Source: Heloderma charlesbogerti
Lineage: Eukaryota > Chordata > Lepidosauria > Squamata > Helodermatidae
Assembly (NCBI GenBank): GCA_026122225.1
Contig: JANEZZ010000793.1
Coordinates: forward strand, 992,001 to 1,056,000
Direction: 5' to 3'
DNA: 64,000 nucleotides
Notes under the pieces: model-generated
Databases searched by the model: none
What the model saw: only the letters and a program-made list of their open reading frames with translations
What the model was told of the DNA's origin: nothing
Shown here: positions 1 to 64,000 of the stretch, piece after piece
How the letters are laid out: each line of letters opens with the position of its first letter
Position numbering within the stretch: the first letter of the stretch is position 1
Position numbers and translations under genes: made by a program

Positions 1-364
1 TGCACAGCTCTTGTGCACTGCGATGGTGCTTGTGCGAGAGAACATCCAGATATATTAGGATCCCAGCTTGAGATGTGGCTGAAGTGATAGAGCGGCTAGG
101 AGAATCAGGAAGCCCGTCTGAACTGCACATCTACCAAGAATTCAAAAGGTGGCCTGAAGCAAGTCACCTGTCTCAGCCTCAGAGTCCCCCCCTCCAATAG
201 GGGGAGGAGTTTCTGTCCAACACATATGGGGGGAACCAGGTTGGGGAAGGCTATTTGAACACATTGAAGTACTACCTAAGCCTGAAATGATTTCAGGCTA
301 GGATACCTAAAGGACCATCTTGTCCCATAGGAATCCGATAGTCCCTTAAGCACCACTAAGGAGG

Positions 365-775
365 TTCCCTTGCATATCCCACCTGCATCTGAGGCACAGT
401 TGGTGGGAACCTGGGAGAGCGCTTTCTCTGTGGCTGCACCCAGACCGTGGCACTCTCTGCCCTGGGGAGATCCACTAGGCCCCCTCTTTCTCCTGCACCA
501 CTCCCAAAGTGTGGAATGCTCTCCTTCCAGGGAGAAGGCTGTTCCCACTCTCTCGGCTTTTCGAAGGGGAGTTAAGACACATCGTTTCAATTCGGCCTTT
601 AAAATGGTTTGAGTGACTTTAATGTTTTCATATTTTGATATGGTTTTATCGTTGATTTTTTTTGTTTTGTTATTACTGTTTTTTTACTGATTTGCTGTAC
701 ACCACCTTGGTGACTCGTATTTATCTGTGATATTTATATACCACTAAATATAATAAAATCCCTATATGGTTCACA
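365..775 (+). repeat. L2/CR1-group LINE 3' end
   Basis: The + strand carries the degraded C-terminus of a LINE ORF (frame with HHSQSVECSPS and FRRGVKTHRFN), followed by a T-rich 3' tail that ends in short A/T repeats near 770. The 'prolyl-leucyl' end of L2-type ORFs has this form. Bases 1-364 hold no recognisable gene. Confidence 0.5.
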
Positions 776-799
776 TATAAGAATTAAAATCACTTTTAA

Positions 800-1200
800 A
801 ACACAACATTAAAAACTATTCCAATGACAACACAAGCCATACAAGGAGCAGTAAGATGGAGCAGCATGATTAATTTAATTACAACCCAGGGAAAGGCTGG
901 GTGAACACGTGCATTTTCAGGAGGCGCTTGAAAGATGCCACATTTTCTGCCTCCCGAACTGCACAGGGGAGGGATTTCCAAAGGCTGCAAGTATTGCATG
1001 GCAACATTCCATTATGTTCAGAATGATCAGCAAGGCCTCCACTGATGATCTTAAAGGCTGGCTGGATACATACATACATACATACATACAGAAAGACGGT
1101 ATGCTAGATATCCTGGTCCCAAGTTGTTTAAGGCTTTGTATGGCAATAACATAACCTTGAATGTGGCTCCTGTGGAAAGGAGGTATAAAAACAATACAAT
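800..1200 (-). repeat. Diverged L2-like LINE fragment
   Basis: The segment with AAGTTGTTTAAGGCTTTGTA and the surrounding bases parallels the better-preserved L2-like copy at 52.4-53.2 kb (TCCCAAACGGTTTAAGGC). It is interrupted by a short TACA repeat at about 1067-1090. Confidence 0.4.
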
Positions 1201-1275
1201 AAATACATATATGGCCTCGAGTGCCATTTTTCTTGGTAGAAACGTGGGGTACAAATCAACCAAATAAAGGGTAGA

Positions 1276-1395
1276 ATCCAAGTAAAGTCCTACTTACAGT
1301 AGACCCATTAAAATGAATGGGATGTCTAACTTAAGTCCCATTCATTTCAGTGGGTCTACTCTAAGTAGGACTTTACTTGGATTCTATCCAAAATA
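1276..1395. repeat. Foldback MITE
   Basis: Two arms of about 48 bp are inverted copies of each other with few mismatches around a short centre near TGTCTAACTTAAG. The outer ends read AATCCAAGTAAAGTCC and its complement. Parts of the same unit recur at 44.76-44.93 kb. Confidence 0.6.
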
Positions 1396-1931
1396 TTTTG
1401 CCTCACGCCTTGACCCTTTGATAAGTTGGTCAACCTCTATTATAAAGAAGGCACCATCTACTAGTAAGGGCTGAGGCATTATGAAGTACAAGTGCCCACG
1501 CCTAGCATAACTTATAAACATGTAAATTTACATATATGTTACATCCAAAATAGAGATGTAATATTAAAGTGTGGAATACCTCCATTTTCTTTTAACATGA
1601 AAGCATGACTCTTTAACATCGAAACTGTGGAGAAACTTTCTAATGTACCTTATTAAAAAACTGAGAAAAACTGCTTATTTATTTATTTAATTTAATTTCT
1701 ATACCGCCCAATAGCTGAAGCTCTCTTCAGCTACTGGAGACAGATCAGGCCCGTGGGCCAACAGTTGGCCAATTGTTCTGTACATTATCATGTGCAACTA
1801 TCACAAACTGAAATATCTGTCTGTCTGTAACACACTTTTGGAAGCTGTAACTGAAGCCATCCCAAGCAAGAACACGGCAGACGTGCAAATCAGGCAAGAG
1901 AACTTTAGAAGCAAGCCTGATGTCAAATTAC

Positions 1932-2049
1932 CTCTGAATGTTGTCAGCTAGTCTAGACAGCCGTTGGTGTCTGTGCTCCGGAGACAAGTGAGTTTCTTGG
2001 GCCAAATCTTTCATCAAACGGAAGTCAGAAGTTGCACGGCTGCTCAAAC
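1932..2049 (-). CDS. PIWIL4: PIWIL4 exon 11 (linker before MID)
   Basis: 118 bp, acceptor CTGTTAG and donor GTAATTTG. It encodes a run with [20 protein letters not shown] and [11 protein letters not shown], the helix-rich linker between PAZ and MID. It leaves in phase 2. No further exon was found in bases 1-1931. Confidence 0.88.
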
Positions 2050-5000
2050 CTAACAGACAATTTGGGGATCTTTTAATGGACTGTGAAATCAATTTTGTGG
2101 CCGATGGGGTGGGGAAAATGGGTTAAAAGGGGGGTGCAAAGGCATCCCATTTCCCACCTCTTTCAAGAAGAGATATTATTTACACTACTTTGAACACCAT
2201 GTAGTTAGAATGCCTAAGAGCTGGTCTACACATTCAGAATAATCCCATGGTATCACTTCAGACTGCAGTGGGAGGGAGGTGGGACTGCATATTTAAATGC
2301 TTTCCCAATGTAAAATCAAAACAAACAAATCCTGCCTGACCTTTGGAATCTAGCATGTTACTGGGGAGTGTTGTAGCCATTGCGCTAGCAGGTGCTATTG
2401 ACACCGTGCAAGTGCTGATTTCTGCTAGTGTAGTGTCAATAGCGCTAGTGCATGGGCACCGTTGGCTCCTTCCCTGTGTCTCCACATCCAGGGAGGCTGC
2501 TAGGAGGGGCAGGGAGACTTACAAACACATTGAACCACCTTATACTATGTCTGACTGACCGTCTTGCTCTGACAGGCAGCAGCTCCCCAAGGCCTCAGAT
2601 GGAGGCCTTTCCTAGCCTTCCTCTACTTGGAGATGCCAGGGATTGAACCCGGGGCCTTCTGCATGCAAAGAATGTGCTCTGTCACTATTGCTTCCCCCCA
2701 TGTGATGTGTACTCTACATTCAAGCTTCCACTGGCTTATGCTGGAAACTTCCATACTTTCCCAAAGCAAATTGCCTCGAAGTCCATTTGGCCATGAGCTA
2801 TGTCTATAAGCCAGGGCTGGAGAACCTCAGGCCTGGGGGGCCAAATCCAGCCCACCCGGGGTTTCCCAGATGGCCATGCCACCGTCTCTTGGCCCCACCC
2901 CCTTTCCCCCAACCATGTCATTTCATTTATTACATTTCTATACTGCCCCATAGCCAAAGCTCTCTGGGCAGTTCACAAAAACTAATTGTTTGGTGGTTTC
3001 CTGGCTTTTGTGCAGTTTTCCCCCCATTCTTAAAGGTTGAAATGCCTCTCCTAAGGCTGAGTTACTGGCAGTAAGAACTTTAAGCTGGTATTTTGGGCCC
3101 CATCCCTTTTACCCTGCCCACAGATAGAATGTGTGTGCCCCCCCCCCCGAGAGTTTCCCGGAAATGGAATTTGGCTCTCAGGCCCAAAGAGATTTAAAAC
3201 CCCTGCTATGAGCCTTGAATATCGAGGAACCAGACAAAATTCAGTTTGGCTGCTTTAAGTTCACAACTCTAAACATAAACTGCTGCTCTAATGGGGCAGA
3301 TCTCTGAAGTTAACAGTTCCTTACCTGTCAGGTAGCAGAATTCAGGGATCAGGTGGACCACACGAGGCTCAACAGTGCTGCTGGCCTTAGTCTTCAGGTG
3401 GCTAACCAGCAGGGGTTGATTTAGGTCAGTCATGACTGCATCATACTGCTGTTCAGGGAAATATAAAACTAGAGGTGGGCAAATGAATCTTGTTTTGTGT
3501 CCATGGTGCTATTGACAGAAGTACAAGTTACCTGACAAAATTGAACTTCCCACTGAACTGGAGCATTTGCATTACTAAGGACATTTTCTCAGACTTTATT
3601 TTATTTATATATTTTACAAAGTGCCTTGCCGCCAAAAATGGCACTCGTCAGCTAACAATAATGAAACAGATTAAAAATAAAAGATGAATTACAACCTAAC
3701 ATAAAAACCTCTCCATTAAAACACAATTTAAAACACAGCGAAGAAAGAAATAGACAGCACCCAGCCAACTAACACCCCCATCAGCTACAGACCAGCTTAC
3801 ACACCAAAGGCCTGCTTAAATAACAATGGCTTTGCCTGCCCGCAGAAGGATAACAGAGATGAAGCCAACCTGGCCTCCCTCAGCAGGTAGTTCCGAGCCT
3901 GGAAGAGGCCACACAGAAGGCCCTCTCTCACGTCCCTACCAAACATGCCGGTGGTGGAACCAAGAGAAGGGCCTCCCGAGAAGATCTTAAAACCTGGGCA
4001 GGTTCATATGGGAGAATGTGGTCTTACTTGGCTGAATGTGGTCTTTCAGCCAAGTTCTGCAGGGGATTCCATAGCCACTGGACTCCCATTCTTCCAATAT
4101 TTCACAACTGAGGTCTTTCCCCAGTTTTCTAACATACTTATTTTGTGTTTGGTCTAGACTAACAAGAAAGAGTAGAGTCTTCCCACAGAACACTGGTTCT
4201 TATTTACCTGTTTGTAGTAATCTACATAAGAGATCTGTGTGCCGTCACGTTTCTGGAATGTATCTGTTGGCTTCACAAACCACTCAATATCGTCAATACG
4301 GTAGGTCTTGTTGTTGTATCTGAAATAATTAAGAGCACAAACATTCCAAATAGGGATGTACGAGAATTTCGTTTCTGCTCACAAACATGAGAACATGTCC
4401 ACTGAAAATGTTTGCGAATTATGGAATACGTGCTCACATTTGATTTGCGCAACTTTCCATGTTCGATTTTGCCCAAATGTCCAAATTTACACTAATTTTA
4501 AGATCTGCTCCAGTTCAGTCTACAGGGGAAATTCGTGCAAGTTGTGGTTTTTGTGCAAATTTCACATTTGTTCTGTGCAATTTTCCTGTTCACGCAAAAT
4601 GAGCAGCGATTGCAAACACAATATAAATCGATCGCGAGATGAGCAGCAAACAGATATTTGGATAATCTTGGTGAACTTGAACATCACTTGTTCGCCCAAC
4701 CCTAATTCCAAATACCCATCCTAGCCTGTCATAGACCCAACCTGATTCAGCAGAATTCTCTCTTCCACTAAGATTCAGTGCCAACAATACGCCAGGGATG
4801 ACCTGCGCTTAAAAAAAAAAAAAAGTTCTACTTCTATTACAGTGAAAACTGTAAACTCAGTTGGGGAGGGCTATGGGTCGGTGGAACAGCATAGGCTTTG
4901 TATATAGAAGGTGCCAGGTGCAATCCCCAGCATCACCAAGGAGGGCTGGAAAAACTCCTGCCTGAAACCCTGGAGAGCCGCTGCCGGTCAGTGTCAACAA

Positions 5001-8000
5001 TTCTGGCCTAGACGGAAAAAAGAAAAGACACACACTGCCATTTTTCTTTCCAGGAAGGGTATGTGTGAAGGGCTTTTTTTAAAGCTGAAGTTAGCCCTGG
5101 TGTATTTATTCATTTATTTTATTGAAACATTTTAAAAGTGCCCTATATTGTTACAGATACTAAGATGATGCATAAAAGTATGAATCAAATCACACAAAAT
5201 ACAATAAGGGTGCAATTCTATGCATGTTTAGACAGAGGGAAGTCCTACAACAAAGTCCTCCCAGCATTCCCCAGCCCTAAAAAACACTTACTGCACAATC
5301 TATACATGTCTACTCAGAAGTATGTCCCATTAAATTCAGTAGGGCTTCCTCCCAAGCAAGTCAGTACAGGATTGCAGCCAAACACAACATAAAACTCCGC
5401 AGACGTTTTTTCCGCTACTTGGCAGGAAAATGTTCCATCCCAATACTAACCTAATCTCTCTAGGTGATTATGGGGGTGGACAAAAAGTCGATTGAGATCT
5501 ACTAGTCAAACTCTGGATGACTTGCAGCAGATTGGCAAGGCTTTCTGACTCCCAATTGTTTAGCAACAGCAACAACATAATGACCTTTTCCACCTAAATT
5601 AGGCTGCTGTAATAAAGAAAGGTTGGGGTAACCAGGAGCAGACTTTGGTGTAAAAGGAAGGAACATAAGAAGCTGCCCTATACTGAGTCAGACCACTGGT
5701 CCGCCTGGCCTAGCATTGTCAACACTGACTGTTCTCCAGGGTTTCTGGTACGGATGTGCGAATCCCTTACCTGGCTCCGCGCAGGGGCATCCGCGGTGGG
5801 GGGGAGGCGCTCCGTCCCTCCCCTCAGGATCCTCGACGGGGGGGGGAGGCGCTCCGTCCCTCCCCTCAGGATCCTCGACGGGGGGGGGAGGCGCTCTGTC
5901 CCTCCCCCCGGAATCCTGCCCTGCCGGCTCCGCTCCGCGGCCAAACCGCAGAGCTGCCGGCCGGCTCCGGCCACCCGCAGCCGGACATCCGGCCGCTGAG
6001 CAGCCCTGCAGGGACGCAAATGGTGGCTGTTGAAGCCGCCGCCATTTGCTTCCCTGTATTGAGCAGTGATAGGCTACGTAAATATTTACATAGCCTATCA
6101 CGGCAGGGGGAAAAAAACCCCAGCGTGCGCAAATGGCGGTAGCCGCTGCCATTTGCGTACGCTGGTTTTTTTCCCCCCTGCCGTGATAGGCTACATAAAT
6201 ACTTACGTAGCCTATAACGGCAGGGGGGAAAAAAACCCAGCGTACGCAAATGGCGGTAGCCGCCGCCATTTGCGTATGCTGGGTCCCCCCCCCCGCCGTG
6301 ATAGGCTACGTAAATACTTACGTAGCCTATCACGGTGTCCCTGCGTTAGCCGTGATAGGCTTCGTAAGTATTTACGTAGCCTATCACGGCTATGAAGAGG
6401 AGGAAGCGAATGGCGGCCGCAGGACGGCCGCCATTTGCAAAGCAGCGCAGACAGGAGCAGGTAAGTGCTCCGTTTCGTGCGCCTTTCGTGGGGTGGGGGT
6501 GGCGGGGACTTCGTCCCGCGCACCTTTCGTGGGGGGGGGCCCTTCGTTCCGCGATGGATTTCGGGGGGCCGAATGCACTGGCATTCAGCCTCACCGAGAT
6601 CCATCGCGGAATTCTCTGACATCCCTAGTTTCTGGAAGGAGTTTTACCTGCCCTTACCTGGAGATGCTGGGGACTGAACTTGGAACCTTCTGCATGCGAA
6701 GCAGGTGCTCTACCACTGAGCCATGGCCCTAACTCTTTGACTGTAAGGTCAGGTCAGTTCCGAAAACAAATTCCTGGGCTCAGATTATGCTCAGAAACAC
6801 CCTTTTCTTTAATGCTAAGTGTCTGTCTGTTGCATCTGGTTTTGGGTGGTGGATTTGGGGCTTCCAGTAAAAAACAAAGTAGACCTGACAAGACTGAATC
6901 TTGCCCAGCTCTGAGCACAGCCTTACAAGCTGTTAATTGACGGGGAAGCAGATTCATACAGGGAGAAGCTCTCCAAGATGAATTTTAAAACAATAAAATG
7001 GATTATAATTCTTGGCTCCTTTTATGAACTCAGCATCCATTCGAAAGACACCGCGCAATTTCCAAAACAGCAAACATTACCTTGTAAGAACGATCAGCCC
7101 CACCAGTTCCTTTTCGCATGTCTCTGGGAAACGCGACCGGTCCACACTGTCATACAGGTTTGTCATGAACTCCAAAACATTTTCGCTGCGCAGGACTTTG
7201 TGGCTAACGTCCGCACATAGCATCACGCTGTTCTCAAACTGTCCAACAGACACAGCGAACCCTGGCCAAAGAGTCAGCCTGAAAGAAGAAGAGAAAGACA
7301 AATCTGGGTTGACCTGATACATGTCCTCTCCCAAAGGCTATGGATGAGTGAGAAGCCCCAACTGAGGAAGAAAGAGGTTTCCTGAACTCCCCCGCCCCCC
7401 GTAAAGTTCTAAACTTTTAAGGATGGATCCAGATGACGGTTTTAGAGGGGGGGACAATGTTCATCAAGTACACATCCATCTTGCACCAGGATGGCTATCG
7501 GTGCCAGCCCAGAACAGTCAACTAAGGAGAGCATCCTAAGATACTGCACCAAACAACAGACACTATGTAAAATGTTCAATTGATTTATGGAATGATTTTA
7601 ATGAAATAAACATTTTGGTGAAACAAAATAAAATGCTAATCTATTCCCAAGCCAAAAAACTAAAAACTACACACTGACCAGTTTGTTGTGAAGCTGGAAA
7701 AAATCCTGCCTACCTTACCAGCCTGAAAGAAATACAAGATAGGAAAAGAATGAAGCCAACTGGTGTGCAGCGGCATAGCCTTGCAGGAAGTGAACACTGC
7801 TAAAATTGACAAATGGGAGAGGGGGGAATCATGCCCTCTTCCCCTTGACTACTCAGTACATTCAATGGAAGGACATGCAAAAAGGCATCACCCTTGCTTG
7901 TCAATCATCCTAGTGCATTTGCTTTTATTGACCCTAATGCTGGAAGACAGAAGAGGTTGGGCAGAAAGACCTCTGGCACATTTGTCTTTATCTCTGAGCA

Positions 8001-11000
8001 AAAAAAGGGCTAGATACTTTTCTTTTCATAATGAAAGCTAAAAATGTCAATGTAGAGGCCTGGAATGTGAGAAGGGGGCAGGTCTCCATAGCTGAAGCTC
8101 TGCTTCTAGCCCCATGTCAAAGTTTTCAGCCTGGAAGTATATTCTGAAGCAGTGGAGATTGCAGAGCAACACGCACAGTCCTTGCTATGTCTTACACCAG
8201 TGATATTCCACTGTCTCTCTTTCAGGAAACCTTTTCACATTGGCTGGGTTCACACAACACGCTAATCCACACTCAGTGGTTGAGTGTGGGTTGTTGTTGA
8301 ACTGTGGGTTGTTTATTGAACCATGGGTTACCCAGGACATTTTCCGCAGGGTAGCTTGTTAACCATGCAATGTGTCTTATTTTTCTTGAACAAGCCACCT
8401 TGAGAATTGTTGTTGGGTTGTTCAGGGTGGTTAACAAGCCATCCTGTGGAAAATATCCTGGGTTCAGAGAACATGCTAACCTACAGTTTGACAAACAACC
8501 CATGGTTAACAATAACCCACACTCAACCACTGAGTGTGGGTTAGCGCGTTGTGTGAACCCAGCCATTGACTCGTCTGTCAAGGAACGCCAACAAGCCACA
8601 AAGCAGTCCGATATGTTTCCCAGGGTACGTGCTCAGTTCACGAAGGGCACCAGCCAGATATTGGGCCTCTTCCCTTGCCTCACATGAAGTGAACATGTAA
8701 CCAGGAATACACCCAACAATAAAGCCACACATTACAGAAGAAGACTCGTAGGGGTCTTGCAGGGAAGCACCTCAGGGCTGGGCCAATTCTGCAGCCCTGT
8801 TGAAATGGGGAGGCGGGTAATTTGCATATTGTTGGGACTCTCAAGAGGGAACTTACTGGAGTTCTCTTGATCAGATTGGCTGGCCCCAATATTTCTTTTC
8901 CAAATGCCTCATTCTGAGGGGCGTTCAGGGGGGAAAAACTGCAGCCACCACCCAAAAATGGCAGATTCCCAAAATGCAAAAGAGGGGAGGCAGTTTATGC
9001 CCCCCTCTCCAAATTCAGAGCAAACATGTGATGGTTCAAAAGTTCATCCCAGCCTTTGTGTCACCATTACTGGTCAACCCTCTGATATGCTTCTAGAGAG
9101 GTATAAGATTACCCAGAAGACACCTTGAAAACCACCAATTTGCACCATCAACTGGCAGAAAAGATACTATTCACTTGGATGATGACAAAGGTGCACAGCC
9201 ATTTCAGAAATGTCTGTGTTGGAATGATGCTAGAGTTAGGGAAATACATTAAATTTTAAACATGACTGCGTCCAAGATAGCATCCCATGAGGAAATCTAT
9301 TAACAGATAGAATTTAACAGCTAAAGCTTAATTTTGCTGCAAAAAGATTAAGGCTATCAAAGATATTCAATCGTAGAATTACAGGATGAATCAGCCAACT
9401 TACTTGTGCTGGGGGATTTCCACTGGATCTGAAGGATTATAGAAGTTTCGTCCAATTTGGTGCATTGATAACTTTTTCAAAACCCTAAGCATTGAACATA
9501 TATATTTAACATGCCATGCAACACAAGCATCATTTTCAGAATGAATTAGATTTACACAAGATACATTTCTCAAATCTAGAGAGGCATTCAAACTACAATT
9601 TACCTTGCCAGAAACTGTTCAGATCCTAGAACTATAGAATGGAGTTATATTTTTCAAGACGTTTATATAAAATGGCAAAATTGTCATCTAATGTATCATG
9701 GGCGGCCAACTTGCAGCATGTTTAGGGATGGATGGATCCGTCTATGCCTGATCTGTGTTCGGTTCATATGTGTTCATTTTTAAATACATTCCATCCCCTT
9801 TCCAAATTATTCTAACAATTAAAAAAAAATCTGCACAAAAATCCATATTTAAATACATACCATGCCTGCTCCAGATCTTTGAGGTTCTTTGGGCAAGGCA
9901 AGTAAGGGGAGACATGATAGAGGTGTACAAAATTATGTATGGGGTCGAGAAAGTGGATAGGGAGACACCCACCATGGGAATGCAGCCCTTGAGAGCTTCT
10001 CTGAAATGGAATTCAGCCCTTAGGCTGAACGAAGTTCAACACCTGCCCCTCCTTTATAGCCAAGTACAATAAAGCCGATTTGAAAGCAGTTTCTTGGTTT
10101 TACAACAACGATTGACAATGGATATGAAGATTATTTATCAGCTTTCAGACTATTCCACCTAAGAAGGACGTTTACTCTTTTAAAGTTCCACCAGATGCCT
10201 ACAAAGCGAATCTATTTAGAAATATCCCTTAAAAGGATCTGTGCATATGGTGATAAGATCTGCTTAACTGTTACATCTAAATGCAAATGAGTACCTAACA
10301 CAGTGGCTGGGTTCACACAACATGTTAACCCACACTCAACCACTGAGTGAGTTGTTGTTGAACAGTGGGTTGGTTGTTGAACTGTGGGTCAGCGAGTTGT
10401 CCAAACCCAGGACATTTTTCGCAGCGTGGCTTGTCAACCACCCTGAACAACCCAATAAACCACACTGAATGGTTAACAAGCCACCCTGAGGAAAATGTCC
10501 TGGGTTTGGACAAACAGCTCATGGTTCAACAACAACCCACACTCAACCACTAAGTGTTGTGTGAACCCAGCCAGTTGCTGGCTGAATTAAATATATGATC
10601 TTCTCCCCAGAAAGTGAAATATTTAATTGCATTCAGAAATGTTAACATAATATTGAAGGTAATCTTGTTGGCCTATGCACTAATTGCATAGCACAAGTGA
10701 TAGAATTGCACTAAAAATATGTAAAGAGAAACATGATAGTCTGCCAACGATATTTAAAATGGCTGTTTTTTTGACAACTTGCTCTTTATTTATTTAAAAT
10801 TATTTTTTGGCCACCTTTAAGGGTGGAACCCTCTCAAGATGGCATACAAGATTAAAAAAAAATAACAAAGTGGAGAGAATAAAAATCACATCTTCAGGTG
10901 TTTAGCTGTTAAATTCTTACACTTTTGTTATGGCCAATTAATTTTTGGCAATAAACTGTCTGATTTGACTTCTGGCAGGGGAAGACAACCTCCGGCCCAC

Positions 11001-14000
11001 AGAGGTTCCCAATCTGGCCTGTGGAGGTTTGGGCCCCCTCCCCAAGCCCTGCCCCCTGGCCTGGAGGCTTGGGGAGGAGGCAGGGGAGGGGGATCCCCAT
11101 GTTATCTCTGATCTCCAAGCCGGCCCTGAAGCGCCTGTAAAGTCCGGCTTGATCCCAAGTAATCCGGCCCCCAGACCAAAAGAGGTTGCCTGCCCCTGAT
11201 TTATAGCATGGCTTTTCAATCTGTCTAAACTTAAGTCTCTCTCTCTCACACACACTTACTTCTTAAAGATGATGTTTAAGAACTGAAGGCACACAGGGCT
11301 GCTGGGAATCAGCTGGTGGGTTAGTGAAATGGTGATCTTCACAGTCTCACCTCGTTGTGTTTCACAGGACAGTTCCGTGACCTAAGGAGAAAAAGGAATG
11401 AGTTATGTAGCTTCTCTTCAGACTACCATCTTCTCATTTCCATATACTGCAAAGGGCCAGGACTCCAAAACGTTTCACTAATTAACCTCAACTATAGGAA
11501 TTCCAGTCCGTTTCTTTTTCAAGTTCTTTCCTTGAAATTACTTTCTGGAGAATGCTGGAGCTTTACACTGTGGAAAACCTGTTTATTATTTGACTTATAT
11601 ACTGTCCCATCCAGTTGGGGTGGGCAGAAGGTAGATCAGGATCTCCTGGTAAATCTTGGTGTGATTTGCAGTAGATCAGCAAGAATTTCTAAAACCCAAT
11701 GGTACAACAACAACAACACAATACAATACCTGGTGGAGTGGCTCTCCCAGTATGACCTTACCCAGACACTACGATCAACATCTGAGACTCTCCTCCAAGA
11801 GTCACTTCCAAGGAAGGCTCGGATGATGGCAATGAGGGAGGGGGCTTTCTTGGTGGTAGCCCCATCCCAATCGTGGAATGCTCTCCCTATTGAGGTCTGC
11901 CGAGTGCCAACATTCATCTTTTCAACACCAAGTTAAGACTTCCCTCTACTTTCCAGGCATTTAATGGCATAGGATGGGGATTTTAATGTCAGTTGTTTTT
12001 ATCAGGTCCCAGTATTTTATTGCAAATGTTTTTTTACCTGTTTTAAACTGATTTTAAATTTAGCATGTCAAACATTTTATATTATGCTGTATTTTTTTCG
12101 GTTGTAATTTTTGTGAACCACCCAGAGAGCTTTGGCTATTGGGCAGTATAGAAACGAAATGAAACTAAGGGGTCATTTTTTCTAAACTAGACTACTCCAA
12201 CAAAGAAAGCATGTGAAGGAAATCAGACATCAATCTCTGAGCAGGAAAGGACTGTGAGCTCAGTTCTGCTTCTGAAAACAAATCCTTGGGCTGAGCATGT
12301 GCTCAGAGGTACTTTGGTCCTAAAGTCTATATGTACAGAAGCCCCCGAGCCACCGTTTTGTATCTGGCTCTGATCAGTGGGCTCTAAAATTCTATTGAAC
12401 AACACAAATTAGATCTGTCAAGCCTTAAATCTGTCCATCCTTTGGATTACAACACCCATAAATCCCAGCCAGCATGGCCAATGGTCAGGGATTCTGAGCA
12501 TTGTAATCCAAAACATCTAGAGGGCACAACAACTTCAACTCACCCTATAAAAAAGCTGTTGCAGGAACGTCCTCACTCTCAGCAAAGTGGGGGCCACAAA
12601 ACACACCCTCAGCAAAAGCACCCCCACAACTGTAGTGGTGCTGTATGGCATAGTGGTTAGAGTATTGGACAGGGACTGGGGAGAACCAGGTTCTAGTCCC
12701 TACCTATGCCATGAAGCTCACTGGGTGACTTTGGGCCAGTCCCTGACTCTCACCCTAACTCACCTCACAGGGTTGTTGCGAGGATAAAATGGAGAAGAGC
12801 AAGATCATGTATAATGCCTTGGGTTCCTTGGAGGAAAGGTAAGATTGAAATGTAACAAATAAATTCATAGGATCTATGAGTTTGCTCACATAATAAATGG
12901 AATAAACATGAACATCCCTGTTAACCCTCACCTTTTAACTGTTCTTTCTTCTCTCCCACAACCTGATTCCAGCAAACATTCTTATAGCTTTTAAGTAAAG
13001 ACAACAAGCCATGTACAAGCTGAGGAACATGAATGGCCACATCTTAAAACCAACTAACCCAGTGGTCTGTGTGTCTTGGCACAAACGTATCTTTCAAAAC
13101 ACAAAGCTTGTTTTAAAATTAAGATTCCTTCTTAATTAAAATACCATTCCAGGGCCAGAAACAGCCTTAACAATAACACATGAAAGACAACAAGATTGCT
13201 GACAGTTTGTGATTTGAAATACAGACCGTGAGAAAGAGCTCTTGCCTGCCTTAAAGAAATCTCTTACAATAGGATGGGTGGGGCTGCATTCTCTGGAGGT
13301 GAGCTGTCAGGGGTTGTATACCAGCAGTGTGCAGGGCCCAAAACAGCAGCAGTTGGGGCCACTGCCCAAAGTGGGCATGGTACCCCTTTCTCTCTGGCCC
13401 ATTTCGCATGACATGCTGGGCTCACCGTGGGTTATTCAACCCATGATGAGACACAGCATGTGCTGGCTGCCATTTTGAAAATCAACCCCAGGTAGGGTTG
13501 CGGTGTGTCGTGCAAACCTGACCGTCGGGGGCTATCCGAGAGTTAAACAACATAGCGAGTGTTATGTGATGGTCAACCATCAACGCTTTTAGAAAAAGTT
13601 TAGAAAATAAAAACAGGAAAAACTAAAGGCCACATTGGACTAACTTACAGCATAATAAAGTATAAAGACAAGAAGTCAGAGGCTAAACAGGATTGATAGA
13701 GCAATCGTATGCATGTTAACTCAGAAGTAAACCATACTGAGTCCAATGCAGCTTAAGACTGCAATCCTATTTCCACTTGTGTGGGAGTAAGTCCCATTGA
13801 ACTCAATGGAATTTACTTCTAAATAGATAAGATTGCAGTATAAGCCCTTTAAGCTTAGCAGAAGAAATAGATTGCATTTCATATATGACACTGCAGGATC
13901 CCGTATTTCATTCGTTGAAATACATGCATCTTAGGACTTGCAATAGGCAGTTAATATTATTAACATATGAGTATCCCAGAGGGTTTTTAAAAAGCCATTC

Positions 14001-17000
14001 TTGCTTTGGATAGCTAGTATTAAGTTTCTAGTTTCTAGCAGTGGTGGCTGGTGACTGCAGTTCCTCAGGGGCAGTGATTTAATTCATGGTTTTAGTTACC
14101 ACTAGCCAAAATGGTGCTGTCCAAGGTGCTGAACCCATTTTGGGGATAGGGTTGAGCACCTTGGATAGTACCTTTCAGTATACTGAATAGCACTGTTATG
14201 ATTTTTGGCTGGTGGCAACTAAAACCCTGAATGGAAGCAGCCCCTCTAGAACTGCAGTCACCAGCTGCCACTGGTTTCTAGCATAAACCTGATTGGGAAA
14301 GGGCCTTTTCAGCGGTGGCACCCCGGTTGTGGAGTGCCCTCTCCAAAGAGGCTCGCCTGACACCTACATTATGTTTTTTTCTGCACCACTAAAATCTCCC
14401 AGGCATTTTAGTCTTTCAGTTTTTCTTGTCTGTAAATGTTACTGTATTTTTAGATCTTTACATTGCTCCTGGCTTTTACTTTGGTTTTATATTAGTTTTA
14501 AATTTCTCAAAGTTTTGTCTTATGTTTTATCATGTTGTTGTATTTTATGGTTTTAACTTTTTGAATTGTCTAGAGAGCTTCAGCTATTGGGCAGTATAGA
14601 AATGTAATAATGATGATGATACAGAAGAAGAAGAAGAAGAAGAAGGAGAAGGAGAAGGAGAAGGAGAAGGAGAAGGAGAAGGAGAAGGAGAAGGAGAAGG
14701 AGAAGGAGAAGGAGAAGGAGAAGGAGAAGGAGAAGGAGAAGGAGAAGGAGAAGGAGAAGGAGAAGGAGAAGAAGAAGAAGAAAGGTTAAAGCTCCCAAAC
14801 ATTCTTTAAGGGGAAAGTCCAAAAACTGTTGTTTTTGTCACAACTTCTGTATTTCTCACACACCAGCAGTAACACTTCAGAACATGACATGAATAAACTG
14901 AAGTTCGGAAACCAGCTTTGGAAACAAGAAAGTACAGAGGAACCATATGGGTGGAGAAGCCAGCTTAGTTCAGAAAATGGAGAAGGCCATTCCCCAAGGC
15001 AGCCCTCCCAGGGGAGGGGCAGGGGAAGGCATAAGAACAAAAGAAGAGCCTTGCTGGCTTATCAGATCAAAGGCTTATTTAGTCCAGCATCCTGTTTCCT
15101 AGAGGGCCCGGGATCAGCATGGTTAGGCACCGGCCAAGGGCCCAAATCCCATCAGGGAACCGACTGGTAAGAACCCCCTGGACATGTTGTCCCCCCTCTT
15201 CACCACGGCAACATGCTTGTTCACTCTCCTTTCGTTCTGGGCCAAAGCAATAGTGTTACTGTAAAGGAGAAACAGTAGATGTTGCTACTTTTTTCTTCAT
15301 TGGCTCCCTGGCAAGCAGGAAGGCGGTAGCAATGAAGAGGAGGAGCAGCTGGTCACAATGCTGGTAAGAAGGTAGACTCACTGAGCATGTCTTGCCCAAG
15401 GGCCCTCCAAAACCTGGAGCCAGCTCTAACAGTGCCTAACCACCTGCCTATGGGAAGCCCAGAAGCAGGACGCAAGGGCAACAGCACCCCCCGTTGTTGT
15501 TCCCCAGCATACTGCCTCTAACACTGGAGGGAAAATGTAGCCATCAAGATTAGGATCCACTGATAGCCCCATTTTCCATCAAATTGCCTAATCCCCTCAC
15601 AGGAGCTGGGAGAATGCAAGTGGAAATTCCCATCTCCCCCAAATATTACCCTACCCCACCACTGAATTGTCAAGGGCAGTTGCTGTATTTTTTTCTTTTT
15701 CTCGGTTTTAATGACATGCACACAGACACAGTCTTACTTGGTTTTCCAGTTTCTGCATGAGAAACAAGGTCGCCCCATCGAATGCTTTGGCTTTGCCCAG
15801 AAGTTCAGCATGGCTGTATAACAGTGCAACCCGCAAACGCTTCGATTCCAGCTCCGGCATAAATGTCACATGGTATTGGTAGAGCTGCCATTCCCTGGGC
15901 AAACCTAAACTAAACAGGTTGGTTATCACTTTCACAGGAATCCCACTGGAGCCTGAAATGGACAAGATGATTTAAAATTAACTTTGTGCTGACCAATATG
16001 TATTACTGCAGTTTTTCAATGCAGAAGGAGTGTCCTGGACCAAGCACCAGACTTCTAAAACTGCCCTTCCTACACCAATGGAGTGATACGCTATAGCTGC
16101 AATAGAACTGTGCTGTGTGTAATACAGAGCCACACTACAGGGGCTGAATGTGTGTCTGACTCTTTACCTCAGGGGTGTTGAACCTCTTTCAGCCTGAGGG
16201 CTGAATTCTATTTTAGAGAAGCTCTCGTGGGCCACATCCGGTGGTGGATGAGGCAAAAGCAGCAGGGCCAACATTGCCACCAGTGACACCCGGCAGGGCC
16301 AGATTGGGACCCCAGGAAGACGGACTAGGCCCCTCTGCCTAAGATTCTGCACCCCTGCTTTATCTGAACATGTCATAGGGTACTTTAGACAAGGGAGAAG
16401 AGAGGGCATAAAAAAACCTGCAGACTCTGTACTGAGGCTTCTATTTAGCCCAGAGCTCAGCTACGGAGTCTATGTGTGGTTAGTTCTGGTTCACTTTCTG
16501 TCGTAGTGTGATTGCTATGCCCTTTCCCACTTCCTCATCTGTCTGCCCAGTCCTGAAACCTGAAGCTTGGTAGGAGAAGAAAACATACAAAGCGTGCGTA
16601 TGACACTTTACTGAACTGAATTTCAGCGATCCTTTTTTCAAGATTCCATTTTTCTGTTCAGGCTGGTTTACCAGGAGGTCTAGTGCAGCCTTCCCTAGCC
16701 TGGTATCTTCCAGGTGTGTTGGGCTACATCCCCCATCGTCCCCAGGCTGGCTGATGATGGGGTTGTATCCCAAAACATGTGGAGGGTGCCAGTTTGGGAA
16801 GGCTGGTCTAGCATTTCAGGAGGAAGACAAATGTAACATCTGAAAGCAGCGTAGCTTGAAAGCAGGGTGGCAATGTTTAATACAAATGTACCTGGCCAGG
16901 CACAAGCTCCAGAAAAAACACATTTGCAGCTAGAAACACTGTGGCAGCCAAGCTGACAGCCCCCCCACACACACACACACAGCTTAGGAAGGCACTGCTA

Positions 17001-20000
17001 GGGTGACTGGGCTGACAGGCCCCAACCCCAGGAAGGCACCCCCAAGCCAACAAAGGACCACTGGGAAGACCAGCCTGGTAAGGGGGCAGGGCCCTCCTTC
17101 CCCTACATCAGGAGGAAGGAGCTCAAAACCAGGAGGTGACAGATGTGTAAGGGCTGAATGCCCTCATTTCACAACCCTTGCTACTGAAGTGTCTATTTTG
17201 AGGTAAATGTTCTCCAATGATCCTCTGAACTCTCCCTGCAACATCTGACATGCCCCTCCCAAAAAATATGTATTTTGCTCCTTTTTTGTTCCTTTGGAAG
17301 CTGTTAAAATAGGTAAAAATTGTTAAAAACGACCACCACTTCACACTGTGACAAGGCTTCTTCACTTTCTTCACACAGCGCATAGTTAAACTATGGAATT
17401 CACTACCACAAGATGTGGTGATGAGCATCAATTTGGATGACTTTAAAAGGAGATTGGACAAATTCATAAAATATAAGGCTATCAGTGGCTACTAGTCCTG
17501 AAGGCTATATGCTGCCTCCAGTATGAGAGGCAGCATGTCTATGTACACCAGTTGCTGGGGAACATGGGTGGAAGGGTGCTGTTGCATTCATGTCCTGCTT
17601 GTGGGTTTCCAGCAGGCAGCTGGTTGGCCACTGTGTGAACAGAATGCTGGACTGGATGGACCTTGGTCTGATCCAGCATGGTTCTTCTTATGTGCAATCC
17701 TGTCCTCGTCCATAACATGGGATAGGGGATATTGCTGTTGTTGTTGTTGTTGTTATTTCATTTCTATACTGCCCAATAGCTGAAGCTGTCTGGCCGGTTC
17801 ACAACAATTCACAAGTTAAAGTACAGCATAAAAACGTAAATGTACAAAATTTAAAAACAATTTAAAGAGCTAAAAACAATTACAATAAAATACTAAAATA
17901 CATTGGCCTCTCCAATACTAATATAGCACTGGACAAAGGCTGGTTTGGAAAGTACGACAAAGCAGGAAAGTATGCCTGCTTCCAGATGAAAACAGAAGAT
18001 AATTGTACCTGTTTTAGAATCTTTGATGTGGGCCATTGTCTCCCTGGTATTTACTCCCATGTCTTGAAAGTCACGATCGATCCTTCCTCCTCTGTCCATC
18101 ACTGTATAACCAGAACCTCCAACAGAAAAGCCATCTTGAAGAGGAAAAAAGAAGACAGTTAAATCTGGGAGGCCTCAAGGAGAATGAGAGAAAGGCACCA
18201 AGAACATAAAAGCATAAAGAAATCTAAGTAGTGATGGTGACTGCACAAAATGTGGTCAGCTAGCCTATTATTGAGTGTAGTTAATAGTGCACTGACCGAC
18301 CCATCATGCATTTCATTTATCATTAGTTTGTTTTAGAATGTCAGTGTTATAATTCTACCTTTTAATGTGCATATTGTTTGCTTGTTTTGCAAGCCTAAGG
18401 GTTTTTTTTTTTTCTGTTCCCTGTTTAGCAGTGACCAATGGTTACAAGCCCCTTCATGGATCACTGCCTTGTTGTGGCGAAGGGGCTTGCGTAACTCAGT
18501 GAAGCCATAAGCTATGCCGTGCAGGGCCACCCAAGACGGACAGGTCATGGCAGAGAGTTCTGACAAAATGTGGTCCACTGGAGAAGGAAATGGCAACCCA
18601 CTCCAGTATTCTTGCCAAGAAAACCCCATGGAACGTATCACAAGGCTAAAAGATATGATGCCGGAAGATGAGCCCCTCAGGTCGGAAGGTGTCCAATATG
18701 CTACTGGGGAAGAGCAGAGGGTATTTCCAAGTAGCGCCAGAAAGAGTGAAGCGGCTGGGCCAAACCCGAAAGGACACTCAGCTGTGGATGTGTCTGGTGG
18801 TGAAAAGAAAGTCCGATGCTGTAAAGAACAATATTGTTTAGGAACCTGGAATGTCAGATCAATGAATCAAGGTAAGCTGGAGGTGGTCAAACATGAGATG
18901 GCAAGATTGAACATCGACATCTTGGGAATCAGCGAACTAAAATGGACAGGCATGGGCGAATTTAATTCAGGTGACCATCATATCTACTATTGTGGGCAAG
19001 AATCCCTTAGAAGAAATGGAGTAGCACTCATAGTCAACAAAAGGGTGGGAAAAGCAGTACTGGGGTACAATCTTAAAAATGATAGAATGATCTCAGTACG
19101 AATCCAAGGCAAACCATTCAACATCACAGTAATTCAAGTCTATGCCCCGACCACTGAGGCCGAAGAAGCTGAGGTTGATCGGTTCTATGAAGACCTACAA
19201 CACCTTCTAGAACTAACACCAAAAAAAGATGTCCTCTTCATCATAGGGGATTGGAATGCTAAAGTAGGAAGTCAAGAAATCACCGGGATAACAGGCAGGC
19301 ATGGCCTTGGTGTACAAAATGAAGCAGGACAAAGGCTAATAGAGTTTTGCCAAGAGAACATGCTGATCATAGCAAACACTCTTTTCCAACAGCACAAGAG
19401 GCGACTCTACACATGGACGTCACCAGATGGTCAATATCGAAATCAGATTGATTATGTCCTTTGCAGCCAAAGATGGAGAAGCTCCATACAGTCAGTAAAA
19501 ACAAGACCTGGAGCTGACTGTGGCTCAGATCATGAGCTGCTTCTTGCAAAATTTCGGCTTAAATTGAAGAACGTCGGGAAAACCACTAAACCGTTCAGGT
19601 ATGACCTAAATTATATCCCTGATGAATATACAGTGGAGGTGAGGAATAGATTTCAGGGATTAGACCTGATAGACAGAGTGCCTGAGGAACTATGGACGGA
19701 GGTCCGTAACATTGTTCAGGAGGCAGCAACGAAATCCATCCCAAAGAAAAAGAAATGCAAGAAAGCCAAGTGGCTGTCTGATGAGGCTTTACAAGTAGCT
19801 CACGAAAGAAGGGAAGCGAAAAGCAAGGGAGAAAGGGGACGATATACCCAACTGAATGCAGAGTTCCAGAGAATAGCAAGGAGAAACAAGAAGGCCTTCT
19901 TAAATGAACAATGCAAAGAAATCGAGGAAAACAACAGAATGGGAAAGACTAGAGATCTCTTCAAGAAAATTGGAGATCTCAAGGGAACGTTTTGTGCAAA

Positions 20001-23000
20001 GACGGGCATGATAAAGGACAAAGAAGGCAGGGACCTAACAGAAGCAGATGAGATTAAGAAGAGGTGGCAAGAATACACAGAAGAACTATACAGGAAAGAT
20101 CTGAATGTCCCTGATAGCCATGATAGTGCGGTCACTGAACTTGAGCCGGACATCCTCGAGAGTGAAGTCAAGTGGGCCTTAGGAAGCATTAGTAACAACA
20201 AAGCTAGTGGAGATGACAGTATTCCAGCCGAGCTATTTAAAATCCTAAAAGATGATGCTGTTAAAGTGCTGCATTCAATATGCCAACAAATCTGGAACAC
20301 TCAACAGTGGCCACAAGACTGGAAAAGGTCAGTTTATATTCCAATTCCAAAGAAGGGCAACGCCAAAGAGTGTTCAAACTACCGCACCATTGCGCTCATT
20401 TCACATGCCAGCAAGGTGATGCTCAAAATCCTACGAGCTAGGCTTCAGCAGTATGTGAACCGAGAACTACCGGAAGTACAAGCTGGGTTTCGAAGAGGCA
20501 GAGGAACTAGAGATCAAATCGCCAACATTCGCTGCATCATGGAGAAAGCAAGAGAATTCCAGAAAAACGTCTATTTCTGCTTCATTGACTACGCTAAAGC
20601 CTTTGATTGTGTGGATCACAACAAACTGTGGCAAATTCTGAAAGAGATGGGAGTACCAGACCACCTTACCTGTCTCCTGAGAAACCTGTACGAGGGTCAA
20701 GAAGCAACAGTCAGAACCAGACATGGAACAACCGATTGGTTCAAAATTGGGAAAGGAGTACGACAAGGCTGCATATTGTCACCCTGCTTATTTAACTTAT
20801 ATGCAGAGTACATCATGAGAAATGCCGGGTTGGATGAATCAGAGGTTGGAATTAAGATTGCCGGGAGAATTATCAACAACCTCCGATACGCAGACGATAC
20901 CACCCTAATGGCAGAAAGTGAAGAGGATCTAAAGAGCCTCTTGTTGAGGGTGAAAGAGGAGAGTGCAAAAGCTGGTTTGAAACTCAACATTAAAAAAACT
21001 AAGATCATGGCATCTGGCCCCATCACTTCCTGGCATATGGAAGGGGAAGAAATGGAAGCAGTGACAGATTTTACTTTCTTGGGCTCCAAGATCACCGCAG
21101 ACGGTGACTGTAGCCATGAAATTAAAAGACGCTTGCTCCTTGGGAGGAAAGCTATGGCCAACCTAGACAGCATAGTAAGAAGCAGAGACATCACCTTGCC
21201 AACAAAGATTCGTCTAATCAAAGCTATGGTTTTCCCAGTAGTAATGTATGGCTGTGAGAGCTGGACTATAAGGAAGGCTGAGCGCCGAAGAATTGATGCT
21301 TTCGAACTGTGGTGCTGGAGAAGACTCTTACGAGTCTCCTGGACTGCAAGGAGGTCAAATCAGTCCATCCTAAAGGAAATCAACCCTGAGTGCTCATTGG
21401 AAGGACAGATAATGAAGCTGAAGCTCCAATATTTTGGCCACCTAATGCGAAGAGAAAACTCCCTGGAAAAGACCCTGATGCTGGGAAAGACTGAAGGCAA
21501 AAGGAGAAGGGGACGGCAGAGGATGAGATGGCTAGATAGCATCACGGATGCAATGAATATGAACTTGAGCACGCTCCAGGAGAGAGCGCAGGACAGGAAG
21601 GCCTGGCATGCTATGGTCCATGGGGTCACGAAGAGTCGGACACGACTGAACGACTGAACAACAACAACAAATGGTTACAAGCAAACAAACAATACTGACT
21701 GACTGAAGCGCAGTGAGCTTCCCTGGAGACTGTATTTCACACTACACGGCCACCACTGAGAAGGCCCTTCTCCAGCCTTCCCCAACCTGGTGCCACCAGA
21801 TGTGTAGGAGTGCAACTCCCATCACCTTGGGAATGACGGGAGTTGCAGCCCAACACAGCTAGAGGGCACCAGGTTGGGGGAGGCTGTTCTATTCTGTGCC
21901 ATAGAAGATTTTACTTCAAAAAAGGATGGGTCCCAGAGAAAAGCCTCCCCAGATGACCTGAGATGTGAAGTGATTCACATGGGAGAAACTGTTCCCCCAG
22001 GTATGCTGGGCTTTAAAGGTAATCACCAGCACTTTGAACATTACACCATGCTCTGAAGACAAGAATATTCTAACAATATACACCGTTTAAGTCATACACT
22101 TACATTTTGGTGGACTCTTCCCAGCTCTTGTGTGGCTATTAGCAGTTTCTTCCATAGCCTGCAAAACAAGGGGATCGTCACTCCCCAAGTAACCCTATGA
22201 GAGCGAGGTGACAGAATAGATAGTGGCAGAGAGGTAAAAAATGACAGTCGTTAAACACATCACATTTTTTCCTGCATCAAGATAATTTCTTTGTAAGGAA
22301 AATGGTGTACCAGGGGTACACCACCTTTTTGGCCCCGAGGGCCACATGTGATGCTGGCTCAAGGGTTGCACACACGCAGACACAAACATCCCAATGATCC
22401 GGACCCGATACATATCACTAGTGGTGTAGTCAAGCCAGGTCTCACAGGGCTGGAGCGCCAGTACGTTTTGATTATTTATTTATTACATTTCTATAATGCC
22501 CAATAGCTGAAGCTCTCTGGGCGGTTCACAACATTAGCAGGGACGCTGACATCATCTGCCACCTCCTTCAGCCTTTCCTGTTCCCTCTGCGCTTAGCTGC
22601 AATCCTCACAGTAACAGGAGGAAATGGATTTTCCCATGCAAAATATATTGCTGTGAGCTACCCCTGTTGTAGCGTGACATATTTTGGGGGTGGCTTGGTC
22701 TTGAAGGAGCAATTAAGTCTCATTAGCTTTACAAAATGTCTGCTCCTAGTGGAGATGAAAACTGCTAGAACTGGTTTGTTTCATTTCATGTCATTTATTA
22801 TATTTCTATAATATATAGAATATATATTATATTCCATATAATACCCCATAGCTGAAGCTATACCCCATAGCTGAAGCTCTCTGGGTGGTACACAAAAATT
22901 AAAAACCATTGAAAATACATTATGCAAAGTGCACATGTATATACCCACATCCGTTCCCACCTATCTTATCTCTGGCTAAAACCGCTTCAAGCATCGAGGA

Positions 23001-24332
23001 GACCATATTACACCGGTTTTAAAATCTTTACACTGGCTGCCAATTTGTTTCCTGAGAGAATTGAATGGATTGCCTAAGCCTAGGTCACCTTCTGAGTTGA
23101 TGGCAGAGGCAAAATTGGGACCTGAGACTTCATTTTTCACAGCTCACTCCCTTAACCTGCATATTACACTAGCTTCACCTATTTAATGTAGTCCATGGGT
23201 AGGGAACAGGTTTTTTTCAGTCAAGGACAGCATTCCCTTGAGGGTAATCTGTTGGGGAGTGGGGTTGCATACCAGTGATGGGCAGAGTGAAGCCAGCAAT
23301 GGGTGGGGCTAGAACCAAAAGTAGGTAGGGCCACCCCTTCTCTCTCTCTCTCTGACACCTCTCTCTACCTCTCTCACTGTTTCTCCCCGCTAACCCAGAA
23401 GGATGCCACAGGAGGGACACATCACTCGTACAGAGGGCTTTTGAAATTAGGCTGAGGGCTACTGGTTGCCCACCCCTACTGTAGATTATAAGGACTCCTC
23501 TCAGCACAGTTCCTGCTAGACCCAAATACTATTTGATATTAAACTCAGGAGTAAAGTGCTAGCTGTCCAGAAGAACAAATATGTGAATGATATGTTTTTT
23601 CTTTTTGCAACGGCAGCAAAAAAAAATAATATGTAGCTACTGGTGTATAGGCAAGCCCATAATGTCATTCATTTATTATCAGTCTGTTTTACATTGTAAA
23701 CTTTATAGCTGGTTCTACATTTTAAGTTGTGTATTGTTTACTTATTTGGCAAACGATATACAAAAAATAAACCTAAAAATGGTTTATTATTAACTTTTAT
23801 ATATCACCGTATCTGCTAAAAAGCCATCAAGGTGGTGTACAACAATTTAAAACAATAAAACCTTAAAACAGTAAAACAGGAACATTAAAGACAGCAAAAG
23901 CATTAAAACTACACATTTTAAAAGGCTAAATTGAAAAGATTCACACCCTTTCCCTGTTAAGCAAAGACCAATGGCTACAAGAAAATAAACAATACTGACT
24001 GACTGATGCACTGGTCGTAATAGCCAAAGGCCAGTACTTCCAAAGACTGTCCAAGACATTTGGATGCCTGAGAAAGAAAGTCCAAAGGTGCCCTCTCCAC
24101 CCCCACGGTGAGAAAAATATCACATATAAATAACTGAAATTTGCTGGCATTTAATAGCTCCCCCAAATCTGCTGCTTGTGATGACTTGCCTCACCCTGCC
24201 TTAGGGTAGGGCCAGGCCTGATGCACTTGAAAGAAGATAAAATTTTGTAAAGGATGGTCACAAGCTTCACAGACATACCGGCTCTCTAGAAAGGATTTGC
24301 CCTCTGGCTTTTACCCGTGCTCGTCCCGTCAT
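1932..24332 (-). CDS. PIWIL4: PIWIL4-like PIWI protein, 5' half (exons 2-11, spliced, partial)
   Basis: PIWI-clade Argonaute protein, which binds piRNAs and silences transposons in the germ line. Coding exons on the minus strand: 24332-24279, 22158-22104, 18134-18009, 15952-15738, 11381-11260, 9484-9404, 7278-7081, 4319-4208, 3448-3325 and 2049-1932. All have AG/GT borders, phases match at every junction, and the join gives 1205 nt (about 401 residues) without a stop. The N-terminus has GRAR and KARG arginine motifs of the type methylated for Tudor binding. Residues about 79-150 are the N/linker region ([10 protein letters not shown]). Residues about 242-360 are the PAZ region, with [24 protein letters not shown] and [10 protein letters not shown]. 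Start [11 protein letters not shown] and body motifs ([31 protein letters not shown]) fit PIWIL4 better than PIWIL1. The MID and PIWI domains are off the left edge. Paralog choice is from remembered family motifs, not a search. Confidence 0.9.
2545..2712 (-). repeat. tRNA-derived SINE (CTCAGTGGTAGAGC family), minus strand
   Basis: On the minus strand it has an internal B-box-like GGTTCAATCCC motif, preceded by a GCATGCAGAAGG block. The same family occurs at 4873-5010 (+) and, split by a later insertion, at 5661-6741 (-). Confidence 0.55.
2812..3205. mobile_element. hAT-type MITE with CAGGG ends
   Basis: Ends are CAGGGCTGGAGAACCTCAGG at the left and a related inverted end finishing in CCCCTG at the right. 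Flanks CTATAAGC and CTATGAGC are an 8-bp duplication with one mismatch, as expected for hAT transposons. A short LINE-tail fragment (about 2928-2985) lies within it. Confidence 0.6.
3325..3448 (-). CDS. PIWIL4: PIWIL4 exon 10 (end of PAZ)
   Basis: 124 bp, acceptor CTGAACAG and donor GTAAGG. It encodes [19 protein letters not shown] and [13 protein letters not shown], the conserved end of PAZ where the second linker begins. Confidence 0.93.
3588..4030 (-). repeat. L2-like LINE 3' end, minus strand
   Basis: A-rich tail on the minus strand, then blocks (CAGAAGGCCCTCTCTCACGT on +) shared with the L2-like copy at 52.7 kb (GAGAAGGCCCTCTCACGTGT). Fills most of the intron between exons 9 and 10. Confidence 0.5.
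4208..4319 (-). CDS. PIWIL4: PIWIL4 exon 9 (PAZ)
   Basis: 112 bp, acceptor ATTTCAG and donor GTAAATA. It encodes [13 protein letters not shown] and [17 protein letters not shown], the aromatic-rich core of PAZ. A hAT MITE lies only 31 bp upstream of the acceptor, at 4351-4704. Confidence 0.93.
4351..4704. mobile_element. hAT-type MITE, TAGGGATGTACG end
   Basis: A 354-bp element starts TAGGGATGTACGAGAA and ends TTCGCCCAACCCTA. Perfect 8-bp duplications ATTCCAAA flank it at 4343-4350 and 4705-4712. The left end matches that of the nested-palindrome elements at 5749 and 32815, so they probably used the same transposase. Confidence 0.75.
4873..5010 (+). repeat. tRNA-derived SINE, plus strand
   Basis: Diverged copy of the same family as at 2545-2712. 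It shows the GGTGCAATCCCCAGCATC box-B region and the downstream CTGAAACCCTGGAGAGCCGC block. Confidence 0.5.
5205..5375. repeat. MITE with GTGCAATYCTATGCATG ends
   Basis: Begins GTGCAATTCTATGCATG and closes with CAGGATTGCAGCC, an imperfect inverted pair. Internal ATGTCTACTCAGAAG and AAATTCAGTAGGGCTTCC blocks recur at 13.69-13.84, 25.09-25.20 and 26.60-26.66 kb. Confidence 0.5.
5661..6741 (-). repeat. tRNA-derived SINE split by a foldback element
   Basis: The minus strand reads as a full SINE if 5749-6627 and one 8-bp copy are ignored. The tRNA-like head (CTCAGTGGTAGAGC) is at 6741-6636 and the tail (CAGTATAGGGCAGCTTCTTA) at about 5690-5661. The split shows that the SINE is older than the hAT-like insertion. 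Confidence 0.65.
5749..6627 (+). mobile_element. Nested-palindrome hAT-like element, copy 1
   Basis: 879 bp bounded by TACGGATGTGCGAA and TCTGACATCCCTA, with perfect 8-bp duplications GTTTCTGG at 5741-5748 and 6628-6635. The left third is GC-rich, with a tandem of about 48 bp at 5795-5910. The centre holds at least four near-palindromes built on TGATAGGCTACGTAAAT (about 6067-6104, 6182-6220, 6296-6336 and 6349-6390), alternating with a second palindrome CAAATGGCGGTAGCC. Adjacent blocks also pair with each other, which gives larger stems. No transposase ORF is visible, so it is non-autonomous. Confidence 0.75.
7081..7278 (-). CDS. PIWIL4: PIWIL4 exon 8 (start of PAZ)
   Basis: 198 bp, acceptor TCTTTCAG and donor GTAATG. 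It encodes [20 protein letters not shown], then the first part of PAZ, with [18 protein letters not shown] and [16 protein letters not shown] binds the 2'-O-methylated 3' end of the piRNA. Confidence 0.94.
7340..8240. other. Intron sequence without recognised content
   Basis: Part of the PIWIL4 intron between exons 7 and 8. No exon with matching phase, no LINE domain and no clear terminal repeats were found. Short open frames here lack any recognisable motif. Confidence 0.4.
8242..8564. mobile_element. Foldback MITE with GGCTGGGTTCACACAAC ends, copy 1
   Basis: 323 bp, ends GGCTGGGTTCACACAAC and its exact complement, with ATT on both sides as a 3-bp duplication. Most of the left half pairs with the right half (GAGTGTGGGTT, CCAGGACATTTTCC). 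A second member is at 10305-10572. Confidence 0.7.
9404..9484 (-). CDS. PIWIL4: PIWIL4 exon 7
   Basis: 81 bp, acceptor AATGCTTAG and donor GTAAGTTG. It encodes [20 protein letters not shown] and VEIPQHK, a signature block of vertebrate PIWI proteins directly before the PAZ domain. Confidence 0.93.
9890..9990 (+). repeat. CR1 LINE fragment
   Basis: Short piece with AAGTAAGGGGAGACATGATA and AGGTGTACAAAATTATGTAT, typical of the 3' ORF part of CR1. The rest of the intron from 9490 to 10300 has nothing recognisable. Confidence 0.55.
10305..10572. mobile_element. Foldback MITE with GGCTGGGTTCACACAAC ends, copy 2
   Basis: 268 bp with the same ends as the element at 8242-8564, flanked by AGT on both sides. 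The arms pair over much of their length. Both copies lie within 2.4 kb, in the introns on either side of exon 7. Confidence 0.7.
10968..11200. mobile_element. hAT-type MITE with CAGGGG ends
   Basis: Starts about CAGGGGAAGACAACCTCC and ends GAGGTTGCCTGCCCCTG, an imperfect inverted pair of the Charlie-like form. No clear 8-bp duplication was seen. Confidence 0.5.
11260..11381 (-). CDS. PIWIL4: PIWIL4 exon 6
   Basis: 122 bp, acceptor CTCCTTAG and donor GTAAGTGT. It encodes [20 protein letters not shown] and then a segment ending in FLNIIFKK, the linker between the N and PAZ domains. Phase 0 in, phase 2 out. Confidence 0.9.
11600..12170 (+). repeat. L2-like LINE 3' end
   Basis: An open frame through about 11935 carries SWNALPIEV, the end motif of L2/CR1-group ORFs. 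The tail TTTGGCTATTGGGCAGTATA follows to 12165. Many isolated tails of the same type occur in the window in both orientations. Confidence 0.6.
12424..12537. repeat. Foldback MITE (AACTYCCATCATCCC group)
   Basis: Inverted halves around GGATTACAACACCCATAAAT and its diverged complement. Related palindromic copies lie at 16689-16805, 21776-21890, 26680-26775 and 29223-29343, where TTCCCCAACCTGGTGCC ends are better preserved. Confidence 0.5.
12640..12870 (+). repeat. Sauria-type tRNA-derived SINE
   Basis: It begins with a tRNA-like promoter (ATAGTGGTTAGAGTATTGGA, box B AGGTTCTAGTCC), continues with CTGGGTGACTTTGGGCCAGT and CAGGGTTGTTGCGAGGATAA, and ends in an AAATAAAT tail. This family is known to use Bov-B LINE machinery, and Bov-B is present here. 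Confidence 0.75.
13690..13850. repeat. MITE fragments with GCAATCCTAT motif
   Basis: Repeated blocks GCATGTTAACTCAGAAGTAA and GTGGGAGTAAGTCCCATTGA match the family at 5205-5375. The rest of 12870-14030 shows no feature I can name. Confidence 0.45.
14039..14273. mobile_element. hAT-type MITE with CAGTGGTGGCTGGTGAC ends
   Basis: 235 bp, starts CAGTGGTGGCTGGTGACTGC and ends with the inverse (CAGTCACCAGCTGCCACTG). Perfect 8-bp duplications GTTTCTAG lie at 14031-14038 and 14274-14281. Internal halves pair with each other (TTTTAGTTACCACTAGCC). Confidence 0.75.
14285..14615 (+). repeat. L2-like LINE 3' end
   Basis: GGAGTGCCCTCTCCAAAGAG is the C-terminal ORF block and TTCAGCTATTGGGCAGTATA the tail. 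The purine microsatellite at 14622 starts directly at the end of this tail, as often happens at LINE 3' ends. Confidence 0.55.
14622..14785 (+). repeat. (GGAGAA)n / (GAA)n purine microsatellite
   Basis: About 160 bp of uninterrupted purines on the + strand: GAA units, then roughly 20 GGAGAA units, then GAA units again. Long poly-Leu and Pro-Ser frames on the minus strand are artefacts of this repeat. Confidence 0.95.
15050..15735. other. Intron with a dispersed repeat block
   Basis: CTTGCCCAAGGGCCCTCCAA and the bases around it recur in diverged form at 32.05-32.42 and 45.81-46.10 kb, so this is an interspersed repeat I cannot classify. No coding signal is present. Confidence 0.4.
15738..15952 (-). 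CDS. PIWIL4: PIWIL4 exon 5 (N domain)
   Basis: 215 bp, acceptor CATTTCAG and donor GTAAGACT. It encodes the N domain core with [34 protein letters not shown] and [10 protein letters not shown]. It is the longest coding exon in the window and the strongest single match to PIWIL4. Confidence 0.93.
16170..16360. repeat. hAT-type MITE remnant (CAGGGGT end)
   Basis: Begins TCAGGGGTGTTGAACCTCTT and contains GTGGGCCACATCCGG, a common feature of CAGGGGT-ended MITEs. Similar remnants lie at 22310-22400 and 23195-23490. Confidence 0.45.
16689..16805. repeat. Foldback MITE (CTTCCCTAGCCTGGT ends)
   Basis: Left CCTTCCCTAGCCTGGTATCT pairs with right GGTGCCAGTTTGGGAAGG around a palindromic core with CATCGTCCCCAGGCTGGCTG. 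The following 400 bp contain only a CA microsatellite at about 16963-16981. Confidence 0.55.
17250..17710 (+). repeat. CR1 LINE 3' end
   Basis: Contains AACTATGGAATTCACTACCA, GGATGACTTTAAAAGGAGAT and the terminal GGACTGGATGGACCTTGGTC block with TTCTTATG. A second copy is at 25420-25770. A (GTT)n run at about 17731-17756 and an inverted LINE tail to about 17900 follow it. Confidence 0.7.
18009..18134 (-). CDS. PIWIL4: PIWIL4 exon 4
   Basis: 126 bp between acceptor CTTCAAG and donor GTACAATT. It encodes a glycine-rich segment followed by [20 protein letters not shown], the conserved block just before the N domain in PIWI proteins. The full-length Bov-B at 18449-21669 sits in the intron between this exon and exon 3, in the opposite orientation. 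Confidence 0.88.
18449..21669 (+). mobile_element. Full-length Bov-B (RTE clade) LINE
   Basis: 3221 bp flanked by 12-bp direct repeats AATGGTTACAAG (18437-18448 and 21670-21681). The 5' end CCCCTTCATGGATCAC is the same start as in the copy at 30388, so both appear full length at that end. A CCCCTTC...GAAGGGG hairpin opens the element, and it ends in CAACAACAAC. It lies antisense in the PIWIL4 intron between exons 3 and 4. Bov-B is the classic LINE shared by ruminants and squamates through horizontal transfer. Confidence 0.93.
18514..21657 (+). CDS. Bov-B endonuclease-reverse transcriptase, intact
   Basis: One uninterrupted frame of 1047 residues, about the full length for RTE ORFs. After about 100 leader residues comes an apurinic-type endonuclease: GTWNVRSMN near 110, GDWNAKVG near 245 and [10 protein letters not shown] near 338. 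The reverse transcriptase follows, with [22 protein letters not shown] near 690 and the catalytic YADD at 792-795. The C-terminal part has [19 protein letters not shown] and ends close to the element's 3' end. It nicks target DNA and copies its own RNA there. All key residues are present, so activity is possible. The upstream part of the frame may be untranslated, as the true start is uncertain. Confidence 0.93.
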   Translation: MPCRATQDGQVMAESSDKMWSTGEGNGNPLQYSCQENPMERITRLKDMMPEDEPLRSEGVQYATGEEQRVFPSSARKSEAAGPNPKGHSAVDVSGGEKKVRCCKEQYCLGTWNVRSMNQGKLEVVKHEMARLNIDILGISELKWTGMGEFNSGDHHIYYCGQESLRRNGVALIVNKRVGKAVLGYNLKNDRMISVRIQGKPFNITVIQVYAPTTEAEEAEVDRFYEDLQHLLELTPKKDVLFIIGDWNAKVGSQEITGITGRHGLGVQNEAGQRLIEFCQENMLIIANTLFQQHKRRLYTWTSPDGQYRNQIDYVLCSQRWRSSIQSVKTRPGADCGSDHELLLAKFRLKLKNVGKTTKPFRYDLNYIPDEYTVEVRNRFQGLDLIDRVPEELWTEVRNIVQEAATKSIPKKKKCKKAKWLSDEALQVAHERREAKSKGERGRYTQLNAEFQRIARRNKKAFLNEQCKEIEENNRMGKTRDLFKKIGDLKGTFCAKTGMIKDKEGRDLTEADEIKKRWQEYTEELYRKDLNVPDSHDSAVTELEPDILESEVKWALGSISNNKASGDDSIPAELFKILKDDAVKVLHSICQQIWNTQQWPQDWKRSVYIPIPKKGNAKECSNYRTIALISHASKVMLKILRARLQQYVNRELPEVQAGFRRGRGTRDQIANIRCIMEKAREFQKNVYFCFIDYAKAFDCVDHNKLWQILKEMGVPDHLTCLLRNLYEGQEATVRTRHGTTDWFKIGKGVRQGCILSPCLFNLYAEYIMRNAGLDESEVGIKIAGRIINNLRYADDTTLMAESEEDLKSLLLRVKEESAKAGLKLNIKKTKIMASGPITSWHMEGEEMEAVTDFTFLGSKITADGDCSHEIKRRLLLGRKAMANLDSIVRSRDITLPTKIRLIKAMVFPVVMYGCESWTIRKAERRRIDAFELWCWRRLLRVSWTARRSNQSILKEINPECSLEGQIMKLKLQYFGHLMRRENSLEKTLMLGKTEGKRRRGRQRMRWLDSITDAMNMNLSTLQERAQDRKAWHAMVHGVTKSRTRLND
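21776..21890. repeat. Foldback MITE (CCTTCCCCAACCTGGTGCC ends)
   Basis: Palindromic element of about 110 bp: left CCTTCCCCAACCTGGTGCCA, right GGGCACCAGGTTGGGGGAGG, with a core pairing CAACTCCCATCACC with its complement. Confidence 0.6.
22104..22158 (-). CDS. PIWIL4: PIWIL4 exon 3
   Basis: 55 bp between acceptor TTTTGCAG and donor GTAAGTGT, entering in phase 0 and leaving in phase 1. It encodes a low-complexity, poorly conserved stretch ([18 protein letters not shown]). The call rests on splice sites and phase, because this part of PIWI proteins varies. Confidence 0.72.
22300..23960. repeat. Intron filled with MITE and LINE-tail remnants
   Basis: From left to right: a CAGGGGT-type remnant (22310-22400), inverted LINE tails with GCCCAATAGCTGAAGCTCTC (22470-22535 and 22785-22915), a second remnant with GAGGGCTACTGGTTGCCCAC (23195-23490) and an inverted A-rich tail (23790-23950). 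No exon of matching phase was found between exons 3 and 2. Confidence 0.5.
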
Positions 24333-24351
24333 TCCTCCAGGTTTTAATTCA
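24279..24351 (-). CDS. PIWIL4: PIWIL4 exon 2 (start codon exon)
   Basis: Acceptor TTTCAG ends at 24352 and donor GTATGT begins at 24278. The ATG at 24332-24330 is followed by 18 codons ending in phase 0. The first 19 exonic bases are 5' UTR. The arginine-glycine-rich start (GRARVKARG) is the usual N-terminus of PIWI proteins, which supports this ATG. Confidence 0.88.
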
Positions 24352-24894
24352 CTGAAACAAGCAAAACAATACAGTGAAATCATACCGCAGGAAATTAATA
24401 CAACCCTGGTAACTCTAGTTTGAGCGGCATCAGTTCTGCTGGAAGAGACGGACAAGAGAGAAAGGGTTGTGGGTACCTCAAGTGGGTACTTCCTCCTATA
24501 TGAACCTGCCCACACCATTCACTGACATCATACGTGCTCTCTGCTCCCCAACCATCAGAGGTGCAGTGAGTGATTATGCGGGACAGGGCTTTTATGGTGG
24601 TGGCACCAAGGTTTTGGAAGTCCCCCTCTGCCCCTGCCCCTGCCCTGCCCCAGAAACCTGCCTTGCTTGGTTCCTGCAAGCTCTTCAGTGACAGGCTAAA
24701 ACAACTTTAATAGAAAATACTGAAAAGTATCAAATCCACATATGATCAGTCAAAACAAAATATTCTACAAGAGCAAAAAAACCACAAAGGGACATACAGT
24801 GTCCCGGAATTTACTTCTCCAGAACATAACAAATAAAATCCCTTTTTCTATAAAAGCCCATTTTCTAGCAGAGTGGCTGTCTGCAATTCAGTAT

Positions 24895-25780
24895 GATTCC
24901 TTCAATTTATTTTATTTATTAATTAAATTTATATACCACCCAACCAGCAGATGCCCTTGGGGAGATTTACAATCCTAAAAAACCCTGAGTAACAACACAG
25001 TAACAGCCAACACAATAAACAGGACAATAAAAATATCAAATCATTAAGAGTAAAGCTCTTAATCAGTAAAGCTAACAATCAGAGAGCAACAGATTAACAA
25101 GGGTTAAACAGTGCAGCCCTGTGTATGTCTACTCAAAAGTAAGCCCCATGGAGTTCAATGACACTCCCACGTAAATGTGCATAGGATTGCAGCCTAAATG
25201 CCTGTAAATGTTTACAGTCAAGATGGCAAGTGGATCTCCCTGGGAAGAGCATTCCACAGGCCAGGGCCACCACAGGGAAGGCTCTTTCCCTGGCAGCCAC
25301 CCATCATCCCACCTTTGTCTAAATTCATGGAGAATAAGGCTAAATTCATGGAGAATAAGGCTATCAGTGGCTACTAGTCCTGATGGCTATATCCTACCTC
25401 CTGTAGCAAAAGCAGTATTATTCAATTTCTTCACACAGTGCATAGTTAAAACTATGGAATTCCATAAACTATGGAATTCACTGCCACAGGATGTGGTGAT
25501 GGCCACCAATGTGGATGACTTTAAAAGGGGATTGGGCAAATTCATGGAGGAGAAGGCTATGGGTGAATACTAGTCCTGACGGCTATATGCTACCTCTAAC
25601 CACAAGAAGTATGCCTATGTACACCAGCTGCTGAGGAACATGGGCAGGATGGTGCTGTTGCACTCATGTCATGCTTGTGGGTTTCCTGTGGGCAGCTGAT
25701 TGGCCACTGTGTGAACAGAATGCTGGACTGGATGGACCCTGCTCTGATCCAGCATGGCTCTTCTTATGTTCTTGAGTTAA
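24895..25780 (+). repeat. LINE tail, MITE fragment and CR1 3' end
   Basis: An inverted LINE tail (about 24900-25060) is followed by GTGTATGTCTACTCAAAAGT of the GCAATCCTAT MITE family (25090-25200). A CR1 3' end comes next, with GGAATTCACTGCCACAGGAT and GGACTGGATGGACCCTGCTC to 25770. A short stretch with AAATTCATGGAGAATAAGGC is duplicated at 25322-25362. Confidence 0.6.
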
Positions 25781-26099
25781 CTTGGACATTTTAACCTTGG
25801 ATTGCTTTCAAGAGGAAAAAAGGCGGGATATGAATGTAATTAATACATACATTTATAAACCATGTGGAATTCAAGAGGGCAGAGATAGGAGAAAGCGCTT
25901 TTCTCCCAATTGCTGGGAGACAGAGGAGAGCTTCTCACAGACTAGAGTTTGTTTGCATTTGTATTATTGTTTCGATTGAGGTTTACATTGAGTTTGGGGT
26001 GTTTTTTCTGTTATATTAATGACAGATTTCTGTGTTTGTGTGTTTAAAGCCGCTCCGAGGCTGCTTGTTGCGGTGGGAAGCGACTCATACATTTAATAA

Positions 26100-26580
26100 A
26101 TCATCACAATCGTGGGGGGAAAGCAAACGCCTGCGAGGTTTTGCGCGTGGGGGGAATCGAGCTCTGGATGAGGGCAGAGTCTGAGTTCTAGCTCCTATTT
26201 ATTTTGATTAAGAGCCTCAAGGGCATCAAAATATCCTACTCACCCTCGGAGGTGGTGGAGCCGTTTTATAAGCAGAAATCGCGGCGACGGCGCCCCCTTC
26301 CCCAGTCTTCCCCGCCCTTAAGTTTGCAACTCGCCGACCCGCTCAGCTCGACAGTTCGGACTTTAGCGCACCGCCCTCTGCTCCTTTCCCCGCGCACGCC
26401 GCCACGCCCACTAAAACCGGCAACGCCCACCCAAGGAGACTCCGCCCTCCCCTTTCTCTCCCTGCAATTAGAGGGCTTCCTGAGACACGCGACGTTGTTC
26501 CACCCCTCCTGCCCATCATCATTTATCCTTCCTACCAGCAGCAGGGGGAGCAAAGCGCGCACTCGCCTGGCTACAAATCT
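26100..26580 (-). promoter_or_regulatory. PIWIL4: CpG-rich 5' end, probable PIWIL4 exon 1 and promoter
   Basis: A GC- and CpG-rich stretch, unlike the AT-rich introns, lies 1.9 kb upstream of the start-codon exon. A good donor (GTGAGTAG) sits at 26243-26236, so a non-coding exon ending at 26244 is plausible. The transcription start cannot be fixed from sequence alone. A MYB-type core TAACTG lies at 26589-26594; A-MYB drives many vertebrate piRNA-pathway genes, but a single six-base match is weak evidence and lies beside a repeat fragment. Confidence 0.5.
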
Positions 26581-26589
26581 TGTATCTTT

Positions 26590-26775
26590 AACTGTGCGAT
26601 CTTTACTCAGAAGTCCCATTGAGCGTAATGGGGCTTCCTCCCAAGTAAGTGTGCGTATTGAATTGCAACCTCACTATCCGGAGCCTTCCCGAACCTCGTG
26701 CCCTCCGGAGGCGTCGGGTTACAGTTCCTAGCATCCCCAGCCATCTGGAGGGCACGAGGTTGGGGAAATCTGGTG
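26590..26775. repeat. Two MITE fragments upstream of PIWIL4
   Basis: 26600-26660 carries TTTACTCAGAAGTCCCATTG of the GCAATCCTAT family. 26680-26775 is an inverted-repeat MITE with CCTCGTGCCCTCCGGA at the left and GGAGGGCACGAGGTTGGGGA at the right. Confidence 0.55.
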
Positions 26776-26799
26776 TAGGGAAATGGGAACAAGGTGTAA

Positions 26800-28220
26800 G
26801 CGAACAGGGCCGCAGCTAAGGAGTAGGTTGGAGACATAATATAAAGTTGGCACCTTTCTTTTGTGTGCGTGCGTGCCGATCGGATTCACGTGCCTTTAAA
26901 ACCTGCATGTCAGGCAGAAATTCACCCTGTGCCCCCTATGCCCACACACGCATGGAAAAATAGTGAAGGGGAAAGCTGCAGCCTTTTAATTTTGTTATAG
27001 TTCCAGGTTATAAAGCGCCCAACAGTTTCTGATTATTGATTTGCTTTGGAAAATATATGATTGACGCAGACAGTGTGTCAAGCATAAATAAATACATGAA
27101 GCAATGTATTTTCAGGAAGCTCCCTTGCATCCATTGAAGGCACAGGGCTTATTTTCAGGAAACAGAAGTATCTCCAGAAGTCTCATCGTGCTTTCCAGTA
27201 GGATGCTATAAAACCTCCCAAGATCCATTGTGAAGGCTGAGTCCTGTCACAGGAGGCAGTCCCTGACTGACTGACTGACTGACTGCATGAGTAGACACGA
27301 CAATGCCAGCACCTCCTTGAGGTTAAAGAGGAGCTTGGAGTGATGCCCTCTGGTCCCACCCACTGCAGCTGCCTGGATCAGAAACCACACAATCTGCCCA
27401 ATATCCCTAAGGTTGCCATCTTTTCACATTTGCCCTGCTCCTGTGCATTTCACAAGAGCCAGCAAATATTTTAGGAGACAAAAGTTCTTTCCCCCTGCCA
27501 GAAAGACAAAAAGAAAAGGAAACCTTTGCCTGCTAAATTTCTGCTCATGAATCTCCTGTTGAAAAAGCACAGGTGCAGGGAAAGTCCTGAACATTAGCAA
27601 CTCTCAGTATTCCAGCACTAAAATTGTCTGTGATAGCCATATATTGGATGCAAGTCAATCCCTCTTCAGCCATAGAGTTGGCATCCATTACCACCTGCCC
27701 TGAAAACCAGGAAACTGTGGTACAGAGTTAATTCACTAAAATTTGCCAGTCAGATCCCTCCAAAAGATTTCCTGTTGGGTGATTCTCCCAGAAACACAGC
27801 AGTGTGAAACATGACTATCTTGTTATCTTGACTCTAGAAGTGCTGTGAAGTGACATTTTTCTGATTTATGTTTCTCTCTCCCCGAGCCCCACATACACCC
27901 CCTTACAAACTCTACAGGGAGGTGATGAAATCTACAAGTAGAGACATGTCTACTCTTGGCAACAGTCTTTGTTTTTCGTGTATGTGTGTTTTTAATCAAG
28001 CCACATCATCAATTCCCCAGGTTTGTCAGAGTAAGGTGAGAAGCTCCATTTGTGAGATTTGCACATCACAACATGAAGGCCGATGTCACATAAAACTGTG
28101 CTTCAATCTGTCTATAAAAGCAAATGTAAAACCTAGCAGAAACTAGTAGAATATACATTTCTCTTTAACACTCTAGTCCATATTAACAACATTCGCACAT
28201 GGTACAAATAGTGAGCAACA
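26800..28220. other. Intergenic, nothing recognised
   Basis: No coding frame with motifs, no terminal repeats. The only simple repeat is (GACT)n at about 27268-27287. The sequence may be unique intergenic DNA upstream of PIWIL4. Confidence 0.4.
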
Positions 28221-28221
28221 G

Positions 28222-28350
28222 GCTCACTAAAGGTGCAATCCTATGCAAGTTTAGATGGGGAAAAAAGTCTACAATTCTCAGCATGCCCCAGCTGGGGCAT
28301 GCTGGGAGTTGTCGGCTTTTTTCCATCTAAACTTCCATAGGATTGCACCT
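28222..28350. repeat. Foldback MITE (AAGGTGCAATCCTATG ends)
   Basis: About 127 bp. Left AAGGTGCAATCCTATGCAAG pairs with right CCATAGGATTGCACCTT. The centre is the palindrome CAGCATGCCCCAGCTGGGGC with ATGCTGGGAGTTGT. A relative is at about 42945-43112. Confidence 0.7.
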
Positions 28351-28584
28351 TAAATCACTTTTTAGTGCTGTCTGACACACTGTGAGATCCAGTACTTTAT
28401 CTATGTATGTAGATGCAGCAGATACATTGCACCCTTGTCCACATACCTTTTCAGGGCCATGTGGTGCCCCAGGCGTCTCCTTGGCACTCCCCTGCTCTAT
28501 TTATCCAGCTGTTGAATACCCTTTCTTTGTTCTATTTCATTGCACTTGTAGCCCATTTTATGACTTAGATGCACAATTTGGGTA

Positions 28585-28800
28585 AACACTGGGGGAAAAC
28601 TTTCTAAGAGGTGGTCGACAGTGGAACAGACTGCCTCAGGAGGGGGTGGACTCTCGTTCACTGGAGGTATTTAAGCAGAGGCTGGAGGGCCATCTCTCAT
28701 GGATGCTGTAGTTGCAAGATCCCTGCACTGAGCATGGGGTGGGCTAGATGATCTCCAAAACACCTTCCCACCCTAATTCTATGTTTCTGTGATTCTAAGT
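28585..28800 (+). repeat. CR1 LINE 3' end
   Basis: GTGGAACAGACTGCCTCAGG, TTTAAGCAGAGGCTGGAGGG and the terminal ATTCTATGTTTCTGTGATTC octamer-like repeats are typical of sauropsid CR1. Confidence 0.75.
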
Positions 28801-29222
28801 CAAATGCACACCATTTGTTGAATGACCACTGATGCAAATTTTTCAGTGAAGAAGAGAATATTAATGCAGTGCTAGCCAAGCAAGCTGGTGATATGGGAAT
28901 GTTTGTGCAGTATTTCAGTTAGTGAGTGGATAGTTGAGTAGATGGCCCATTAATGGTCACCTGCCTCTAAATCCAATCCTGTACCTAGGTGATCCACATA
29001 GGTACATTTGGCACTCCTTATAGAGATCTACCATACCCTCCCACTCCCCTGCCATACTATGCTAGTTGTGCTGCTACACGGTAGACCCGTTCTCTGCAAG
29101 CTGAGACTTGCTTACTCCTCATATGGAAGCATCCAGCGGCTTGCTCTTCTCCATGCCTCTACTCATGATTCAGCACTGTGTCTGTGCAAGGGCTGAGAAA
29201 AAGGAGGGTTATGATAGAAACC

Positions 29223-29343
29223 AGCTTTCCCCAACCTGGTGTCCTCCAGAGGTGCTGGCCTACAACTCCCAACCACCCCAGTGAGCATGCCTAGTGGTCA
29301 GGGATTATGGGAGTTGTAGTCCAAAAGCCACAGGTTCCCCACC
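29223..29343. repeat. Foldback MITE (TTCCCCAACCTGGTG ends)
   Basis: Left CTTTCCCCAACCTGGTGTCC, centre pairing CAACTCCCAACCACCCC with a diverged complement, right CCACAGGTTCCCCACCCCTG. Confidence 0.55.
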
Positions 29344-29614
29344 CCTGCTCTACAATAAGCCTTCCTTCCAGAAGGAGTGGGTTTGTGGCTTACCTACATA
29401 AAATAAAATGGAAAATAATGTATTAAAATAGCAGCACATGCCCTACTTTTCAGAGGACAGTACTCTAGCTGAAGGCATCCTCTATTTGAAGGGCTTTTAA
29501 AGATAAAGAACCCTAAGAAGGGAGAGCAGAGGCCTTGAAGTTGCCCATCAGGAATCAGCACTTAGACAGCAAACTGAGCAGGCACACAGGTGATCACCCC
29601 ACTATGGCGAGATT

Positions 29615-29815
29615 TATTTATTTATTACATTTCTATACCACCCAATAGCCAAAGCCCTCTGGGTGGTTCACAAAACGTAAAACCATAAAATACAACATAA
29701 TAAATCTTAACATAAAAGCCTTTAAAAGTTTAAAACAACAGAATAAAACCAGAGGAAAAACCAGCAGCAGTGTAAAGATCTAAAACACAATATTCCTATT
29801 TAAATTATAGCAATT
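29615..29815 (-). repeat. Inverted LINE 3' tail
   Basis: TTTATTACATTTCTATACCA and CAATAGCCAAAGCCCTCTGG on + are the complement of the L2-like 3' end, followed by an A-rich segment. The same unit lies at 34735-34985. Confidence 0.5.
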
Positions 29816-29887
29816 ATTTCTCATTTTGCATCTATACATATAAATACATATACCTGTACATTTATGTACATGTACATAATAATTATT

Positions 29888-30228
29888 ATGTGGGGCCGCG
29901 GTGGCTTAGTGGTTAAGACGCTGAACTGCAGATTGGAAGGTCGGCAGGTCAGCAGTTCGAGACCCGAGTGCTGCGTGACGGAGTGAGCTCCCGTCTTCAG
30001 TCCCAGCTTCTGCCAACCTAGCAGTTCGAAAGCAAGAAATTGCAAGGAGATAAATAGGTACCGCCTCCGCGGGAAAGGTAACAGCGTTCCGTGCACCTCG
30101 GTGTTCAGTCATGCCGGCCACATGACCACGGAAGCGTCTTCGGACAGCGCTGGCTCTTCGGCTTAGAAACGGGGATGAGCACCGCACCCTAGAGTCGGAC
30201 ATGACTGGTTGGGGACACCTTTACCTTT
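29888..30228 (+). repeat. tRNA-derived SINE with Bov-B-like tail
   Basis: tRNA-like head GCGGTGGCTTAGTGGTTAAG with box B AGCAGTTCGAGACC, a body with CATGCCGGCCACATGACCAC, and an end with AGAGTCGGACATGACT, similar to the Bov-B 3' end (AGAGTCGGACACGACT). A TACATAATAATTA repeat lies on both sides. Confidence 0.75.
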
Positions 30229-30387
30229 TTTACATAATAATTAGCATATGCAGATCAGTGTTCTCTTTTTTATTGATGCATTTCTGCTTTGGGGGGAATG
30301 CAAAAATGACCACCCTCCTTTTCAGTTTCAGCTGAAACACAGAGTATTAGCTCTTTTGTTGCATTTATGTTTCTATGCCACAGCTCT

Positions 30388-31691
30388 CCCCTTCATGGAT
30401 CACGGCCTTGTTGTGGAGAAGGGGCTTGTGTAACTCAGTGAAGCCATAAGCTATGCTGTGCCGGGCCACCCAAGATGGACAGGTCATGGTGGAGAGTTAT
30501 GACAAAATGTGGTCCACTGGAGGAGGAAATGGCAACCCACTCCAGTATTCTTGCCAAGAAAACACCATGGAATGTATCACAAGGCTAAAAGATATGACAC
30601 CAGAAGATGAGCCCCTCAAGTCGGAAGGTGTCCAGTATACTACTGGGGAAGAGCAGAGGGAATTTCCAAGTAGCGCCAGAAAGAGTGAAGCGGCTGGGCT
30701 AAAGCCAAAAGGACACTCAGCTGTGGATGTGTCTGGTGGTGAAAAGAAAGTCTGATGCTGTAAAGAACAATATTGTTTAGGAACCTGGAATGTCAGATCA
30801 ATGAATCAAGGTAAGCTGGAGGTGGTCAAACAAACATCATGAGAAATGCCGGTTTGGATGAATCACAGGTCGGAATTAAGATTGCCTGGAGAATTATCAA
30901 CAACCTCTGATACGCAGACGATACCACCCTAATGGCAGAAAGCGAAGAGGATCTAAAGAGCCTCTTGCTGAGGGTGAAAGTGGAGAGTGCAAAAGCTGGT
31001 TTGAAACTCAACATTAAAAAAACGAAGATCATGGCATCTGGCCCCATCACTTCCTGGCATATGGAAGGGGAAGAAATGGAAGCAGTGACAGATTTTACTT
31101 TCTTGGGCTCCAAGATCACCGTAGACGGTGACTATAGCCATGAAATTAAAAGACGCTTGCTCCTTGGGAGGAAAGCTATGGCAAACCTAGACAGCATAGT
31201 AAGAAGCAGAGACATCACCATGCCGACAAAGGTCCATATAACCAAAGCTATGGTTTTCCCAGTAGTAATGTATGGCTGTGAGAGCTGGACTATAAGGAAG
31301 GCTGAGCGCCGAAGAATCGATGCCTTCGAACTGTGGTGCTGGAGAAGATTCTGATGAGTCCCCTGGACTTCAAGGAGGTCCAATCAGTCCATCCTAAAGG
31401 AAATCAACCCTGAGTGCTCATTGGAAGGACAGAGACTGAAGCTGAAGCTCAACTATTTTGGCCACCTAATGCGAAGAGAAAACTCCCTGGAAAAGACCCT
31501 GATGCTGGGAAAGACTGAAGGCAAAAGGAGAAGGGGACGGCAGAGGATGAGATGGCTAGATAGCATCACCAATGCAACAAATATGAATTTGAGCACACTC
31601 CGGGAGAGAGTGCAGGACAGGAAGGCCTGGCATGCTATGGTCCATGGGGTCACGAAGAGCCGGACACGACTTAACGACTGAACAACAACAA
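30388..31691 (+). mobile_element. Internally deleted Bov-B LINE
   Basis: 1304 bp with 11-bp direct repeats GCCACAGCTCT (30377-30387 and 31692-31702). The first about 445 bp match the start of the full-length copy; then the sequence jumps at about 30835 to a point equal to 20811 of that copy, so about 1.9 kb of endonuclease and RT is missing. The remainder has RT-end motifs ([11 protein letters not shown]) and several stops, among them TGA at 30907 and at the end of the frame near 31354. It is non-functional. Confidence 0.88.
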
Positions 31692-31702
31692 GCCACAGCT
31701 CT

Positions 31703-32806
31703 TCTATTATTATGAATTTACCAGACTGTTCTTGACTAATCCAGCAGCAGACAGAGAATAGACTCCACAAATCGTGTACTTGTGAACAAGAGGATTATAT
31801 GGTCACAGATGAACTGAAATGCAATCAGGGCTGATTCTGGAACACTGGCAGCAAAGTGCTTCCCTGTTGAAGCGACACATAGAACAGAGTATATTCTCCT
31901 GAAGGCAAAGATAAAATAGCAAGTTGTTCTAGCAATTAAGGTGTAATATGCAGGCTGATCCACATGAACATTTTAGGGTGTCTGGGGGATAGGTCACAGC
32001 CTGACTTTGATTCATGGTGAATCAAACACTAGCTGGTGCCTGGCTGCAGGGTTGGTGTCAAGGCTTGGCATGGTTGGGCACCTGCTGAGGGCCCATATGT
32101 TATCTTGGGGGCCCAGTGACAAGAGCCACCTTGAGCTGTGTCTCCTTTTTAGCATTGCAGCCTGCTCATTCACCCAGAGTGGTGAGCAAACAAAGAAGCA
32201 AGCAAGCAGAACTGGTGGGAAGGAGTAGCGGTTGCTGTCGCCACTGACTGTTTCACACTGGTTCTCTGCAAGCAAGCAGAATGAGGGAGAGGAGCCGCAG
32301 CAGCTTGTGAGCAGCGAGGAAATAGGCTGACTGAGTGAAGGGGGCCCATTGAGAGTGTCTTGCCCAAGAGCTCCCCAAACCTGAAGCTGCCCTGCCTAGC
32401 TGGAAGTGTCTCTGGGTGCTTCCAGACAGAAGCTTTCTTGCAAGCGCAGGGCACTGTTTTTGAGTGCGTTCATTGTTTAAACCACAGAATGACATGGTAC
32501 ATGGTTTCACACTGCAGAAGGCATCCTGATATTTTGCACTACTTTATCCTGCCATGCCATGCAAACTTCCATCCACAATTGTGGGCGGAGCAAGCCACAA
32601 ATGCAGCAATACCTGCCAATAGTCCCCACTGCCACCTCTCCCCCACCACTCATTTACCTCCTCCCACTTCTGTCTTTCGTTGTAGGCATGCATCCAAGTG
32701 AGCTCATTCGTCAGCGCATGCACCTTTAAAAAAAAGTAAGCAGGAAGTGCACAGAGTAGCATGTGGGCAATTTGCTTTAGGCTTTTAAAAAACAAAACTT
32801 TTTTTA
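31703..32806. other. Intergenic with one dispersed repeat
   Basis: CTGCTGAGGGCCCATATGTT and GTGTCTTGCCCAAGAGCTCC link 32050-32420 to the blocks at 15.1-15.4 and 45.8-46.1 kb. Nothing else is recognised. Confidence 0.35.
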
Positions 32807-32814
32807 ACTGGAAG

Positions 32815-33618
32815 TAGGGATGTACGAAAGTCACCTTTTACGAAAGTTGATTCGCGGTGGGGGGGAGGTGCTCTGTCCCTCCCCTCGAAATTCTGGCGGG
32901 GGGGGAGACGCCTCGTCCCTCCTGCCGTGAATCCTGGCCAGCCAGGACTGCAAATGGCGGCGGCCGTAGCCGCCGCTGTTTGCGTCCCTGCAGTCAGCCG
33001 AGATAGGCTACGTAAATGCTTACGTAGCCTATCACGGCTGTGTTAAAAAAAAAAAAACCCCACGCGTACACAAATGGCAGCGCCCATGGGCGCCGCCATT
33101 TGCGTTCCTTATTTTGGCACATCTAGTCTACGTAAACATTTACATAGACTACGGCGAAAATAAGGGGAACGCAAATAGCATAGACGCTACGCTATTTGCG
33201 TTCCCCTTATTTTCGCCGTAGTCTATGTAAATGTTTACGTAGACTAGATGTGCCAAAATAAGGCGCGGTTGGTTTGTTTGTTTGTTTGTTTTTAACGTAA
33301 ACATTTATGTAGCATATCACGGTATTTTTAAAAAATCTAGCCGTGATAGGCTACGTAAAGATTTACATAGCCTATTATGTTTTTGTTTTGTTTTTTACTT
33401 GGAAATGGTGGTGGCGGCAGCCGGTCGGAAGACTGTCCGCCGCCGCACCGCTGCTGCACCGCCGCCGGAGCCGCCACCACCAGGGAGATTCGCCCAAGGT
33501 AAGTCCCATCCCGGGGGGGGGGCGGGGGGGCAGACTGTTTCGCCACCGATTTCGGGGGGCCAAATGCGCTGGCATTCGGCCTCCCCAAGATTCGAGGCGA
33601 AATTCTCTGACATCCCTA
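32815..33618 (+). mobile_element. Nested-palindrome hAT-like element, copy 2
   Basis: 804 bp from TAGGGATGTACGAAAG to TCTCTGACATCCCTA. Flanks ACTGGAAG and CCTGGAAG are an 8-bp duplication with one mismatch. Palindromes on GATAGGCTACGTAAATGC (about 33001-33038) and GCCGTGATAGGCTACGTAAA (about 33341-33377) match copy 1. The centre holds a stem unlike copy 1: a perfect 73-bp inverted repeat. The right end shares TTTCGGGGGGCCAAATGCGC with copy 1. Confidence 0.75.
33107..33263. repeat. Perfect 73-bp inverted repeat (hairpin)
   Basis: Arms 33107-33179 and 33191-33263 are exact complements by eye, with an 11-base loop (ATAGACGCTAC). Each arm itself contains near-palindromes such as GTCTACGTAAACATTTACAT. 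A related 29-bp stem with GACTACGGCGAAAATAAGGG is in copy 3 at about 34143-34205. Confidence 0.9.
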
Positions 33619-33921
33619 CCTGGAAGCGTGCTGGGGCAGAACAGCGGTTTGCTTTACTCACTCCCAAATGGAGCTAGGTTAGTTACTCTTTTCACTGAAA
33701 CTACATATTGAAGTTCTGAACAATATTCTTGGTGTTATGGCCAATCAACATAAAGTGTTTTTGGAGGAGGCTGTTGATGCCCCTGTATGTCCATAACCAT
33801 TTTAGTAGGAACAGGCATGCAGTAGGTGTTCCATGAGACTGCCAGTTAAAACCTTTACTGATAATTTAGGTTGAACAGGGTGGATGGAAAAAAAGTCCTA
33901 CAATTCCCAGCATGACCCAGC

Positions 33922-34596
33922 TAGGGATGGCAGAGAATTCCACCACAGATTCCAGTGAAGCCGGATTCTTTAGAATCCGGCCCCCCGGAATCCATGGTGG
34001 GACGGCCTCCTGCCCTCCTGCCCCCCTCCCGCGGAATCCCCCAGGATGGAACTTACCTGAGGCGGATGCGGTGGATTTGGCGGCGGTGGCGGTTCCGGTG
34101 GCAGCAGCTGATCTCATGGCCGGCCGTCTACAATCTTTATGTAGACTACGGCGAAAATAAGGGCAACGCAAATAGCGTTGCCCTTATTTTCGCCGTAGTC
34201 TACGTAATCTTTACGTAGATTACAGCGACCAAATAAGGAATGTGAATGGCGGCTCCCTATGGGGGCCGCCATTTGCGTACGCGCTTTTTTTTTTTTTAAG
34301 TCACCTGTGATAGGCTACGTGACGATTAACATAGCCTATCATGGCTGACTTTGCAGATCTAGCCGTGATAGGCTACGTTAATCGTCATGTAGCCTATCAC
34401 GGGGGCGTTTGTTTTTTTTTTAACTTTTAATTTCGCGGCCGGGCGAGGCGAGGCGCCTCCTCCCCAGCCTGAATTTCGGCCGGGCGAGGCAGGAAGCCTC
34501 CCCCCCTAGCCTGAACTTCGGGGGGAGCAGTGAAGCGCCTCCCCCCCACCGTGAAGCAAGCTGCGAGACCAGGCAAGTGGCTTTCGTGCACTCCTA
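33922..34596 (-). mobile_element. Nested-palindrome hAT-like element, copy 3 (inverted)
   Basis: It starts TAGGGATGGCAGAGAATTCC, the complement of the right end of copies 1 and 2, and ends CTTTCGTGCACTCCTA, the complement of their left end, so it is reversed. It contains the GCGAAAATAAGG stem (34143-34205) and two TAGGCTACGT palindromes (34306-34345, 34364-34401) that also pair with each other. No flanking duplication is visible. The left flank is half of a foldback MITE (AATTCCCAGCATGACCCAGC), so the right side may be rearranged. Confidence 0.65.
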
Positions 34597-34734
34597 GGAT
34601 AAACTTGAACTTGATCCAGGTCTAAATCCCTACTCAGCCATTAAGTACACCGCGGGACAGACCCTCTCCCAGGGCCAAATATGTCTAATATTACCAGATC
34701 TCTGGCTTTGGCCCTGAGACTCAGGTTTGGGTGT

Positions 34735-34985
34735 CCATTTTATTTATGTATTTTATTGTATTTATGACATTTCTATACTGCCTAATAGCCAAATCTCTCT
34801 GGGCGGTCCACAAATATTAAGACCATAAAATACAATACAATAAAACATAGTATAAGACCTCTAAAAGTTTAAAACATAATAAAGTCAAAGTAAAAAAAAC
34901 AGAGTGAAAGCTAGCAGCAGTGTAAAGTTTTAAAAACACACAAATACATTTAAAACAACAAAACTAACACGTTAAAGCCTGGAAA
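34735..34985 (-). repeat. Inverted LINE 3' tail
   Basis: TTTCTATACTGCCTAATAGC and CTCTGGGCGGTCCACAAAT on + are the complement of the L2-like tail; an A-rich stretch follows. Next to it, 34986-35167 has no recognised content and holds the ERV-A target site. Confidence 0.5.
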
Positions 34986-35167
34986 GGAAACAAGTCTTCA
35001 TCTGACACCAAAAAGACCACAATGAAGGCGCCAGGTGAGCTGATTGGGCAGAGTGCGGAAGGGATCTTCTCCACGCTCCAGCTGCCCCGCATTTGCGGCT
35101 AGACGGCTGATTTCGGCTGTCTAGCCAGGGCGCCTCGGAGTGCGGGGGGAGGAAGGACGGAACATAG

Positions 35168-35528
35168 TGTTAGATAAAAAGTCCTTGCTTTCGGTTTAGA
35201 AGAAAAGAATGCCAGGCAGGCAGCAGTGGATCCAACACTATTTTATTGAACGTTTTGCAAAACGGGTGCAGAGCAGTCTGGACCCCGAGACACGTGTGCA
35301 AAAGCCCTTTATATCATATTGCTTCTATTGTTCTTACCAGTAACCAATGAAACAGTTAGTACATCGGCTCACTAAGTTAATAGCCAATAAACAGTCAGTA
35401 TCAGCTTACCAAACTGTTAGTCATGAGCACGTCAGTATGATTTTCTTTTTGCTCTGCCTACATTTTTCGCCACTCGGGCTTTTATGTAACTTGAGACGCC
35501 AACAGTTACGGAGTCTCTTTTTCTAACA
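35168..35528 (-). repeat. ERV-A 3' LTR
   Basis: 361 bp, no difference from the 5' LTR found by eye. The polypurine tract AAAGGAGGGAAT lies directly upstream on the sense strand (35540-35529). Confidence 0.93.
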
Positions 35529-35566
35529 ATTCCCTCCTTTAAGTCTTTATTCATGTCTTAAAGCGT

Positions 35567-36434
35567 TTAAAACGGAGCCTCTTTATTGGTACAATAAAGC
35601 AAGAGCATCTGTTTTGACAGAGCGGTTTTTATCAATCGCTGGGATAAGCCTTTAACACAGGGGATAATGCAACAACCAAATAACACTATAACTCTTATCA
35701 TCACTACAAGTGAAATAAGGATTGAGGCTGCTAGGTGTTTTTATTTTTCAAACTATCTCTCTAACCAGGCAGTCACGGGGTTGTTAATCTCTGAATTCTT
35801 GGCTAATTCTTCAGACAAGGCAGTGAGGCTCTGCAAAGCCCTTGTTACCGTGCCATCTGGGGCAGTGTTGTTAGGGATGAAGGTGCAACACCGTCCACCT
35901 AGCATGACACAAACCCCTCCTTTTTTTGCTAACATATCAAGAACACGCCGATTTTCCCAAGCCATTTGGCTGGTGGCATTTAGTTGCTCAGCCAATCTCT
36001 TTATAGCATCACGGGTATAGTTTATTGAGAGTCTGGCACTTTTTTTCTCCCCATGCGTTAGGGTGCTGGAACAAACGGATCACAAAGGTGAGGAGGGAAG
36101 GAGTGTCCCATCCTAGTGGAAAGGGCAGCACCTTTGCTACAGATCTCCCTGTGGCACAAACAAAACAGTCAGACTTATTTAGAGACTTGGCTGTATACTT
36201 TATTCACTCTAACTACACATTATCAGTTTCCTCTGTTATTGGGATCCCTAACCTGGTTCTCCAGGGACGCCTCTGTTTCTCAGGGATCTGTACCAGAAGT
36301 GGTCTGAGGGGTGTTGGTGTGACATTTCGGGGTTTTATCTTAAAGCTGTCAAGCCCAAGTCCTTGAGGTATCACCATCTACGTTAATATTTCTTTAACCA
36401 ACATTACCAACACCACCCACAATACTTGCTTCAT
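35567..36434 (-). pseudogene. ERV-A env, internally deleted with many stops
   Basis: Relative to the intact ERV-C env it lacks about 0.52 kb at about 36031, from the C-terminal half of SU through the cleavage site into TM. Short TAGTTTAT/TAATTTAT homology lies at the junction. Tryptophan codons of ERV-C are stops at 36380-36378, 36215-36213, 36206-36204, 35755-35753 and 35743-35741. The TM still shows the CX6CC motif CVMLGGRCC. It is non-functional. Confidence 0.92.
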
Positions 36435-36435
36435 A

Positions 36436-39400
36436 TTACAAGTTTTTTGTAATTCGAACCCGAGCTTTTCCCAGATGTTGTGACTTGTATATTACAGGCG
36501 ATTGTGGCTCCTGGATGGCTTCTTCGCCTGTGTCCTTGGCAGCTTCCAGAGGGGTGCCAGGGAGCAAAGGACCGTTGCCTGTGTCCTCCTGTTTTTTCTA
36601 AGTGACAGAAGGAAGCGAGGGTCGCTTAAATGGCTTTATCCGGCTGCAATGTGTCCATTTATTAGAACCCACAAGCTTTATACATGAGTGGCTGGTTGGT
36701 CCCACCAAATAAGGCCCCTCCCACCCTTCCTTTAAAGCTTCTTTATTTCACTTTTTCAGCAACACCTCGTCTCTCGTCTGGAAGAGATGGATAGGTGCAT
36801 CTAACGGCAGTCTCTGAAACGGAACGGAATAAGCTTGTAGCTGTGAAAGAACAGACTGTAGAGAAGTCAACTGATCCCTTAGCATCTGATCACCCACCTC
36901 CCACTTGACTTCCTCCCTCCTTCCGCAGTGTACCCGAGGCGGGAACCTAAACATCAGTTCAAAGGGGGACAATTTTATGTCCTTTCTTGGCATCCTTCGA
37001 AGCTTCGTTAAAGCTATTGGCAGAGCCTCAACCTAAGTGAGCTTCACCCCTCGTTGGAGTTTGGTTAAAGTCTCCTTGAGGCTCCGATTGATTCTTTCAA
37101 CCTGTCCACTTGCCTGGGGCCTCCAGGGGCAATGTAAATGCCACTCTACTCCCAGAGCTTGTGCTAGCCCCCGTGTAATAACTGAGGTGAAATGTGAGCC
37201 CTGATCGGACTCTATAACTTCGGGCAGGGAGAACCGGGGCACCACCTCCTGTAACAATTTAGCAACAACAGTTTTAGCTTGGCAGTTCCTACATGGAAAC
37301 GCCTCTACCCACCCTGTCATTTGACATACTATTACAAGCAAATACCTGTAACCCCTACATGGTGGCATCTCAGCAAAATCAATCTGCGCCCTCTGGAAAG
37401 GATAGTAGGCCCATGGTCGCCTTCCTTTTGGAGGAGGGGGTGCCCTGGGAGGGTTGGTTTTCTGGCAGACTTCACAGGTTGCGGCTAGTCGGTGGGCGCA
37501 TACAGTTAAGCCAGGGGAGACAAACAGCCTCTTGCAATAGTCGATCATGGCTGATGCTCCAGGGTGCCCAAGAGAATGGTGAACTTGCTCTAGAACAACC
37601 CTCTGCAGGGTCTGTGGAAGAAGCAGTCTTCCATCTGTCATCTGGATCCATCCGTCATCGCAGGGACTTATTCCGTGTTCTTGTGCCATCCGTAACTCAG
37701 CAGGGGAGTATGTGGGGCGCTCTTTTCTTTTGGGTAGAATGAGGAATGTTCCTTGGATTCCCTCTCTGGCTGCTCTTTTTGCGGCCTCATCTGCCTTCTG
37801 GTTTCCCTGTCTCCATTTTTCCTCTTTTTCTTTCCCATGGGCTCGGACGTGGACAACAGCTACTTGTGAGGGTAGCTGGAGGGCATCCAGAAGATCCACT
37901 ATTAGGCCGCCATTAGCCACTGGAGATCCGTTTGCTGTAAGGAATCCCCTCTCTTTCCACAGTTGCCCATGAGCATGCACAACGGCGAAGGCATTTTTGC
38001 TATCGGTATAAATGTTTATTCGCTTTCCCTTGCTGGCTTGCAGGGCTCTTGTCAGGGCTACCAGTTCAGCAGATTGGGCGGAAAAAATGAGGAGGCAGCC
38101 TTTCCTCACGCACACTCTCTTCTAGAGTAACGACAGCCGCGCCTGTGTAGCGCCTTCCATCCAGCATATAGCTAGATCCATCTACAAACAGATCTCTGGC
38201 TCCCTCTATTGGTTCATCCTCAAGGTCCGGTCGGCCTTTGGTGTCTAGGTCTAATACTTCAAGGCAGTCATGATCTGGGAGTCCTGATCCGTTTGTGTCC
38301 AGTAATGTTGGCAGTAGTGTGGCGATATTAAAGCTGGAGCAAGCCTTAAAAGTGAGGTTTTCGTTTGTTAGTAAACCTATTTCATATCGGGAATGCCGGG
38401 CTGGGTTGAGAAATTTGCTTCCTCCTCCTGATCTCAAAATTTGTGGCACTCCATGCGGCACCCAAACTCCAATGGGTCCTCCCATTGTAATTTTCTCCGC
38501 TTCAACGCAAACTAGAGCCGTCGCTGCTACTGCCCTTAGGCAACTTGGCCACCCTCGTGCTACGACATCTAGGACCTTGGAGTAATATCCCACTGATCTC
38601 CAAGAGGGCCCTTTTTGCTGGCAAAGCACTCCCGAAGCTATGCCCTTATTTTCATGCACATAAAGTCTAAATGGCCGGCTGGGATTTGGTATGGCTAGAG
38701 CAGGTGGTGACACAAGAGCAGCTTTAAGACTGAGAAAAGACTTATTTATTTCCTTAGTCCATTTCCATTTATCTAGTCTATCTTTCTGCAGCGCCTCATA
38801 CAGCGGCCGCGCTGTCTCCCCATAGTTTGCTATCCATAGTCGGCAGAATCCGGTCAGCCCCAGGTAGGCCCTCAATTCGCGGGGGGACTTAGGGACAGGA
38901 GTGTCATGGATGACTTCAACTCTTTCTTGCCTTAGGCTCCGAGTCCCTCTAGTTATGTGGTAGCCTAGGAATTTTACAGTTGGTTGGGCCAACTGTACTT
39001 TTTCTTTTGACACTTTATACCCCCCCCCCGCTAGGTAGTTGAGGAGGGAAACCGTCCCACTCAGGCACGCGTTCTTGGCCTTGGCTGAAATCAGGAGGTC
39101 GTCACAGTATTGGAGGAGATGCACCTCTGAGTGCTGCTGGACCCAGGGTTCGAGATCCTTTTGGAGCTGCTGGCCAAAGACCACCGGTGAGAGATTCAGC
39201 CCCTGAGGGATGACTGTTCATGCTAATTGAACTTTTGAACCCCCCCCTGGGCTTTCCCATTCAAAGGTGAACAAAGGCCTTGAATCAGGGTGGAGGGGGA
39301 TGCTGAAAAAGGCGTCTTTTAGGTCTATGACAGTGAACCAGGCGTGCTCTTCCGGAATTCCTACAAGGAGGGTGTGTGGGTTGGGGACCACAGGATGGGG

Positions 39401-40159
39401 GGCCTCGATCTGCTGATTAATGAGCCGGAGGTCTTGCACTAAGCGGTAGCCCTTGCCCCCCCCTCCTCTTTTTGGCACAGCGATGATGGGCGTGTTATAG
39501 GGGGACATTATCTCAATGAGCCGGCCTTCTTCTAGGAGCTTTGTTATTACTGGTTGTAGGCCCTCCTTTCCTTGGCGGGAAAGGGGATACTGTTTCACAT
39601 GAACAGGCCTTGCTCCCTCCTTGAGGGGAATTTTGTATGGTGCTGCCGACTTGGCACGAGAGGCCCCTCCAATCCCGGCCCAAGCTAGAGGGTTGACTCT
39701 GTTTTCTATTAAGCTCCAGTCCTCCGTGGCCTCTGGGGTGGATTCTTCTGCAACCTTCAAAAGGGCCATTTGGTAGTTACTACTCTGTTGTTTAGGGAGC
39801 CGTATCTCCATCCTTCCGTCAGGAGTAAAAGCAATCTCAATTTGGAGTTTAGTCAATAAGTCCCTCCCTAGCAATGCCACCGGACAGGAGGGGGTACAGA
39901 CAAATGCATGTTCTAGGTGTGTTTTCCCAACCTTGGTGAACAGGGGACGAGAGAGGGGCACTTGGGTTGCCCTTCCCTCGACCCCCATTATGGTGGTGAA
40001 CCCCCCACCTCCCGTTGGGGGCTCACTGAGGGGGAGGACGGACGGGGCGGCCCCTGTGTCTACAAGGGCTTTGTAGGAGCGGCCCCCAACCTTTATTTTG
40101 ACCATGGGGTCCCGTCTTGCCTCAGAGACGGCTAAGAGGGGGCTGGGCCCCGGTCTGTC
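36436..40159 (-). pseudogene. ERV-A pro-pol, interrupted
   Basis: Protease (ALVDTGAAPSVL near 40070), reverse transcriptase (FTVIDLKDAFFSIPL; catalytic QYCDDLLIS near 39110), RNase H (LFVDGSSYM, IYTDSKNAFAVV), and integrase with an HHCC finger (HHSLGH, CEVCQ) and D,D,E residues (QIDFAEMP, SDQGSHF, QVERINRSLKE). Breaks: TGA at 39220-39218 between protease/RT-N and the rest of RT; an extra A near 38085 in RNase H (ERV-C has five A, this copy six); TAG at 37035-37033 where ERV-C has TGG. It cannot be translated through. Confidence 0.92.
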
Positions 40160-41436
40160 TTAATCTCTTTCCTGTTCATACAGAACTCTCTGCGCTCCTC
40201 TCGTATTTTCCCCTCTCTCTTTCTGCTTCAAAGCCTCACAGTCACGCTTCCAGTGTCCCATTTTCTTACAAAAGGCACATTGATCTTTCCCCAAGGGAGA
40301 TCCTTTCCTTCCCCCTTTCCTCCCCTTCCTAGCTCCCTCCTTGTCAGGTTTAAGAACCGCAGCAAGGAGCTTGGCCTGCCTCTTGTCTTTTTCTTTTCCT
40401 TCTTCTTCTTCTCGCCTCTCATAAACCTTTTGAGCTACTTCAACTAAAACTCCTAGGTCAGCTGCCAAGCCTCCTTCAACTTTTTGCAACTTCTTTTTGA
40501 TGTCTTGGCAGCTATTTCCCACGAACTGAGTCGTGAGGATCCTTAAATTTTTTTGGATCATTCAAGTCAATGTCAGTATATTTGGTGAAGGCTTCCCTTA
40601 GCCTTCGGAGGAACACGGCAGGAGGCTCATTTTTGTCTTGTTTTAAAGTCAGAACTTTTTGCAAATTGGGGGCCCTCTGCGCAGCTTGTCTCATGCCTGC
40701 TAAAATGAGCCGAAAATACAGCATGCCTCTGCCTTTGTGCAGCGGTGGCTAGTCTCCGATCCGGCTGTCTTAAAGGCAACACTGCTGCTATCTGATCTTC
40801 GGTCACAAGGGGGAGCTCCTCCCTAAGCTTGGCGCGCGCCGGCAAGAATAGTCGGTTTCTGACTAAGGAAACAAGTGTTTAATAACATCTGTGTGTTGTC
40901 CCAGGTAGGATTGTGTGTGAGCCTCACATTTTCTATTAAGGACAACAATGGACTGGGGTCCTCCTCAAAGGAGGGGTTAAATTGTTTCCAATTATACAAG
41001 TCAGATGTCGTGAATGGGACATAAACAAACAACGTCTCTTGAGGATATTGGGCGGTAGAGTCGGGGACCTCTCTAATAGGGAAGGTCAATTTTTCTTAAT
41101 TATCACAGGGAGGGCCAAGGATATACATTTAATTACCCATGGGGCGGGCCTGCCGCCGAGGGGTACACAAGTTGCCCACGAATCAATATAAGGGAACTGG
41201 TCCCAACTTCCCCTCTGTGCTACTGTTGTTCGCACATCAGATACCAAGGTTGGGTCAAAAGACCCCTCGGGTGGCCATTTGGGTTCTAATACTGGCCATT
41301 CCCGAGTGCAAAAAAAGACAAGACGATCCTTTGTCATCTTAGTTCTATAATCCTGCTTAAAATGTGACCAATTGCGCAAACAACACTCCAAGGGCGTATG
41401 GGACTTCTTCGCAGACTTAGATTGGGACCCGCCCAT
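40160..41436 (-). pseudogene. ERV-A gag, frameshifted
   Basis: Structural polyprotein. The start MGGSQSK is a myristoylation-type matrix N-terminus. Capsid follows with PFTTSDLYNWKQFNP near 41010 and a major homology region (FLRRLREAFTKY) near 40600. Nucleocapsid has one zinc knuckle, CAFCKKMGHWKRDC, near 40265. The frame shifts near 41090, 40840, 40750 and 40550, the last in an A7 run. Gag ends at a TAA (40162-40160), after which the pro frame continues in phase. Confidence 0.85.
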
Positions 41437-41836
41437 GACGGTGGGAATTTCAGTCAGCAATTCTTGCGCTTCGCCCTCCTCTGACCTAGCCCGTCTCCGG
41501 GGTAAGGAAATGCAGATTGGGGCTCCCCACTCGCTTCGCCCGTAGGCGTCTCACACAATCACAAACACACCACCGTCCCGCGTTTATCCCCTAATGTAAG
41601 CTGTTTCACTTACCCCAAAAGCCTCTTCTGTCCCGCCCGCAGCTGCGTCCAGCTGCTTATTGATCCACTGCCGGTGCCTAAAAGGAGTGATCATGTCTCC
41701 CTCTTCCTCTGGCGTTGGTCCCCGAGCGCCTCTGCCGCCGCCATCGTGAGGAGAAGGCAGTGTAAACAACCGCCTGTGGCCACTTCTCCTCCGTGGCCCC
41801 TCGGCTCAGCGCGAAGGGGACGCGCCCCGAAGCAGG

Positions 41837-41854
41837 ATCCGAGTCACGGCACCA
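41837..41854 (-). other. ERV-A primer binding site, tRNA-His
   Basis: TGGTGCCGTGACTCGGAT, three bases from the 5' LTR, is complementary to the 3' end of vertebrate tRNA-His including CCA. ERV-B has the same site at 59397-59380. Confidence 0.85.
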
Positions 41855-41857
41855 AAT

Positions 41858-42218
41858 TGTTAGATAAAAAGTCCTTGCTTTCGGTTTAGAAGAAAAGAAT
41901 GCCAGGCAGGCAGCAGTGGATCCAACACTATTTTATTGAACGTTTTGCAAAACGGGTGCAGAGCAGTCTGGACCCCGAGACACGTGTGCAAAAGCCCTTT
42001 ATATCATATTGCTTCTATTGTTCTTACCAGTAACCAATGAAACAGTTAGTACATCGGCTCACTAAGTTAATAGCCAATAAACAGTCAGTATCAGCTTACC
42101 AAACTGTTAGTCATGAGCACGTCAGTATGATTTTCTTTTTGCTCTGCCTACATTTTTCGCCACTCGGGCTTTTATGTAACTTGAGACGCCAACAGTTACG
42201 GAGTCTCTTTTTCTAACA
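41858..42218 (-). repeat. ERV-A 5' LTR
   Basis: 361 bp with TG...CA ends. On the sense strand a TATA box (TATAAAGG) lies at 42004-41997 and a poly(A) signal AATAAAA at 41937-41931. Confidence 0.93.
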
Positions 42219-42222
42219 ATAG

Positions 42223-42940
42223 GGACTGTCGTAATGGTGCTTCTGCTGAACGCCCCTTTTCCACCGCTCCACGCTGCTCTTGCAAGCGTGGAGCCGGGGA
42301 CAAACTGCACTGCCTACGAGGTGGCAGGGAGTCAGGTTTCCGAGAACCTGAGTGTCACGTTCCTTTGTCCTCCACCTTCGCAATCAACTCTAGGATACCA
42401 GGCTTCAGGCTTACTAGTTAATGACCAGCTTCCTTACAAACGCAAATTCTAGGAAACTCTCAGACTACAATGGAAACAGCTATTCCACACAATTATGAAT
42501 ATCAGCAGAGCAGCTGAAGTGGAAGTTAGAGAAGCTGCCAGCAGTTTGAACAAGAACTTCTAGGCCAGACTAGCTTAGGGGGGATGCCTCTCCCTTAAAG
42601 GGGCTCTCTCCTATGCAGGCTTTCACACATAGCCAACCTGGTGGAGCGTCTGAGCTCCGCCTCTAACTTTTCCCGCTTCGCTCCGAGACGGACTTTAGCA
42701 TCTCTCAAGTCATGCCCCGTACGCTCCTCCTCCCTCAAAACCTGGGTTCTCGTGGAGGAGGAAGGGGGGGGTTCAGGCTAAGCCATCTGTGCACCAAGGT
42801 CTTCAGAAGAAGGCCTTGCCATATCTGAGCTCCCTAGGGAGGGAGCCTCTCCCTGTTCCGGCTGTTCCCATTCTGAATCTGAGCTGCTAAACATCTCCAC
42901 ACGCTCAGATTCTTTCCTGACAGTGAGCTCGGTTCCCAGA
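42223..42940. other. Intergenic, nothing recognised
   Basis: Right flank of ERV-A. A mixed-composition stretch with no motif-bearing frame and no clear terminal repeats. Confidence 0.35.
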
Positions 42941-42944
42941 AAAC

Positions 42945-43112
42945 AAAAAATCCTATGGCTGCCTAGGTGCTGTCTAGTGGACATAGGACTGCACCCTTAG
43001 ACAGAAAAAAGTCCTTCAGCGTCCAGCATGCCCCAGGTAGCATGGCTGGCTGGGCCATGATGGGAGTTGTAGGGCATTTTTCTGTCTAAACATGCATAGG
43101 ATTGCACCCTAG
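42945..43112. repeat. Foldback MITE (GCAATCCTATGCATG group)
   Basis: Left ATAGGACTGCACCCTTAGAC pairs with right GTCTAAACATGCATAGGATT and GCACCCTAG. Core CCAGCATGCCCCAGGTAGCA and GGGCCATGATGGGAGTTGTA. Related to 28222-28350. Confidence 0.6.
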
Positions 43113-44757
43113 CATTAATAAAAATAATAATAACCACAATTTAAACATTCATATTAATTCACCAGGCAGGGACTGGGCCCCTCCTCCCTTCACAGAGGCC
43201 GTTGCAACCAACTACCCGCTGAGCAGCAGAGGAAGAGGAGGTAACTGTCGCCATTGTGGGAGAAGGAATTAACAAATTCCTTCACCATCCACCATATTGG
43301 GGTTGTAAACCCAAGAGGAGGGACTGTCTTGTTACTTTTCTTTGTAACCCACTCTGAGAGCTTTTTTGGCCTAAGGGTGGGGTATAAATGCTGCAAAGAA
43401 AGAAATAAAAAGCATGTTTGCTTAGATATGAATCCAGCCAAGTTCAATAGGAGTGGCTCAGATGACTGAAGCCTTTGTGAAACTCACCCAAATGGCACAG
43501 GTGGGGATGAAGGGGTGATCCTAACTCAGGGCTTGCCTGCCCTGAAGACCGAATGCTAAAAAGGAAAACAACCACAGGCATGATCACCTGTTAATCTAAC
43601 CCTGAGGGGAAATTCCTTTCTCATGGCAGTCAGAGGCCGGGGTGGACAGCCAAGCCAATCCAGTTTGTCTAGAGGAGTTTCCTCGGGGCCAAACATTCTT
43701 CCTTCTTTAGGCTTACCATAATTCTACCTCCAAGCCCTTGAGCCAAAAGATTTCTATGAAGCACCTGTCACAACAACAACAACAACAACAATAATCTCAG
43801 AGCTAGGTTCCAGCACCACCCAAAGAACTTTTACATTTTCATAGGCTCTTTAATGTACGAGGTGGTGTTTGAACTAGTGCTGTGCCGAAAAATTCTCCCA
43901 CATTTTTTTTTTTTTTGGCCGTTCTCATTCAATTTGATAAAAGAGAAATTTCTTCTGAAAAGAAGTTCAACGGTGGAGAAATTCTCATGGGTTGGGTTTG
44001 GGTCTCTTGGGCTTACCTTACTTAAGAGAAGTGACTGAGGAGTGAGCTCAAGTGTCCTGTTTTTCATTGTACAATCGTCTCTCTGGCCACCTGTAGCCTC
44101 CTCAGCTTCCTATGGTTCAATTAAAGTGCCATGTTTAAGGCACCAGGAGGTAACTCCTCCCATAGGGCTTTTTCAGATCTGGACATGCAGGCAGCCTGGG
44201 AGCCTGGCTGTGATTAGATAAGATCAAGAACACCATGAAAATGCATGATAAAACATCCTGAATGAGGCAGAACAAGGGAAGCCTCTTTCATGGGGAGAGA
44301 AAAGTTTCAGGAAATTGGAGGACAGATTTTGGCAGAGCGCTAACTCCACCTCATCCCTGGAGCTGGGTACAACACTGCCCCTCACATACACACACACACA
44401 CCTGCATTATGCAAACTTGGGGGCCAGCCTGCTGACACAGTTAATGTTGTGCCAGCACAGAAACCCCAAACCTTGACCAAAAAAGAAAGAAGCTGTGCTA
44501 CAAGCCCTGCCAATGGGGAGCCCTACCTGGGAGAAACTGTGGAGAATTTCTCCTCCCCCTGGAGAAATTTGGTGACATTGTCTCCCAGATTTCTCAGCCT
44601 ACAAGTAAGGTGGAGAATAGTGAGAGGCCATTTGCGCACAGCTCTAGTTTTAACACTGTTTTAGCTAATTTATTGTTGTTGTTATTATTTCTCTGCTTTG
44701 TGATTTTAATTGCTGTAATGCTACGGTTCCTCTGCTCTGTGGATAGTATCCAATTTT
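43113..44757. other. Intergenic, little recognised
   Basis: An (AAC)n run at about 43771-43790, an LTR-free T-rich stretch, and a CA run at about 44385-44402. No domain-bearing frame. Confidence 0.35.
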
Positions 44758-44940
44758 AGTCCCACTTAGAGTAGACCCATTTAAATGAATGGAACTTAAG
44801 TTAAGTTAAGGGGGTTGGACTCGATGGCCTTGTAGGCCCCTTCCAACCCTACTATTCTATGATCCTATGATTAGTCATGATCAATCTATGTCTCATTCAT
44901 TTCAATAGGTCTACTCTAAGTAGGGCAAACATTGGATAGT
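44758..44940. repeat. Foldback MITE interrupted by a CR1 tail
   Basis: The outer parts (CCACTTAGAGTAGACCCATT and TAGGTCTACTCTAAGTAGGG) form the same inverted pair as at 1276-1395. Between them, about 44808-44872, lies a 65-bp CR1 3' end with GGCCTTGTAGGCCCCTTCCA and ATTCTATGATCCTATGAT. Confidence 0.65.
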
Positions 44941-44984
44941 GCCTTGTGTTTTCAGAAAGGTCTTTTTTTACTAGAATTGTGTTT

Positions 44985-45785
44985 GCTGCATTATACATTG
45001 CCAAAAAAGAGAAAATATGTCCAAAAAAGGAGGACAGAGGACAGCAGTTTGCATAACAATTGCATAGGTTAATTTATATTCATAGTTGTAAATGTAGAAA
45101 TAATGACTATAATTTAAATAGAAATACAATACATCTAACCCTAGTGGGGAAGACTGTGACCAGATGACCTGCATGCTTGTTCAACATGCTTTCCAGGTGC
45201 TAACTGCTGATGGACAACTCCAAGGCTCCTTGTCTCCCTTCATAGGGTTCTTTATTTTTAAACTGAACTTGGACAGTGCAGCCCTTCAGACAGAGGACAC
45301 ATTCAAATAAAAGACTGTACTCTGTAAAGTAGGGCATAAGGCCACCTAATAGGGAGACTAGTAAAATATATTATGGACTAGGAACTTAAAAAACAACTTA
45401 TTTACAAAGTAGGATGGCCACTTACGAATCACCAAAAAAGAGGAATACACCACCACAAAAGAGGACAGAGGCTTGCATACAATTTGCATGTGCTAATTCA
45501 TGTATAGAGAGATGCAAATTTAGAAATAATTATTATAATTTAAATAGAAATACAGTATATCTCATCATAGTGCGGAAGACTGCGATCAGGTGACCTAATC
45601 AGGTGACCTGTGCGCCTTGCCTGTTCAGTCTGCTGATCAGCTGTTAACTGTTGATGGGCAACCGTTCTTATGGTTCTGTACCTTTAAATTGGAATTGGAC
45701 TGCACAGCTCTTAAAATAAAGGACACTTCTCTGGCAGCCATCCAAATGGAAGACTGTCCTCTGTAAAAGAGGCCAGATGGACACC
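44985..45785 (+). repeat. Two diverged direct copies of an unclassified repeat
   Basis: 44985-45355 and about 45413-45785 share the order of blocks: AAAAGAGGACAGAGG, TTTGCATA, TAATTTAAATAGAAATACA, GGAAGACTG, and a closing CTCTGTAAA. They are strongly diverged. No coding motif. Confidence 0.5.
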
Positions 45786-47391
45786 CTTGCTGTTATAGTT
45801 CCTCAGACTCCCAGTGGGCAGGGCCAGCATGAGGGATCAACTTTGTCAGGTACCTGCCAAGGCTTCCAACCCAGCTGGTGGCTCACTGCTAACCTGTAGA
45901 GCTCTCTAGACCTTCTTCTCCTCCTTGTGGTTCCTGCCCATTTACCACCCCTCTCCAAGTGTGTGAGCAGTGACAAGAGCAAGGAGACAACAGCAGCTTC
46001 CACTTGCTGCTTGGCAAATTGGGCCAAAAGGGAGAGTGCAAAGGTAAAGGTGACAGTGGCAAGGAAGTGGGACTGCGCAGGAAGCAGGATCTGCCAAAAC
46101 TTGGAGCAAATACTGCTAATGGAAAAGCATTTAGGATCTAACAGCGGAGCCCTAGAAGCCCATATGTACCAAATGATATACCAAAAGGTACAAGTGATGT
46201 GAATCTGATACACTGAGACTCCACTAGTCCTCTTAGATAAAGCCCTTTTGCTATATCAGACCACACTAAGAAACTAAAATAGCTGCAAAGAGACTATCAC
46301 ACAAGGTTGAGTAATCCTTACATTATCCATCTCTAGAAGGGACTCAGAAAATAGGGCATCGGTCCTAATGTGAGCTTGCTGTGTCCAAATTTTGGAATTT
46401 ATCTATTTATTTATTTTAGAAATGTATATATTGCACCTTCATCTGGAAGAGGGTTTCAGGGCAGTGCACATAAAAATTAAACCTTCAACACAATTAAACA
46501 AACCCCAAATCTAAACATAAAACTAAATAGTGTTATGCCTCTAGATTTTACTATTTCAATCAGCTTTAAAAATACAAATGTACATTAAAAAAAATTTAAT
46601 ATATATTTTTAATTACTGTGAAAATAAAAAGGTTTTAACCTGGTGCTGAAAATAATACAGGGTTGGCACCATTCCTTACTAGCAGGTTCACTTGCATGTT
46701 TTATCAAAGACCATAAAAGTCTAACAATCCTACAACAAGGTTGAAACTGACTGAAGGTGTGTCCCTGAAAACTTCTCAAAATGCACTGGAATGTTCCAGG
46801 AATTAAGGCAATGGTGGGGTGTTTTTTTTTACCGTGGTGGGTATACATCTCTCACTGTGAGTTCAAAAAGTGAGCTTCATACCCACTACAGAAAGGGTGA
46901 GTTTTGTCAGCCGTGTTCTAATCTCACAAAATAAAGTTTAAAAAATAACAAAGGTAAGAGGCAGTGCAACAAAAATGCTTCGAGTGGCCCCAAAGGCCCC
47001 ATCTTCAAGTCTGCATTTTTTTTCGGATTTCCTGTACATTTTGGGAGATATGTAAGGAGATATTGGCATCATCCGGATTTTCGTCTTGCATTATAAAAGT
47101 AATCCCAGTCACTTGCTCCACCCCCTGAGCTTCCATTTTGCATCAGGCTTCACCACCAAGCTGCTATTTTTTTCACCTGACTGGTCAAGATTCTAAGAAA
47201 CAAAGTAGATCCTGTAAGCCTGAAGTCCGCCCACCTCTATTAGAGTAGATGTGTTGGGAAGGAAGATCTTGGATAATTCCTCAGCTGCATCGCATATGGT
47301 AAGCAAATTTTTACAATGTGTCTTCAAACAATATTGGGAAATGCATCAGAATGCTTAGCATCAAACACTCCAGATGGCTGATCTGATCACC
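45786..47391. other. Intergenic with repeat fragments
   Basis: 45810-46100 is the third copy of the dispersed block seen at 15.1 and 32.1 kb. About 46395-46700 looks like an inverted LINE tail (TTTCAGGGCAGTGCACATAA). The rest is unassigned. Confidence 0.35.
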
Positions 47392-47402
47392 TCTGTAACA
47401 GG

Positions 47403-48261
47403 TTGTTGTTGTTGTTCAGTCGTTCAGTCGTGTCCGACTCTTCGTGACCCCATGGACCGCAGCACACCAGGCCTTTCCTGTCTTGCACTCTCTCCCAGAG
47501 CGTGCTCAGGTTCATATTCGTTGCATCAGTGATGCTATCTAGCCATCTCATCCTCTGCCGTCCCCTTCTCCTTTTGCCTTCAATCTTTCCCAGCATCAGG
47601 GTCTTTTCCAGAGAGTTTTCTCTTCGCATTAGGTGGCCAAAATATTTGAGCTTCAGCTTCAGTATCTGTCCTTCCAATGAACACTCAGGGTTGATTTCCT
47701 TTAGGATTGACTGACTGGACCTCCTTGCAGTCCAGGGGACTCGTAAGAGTCTTTTCCAGCACAACAGTTCGAAAGCATCGATTCTTTGGCGCTCAGCCTT
47801 CCTTATAGTCCAGCTCTCACAGCCATACGTTACTACTGGGAAAACCATAGCTTTGATTAGACAGACCTTTGTCAGCAAGGTGATGTCTCTGCTTCTTACT
47901 ATGCTGTCTAGGTTTGCCATAGCTTTCCTCCCAAGGAGCAAGCGTCTTTTAATTTCATGGCTACAGTCACTGTCTGCGGTGATCTTGGAGCCCAAGAAAA
48001 TAAAATCTGTCACTGCTTCCATTTCTTCCCCTTCCATATGCCAGGAAGTGATGGGGCCAGATGCCATGATCTTCGTTTTTTTAATGTTGAGTTTCAAACC
48101 AACTTTTGCACTCTCCTCTTTCACCCTCAACAAGAGGCTGTTTAGATCCTCTTCGCTTTCTGCCATTAGGGTGGTATCATCTGCGTATCTGAGGTTGTTG
48201 ATAATTCTCCCAGCAATCTTAATTCCGACCTGTGATTCATCCAACCCGGTGTTTCTCATGA
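47403..48261 (-). mobile_element. 5'-truncated Bov-B LINE
   Basis: 859 bp, flanked by 11-bp direct repeats TCTGTAACAGG (47392-47402 and 48262-48272). The minus strand keeps an open frame of about 285 residues for the RT end ([36 protein letters not shown]). It lacks everything upstream, as in typical LINE truncation. Confidence 0.9.
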
Positions 48262-48272
48262 TCTGTAACAGG

Positions 48273-49055
48273 TAATAACCGAGATAACAGATACATTGGA
48301 GAATGCAGCTAGAGGGGAATGGAGGAAGGTATGTCAGCTCAAATGCTGATGGGGCTGGTAGCCCATGGGTTTAGTGTTCGAAAGCATTCATTACATATAT
48401 TCCATACTGTAATGCTGGTTGTGGAATGCACCAGCTGGAGGATGCACCAGAAAACTTTAACTCTATAGTTGTGAGGTGTCCATGCCATGCAAAATTTACT
48501 TTCTCCCCTTGACATTTGTGCAAGAAAGTAAAGGGGTTGCCACTGGGGATGTAACTGACACAGTTGAAATGGGGCCAAAACCTACATCTCTGACCTAGTG
48601 TCACAGAAGAACTGCACCTTTATTCCACCAAATCTGTGTTCATCCCCAAGTTGGTGTTCGCTGAGAGCTAACCTAAATGTCACGTTAAATATGTAGCACA
48701 TAGCTGATCCTCACTCCTTTATATACATACTTCTGTGCAAGTGAGCAGGACCCTGATCCAGATCAGGACTACCATGCACTGGTAGGGAAAGTTTAAACCT
48801 TCCCACCCCACCACTTTTTTTTCCTTTAAATTCGGGGGGGGGGGGTTGCGCAGAGGCTAAAAAAATAAGAAAAATTCCATTGGCAGACACAAACACAGGG
48901 CAGAGGGGCCATTTGTATAAAGAATCAGCAAGAGAGAGAAAAATCCCACCCCCTTGAAAATGATCCCCTAGGTCATTTTCTCCTAAAGCTGGGCTGATGT
49001 CTGGTTTCATAGCCTAGGAGGCATTGGCAGGGAAGAATCAGACGGCAGGAGTAGG
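48273..49055. other. Intergenic, nothing recognised
   Basis: Between the truncated Bov-B and a CR1 end. A G10 run lies at about 48836-48846. No motif-bearing frame. Confidence 0.35.
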
Positions 49056-49285
49056 GATCATAGAATCATAGAATAGTAGGGTTGGAAGGGGCCTACAAGG
49101 CCATTGAGTGCAACTCCCTGCTCAATGCAGGAATCCAAGTCAGAGCATCCCTGACAGATGGCTGTCCAGCCTCGTCTTGAAGGCCTCCAGTGTGGGAGAG
49201 CCCACCACCTCCCTAGGTAATTGGTTAAGCACTGCCTACCACCCACTGATTCTCCCCTCCAAAAATTCCCTCCAATTCTGAACAC
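49056..49285 (-). repeat. CR1 LINE 3' end, minus strand
   Basis: Starts with ATCATAGAATCATAGAATAG, the complement of the CR1 terminal octamers, and continues with GGCCTACAAGGCCATTGAGT and CTCGTCTTGAAGGCCTCCAG. Confidence 0.85.
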
Positions 49286-49789
49286 TAGCATTATGAAGAG
49301 TTAGAAAACATGCGATAGGATACTGGATTCCCAATTGCAGCCCCATAAGCCTCTCACTGGCTTCTCTGCGGGTGGATAGGCTGGAGGAGAGCTAGCAAAG
49401 GAGAAACAGGAAGTGTGGGAACCCCTGAGCTGTTTCTCCCATCACAGCAAAATCACAAGTCTTTACAATGGCTCTGACCTGCATCTCATGTGAGGTTCTG
49501 TTGGCTGGGAAAGACACAGAGATTTAACGGGTAGGTAGTGTAGTTAGGTAATTGCAGAGCTTTTCTACACAAGACTGTTAATTGGCTGTTAATTCACTGT
49601 ATCTGCTTTTGGTTTCATTGCAGAATTGAGATCTGAGCACTAGAACATTAGTTATTGAGTGGATTAGAAATGTACTAAGTAAATAGATGAAGAGCATTTC
49701 CTTTCCTGCTTTTCCATTATATAACCTCTAGGTGGCATTGTGGTATAGCGGAATAGTGCAAATACACAAAAGGAAATTGCACTTTCTTT

Positions 49790-50735
49790 CACTTTCACAA
49801 TTAAATGCCCACATGGATGAGGAGGTGCAGGGAACGCTTATCAGATTTGCAGATGACACAAAATTAGGTGGGATAGCTAATACCCTGGAAGACAGAAGCA
49901 AAATTCAAAGTGATCTTAGTAGACTGGAGCGCTGGGCTGAAAACAACAGAATGACATTTAATAGGGATAAATGCCAAGTTTTGCACCTAGGAAAAAGAAA
50001 CCAAATGCAGTTACAAGATGGGGGATACTTGGCTCAACAATATTACAAGCGACAAGGATCTTGGAATTGTTGTAGATCACAAGCTGAATATGAGCCAACA
50101 ACGTGATGTGGATGCAAAAAAGACAAACGCTATTTTGGGCTGCATTTATAGAATTATAGCTTCCAAATCATGTGAAGTACTAGTTCCCCTCTACTCAGCA
50201 CTGGTTAGGCCTCCACTTGAGTACTGTGTCCAGTCCTGGGCACCACAATTTAAGAAGGATGCAGACAAACCGGAGAGGGTTCAGAGGAGGGCAACGAAGG
50301 TGATCAGGGGACTGGAAAGTTTGGAAACAAAGCCCTATGAGGAGAGACTGAAAGAACTGGGCATGTTTAGCCTTGAGAAGAGAAGACTGAGGGGACATAT
50401 GATAGTGCTCTTCACGTGCTTGAAAGGTTGTCACAGAGAGGAAGGCCAGGATCTCTTCTTGATCATCCCAGAGTGCAGGACACGGAATTATGGGCTCAAG
50501 TTACAGGAAGCCAGATTCCGGCTGAACATCAGGAAAAACTTTCTGACTGTTAGAGCAGTACGAGACTGGAACCAATTCCCTAGGGAGGTAGTGGGCTCTC
50601 CCACACTGTAGGCATTCAAGATGAAGCTGGACAGCCATCTGTCAGGGATGCTGTGACTTGGATCCTGCATTGAGCAGGGGGTTAGACTCGATGGTCTTAT
50701 AGTCCCCTTCCAACCCTACTATTCTATGATTCTAT
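49790..50735 (+). repeat. CR1 LINE, 5'-truncated
   Basis: RT C-terminal half in two overlapping frames (a frameshift near 50020): FADDTKLGGIANT, RLERWAENNRMTFNRDKCQ, then LEYCVQSWAP, RVQRRATKVIRGLE and FRLNIRKNFLTVRAVRDWN. Ends in CCAACCCTACTATTCTATGA. It is a dead copy. Confidence 0.88.
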
Positions 50736-51187
50736 TATTTTCCCTGCTCTAAAACAGTAATTGAAAGTGCTGGTTGGACACTGAAGTGAAACTGGAGGGT
50801 CACGGTGGTGTCTAAAGAACCTGCAAACAACCGTGAATAGGGAATAGTGCATTATAAATGCCTCATGTAGAAAAGCTCTTAAACTCTGGACCTAATGGTC
50901 TTACTGGGGGTGGGGGAACTCTTTAGACAGTAATGTGTATTAATTTACTTCAAAATGCGGTCAGCCAGCCCTGATAGGTCTGGGGCCCTCCTTCTCATTC
51001 TGTTGAGTGGGGCCCTGGACTTCCACCTAAAAGTCCTGCCCAGATGGCACCACCATGGGTACGATCATTTGTAATGAAAAACAATGGTTTGGCATTACTT
51101 GAGCAAGCATTAGGCTCACACACTCCTTCCTTCCTCCTTTTCCTAGTTTGCACCAAACGTATGAATTGGCAAAAGTATGGTTTGTGT

Positions 51188-51440
51188 TAAAGGCAAAACT
51201 GAAGTACCTTGGCCACATAATGAGAAGATAGGATACCCTGGAGAAGATGCTGATGCTAGGGAAAGTGGAAGGCCAAAGGAAGAGGGGCCAACCAAGGGCA
51301 AGATGGATATTCTGGAGGTGACGGACTCGACCTTGGGCGAGCTGGGGGTGGCGACGGCCGACAGAAAGCTCTGGCGTGGGCTGGTCCATGAAGTCACGAA
51401 GAGTCGGAAGCGACTGAACGAATAAACAACAACAACATGG
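51188..51440 (+). repeat. Diverged RTE (Bov-B-like) 3' fragment
   Basis: CTTGGCCACATAATGAGAAG and CACGAAGAGTCGGAAGCGAC parallel the Bov-B 3' end (GGCCACCTAATGCGAAGAGA, CACGAAGAGTCGGACACGAC), but with many changes and the tail AACAACAACAAC. An older or distinct subfamily. Confidence 0.7.
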
Positions 51441-52370
51441 TTTGTGTATTGTGCTTGCCCGAGAAATTGGGATTGTAATCCAAAGTTTTTGATTTTGATT
51501 TGCAAGTCTAATTTGCAGGGCAAGTGCAAGACATCGTTTACAGTTCAGACATCATCGTAAACTGTGGTTTGACGCCAAGCAGGAAGTAACTGGTGCACAA
51601 AGAAAGGAGGGAAGAGACGAACAAAAGACTTGTTGCCTTGGTGAAGAAAGATGATTCGGGGTTACATGTGGAGGAACCCATTGCTTCCCCACCCCTCTCA
51701 CTGGATCTTTGGCATGTTGGACTTTTGGTATGTGCAGACCGAAGGAGAGGAAAGCACTGCACCAAGAACCTCGTGTGACCCAAGAGACACAGACTGAATT
51801 GCCATTTAGATAAATAAGAGTTGGTTTCCATGACTGTATAGTAGCTGGCAAATCACAAATGAGTAAAATACAAAATGAGCCAGTCAAGAGACAGAAGCTC
51901 TCAAACTATGGAGAACAGCCTTTCCCAACCTGGTATCCTCTAGATGTTGTGGACTATAAGAATAGGACCCTCTGAAAAATTCAGTGAATAAGGCAGGGTG
52001 AGCGCACAAGAAAGCCTTGTCTGGAGGACCCCCCAAAAGTCTGTTTACTCAAGACTTTCCCTGATGGAGAGTGGATTTTTCAAGATCACCCTATAATAGC
52101 TTAAGTGTTCCTGAAAAAAACAGCCTGTATAGTAACATGTCCCACGAAGAGTTAAATATTAGACCTTTGTTCTACCCCTTGGACTTTCCTTTGCTCTTTG
52201 CTCTGTTTTCAGTTTCAGTTGTGTTCTTCACTCAGCCAGCAAGCATGTTTGCCTGCCTGCAGTAAGAAGTAAAAGTTTGTTTATTCTGCTGTTATTATGA
52301 TAAGTACAGCAGGATTGGGTGCTTATTGCTAAAGGGTGAAATAGAGAGATAATATAAAGTGATCTGAAAA
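51441..52370. other. Intergenic, nothing recognised
   Basis: Only a partial MITE end (CAGCCTTTCCCAACCTGGTA) at about 51908-51927. No domain-bearing frame. Confidence 0.35.
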
Positions 52371-52375
52371 AGTAT

Positions 52376-52380
52376 CTATC

Positions 52381-52416
<36 letters not shown>

Positions 52417-52420
52417 TTAA
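52376..52420 (+). repeat. (CTAT)n microsatellite
   Basis: About ten CTAT units, directly at the 3' end of the inverted L2-like LINE that follows. Confidence 0.9.
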
Positions 52421-53254
52421 CATATTTCCTGGTGGCCTTTCAGGGCAGAAGTCCTCCCAAGGCGGCTTACAACAATAAAATACATAAAAACAGTTAAAAT
52501 ATTAAAAGTGGTAAAAACAATAAAAACAACAATAAAATCCAACAATAAAACCAGCAACAACATTAACAGCAGTAGCAGCAAAAATAGCAATCATATCAAG
52601 GGAAGGCCAAAGTAAAATAATACGTTTTCAAGGCCTTCTTAAAAGTCTGCAATGACAGAGCATGGTGGACCTCTGATGGCAGTTTGTTCCAAAAGTGTGG
52701 GGCCACTGCAGAGAAGGCCCTCTCACGTGTGATCACCCACCTGACTGCTCTCACAGTGGGCAAATGAGAAGGGCCTCTCTTTCTGATCTTAAAGTGCAGG
52801 CAGGCTGATACGGGTGAAAGAGATCCTTCAAGTAACTTGGTCCCAAACGGTTTAAGGCTTTAAAGGTAAAAACCAGCACTTTGAATTGGGCTCGGAAACA
52901 CACTGGTAACAAGTGCAGCCGGCGCAGTATGGGTGTTATGTGATCGAATTGCCTCGCCCCCTCCAATACTTGGGCAGCTGCATTCTGCACAAGCTGGAGT
53001 TTCTGAACCATCTTCAAAGGCAGCCCCACATATAGTGCATTACAGTAGTCCAGCCTGGACGTGACTAGTGCATGGATAACTGAGGCAAGGTCTGTCCTCT
53101 CCACATAGTGCCACAGTTGGTGTACCAGCCTAAGCTGGTAAAAAGCACTCCTGAACACTGCAGCCACCTGGGCTTCCCCAGTTAGCTCAGAGTCCAGGAG
53201 GTCTCCCAGACTGTGCACTTCATCTTTCAGAGGGAGTGCAACCCCATCTAAGAC
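52421..53254 (-). repeat. L2-like LINE, 3' part (left of ERV-B)
   Basis: Minus-strand frame over 53284-52751 with HALVTSRLDYCNALYVGLP, QKLQLVQNAAAQVL and LNRLGPSYLKDLF, the C-terminal RT part of L2-type LINEs. It continues at 59847-60340 on the other side of ERV-B. Confidence 0.8.
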
Positions 53255-53695
53255 TGTTGCAGAACCCAGAGTCAGAGAGACCACGGAGTGAAGGAAAAAG
53301 AGATTCTTTATTTAACGCGCGGGCTTAAGGCTGGAATCGTTTCCAAAGAGCCAGAAGCCCCGATTTACATTAGCACATTGGTTTTATAGACATTGTGACA
53401 CATATGAAACGGCTCCTCCTCTCTCTCCCGCATGGGGTTGCAATCCTCAACATTTCTTCTCTTAGCACTATTGTTTATAATACAAGAACTGGGTTATAGG
53501 GTAGCCATGATAAGGAGAGAACAGAAGAGAACAGCAGAGAACAAGATATACAATTGTATGACCTTTGACAAGATAAGGAATTCCTGTGTCTCGTCACCTT
53601 ACAACAATATATTCAAGGGAGAAAGAGCTCAGCAAGAACATGAAGCATGAGACTGCATGAGGCTACTTAGTCTGACCCCCGATATGGCTGCTACA
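53255..53695 (-). repeat. ERV-B 3' LTR
   Basis: 441 bp. The sense-strand polypurine tract AAGGGGGGAA lies directly upstream at 53705-53696. Confidence 0.92.
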
Positions 53696-53974
53696 TTCCC
53701 CCCTTAAATGCATAATTTCATTACAATTATAGCATTTCTGATAACTATACAAAGCTTTTTGTGACATACATATTACTTAGCCTCTTGTTGGGCTATTAGA
53801 GCGTAGAGGGCAGCAGTTTTACTAGCTGAGACATAAAACAGATTGGTTAAACAGCGCATAAGACAAGGAACGCAGAGACATAACAGAACTTTTATGAACA
53901 GCACTGGTAGAATTAGGATGAACAATGCTTTTAAGCTAGCTAAGATCTGGAAGCCAAGGGGTTAACTAATTTAG

Positions 53975-54850
53975 CTAATTGTTTTGTCTTATTGTTTTGT
54001 TAGCTACTATATTGTACAGCTTGTTGATCTGTTCATTTACAGCATTGCCATTATCAGTTAAGTTAAAACAACAGAGCTTTTGGTGTGTCTCACAACTTAA
54101 ATGATGAAGAAGGAAGAGGTAATCTATACTAGCTCTGTTTTCTAGAACTGCACCTTTTAGATCACGCAACTCTTTATTTAACAATGACAATGCTCGTGAG
54201 GTGGCATTTATGCTTTTGGCTAAGCTGCAAGCTAACTGGTTGATTTCCGGACTATCAGCCAAGGCTAAACCTGGAACCTTAACCAGTGACATTGCTAAGG
54301 CCAATTTTTTTGAGTCAAAATATAACTGCACATGACTATTACAATTTTTAGTTAGTTGGAGTGCTCGAGGCTGCCGTTGACGGATTTTCTCGGGCTACAG
54401 GGGAAGAATTGGCACCAGTTCAATTGGCGGCTGAGGCAACATGGGTGGTTATTAGACAAGTTGGCAGGAATGAATGACCAAGTGCGGGAACTACATGTCT
54501 AAAACTATCCATGAGGCAAAAGTATGTGGTCATTATTAAAAGATATGTTTTAAATTTTATTACAGTGGAAGGGGGCCAGGGATAGCTTTATATTTTCTGG
54601 AAAATTTTTGACAATTAAGCATTCGTGCACATGTAGCATTTGTTTCAGCAACAATGGGGGTGCGTAGAGTGAACTCTGTAGGGGGTAGGATCTTTGCAAC
54701 CACGCCCCAATTAGCATTTTGGGAATAAGTTAAACTTACACCATAAACTCTTAACATGGTATCTTTTTGAATTTTCCCAGGATGTCTACAGACAGGTATT
54801 AGGCAAGAGCTAATAAGCCTGTTTGCAGGTATACCTCTTGGCAAACAAAA
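53975..54850 (-). pseudogene. ERV-B env remnant
   Basis: An SU segment (54844-54560) with MPRGIPANRLISSCLIPVCR, then a TM segment (ending 53975) with LENRASIDYLFLLHHLSC and the CX6CC motif CETHQKLCC. A basic stretch IRQRQPR near 54375 may be the cleavage site. The TM frame stops before any membrane anchor, so it is probably not functional. Confidence 0.7.
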
Positions 54851-55014
54851 ATGTTTTACTCTCGTGATGTTGGCCAGGTGAAGCCAGTAATTATCAGCAA
54901 ATTACTGGGACAAACTTTTTTTTTCCAGGGGCAGACCCCCCCCTTTTGCACCTTATTAAGGAAACACAATGCAACACTACTAACACTACAACACTACAAT
55001 ACGCATGTTTGATC

Positions 55015-55165
55015 TTCTTTGGGATCTGACCGTACGCTGGGCAGCTATTCACCTGGCAAGCTGCAGTAGGGTCTAGTCCCCTTCTTCAGTTCTCTAGTTG
55101 CAGGTCTGACCGTACGCAGGGGGACAGTCTCCCGGTGTGTCCACAGTAAGGTCTAGCCTGAGTCT
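55015..55165 (-). repeat. Two copies of a short repeat in ERV-B
   Basis: On + each copy has GGATCTGACCGTACGC or AGGTCTGACCGTACGC, followed about 45 bases later by CAGTARGGTCTAG and CTTCTT. Function unknown. Nearby, AGTCAATGTCACGGCCC is also doubled at about 55531-55570. Confidence 0.6.
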
Positions 55166-55699
55166 TCTTACTGCTTTTTCAGAATGATTTTTAAAGGATT
55201 TTCAGGATTTTTGTTTATAGTCTACTTTCCCCCTCTTGCTTTCTTGACTCGTGTCTAATGTATTCAGGGTTTAACTCCAGCTGCTTTCATAGCTGCGGGG
55301 GTGGAAAGTATGACAGTTTTCAGTCTTCTCCATCTGGGAGTCAAAGGGTTATTTTTCTCTCTTTAACTCATACTTTAACTCTTGGTTGGAAAGGATGAGC
55401 TTCTGTGATGGGAATGGCTTATTTTTCTAAGACAAAGCGAAGCTGGGCTTGAAGAACTTTGCTCAGTGTTTGGACTTCTTGTTTAAGGCTAACGTTTGCT
55501 TGCTCTTGATGCCACTCCAGTGTCAATTATGAAGTCAATGTCACGGCCCCTCGCAGTCAATGTCACGGCCCTTCTCAAGCTGTTTCCCTCTTCGCCCATT
55601 CTGGCCCCTTTGGTTTTTTTCTTTGTGTATTTGATTTATTTTATTTGGGCATTCATGACACTAATGTCTATTTTGTCCACACTGGGCACACTGGTTCTT

Positions 55700-55995
55700 T
55701 TTTAAGAATCTTCTGCCTCTGCCGGGTCTTCTTTTTTTTTTTCATCCATGTCTTCTTGGGCCTCTGGGTTGAGGGAGGGGGGTATACTGGCAATAGGCAT
55801 TTGAAAGACGCTCCAAGCACGCTCTGGGGCCTCGGTGGCACCTTGCAGCACTTTAAACACTTTGGTCATATTAACTGACTTCTTTATACCTGCTTTCATG
55901 GCTTCTAACAGCAGGGTTTGATACTGGGTGAGGCGCTTTAGCCCAACTTGTGTTTTGGGATTCCAGCGAGGGGGGGATTTACTTACAAGGAGACT
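55700..55995 (-). pseudogene. ERV-B gag capsid remnant
   Basis: The frame reads KRLTQYQTLLLEAMKAGIKK, then NMTKVFKVLQGATEAPERAW, arranged like the gamma-like capsid C-terminal domain with its major homology region. It passes into an acidic end (EDMDEKKKEDPAEAEDS) and a stop at 55702. No zinc knuckle follows. Confidence 0.65.
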
Positions 55996-55999
55996 TTAT

Positions 56000-58900
56000 T
56001 GGGTAACTTACAGCACACAGGCGTACCTAATGGTTGGATCAGACAGCTTCTCTGAACCACGAGCTATTGGGCTAAATGGGTTTTTATACCATACATGTTA
56101 CCCATGAGGCAGCACAACACTAGCAAGCATTTTCAGCATAGGCTAGAAGTGTTTGGTTCTCAGGCACAGCTTCCTGTAAACAACTTCACTTCCCAAAGTG
56201 CTTGATAACACTTTTATTCATTAGTATGGGAAGTCAAATTTTTTCTCTTTCTTTTGCTTTTTTTTTTTTTTTGCTGATCTGCCTGTATTGCAGATCATGT
56301 TTCAAACTTTTTATATAAAACTTTCTGATCCATGCACCAGCCTTGTTTCTTTATTTGTCTTTTTCAAGTTAAACTCACTTACTTAAACCTTTCTGCCTTA
56401 CACTAGTCCCAATGACACACATTTGGGATAGGGTCTTTTTCTCTTTCTAGTTACATTTTCTTTATCTTAAAGAACTATTACATTATTGTGGCTACTTTAC
56501 CCCAGGTAATAAGCTCCAGGCACAATCAGCTGCTTTTAATTTATCCTGGGGGCAACTATGGCCACGCTTCTTTTTTACAAATGTTTTTTCTTTGCCTCTT
56601 GCGTTTTTTTCTTTTTTTTTTTTTTCTCTATCTGTCTGCTACTTTCTCTATTCCTTTTTTTTTCTTACTTGCTTTTGTCTTTTCGCTACTTGACTTTGTC
56701 TTTTCTCCTTGTCATCCATTGGGAACCACACTTAGTATCATTTGGAGTTGCAACTAACACTAATCTGCAAATATCACATATACTTTATGATATCTAAGAA
56801 ATCATAAAATATACACAACAAACTTTTTCTGCAATTTAACACAATGAATGGAAAACACTTTTTGCATGGTAAGGCATGATGGAGCAGATCCAGCAATCAT
56901 ACTGCTCTTCTGGCTGAAAGCTCAGGGCCCATTAAAATCAAGGGACGGGCATACCCACACACGGAAAGAGTTCTAGGTCACCATTTTTGCATTGGCAACT
57001 CTATGCTGCATGAGTTTTAGCAGAAGGAAATCTAAAAGTCACAGATCAAACTCAGCCTGCTGTACACTGAGCTGACTACAAACATAGACACACGGTCCAC
57101 AGCGATGAGAGTTCAAGTTTATCAAAAGCTTCACAGCACTGTCCATGGCAAGTCTTTGACAATTTAAAATTTTAGTTCATGTGCAGAGTGTCTCTAAAAA
57201 GCCCAGACATTGATGGAGGCAAACAGAGAAGGCTCTGGGCAATGAAGATGAGATGTTTCCAGCAAAGGCTCTCCACTTTTGCATCAGTTTAAAAAGGGAA
57301 AGTGTGGCCCTACATCCCTTCTGACAGACAAGGGCCTTTAACATTTTAGCAAGGCCTCTGTCTAAACAGAGCGGCACAGCTCAGCTCTCTAGCCGTGACG
57401 CTTTAACTTGGGCAACTCCTCTGTAAATTTTATTTTATCTCTGTCAGATTCTCTCACAGACATTTTAAAAACTTAGTCTTTTTTTTTTTTTTCTTCTAAC
57501 CTGGTACACGAAAGCACTGAAAGGACGCTGGGGGGTGATGGGCATCGCCTTATACTTGCATTTTTCAAGCAGCCATTAATCTTCGGGGAGGCGGTGGGGT
57601 GATTTGCAGGACTTTAAAGGCAAGCTTCTCAGTTTGTTTGTATTTGTAAATCCCAAGCTTAAAACAGGACACGATGAGGTACAGGGCAGCCAAATTCTTG
57701 CTTTGGCACGGGCAACAAATAACTCGGGTCAGCTTTCTTCGCTGGGGTCTCAAACAGGAAAACAGTCTTAATTTAAAGTTGTAACATCACTGACAGCGTC
57801 AGCCAGCCAGCTACACAGATCTCATTGTTTTTTAAGACAGTTGCTCCAATATTTTCTTTTCTTCTCAATCAGGTTGGGTCTCCCAGCTTACACAGTTTAT
57901 TGCAGCTTCCAGGAGCATGGCAGTAGCGTGATTTTGGCTTGGCTAGGAACATGCTGTCTGGTTTCTCGGTCTCTTTAGCACACACACTTAGGCAGTGTAA
58001 CACTGGACACTCGAATCAGTGAGATTTCTTCATTGCAGGGAATCCCACGGCAAAAGCTTAATGGTTACGCTCTTCAGAAATCATATAGCTGATGGTCAGT
58101 AGCTACAGGCTCTATGCAATTTTAACACAGTTCAAAGCTAAACACGGTTACCTTGACAGAGATCTTCAACGTGGTCTTTCTGCTTCATTCTGCTTTGGGA
58201 CAGTCTTATGGCACACTTTTCACTCGAAGAGGGGTCTAGCCTGTGCTCTGGGGGCTGATTCTTCACCTTTATTTTCTATTTTGCCTTCATCTTCTGGGTC
58301 TTCATTTTCAGTTTCCATTTCTTAGGGATTTTATCTCAATTAGGCGAGGTGATGATGTTGCACAACTCAGAACGTTGTGGGCAATTTTCCTGCCCCCCCT
58401 CTCTCGGCGCGCTAGGCTAACAGCTTCTTCTTCGGCCTTACACTCTCACGCTCCCACGCTTTGTTAAAAGCCAGACTGTCCTGCAACATTTTTCTAATAA
58501 ACAGCCTCAGATCTTGTTCTTTTTTTCCTCTCAGCTCGACCTTGAGCTTTTTGCTGTTTTCTCTCTCTATTCTGAATATTTTTTTAAAAAAACCTTTTTC
58601 CTTCTTTGTTTGACATACATCTCAAGGGGGTGCAAGGTTTGCTTCCCCCACCACCCATAGCCTCCCTCCTAAATTGAAGACAGACACAATTAGGGAATGG
58701 GAATTGGTCAGTGAGTAAGGGGTCTCACTGGCCGACACAAGAGGATTTTTCACACCACGCACTTTGCTACTGGCCTGGGCACCCGGACGGTCAACGGTAT
58801 GCTTCAGAAACCGCAGTAGCCACTCACACAATCATCAATCTCTCCACTACATCCATATGTCCCTGCCACCCACTTTTCCCACTTTTTACCAGAGCGGAAA

Positions 58901-59379
58901 ACGGCTTCCCCAGCTTCCTCAGCTTCCTACTGAGTACTGGCGTGCTGGGTACTGGCGCCCACTCAGGGGTGTGATCAGGCCCCCCTTCTACCCGCAAGGA
59001 GTAGGTTCTTTTGTATACGTATACCACCAACACTGACCTTCTTCATAAGGCGGGGCCCTCTTTTTTTCTGCCCAGTGGCCTTTCTCCCTAAAGGCGGGGC
59101 CCTCTTTTTCCCATATACTTGCCTTTCTCCTGAAGGCTTCAAATGTGGGTTTCAACTCAATTGCAGCTGCGATATAGGAAGGGCTCAAGTTCCTTCCTCC
59201 GCTTCCCAAGGTTCTCTTGCTGCTCGCTGCCGTTTGGGCGATCCCGGTGCAGGCTTTCTCCCATTCACTCGACAAAAAGGTCGGTGGCGCCAAGAAAGGG
59301 AGGCATGCGCCGAGCTCGTCTTCCCGGTGCGGCGATCAAGAGCAGGCAACTGCCACCTGTCTGGCTCAGAGCCTGCCAC
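56000..59379 (-). other. ERV-B unrecognised 5' interior
   Basis: About 3.4 kb between primer site and capsid remnant, far longer than a usual leader plus matrix. Minus-strand frames are short: about 100 residues at 59293-58988 (SPSYIAAAIELKPTFEAFRR), about 33 acidic residues starting with ATG at 58320 (METENEDPEDEGKIENKGEE), and frames at 57753-57565 and 57377-57177. None shows a family I know. A short unit with GGCGGGGCCCTCTTTTT on + is duplicated near 59050 and 59094. Confidence 0.5.
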
Positions 59380-59397
59380 ATCCGAGTCACGGCACCA
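59380..59397 (-). other. ERV-B primer binding site, tRNA-His
   Basis: The same 18 bases as in ERV-A, TGGTGCCGTGACTCGGAT, four bases from the LTR. Confidence 0.85.
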
Positions 59398-59401
59398 TTT
59401 A

Positions 59402-59842
59402 TGTTGCAGAACCCAGAGTCAGAGAGACCACGGAGTGAAGGAAAAAGAGATTCTTTATTTAACGCGCGGGCTTAAGGCTGGAATCGTTTCCAAAGAGCCA
59501 GAAGCCCCGATTTACATTAGCACATTGGTTTTATAGACATTGTGACACATATGAAACGGCTCCTCCTCTCTCTCCTGCATGGGGTTGCAATCCTCAACAT
59601 TTCTTCTCTTAGCACTATTGTTTATAATACAAGAACTGGGTTATAGGGTAGCCATGATAAGGAGAGAACAGAAGAGAACAGCAGAGAACAAGATATACAA
59701 TTGTATGACCTTTGACAAGATAAGGAATTCCTGTGTCTCGTCACCTTACAACAATATATTCAAGGGAGAAAGAGCTCAGCAAGAACATGAAGCATGAGAC
59801 TGCATGAGGCTACTTAGTCTGACCCCCGATATGGCTGCTACA
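59402..59842 (-). repeat. ERV-B 5' LTR
   Basis: 441 bp, sense start TGTAGCAGCC and end GTTCTGCAACA. Poly(A) signal AATAAA at 59459-59454. One difference from the 3' LTR: T at 59576 against C at 53429, inside a CpG. Confidence 0.92.
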
Positions 59843-59846
59843 AGAC

Positions 59847-60340
59847 CAGTTGTAAATCTCCATCCAAAGGAGTTAGTTTCCCAACCCACAGTACCTCTGT
59901 CTTATCTGGATTAAGTTTCAGCTTGTTCACCCTCATCCACAGCTTCCAGACACTGATTCAAGGGTTCCACAGCCTCCCTGGGACGTGTAGATGGAAATGA
60001 GAGGTAGAGCTGAGTATCATCCTCATACTGATGACATCTCAGCCCAAACCTCCTGATGACTTCCCCCAGCAGTTTCATGTAGATGTTAAAAAGCATGGGG
60101 GACAAGACAGAACCTTGCAGCACCCCACAGGCTAATGGCCATGGGGTGGAACCGAAGTTCTCCAGCACCACCTTCTGAGACTGCTCCTCCATAAAGGGCC
60201 AGAACCACCTTAAAACTGTGCTTCCCAAGCTCAATCCAGATAAATGATCCAGAAGGATACCATGATCAATGGTATCTAAAGCTGCTGAGAGGTCCAGAAG
60301 AACCAACAGGTTTGCACTCCCCCCATCCATCCTAAGTTAT
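59847..60340 (-). repeat. L2-like LINE, 5' part (right of ERV-B)
   Basis: The minus strand carries the RT core: LVLLDLSAALDTIDHGILL, CGVLQGSVLSPMLFNIYMK and YEDDTQLYLSF (active-site box with E in place of A). It joins the segment left of ERV-B across the AGAC target. Bases 60341-60412 hold nothing recognisable. Confidence 0.82.
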
Positions 60341-60412
60341 CCTTTACTCTTTTAAAACACTCACACAGTCATAGTGGTTATTTCTTCTTCTTTTTTCTTG
60401 AGTACATGATGG

Positions 60413-60775
60413 TGTTAGATAAAAAGTCCTTGCTTTCGGTTTAGAAGAAAAGAGTGCCAGGCAGGCAGCAGTGGATCCAACACTATTTTATTGAACGTTT
60501 TGCAAAACGGGTGCAGAGCAGTCTGGACCCCGAAACACGTGTGCAAAAGCCCTTTATATCATATCGCTTCTATTGTTCTTACCAGTAACCAATGAAACAG
60601 TTAGTACATCGGCTCACTAAGTTAATATCCAATAAACAGTCACTATCAGCTTACCAAGCCGTTAGTCATGAGCGCGTCAGTATGATTCCCTTTTTGCTCC
60701 GCCTATATTTTCCCGCCACTCGGGCTCTTACGTAACTTGAGACGCCAATGGTTATGGAGTCTCCTTTTTCTAACA
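60413..60775 (-). repeat. ERV-C 3' LTR
   Basis: 363 bp, TG...CA ends, aligned with the 361-bp ERV-A LTR with about 20 differences. The polypurine tract AAAGGAGGGAAT follows at 60787-60776. The partner LTR is outside the window. Confidence 0.9.
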
Positions 60776-60813
60776 ATTCCCTCCTTTAAGTCTTTATTCA
60801 CGTCTTAAAGCAT

Positions 60814-62208
60814 TTAAAACGGAGTTTCTTTATCAGCACAATAAAGCAAGAGCATCTGTTTTGACAGAGCGGTTTCAATTAACCGCTGGGATAAGCCTCT
60901 AGCGCAGGGGATAATGCAACAACCAAATAACACTAAAACTCCTATCATCACTACAAGCGAAATAAGGATTGAGGCTGCTAGGTGTTTCCATTTTCCAAAC
61001 CATCTCTCCAACCAGTCAGTCACGGGGTTGTTAATCCCTGAATTCTCGGCTAATTCTTCAGACAAGGCGGTGAGACCCTGCAAAGCCCTTGTTACTGTGC
61101 CATCTGGGGCAGTGTTGTTAGGGATGAAGGTGCAACACCGTCCACCTAGCATGACACAAACTCCTCCTTTTTCTGCTAACATCATATCAAGAACACGCCG
61201 ATTTTCCCAAGCCATTTGGCTGGTGGCATCTAGCTGCTCAGCCAATCCTTTTACAGCATCTCGAGTATAGTTTATAAACCTCTGTTGATTATAATAAACG
61301 TAATTGATCCAATCTACATTTTTATTAATGGTCACCCACCAAAACAGGGTAGATTCAAATCCTGCAGAAATTTGATTTCTTCCTTTGAACTCATCTGGCA
61401 CTCCCCTTGGTACTCCTATGGAGTCAATATATATTTGATCATCAAAAGGGGTTACTGATCGTTTCTGCCGGGGTTGGCCAGTCTTCTCTGCTGGATGGTA
61501 TGCAATTGAAAAGGGGACTGCCAACTGAACTAACCCACAAGCTCCGGACCAATTGGAGGGCAATACCTCATACAACTCTAGGCCACCACAATACCACCAG
61601 AGATCAGCTCGTGGGATTGAAAGGGAATTATTCCTAAAGCGGGTAGAATTAACACATCTTACTTTACTCGTCAAGTTCCCTATACGCCCCTCTGTGTCTG
61701 CAAGGTTTCGGTGTATGCATCCGGTATGGTTTCTTCTTTGCAGGAAGACTGTGGAAGGTCTGACACGATCCTTTGATTTGAGTGGGGGGTATAATTTATT
61801 GAGGGTTTGGCATTCCTCCTCCCCCCATGCATCAGGGTGTTGGAACAAACGGATCACGCAGGTGAGGAGGGAAGGAGTGTCCCATCCCAGTGGAAAGGGC
61901 AGCACCTTTGCTACAGATCTCCCTGTGGCACAAACAAAACAGTCAGACTTATTTAAAGACTTGGCTGTATACTTTATCCACTCTAACCACACATTATCAG
62001 TTTCCTCTGTTATTGGGATCCCTAACCTGGTTCTCCAGGGACGCCTCTCTTTCTCAGGGATCTGTACCAGAAGTGGTCTGAGGGGTGTTGGTGTGACATT
62101 TCGGGGTTTTATCTTAAAGCTGTCAAGCCCAAGTCCTTGAGGTATCACCATCCACGTTAATATTTCTTTAACCAACATTACCAACACCACCCACAATACT
62201 TGCTTCAT
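60814..62208 (-). CDS. ERV-C envelope glycoprotein, intact frame
   Basis: 464 residues without a stop. A hydrophobic signal segment spans about 1-20, and SU is short (about 250 residues) with a CXXC motif (CFVC). Next come a furin-type site RQKR near 250 and an ectodomain with a CX6CC motif (CVMLGGRCC). A membrane anchor near 425-445 (SILISLVVMIGVLVLFGCC) and a short tail complete it. CXXC plus CX6CC is the gamma-type arrangement of disulfide-linked SU-TM. The ATG lies one base after the pol stop. Whether it is expressed is unknown. Confidence 0.92.
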   Translation of the reverse strand: MKQVLWVVLVMLVKEILTWMVIPQGLGLDSFKIKPRNVTPTPLRPLLVQIPEKERRPWRTRLGIPITEETDNVWLEWIKYTAKSLNKSDCFVCATGRSVAKVLPFPLGWDTPSLLTCVIRLFQHPDAWGEEECQTLNKLYPPLKSKDRVRPSTVFLQRRNHTGCIHRNLADTEGRIGNLTSKVRCVNSTRFRNNSLSIPRADLWWYCGGLELYEVLPSNWSGACGLVQLAVPFSIAYHPAEKTGQPRQKRSVTPFDDQIYIDSIGVPRGVPDEFKGRNQISAGFESTLFWWVTINKNVDWINYVYYNQQRFINYTRDAVKGLAEQLDATSQMAWENRRVLDMMLAEKGGVCVMLGGRCCTFIPNNTAPDGTVTRALQGLTALSEELAENSGINNPVTDWLERWFGKWKHLAASILISLVVMIGVLVLFGCCIIPCARGLSQRLIETALSKQMLLLYCADKETPF

Positions 62209-62209
62209 A

Positions 62210-64000
62210 TTACAAGTTCTTTGTAATTCGAACCCGAGCTTTTCCCAGATGTTGTGACTTGTATATTACAGGCGATTGTGGCTCCTGGATGGCTTCTTCG
62301 CCTGTGTCCTTGGCAGCTTCCAGAGGGGTGCCAGGGAGCAAAGGACCGTTGCCTGTGTCCTCCTGTTCTTTCCAAGTGACAGAAGGAAGCGAGGGTCGCT
62401 TAAATGGCTTTATCCGGCTGCAATGTGTCCATTTACTAGAACCCACAAGCTTTACACATGAGTGGCTGGTTGGTCCCACCAAATAAGGCCCCTCCCACCC
62501 TTCCTTTAAGGCTTCTTTATTCCACTTTTTCAGCAACACCTCGTCTCCCGTCTGGAAGAGATGAATAGGTGCATCTAACGGCAGTCTCTGAAACGGAACG
62601 GAATAAGCTCGTAGCTGTGAAAGAACAGACTGTAGAGAAGTCAACTGATCCCTTAGCATCTGATCACCCACCTCCCACTTGACTTCCTCCCTCCTTCCGC
62701 AGTGTACCCGAGGCGGGAACCCAAACATCAGTTCAAAGGGGGACAATTTTATGTCCTTTCTTGGCATCCTTCGAAGCTTCGTTAAAGCTATTGGCAGAGC
62801 CTCAACCCAAGTGAGCTTCACCCCTCGTTGGAGTTTGGTTAAAGTCTCCTTGAGGCTCCGATTGATTCTTTCAACCTGTCCACTTGCCTGGGGCCTCCAG
62901 GGGCAATGTAAATGCCACTCTACTCCCAGAGCTTGTGCTAGCCCCCGTGTAATAACTGAGGTGAAATGTGAGCCCTGATCGGACTCTATAACTTCGGGCA
63001 GGGAGAACCGGGGCACCACCTCCTGTAACAATTTAGCAACAACAGTTTTAGCTTGGCAGTTCCTACATGGAAACGCCTCTACCCACCCTGTCATTTGACA
63101 TACTATTACAAGCAAATACCTGTAACCCCTACATGGTGGCATCTCAGCAAAATCAATCTGCGCCCTCTGGAAAGGATAGTAGGCCCATGGTCGCCCTCCT
63201 TTTGGAGGAGGGGGTGCCCTGGGAGGGTTGGTTTTCTGGCAGACTTCACAGGTTGCGGCTAGTCGGTGGGCGCATACAGTTAAGCCAGGGGAGACAAACA
63301 GCCTCTTGCAATAGTCGATCATGGCTGATGCTCCAGGGTGTCCAAGAGAATGGTGAACTTGCTCTAGAACAACCCTCTGCAGGGTCTGTGGAAGAAGCAG
63401 TCTTCCATCTGTCATCTGGATCCATCCGTCATCGCAGGGACTTATTCCGTGTTCTTGTGCCATCCGTAACTCAGCAGGGGAGTATGTGGGGCGCTCTTTT
63501 CTTTTGGGTAGAATGAGGAATGTTCCTTGGATTCCCTCTCTGGCTGCTCTTTTTGCGGCCTCATCTGCCTTCTGGTTTCCCTGTCTCCATTTTTCCTCTT
63601 TTTCTTTCCCATGGGCTCGGACGTGGACAACAGCTACTTGTGAGGGTAGCTGGAGGGCATCCAGAAGATCCACTATTAGGCCGCCATTAGCCACTGGAGA
63701 TCCGTTTGCTGTAAGGAATCCCCTCTCTTTCCACAGTTGCCCATGAGCATGCACAACGGCGAAGGCATTTTTGCTATCGGTATAAATGTTTACTCGCTTT
63801 CCCTTGCTGGCTTGCAGGGCTCTTGTCAGGGCTACCAATTCAGCAGATTGGGCGGAAAAATGAGGAGGCAGCCTTTCCTCACGCACACTCTCCTCTAGAG
63901 TAACGACAGCCGCGCCTGTGTAGCGCCTTCCATCCAGCATATAGCTAGATCCATCTACAAACAGATCTCTGGCTCCCTCTATTGGTTCATCCTCAAGGTC
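62210..64000 (-). CDS. ERV-C pol, RNase H-integrase part (partial)
   Basis: The frame is open from the right edge to TAA at 62212-62210. RNase H has LFVDGSSYM and IYTDSKNAFAVV. Integrase has the HHCC finger (HHSLGH, CEVCQ), the D,D,E residues (QIDFAEMP, SDQGSHF, QVERINRSLKE) and a C-terminal domain with GDEVLLKKW and GPYLVGPTS. It keeps TGG where ERV-A has a stop at 37035-37033. Confidence 0.92.
   Translation of the reverse strand, partial: DLEDEPIEGARDLFVDGSSYMLDGRRYTGAAVVTLEESVREERLPPHFSAQSAELVALTRALQASKGKRVNIYTDSKNAFAVVHAHGQLWKERGFLTANGSPVANGGLIVDLLDALQLPSQVAVVHVRAHGKEKEEKWRQGNQKADEAAKRAAREGIQGTFLILPKRKERPTYSPAELRMAQEHGISPCDDGWIQMTDGRLLLPQTLQRVVLEQVHHSLGHPGASAMIDYCKRLFVSPGLTVCAHRLAATCEVCQKTNPPRAPPPPKGGRPWAYYPFQRAQIDFAEMPPCRGYRYLLVIVCQMTGWVEAFPCRNCQAKTVVAKLLQEVVPRFSLPEVIESDQGSHFTSVITRGLAQALGVEWHLHCPWRPQASGQVERINRSLKETLTKLQRGVKLTWVEALPIALTKLRRMPRKDIKLSPFELMFGFPPRVHCGRREEVKWEVGDQMLRDQLTSLQSVLSQLRAYSVPFQRLPLDAPIHLFQTGDEVLLKKWNKEALKEGWEGPYLVGPTSHSCVKLVGSSKWTHCSRIKPFKRPSLPSVTWKEQEDTGNGPLLPGTPLEAAKDTGEEAIQEPQSPVIYKSQHLGKARVRITKNL

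Follow-up and report, generated by a model that had tools for sequence, protein, structure and literature searches.

Shared, strand-specific G-to-A changes in an env-deleted gammaretrovirus-like endogenous retrovirus subfamily of Heloderma charlesbogerti

Among the closest described systems are the mouse endogenous MMTV proviruses Mtv17 and Mtv23, for which the available text describes a hypermutated provirus that gave rise to a copy at a second locus, flanked by a different target-site duplication (TSD) (Shaffer et al. 2025, PMC12548423). The ERV-A family analyzed here resembles that case in that an edited provirus was re-copied and in its minus-strand motif (T(T/C)C there, TYC here), but the mouse example is one pair edited by mouse APOBEC3, whereas the reptile case has one edited genome in four insertions, within a deleted subfamily that holds layers of edits. 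The bovine C-/D-type ERVK[2-1-LTR] elements are described as defective elements that dominate new insertions and are thought to be trans-mobilized by competent ones (PMC10924933, available text); they share defective elements, trans mobilization, recombination, and strand-specific G-to-A change with the ERV-A family, but reside in a mammal with APOBEC3, where the G-to-A signal is secondary to CpG change. Polytropic endogenous MLVs edited by mouse APOBEC3 at a TTC motif (Jern et al. 2007, PMC2041998) are likewise MLV-type, with more G-to-A than C-to-T and a nonsense load; most of their edits are assigned, in the available text, to the last pre-integration cycle, whereas the edits reported here pass through further cycles. 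Editing traces in IAPE-D and HERV-K, in GXA or GG contexts, came from the same kind of test with CpG as background, but from mammalian APOBEC3 enzymes, unlike this squamate case (PMC2531183, available text).

For non-mammals, the available text on the anole lizard reports editing of L1 but none of L2, CR1, or LTR elements (Lindic et al. 2013, PMC3880073). Squamate G-to-A editing and a lizard APOBEC1 with mutator activity make that case comparable with this one, but LTR elements were unedited there. Zebra finch LTR elements show strong G-to-A editing (Knisbacher and Levanon 2016, as cited in PMC6523648 and PMC12548423), which is LTR-element editing in a non-mammal, as here, but in a bird and not a squamate. 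For the family described below we favor, with a probability of roughly 0.85, a recently active env-deleted gammaretrovirus-like ERV subfamily that was deaminase-edited on minus-strand cDNA, re-mobilized in trans, and re-edited.

ERV-A and its differences from ERV-C

ERV-A occupies positions 35168-42218 of the window (the whole 64-kb stretch of DNA analyzed), with its sense strand on the minus strand, between two copies of the TSD ATAG read in the sequence at 35164-35167 and 42219-42222. Pairwise comparison delimits a 361-bp 3' LTR of the TG...CA type (35168-35528) and a 5' LTR (41858-42218), both on the minus strand and 100% identical (35168-35530 against 41858-42220). Adjoining the 5' LTR is a primer-binding site read in the sequence (41837-41854, minus strand), which we take to be of the tRNA-His type. 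Also on the minus strand lie a gag matrix-like open frame (41086-41550; Pfam Gag_MA, 6e-13), a divergent gag block (40500-41000), a stop-broken pol with protease, RT, RNase H, and integrase (36436-40159; Pfam RVP, RVT_1, RNase_H, and rve) that has open stretches at 37033-38121, 38066-39217, and 39218-40159, and an env remnant on both sides of a deletion (35568-36491; TLV_coat), with a frame transferred from the env ORF of ERV-C (60814-62265). The deletion removes about 512 bp, present in ERV-C as 61276-61786, and has a 13-bp direct repeat at its junction (36013-36025, minus strand). A Gag_MA p15, a PR-RT-RH-IN pol, a TLV_coat env, and a 4-bp TSD, the length that MLV makes, define gammaretrovirus-like ERVs, and ERV-A has this set; viral-contig searches for relatives found none. 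ERV-C, whose 3' part lies at 60413-64000 (minus strand) and runs past the window end, has an undeleted env and is unedited, differing from the rest of the unedited panel by G>A at 4/761 and C>T at 10/671 positions, and it served as one of the references.

Counted on the sense strand and written as ERV-C base > ERV-A base, differences over 36060-38130 comprise 17 G>A against 2 A>G, with G, A, T, and C following the 17 sites 9, 5, 3, and 0 times, and those over 35530-35780 comprise 13 G>A against 3 A>G, all in agreement with the preliminary description of this DNA. The remainder consists of 2 C>T, 3 T>C, and two transversions in the first interval and of 2 C>T, 2 T>C, and three transversions in the second, where the G>A sites are followed by A (5), G (4), T (2), and C (2). 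Wider alignments gave 23 G>A, 4 A>G, 3 C>T, and 5 T>C over 36013-38227 (2214 aligned, 37 mismatches) and 21, 6, 3, and 4, respectively, over 35531-36025 (495 aligned, 38 mismatches), and the LTRs gave 8 G>A, 5 C>T, and 3 A>G (367 aligned, 19 mismatches). Against the panel of unedited copies, which has only three members 5' of 37280, ERV-A shows G>A at 43/643 and C>T at 7/557 positions (Fisher p 8e-7), with a difference between GR and GY contexts (p 2e-4). Binned in this way, the G>A excess over C>T extends through most bins between the 3' LTR and about 40.5 kb, so the intervals first described hold part of the signal only; G>A density in ERV-A peaks at 35531-36099, and bins 37500-37999 and 39500-39999 contain none. 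Part of the ERV-A/ERV-C difference at 35.17-36.25 kb is ordinary divergence between lineages rather than editing, as is the divergent gag block (G>A 21/117, C>T 19/123 against the panel), which is similar in the genome copies L009, L011, L015, L018, and L019 and not in L020.

Where ERV-A can be compared with ERV-C, each of its 8 stops falls at a Trp codon, five in env, as had been described, and three in pol, where a single one in integrase had been counted. Trp-to-stop changes were absent from the 8 panel copies, stops of other origin occurring in L022 (3) and L033 (1). In a comparison with 23 of 97 pol homologues, one further ERV-A stop, in RT, aligns with Trp in 9 of them, and some further pol stops align with non-Trp residues in 1-2 homologues each.

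The first reading depended on ERV-A being the derived side, and both env protein outgroups and the unedited panel identify the ERV-C-like bases as ancestral. Of 18 pure G>A sites that change the protein, 17 show the ERV-C residue in more of the env homologues (35 used of 120 listed, 532 found), none favors ERV-A, and one is uninformative, while the 10 other protein changes split into 6 for ERV-C, 2 for ERV-A, and 2 ties. Judged from these comparisons, the protein outgroups together with 38 further host-genome copies point to ERV-A as the side that changed.

A family of edited, env-deleted copies

Scoring the 40 copies nearest to ERV-A, from 612 candidate places in the host genome, revealed that the excess persists when more copies are included, a check that the preliminary description had named. 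At non-CpG positions, 19 edited copies show G>A at 160/646 and C>T at 28/560, against 21/646 and 29/560 in 10 unedited near copies that form an in-family negative control, the edited and unedited labels being partly set from these same counts. Four older, divergent copies (L019, L026, L030, and L040) were kept apart from this comparison (46/646 and 28/560), and L013, which has the same end as L010 and is likely a duplicate contig, was left out of later counts. Of the 18 genome copies for which both ends were retrieved, 17 have matching TSDs; for L020 the 5' end was not captured.

The same env deletion junction occurs in 19 of the 40 copies (in the genome, L001-L003, L005-L012, L014, L016-L018, L025, L027, and L028), the weakest deleted copy being L017 (G>A 13/406, C>T 3/327). 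In the tree, L025, L027, and L028 do not group with the deleted clade, which would fit either spread of the deletion by recombination or two separate origins at the 13-bp repeat. Among the 21 copies without the deletion, 18 are not clearly edited. A variant of the favored reading would have undeleted lineages escape or antagonize the deaminase, rather than edited genomes being weeded from self-reliant lineages. It draws on the edited copies with undeleted env (L015, L020, and L041), close relatives of two of which are unedited (L020 and L041, by their nearest relatives in the tree), but purging of dead edited genomes gives the same pattern with fewer assumptions, and we regard the variant as unlikely.

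How edits are distributed among copies bears on whether ERV-A was itself the target, as first proposed. One hypermutation event during the final pre-integration round of reverse transcription, as in the endogenous MLV model (PMC2041998), would suit its identical LTRs and the strong bias in ERV-A alone (non-CpG G>A 35/540 vs C>T 2/464), and isolated cases may exist in the family in L020 and L041. For ERV-A, however, of the 49 sites in the 3' part with G in ERV-C and A in ERV-A, 46 have A in one or more of 13 copies that do not belong to the ERV-A cluster, and across the 20 copies compared a single G>A is both common to all six cluster members and absent from the rest. Moreover, the newest batch of changes, common to ERV-A, L001, L002, and L003 and absent from L005 and L006 (14 G>A, 2 C>T, 1 A>G, and 1 T>C), is found in four insertions with different flanks and each with its own TSD, which counts against a single event unless these are assembly duplicates. 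A single event in ERV-A is thus quite improbable, and we set it aside.

The favored reading of repeated editing and re-mobilization accommodates these shared edits: ERV-A is one member of a multi-copy, env-deleted subfamily in which edits were acquired repeatedly while integration continued. Of the 14 G>A changes marking the four insertions, 7 are found in 1-3 non-cluster copies as well, and some of the batch may thus have been acquired by recombination with a previously edited genome or through repeated hits. Within the 3' part, A/G sites conflict with one another more often than other sites do (0.37 vs 0.26). Purifying selection on shared edits was not seen among 13 deletion-clade integrations, where GR-site G>A changes present in at least 2 of them made 11 stops (expected 8.1), 27 nonsynonymous changes (27.1), and 9 synonymous changes (11.9), a split that also gave no sign of coding selection masking the signal. 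Shared edits without purifying selection argue for replication in trans, and an inactivating lesion common to independent insertions, with no coding selection, characterizes a non-autonomous, trans-mobilized subfamily. Because the same scars stand at several separate places in the genome, an apparent host editing defense has damaged this type of element without halting its spread, with help from relatives.

Strand, context, and timing of the changes

Context was evaluated over distinct sites at 35531-40499 in 18 edited copies after removal of the LTRs and the divergent gag block. Edited sites are concentrated in GRD (224/626 vs 89/647 in control contexts, p 2e-20), with edited fractions of 58% in GGA, 46% in GGT, 42% in GAA, and 9-13% in GCN, such that sense GR is preferred and the best contexts GGA, GGT, and GAA correspond to minus-strand YC, best TYC. 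Set against the general motif preferences of APOBEC and AID enzymes, the AID-type hotspot WRC (sense GYW) is cold (32/260 vs 281/1013 elsewhere). Single-copy context tests were not significant for L010, L017, and L041.

Post-integration change is symmetric, as LTR pairs from 17 proviruses (6143 bp) differ at 15 A/G and 15 C/T positions, and this symmetry together with edits common to independent insertions places the action before integration. Copies in the window of a repeat that we take to be BovB, used as a comparison, gave 40 A/G and 70 C/T differences. Across 8 bins, the Spearman coefficient was -0.79 for G>A (p 0.02) and -0.48 for C>T (p 0.23), but the bins are confounded by lineage blocks and one low bin falls where several copies have no sequence. 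The rise toward the 3' end that single-strand exposure would produce is therefore suggestive only, and a strong gradient is not claimed.

Reverse-transcriptase misincorporation, from biased dNTP pools or a peculiar RT and with no deaminase, would be strand-specific and pre-integration too, and a title cited in PMC12548423 ties HIV-1 provirus G-to-A hypermutation to local sequence determinants. It is nevertheless very improbable, as the preference for a purine at +1 and A at +2 (GGA 0.58 and GAA 0.42, GCN about 0.10) resembles the mouse APOBEC3 motif T(T/C)C (PMC12548423, available text) and close relatives with undeleted env are balanced. CpG decay, which the preliminary description had named as a possible confounder, other post-integration mutation, and a derived ERV-C can all be dismissed, since CpG sites in the 18 edited copies are more mutable but symmetric (G>A 50/108, C>T 44/120) while non-CpG sites are not (263/1165 vs 45/1021), the LTR-pair and repeat comparisons stand against post-integration change, and outgroups favor the ERV-C bases.

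The evidence instead supports a strand-specific, pre-integration change of the type produced when cytosines of minus-strand cDNA are deaminated in a YC context, best TYC. The APOBEC-type reading first put forward therefore holds for the kind of change, its context, and its polarity, but not for ERV-A as its own target.

Candidate host deaminases and the edited lineage

The host genome contains an AID exon, with AID chains as its best PDB matches, and three APOBEC1-like exons, all with the catalytic motifs H-A-E and P-C-x2-C intact, the three APOBEC1-like genes lying on the AID contig. A PF08210 profile search of genome contigs gave 10 matches; apart from one on contig C98, presumably APOBEC4-like, those looked at are AID-, A1-, A2-, or NAD1/A2-like, and the APOBEC3 profile was the best scorer for none of them. 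The proteins nearest to the APOBEC1-like exons come from lizards, and two of the three bear the name APOBEC-1-like; the best PDB match was APOBEC-1 for one exon and APOBEC3G then APOBEC-1 for another; the Pfam SNAD4 and APOBEC4_like profiles outscore the APOBEC1 profile on these exons, and NCBIfam naming of the host deaminases returned no match. APOBEC3 is termed eutherian-specific (PMC5399452, available text) and lizard APOBEC1 is described as a DNA mutator (PMC3880073); a deamination motif for a squamate enzyme was not found in the literature consulted, including the available text of the latter. From their sequences, AID and the APOBEC1-like proteins are plausible candidate editors, in line with the enzyme class first suggested, but the cold AID hotspot speaks against the AID half of that suggestion and would favor an APOBEC1-type enzyme.

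In the mechanism we propose, a host AID/APOBEC-superfamily enzyme that deaminates cytosine in single-stranded DNA, most likely an APOBEC1-type member and presumably active in the germ line, would act during minus-strand cDNA synthesis on C in YC (best TYC), leaving sense G-to-A in GR(A). Edited proviruses would carry many pol and env stops but keep LTRs, primer site, and a putative packaging signal, such that transcription, packaging, and copying of their genomes could rely on trans-acting proteins, presumably from undeleted relatives, and the genomes would then be edited anew in later rounds, with edits exchanged by recombination. A further-reaching version, to which we give even odds, is that the three APOBEC1-like genes take the role of APOBEC3 against a gammaretrovirus (TYC motif, no recognized APOBEC3) and that edited, gene-dead genomes form a self-renewing, re-edited, recombining parasitic lineage mobilized by working relatives, with host editing as the main engine of subfamily evolution.

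These observations are evidence that an LTR retroelement has undergone deaminase-type editing in a squamate, a group in which the available text of PMC3880073 reported L1 editing only, and suggest that APOBEC1 or a cousin is able to fill the APOBEC3 niche. As the copies are very young and near-identical, the enzyme, motif, and timing are testable. Edited genomes re-enter replication, as separate insertions with their own TSDs attest, and the G-to-A load of an ERV copy therefore does not necessarily stem from its own last cycle.

Polarized differences between ERV-A and ERV-C

ERV-A, a gammaretrovirus-like provirus with gag, pol and a shortened env (35168-42218, minus strand), possesses identical LTRs of 361 bp each, a 4 bp duplication (ATAG) at both ends and a primer-binding site adjoining its 5' LTR. 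Its env is short by ~512 bp, with the loss falling between two 13-bp direct repeats; its relative ERV-C (from 60413 onward) has an env frame free of interruptions and a pol frame that stays open up to the window end. Divergence between the two is far greater at the 3' end to ~36.25 kb (noted at 36013-36250) and in a gag block (40500-41000) than in pol, and this unevenness makes ERV-A a mosaic relative to ERV-C, pointing to recombination between family lineages. The window also contains a second, different ERV-like element (53255-59842; 441-bp repeat pair, 99.8% identical), one frame of which (53975-54394, minus strand) resembles, by eye, a TM ectodomain, and BovB-type LINE copies at 18449-21667 (with a 1048-aa open frame), 30388-31691 and 47394-48262.

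Recounting sense-strand substitutions from ERV-C to ERV-A reproduced the preliminary description's 17 G>A versus 2 A>G (36060-38130) and 13 versus 3 (35530-35780), and full alignments gave 23 G>A versus 4 A>G and 3 C>T (36013-38227) and 21 versus 6 and 3 (35531-36025). Pure G>A changes made up 25 of 48 changed codons in env (13 nonsynonymous, 5 Trp-to-stop, 7 synonymous) and 13 of 17 in pol (8, 3 and 2, respectively), where the other 4 were all synonymous. The five tryptophan-to-stop changes earlier counted in env stand, and pol has three in total rather than the one assigned to integrase. Outgroups favoured the ERV-C bases as ancestral: across 35 env homologues (shark, bony-fish, frog, bird and mammal), the ERV-C residue was in the majority over that of ERV-A at 17/18 protein-changing pure G>A sites (1/18 uninformative; 399 cells versus 31), and comparison with eight undeleted same-genome copies ran in the same direction (43/643 G>A versus 7/557 C>T).

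Editing signature and candidate enzymes

A search of the 2.30-Gb host genome, assembled in 3246 contigs, with a 252-base TM piece gave 612 candidate places, of which 40 were scored; we took 3' ends for all 40 and 5' parts for 18, plus 2 further 5' parts for the panel of eight unedited, undeleted copies. Four of these places, that of ERV-A among them, match the piece without change (100%), and a fifth is listed at 100% but scores lower. One place was ERV-A and another, L013, shares one provirus end with L010 on a second contig; the two contigs are probably duplicates or alleles, and we counted the provirus a single time, leaving 38 copies plus ERV-C. The env deletion recurs in L001-L003, L005-L012, L014, L016-L018, L025, L027 and L028, and against the panel all 19 copies possessing it had G>A rates exceeding C>T rates, from L009 (66/499 versus 10/418) down to L017 (26/504 versus 11/418; p 0.036). 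Among 21 copies without the deletion, three were clearly edited, namely L015 (44/489 versus 6/421), L020 (16/492 versus 3/421) and L041 (17/757 versus 3/661). The excess persists with more family copies: pooled non-CpG counts were 160/646 G>A versus 28/560 C>T for nineteen edited copies and 21/646 versus 29/560 for ten unedited near copies, labels that were set partly from these counts, with deletion status assigned independently of them.

Nor does the excess reduce to CpG decay: in 18 edited copies (35531-40499), CpG sites provided a symmetric built-in control (50/108 G>A versus 44/120 C>T), whereas distinct non-CpG sites gave 263/1165 versus 45/1021. No such excess was seen in LTR pairs of 17 proviruses (15 A/G, 15 C/T differences), the window's BovB copies (40 and 70) and ERV-A's divergent gag block at 40500-40999 (21/117 G>A versus 19/123 C>T). 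In the 18 copies, G>A rates were 0.379, 0.264, 0.149 and 0.104 before G, A, T and C, respectively, and 0.401 where the second next base was A (0.145-0.212 for the others), with GGA (0.58), GGT (0.46) and GAA (0.42) the top trinucleotides; a Hypermut-type contrast, which the preliminary description had proposed, gave 224/626 versus 89/647 in control contexts (p 2e-20), and AID-type GYW contexts were cold (32/260; 35531-40499). The resulting minus-strand motif, YC and best TYC, much resembles the T(T/C)C described for one mouse APOBEC3 allele (PMC12548423). Rates fell from 18.0% at 35531-35799 to 5.3% at 38500-38999 in ERV-A and from 19.7% to 4.5% in L009, a gradient highest near the 3' end that is suggestive only, being confounded by lineage blocks and missing stretches.

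Contig C2851 holds three AID-type matches (553887-556308; best PDB matches of the middle exon are AID chains, 176 bits) and three open APOBEC1-like exons (1006580, 1033235, 1051029) with H-A-E and P-C-x2-C. The latter label draws on lizard proteins at 52-54% (three hits, of which two bear the name APOBEC1-like, in keeping with a squamate host), one exon's best PDB match and linkage to AID; the Pfam APOBEC1 profile does not rank first for these exons. The paralogues are 54-55% alike in two of the pairs, and one of them may be the editor of the ERV. Elsewhere lie an APOBEC2-like frame, two AID/APOBEC-like frames 17 kb apart on contig C2106 (L063, L068) that score highest with NAD1 and APOBEC2 profiles and carry both motifs, and a further match on contig C98. 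The titles and abstract openings searched, a scope outside which Knisbacher and Levanon 2016 falls, reported no edited squamate ERV lineage; in anole, Lindic et al. (PMC3880073) described editing of L1 and none of LTR elements.

Separate integrations and inherited edits

When TCTAACA was taken as the fixed LTR end, target-site duplications matched in 17 of 18 copies fetched at both ends (the exception, L020, lacks a captured 5' end), and flanking bases vary between copies. These copies represent separate integrations rather than segmental duplicates. Several deleted copies, among them L009 and L018 (L049 and L056), lack a further stretch of pol (ERV-A-equivalent ~39.0-39.7 kb), and coverage suggests a second shared deletion within the subfamily.

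In a tree built without A/G columns and read without branch supports, 16 deleted copies group together, edited L020 and L041 fall next to unedited relatives, and deleted L025, L027 and L028 sit outside the deleted clade. Several lineages thus seem to have been struck by editing, and the env deletion would either have spread via recombination or have had more than one origin. Incompatible site pairs were many, and more so at A/G than at other sites (0.37 versus 0.26 in the 3' part; 0.30 versus 0.23 in pol), which argues for recombination, probably with some repeated hits added.

The edits in ERV-A are inherited: 46 of 49 sites in the 3' part with G in ERV-C and A in ERV-A are also A in at least one of 13 other copies, and only 1 G>A there is private, among 20 copies, to the ERV-A cluster of six as a whole. 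Within this cluster, ERV-A, L001, L002 and L003 have 14 G>A in common, together with 2 C>T, 1 A>G and 1 T>C, none of which occurs in L005 or L006; L006 carries 12 G>A of its own, along with 5 C>T and 4 further changes, and 2 sites could not be polarised. Because 7 of the 14 G>A occur in 1-3 copies outside the cluster and 7 are absent there, the batch may reflect fresh editing in part and recombination or repeated hits in part. Whatever its origin, a single edited genome came to be integrated at four sites. There are clear precedents for edited proviruses being copied (Mtv17/Mtv23) and for defective ERVs being mobilised in trans (bovine ERVK). G>A changes at GR sites found in at least 2 of 13 deletion-clade copies fell into stop (11, against 8.1 expected), nonsynonymous (27, against 27.1) and synonymous (9, against 11.9) classes, indicating that the element did not need its own env and 3' pol to replicate.
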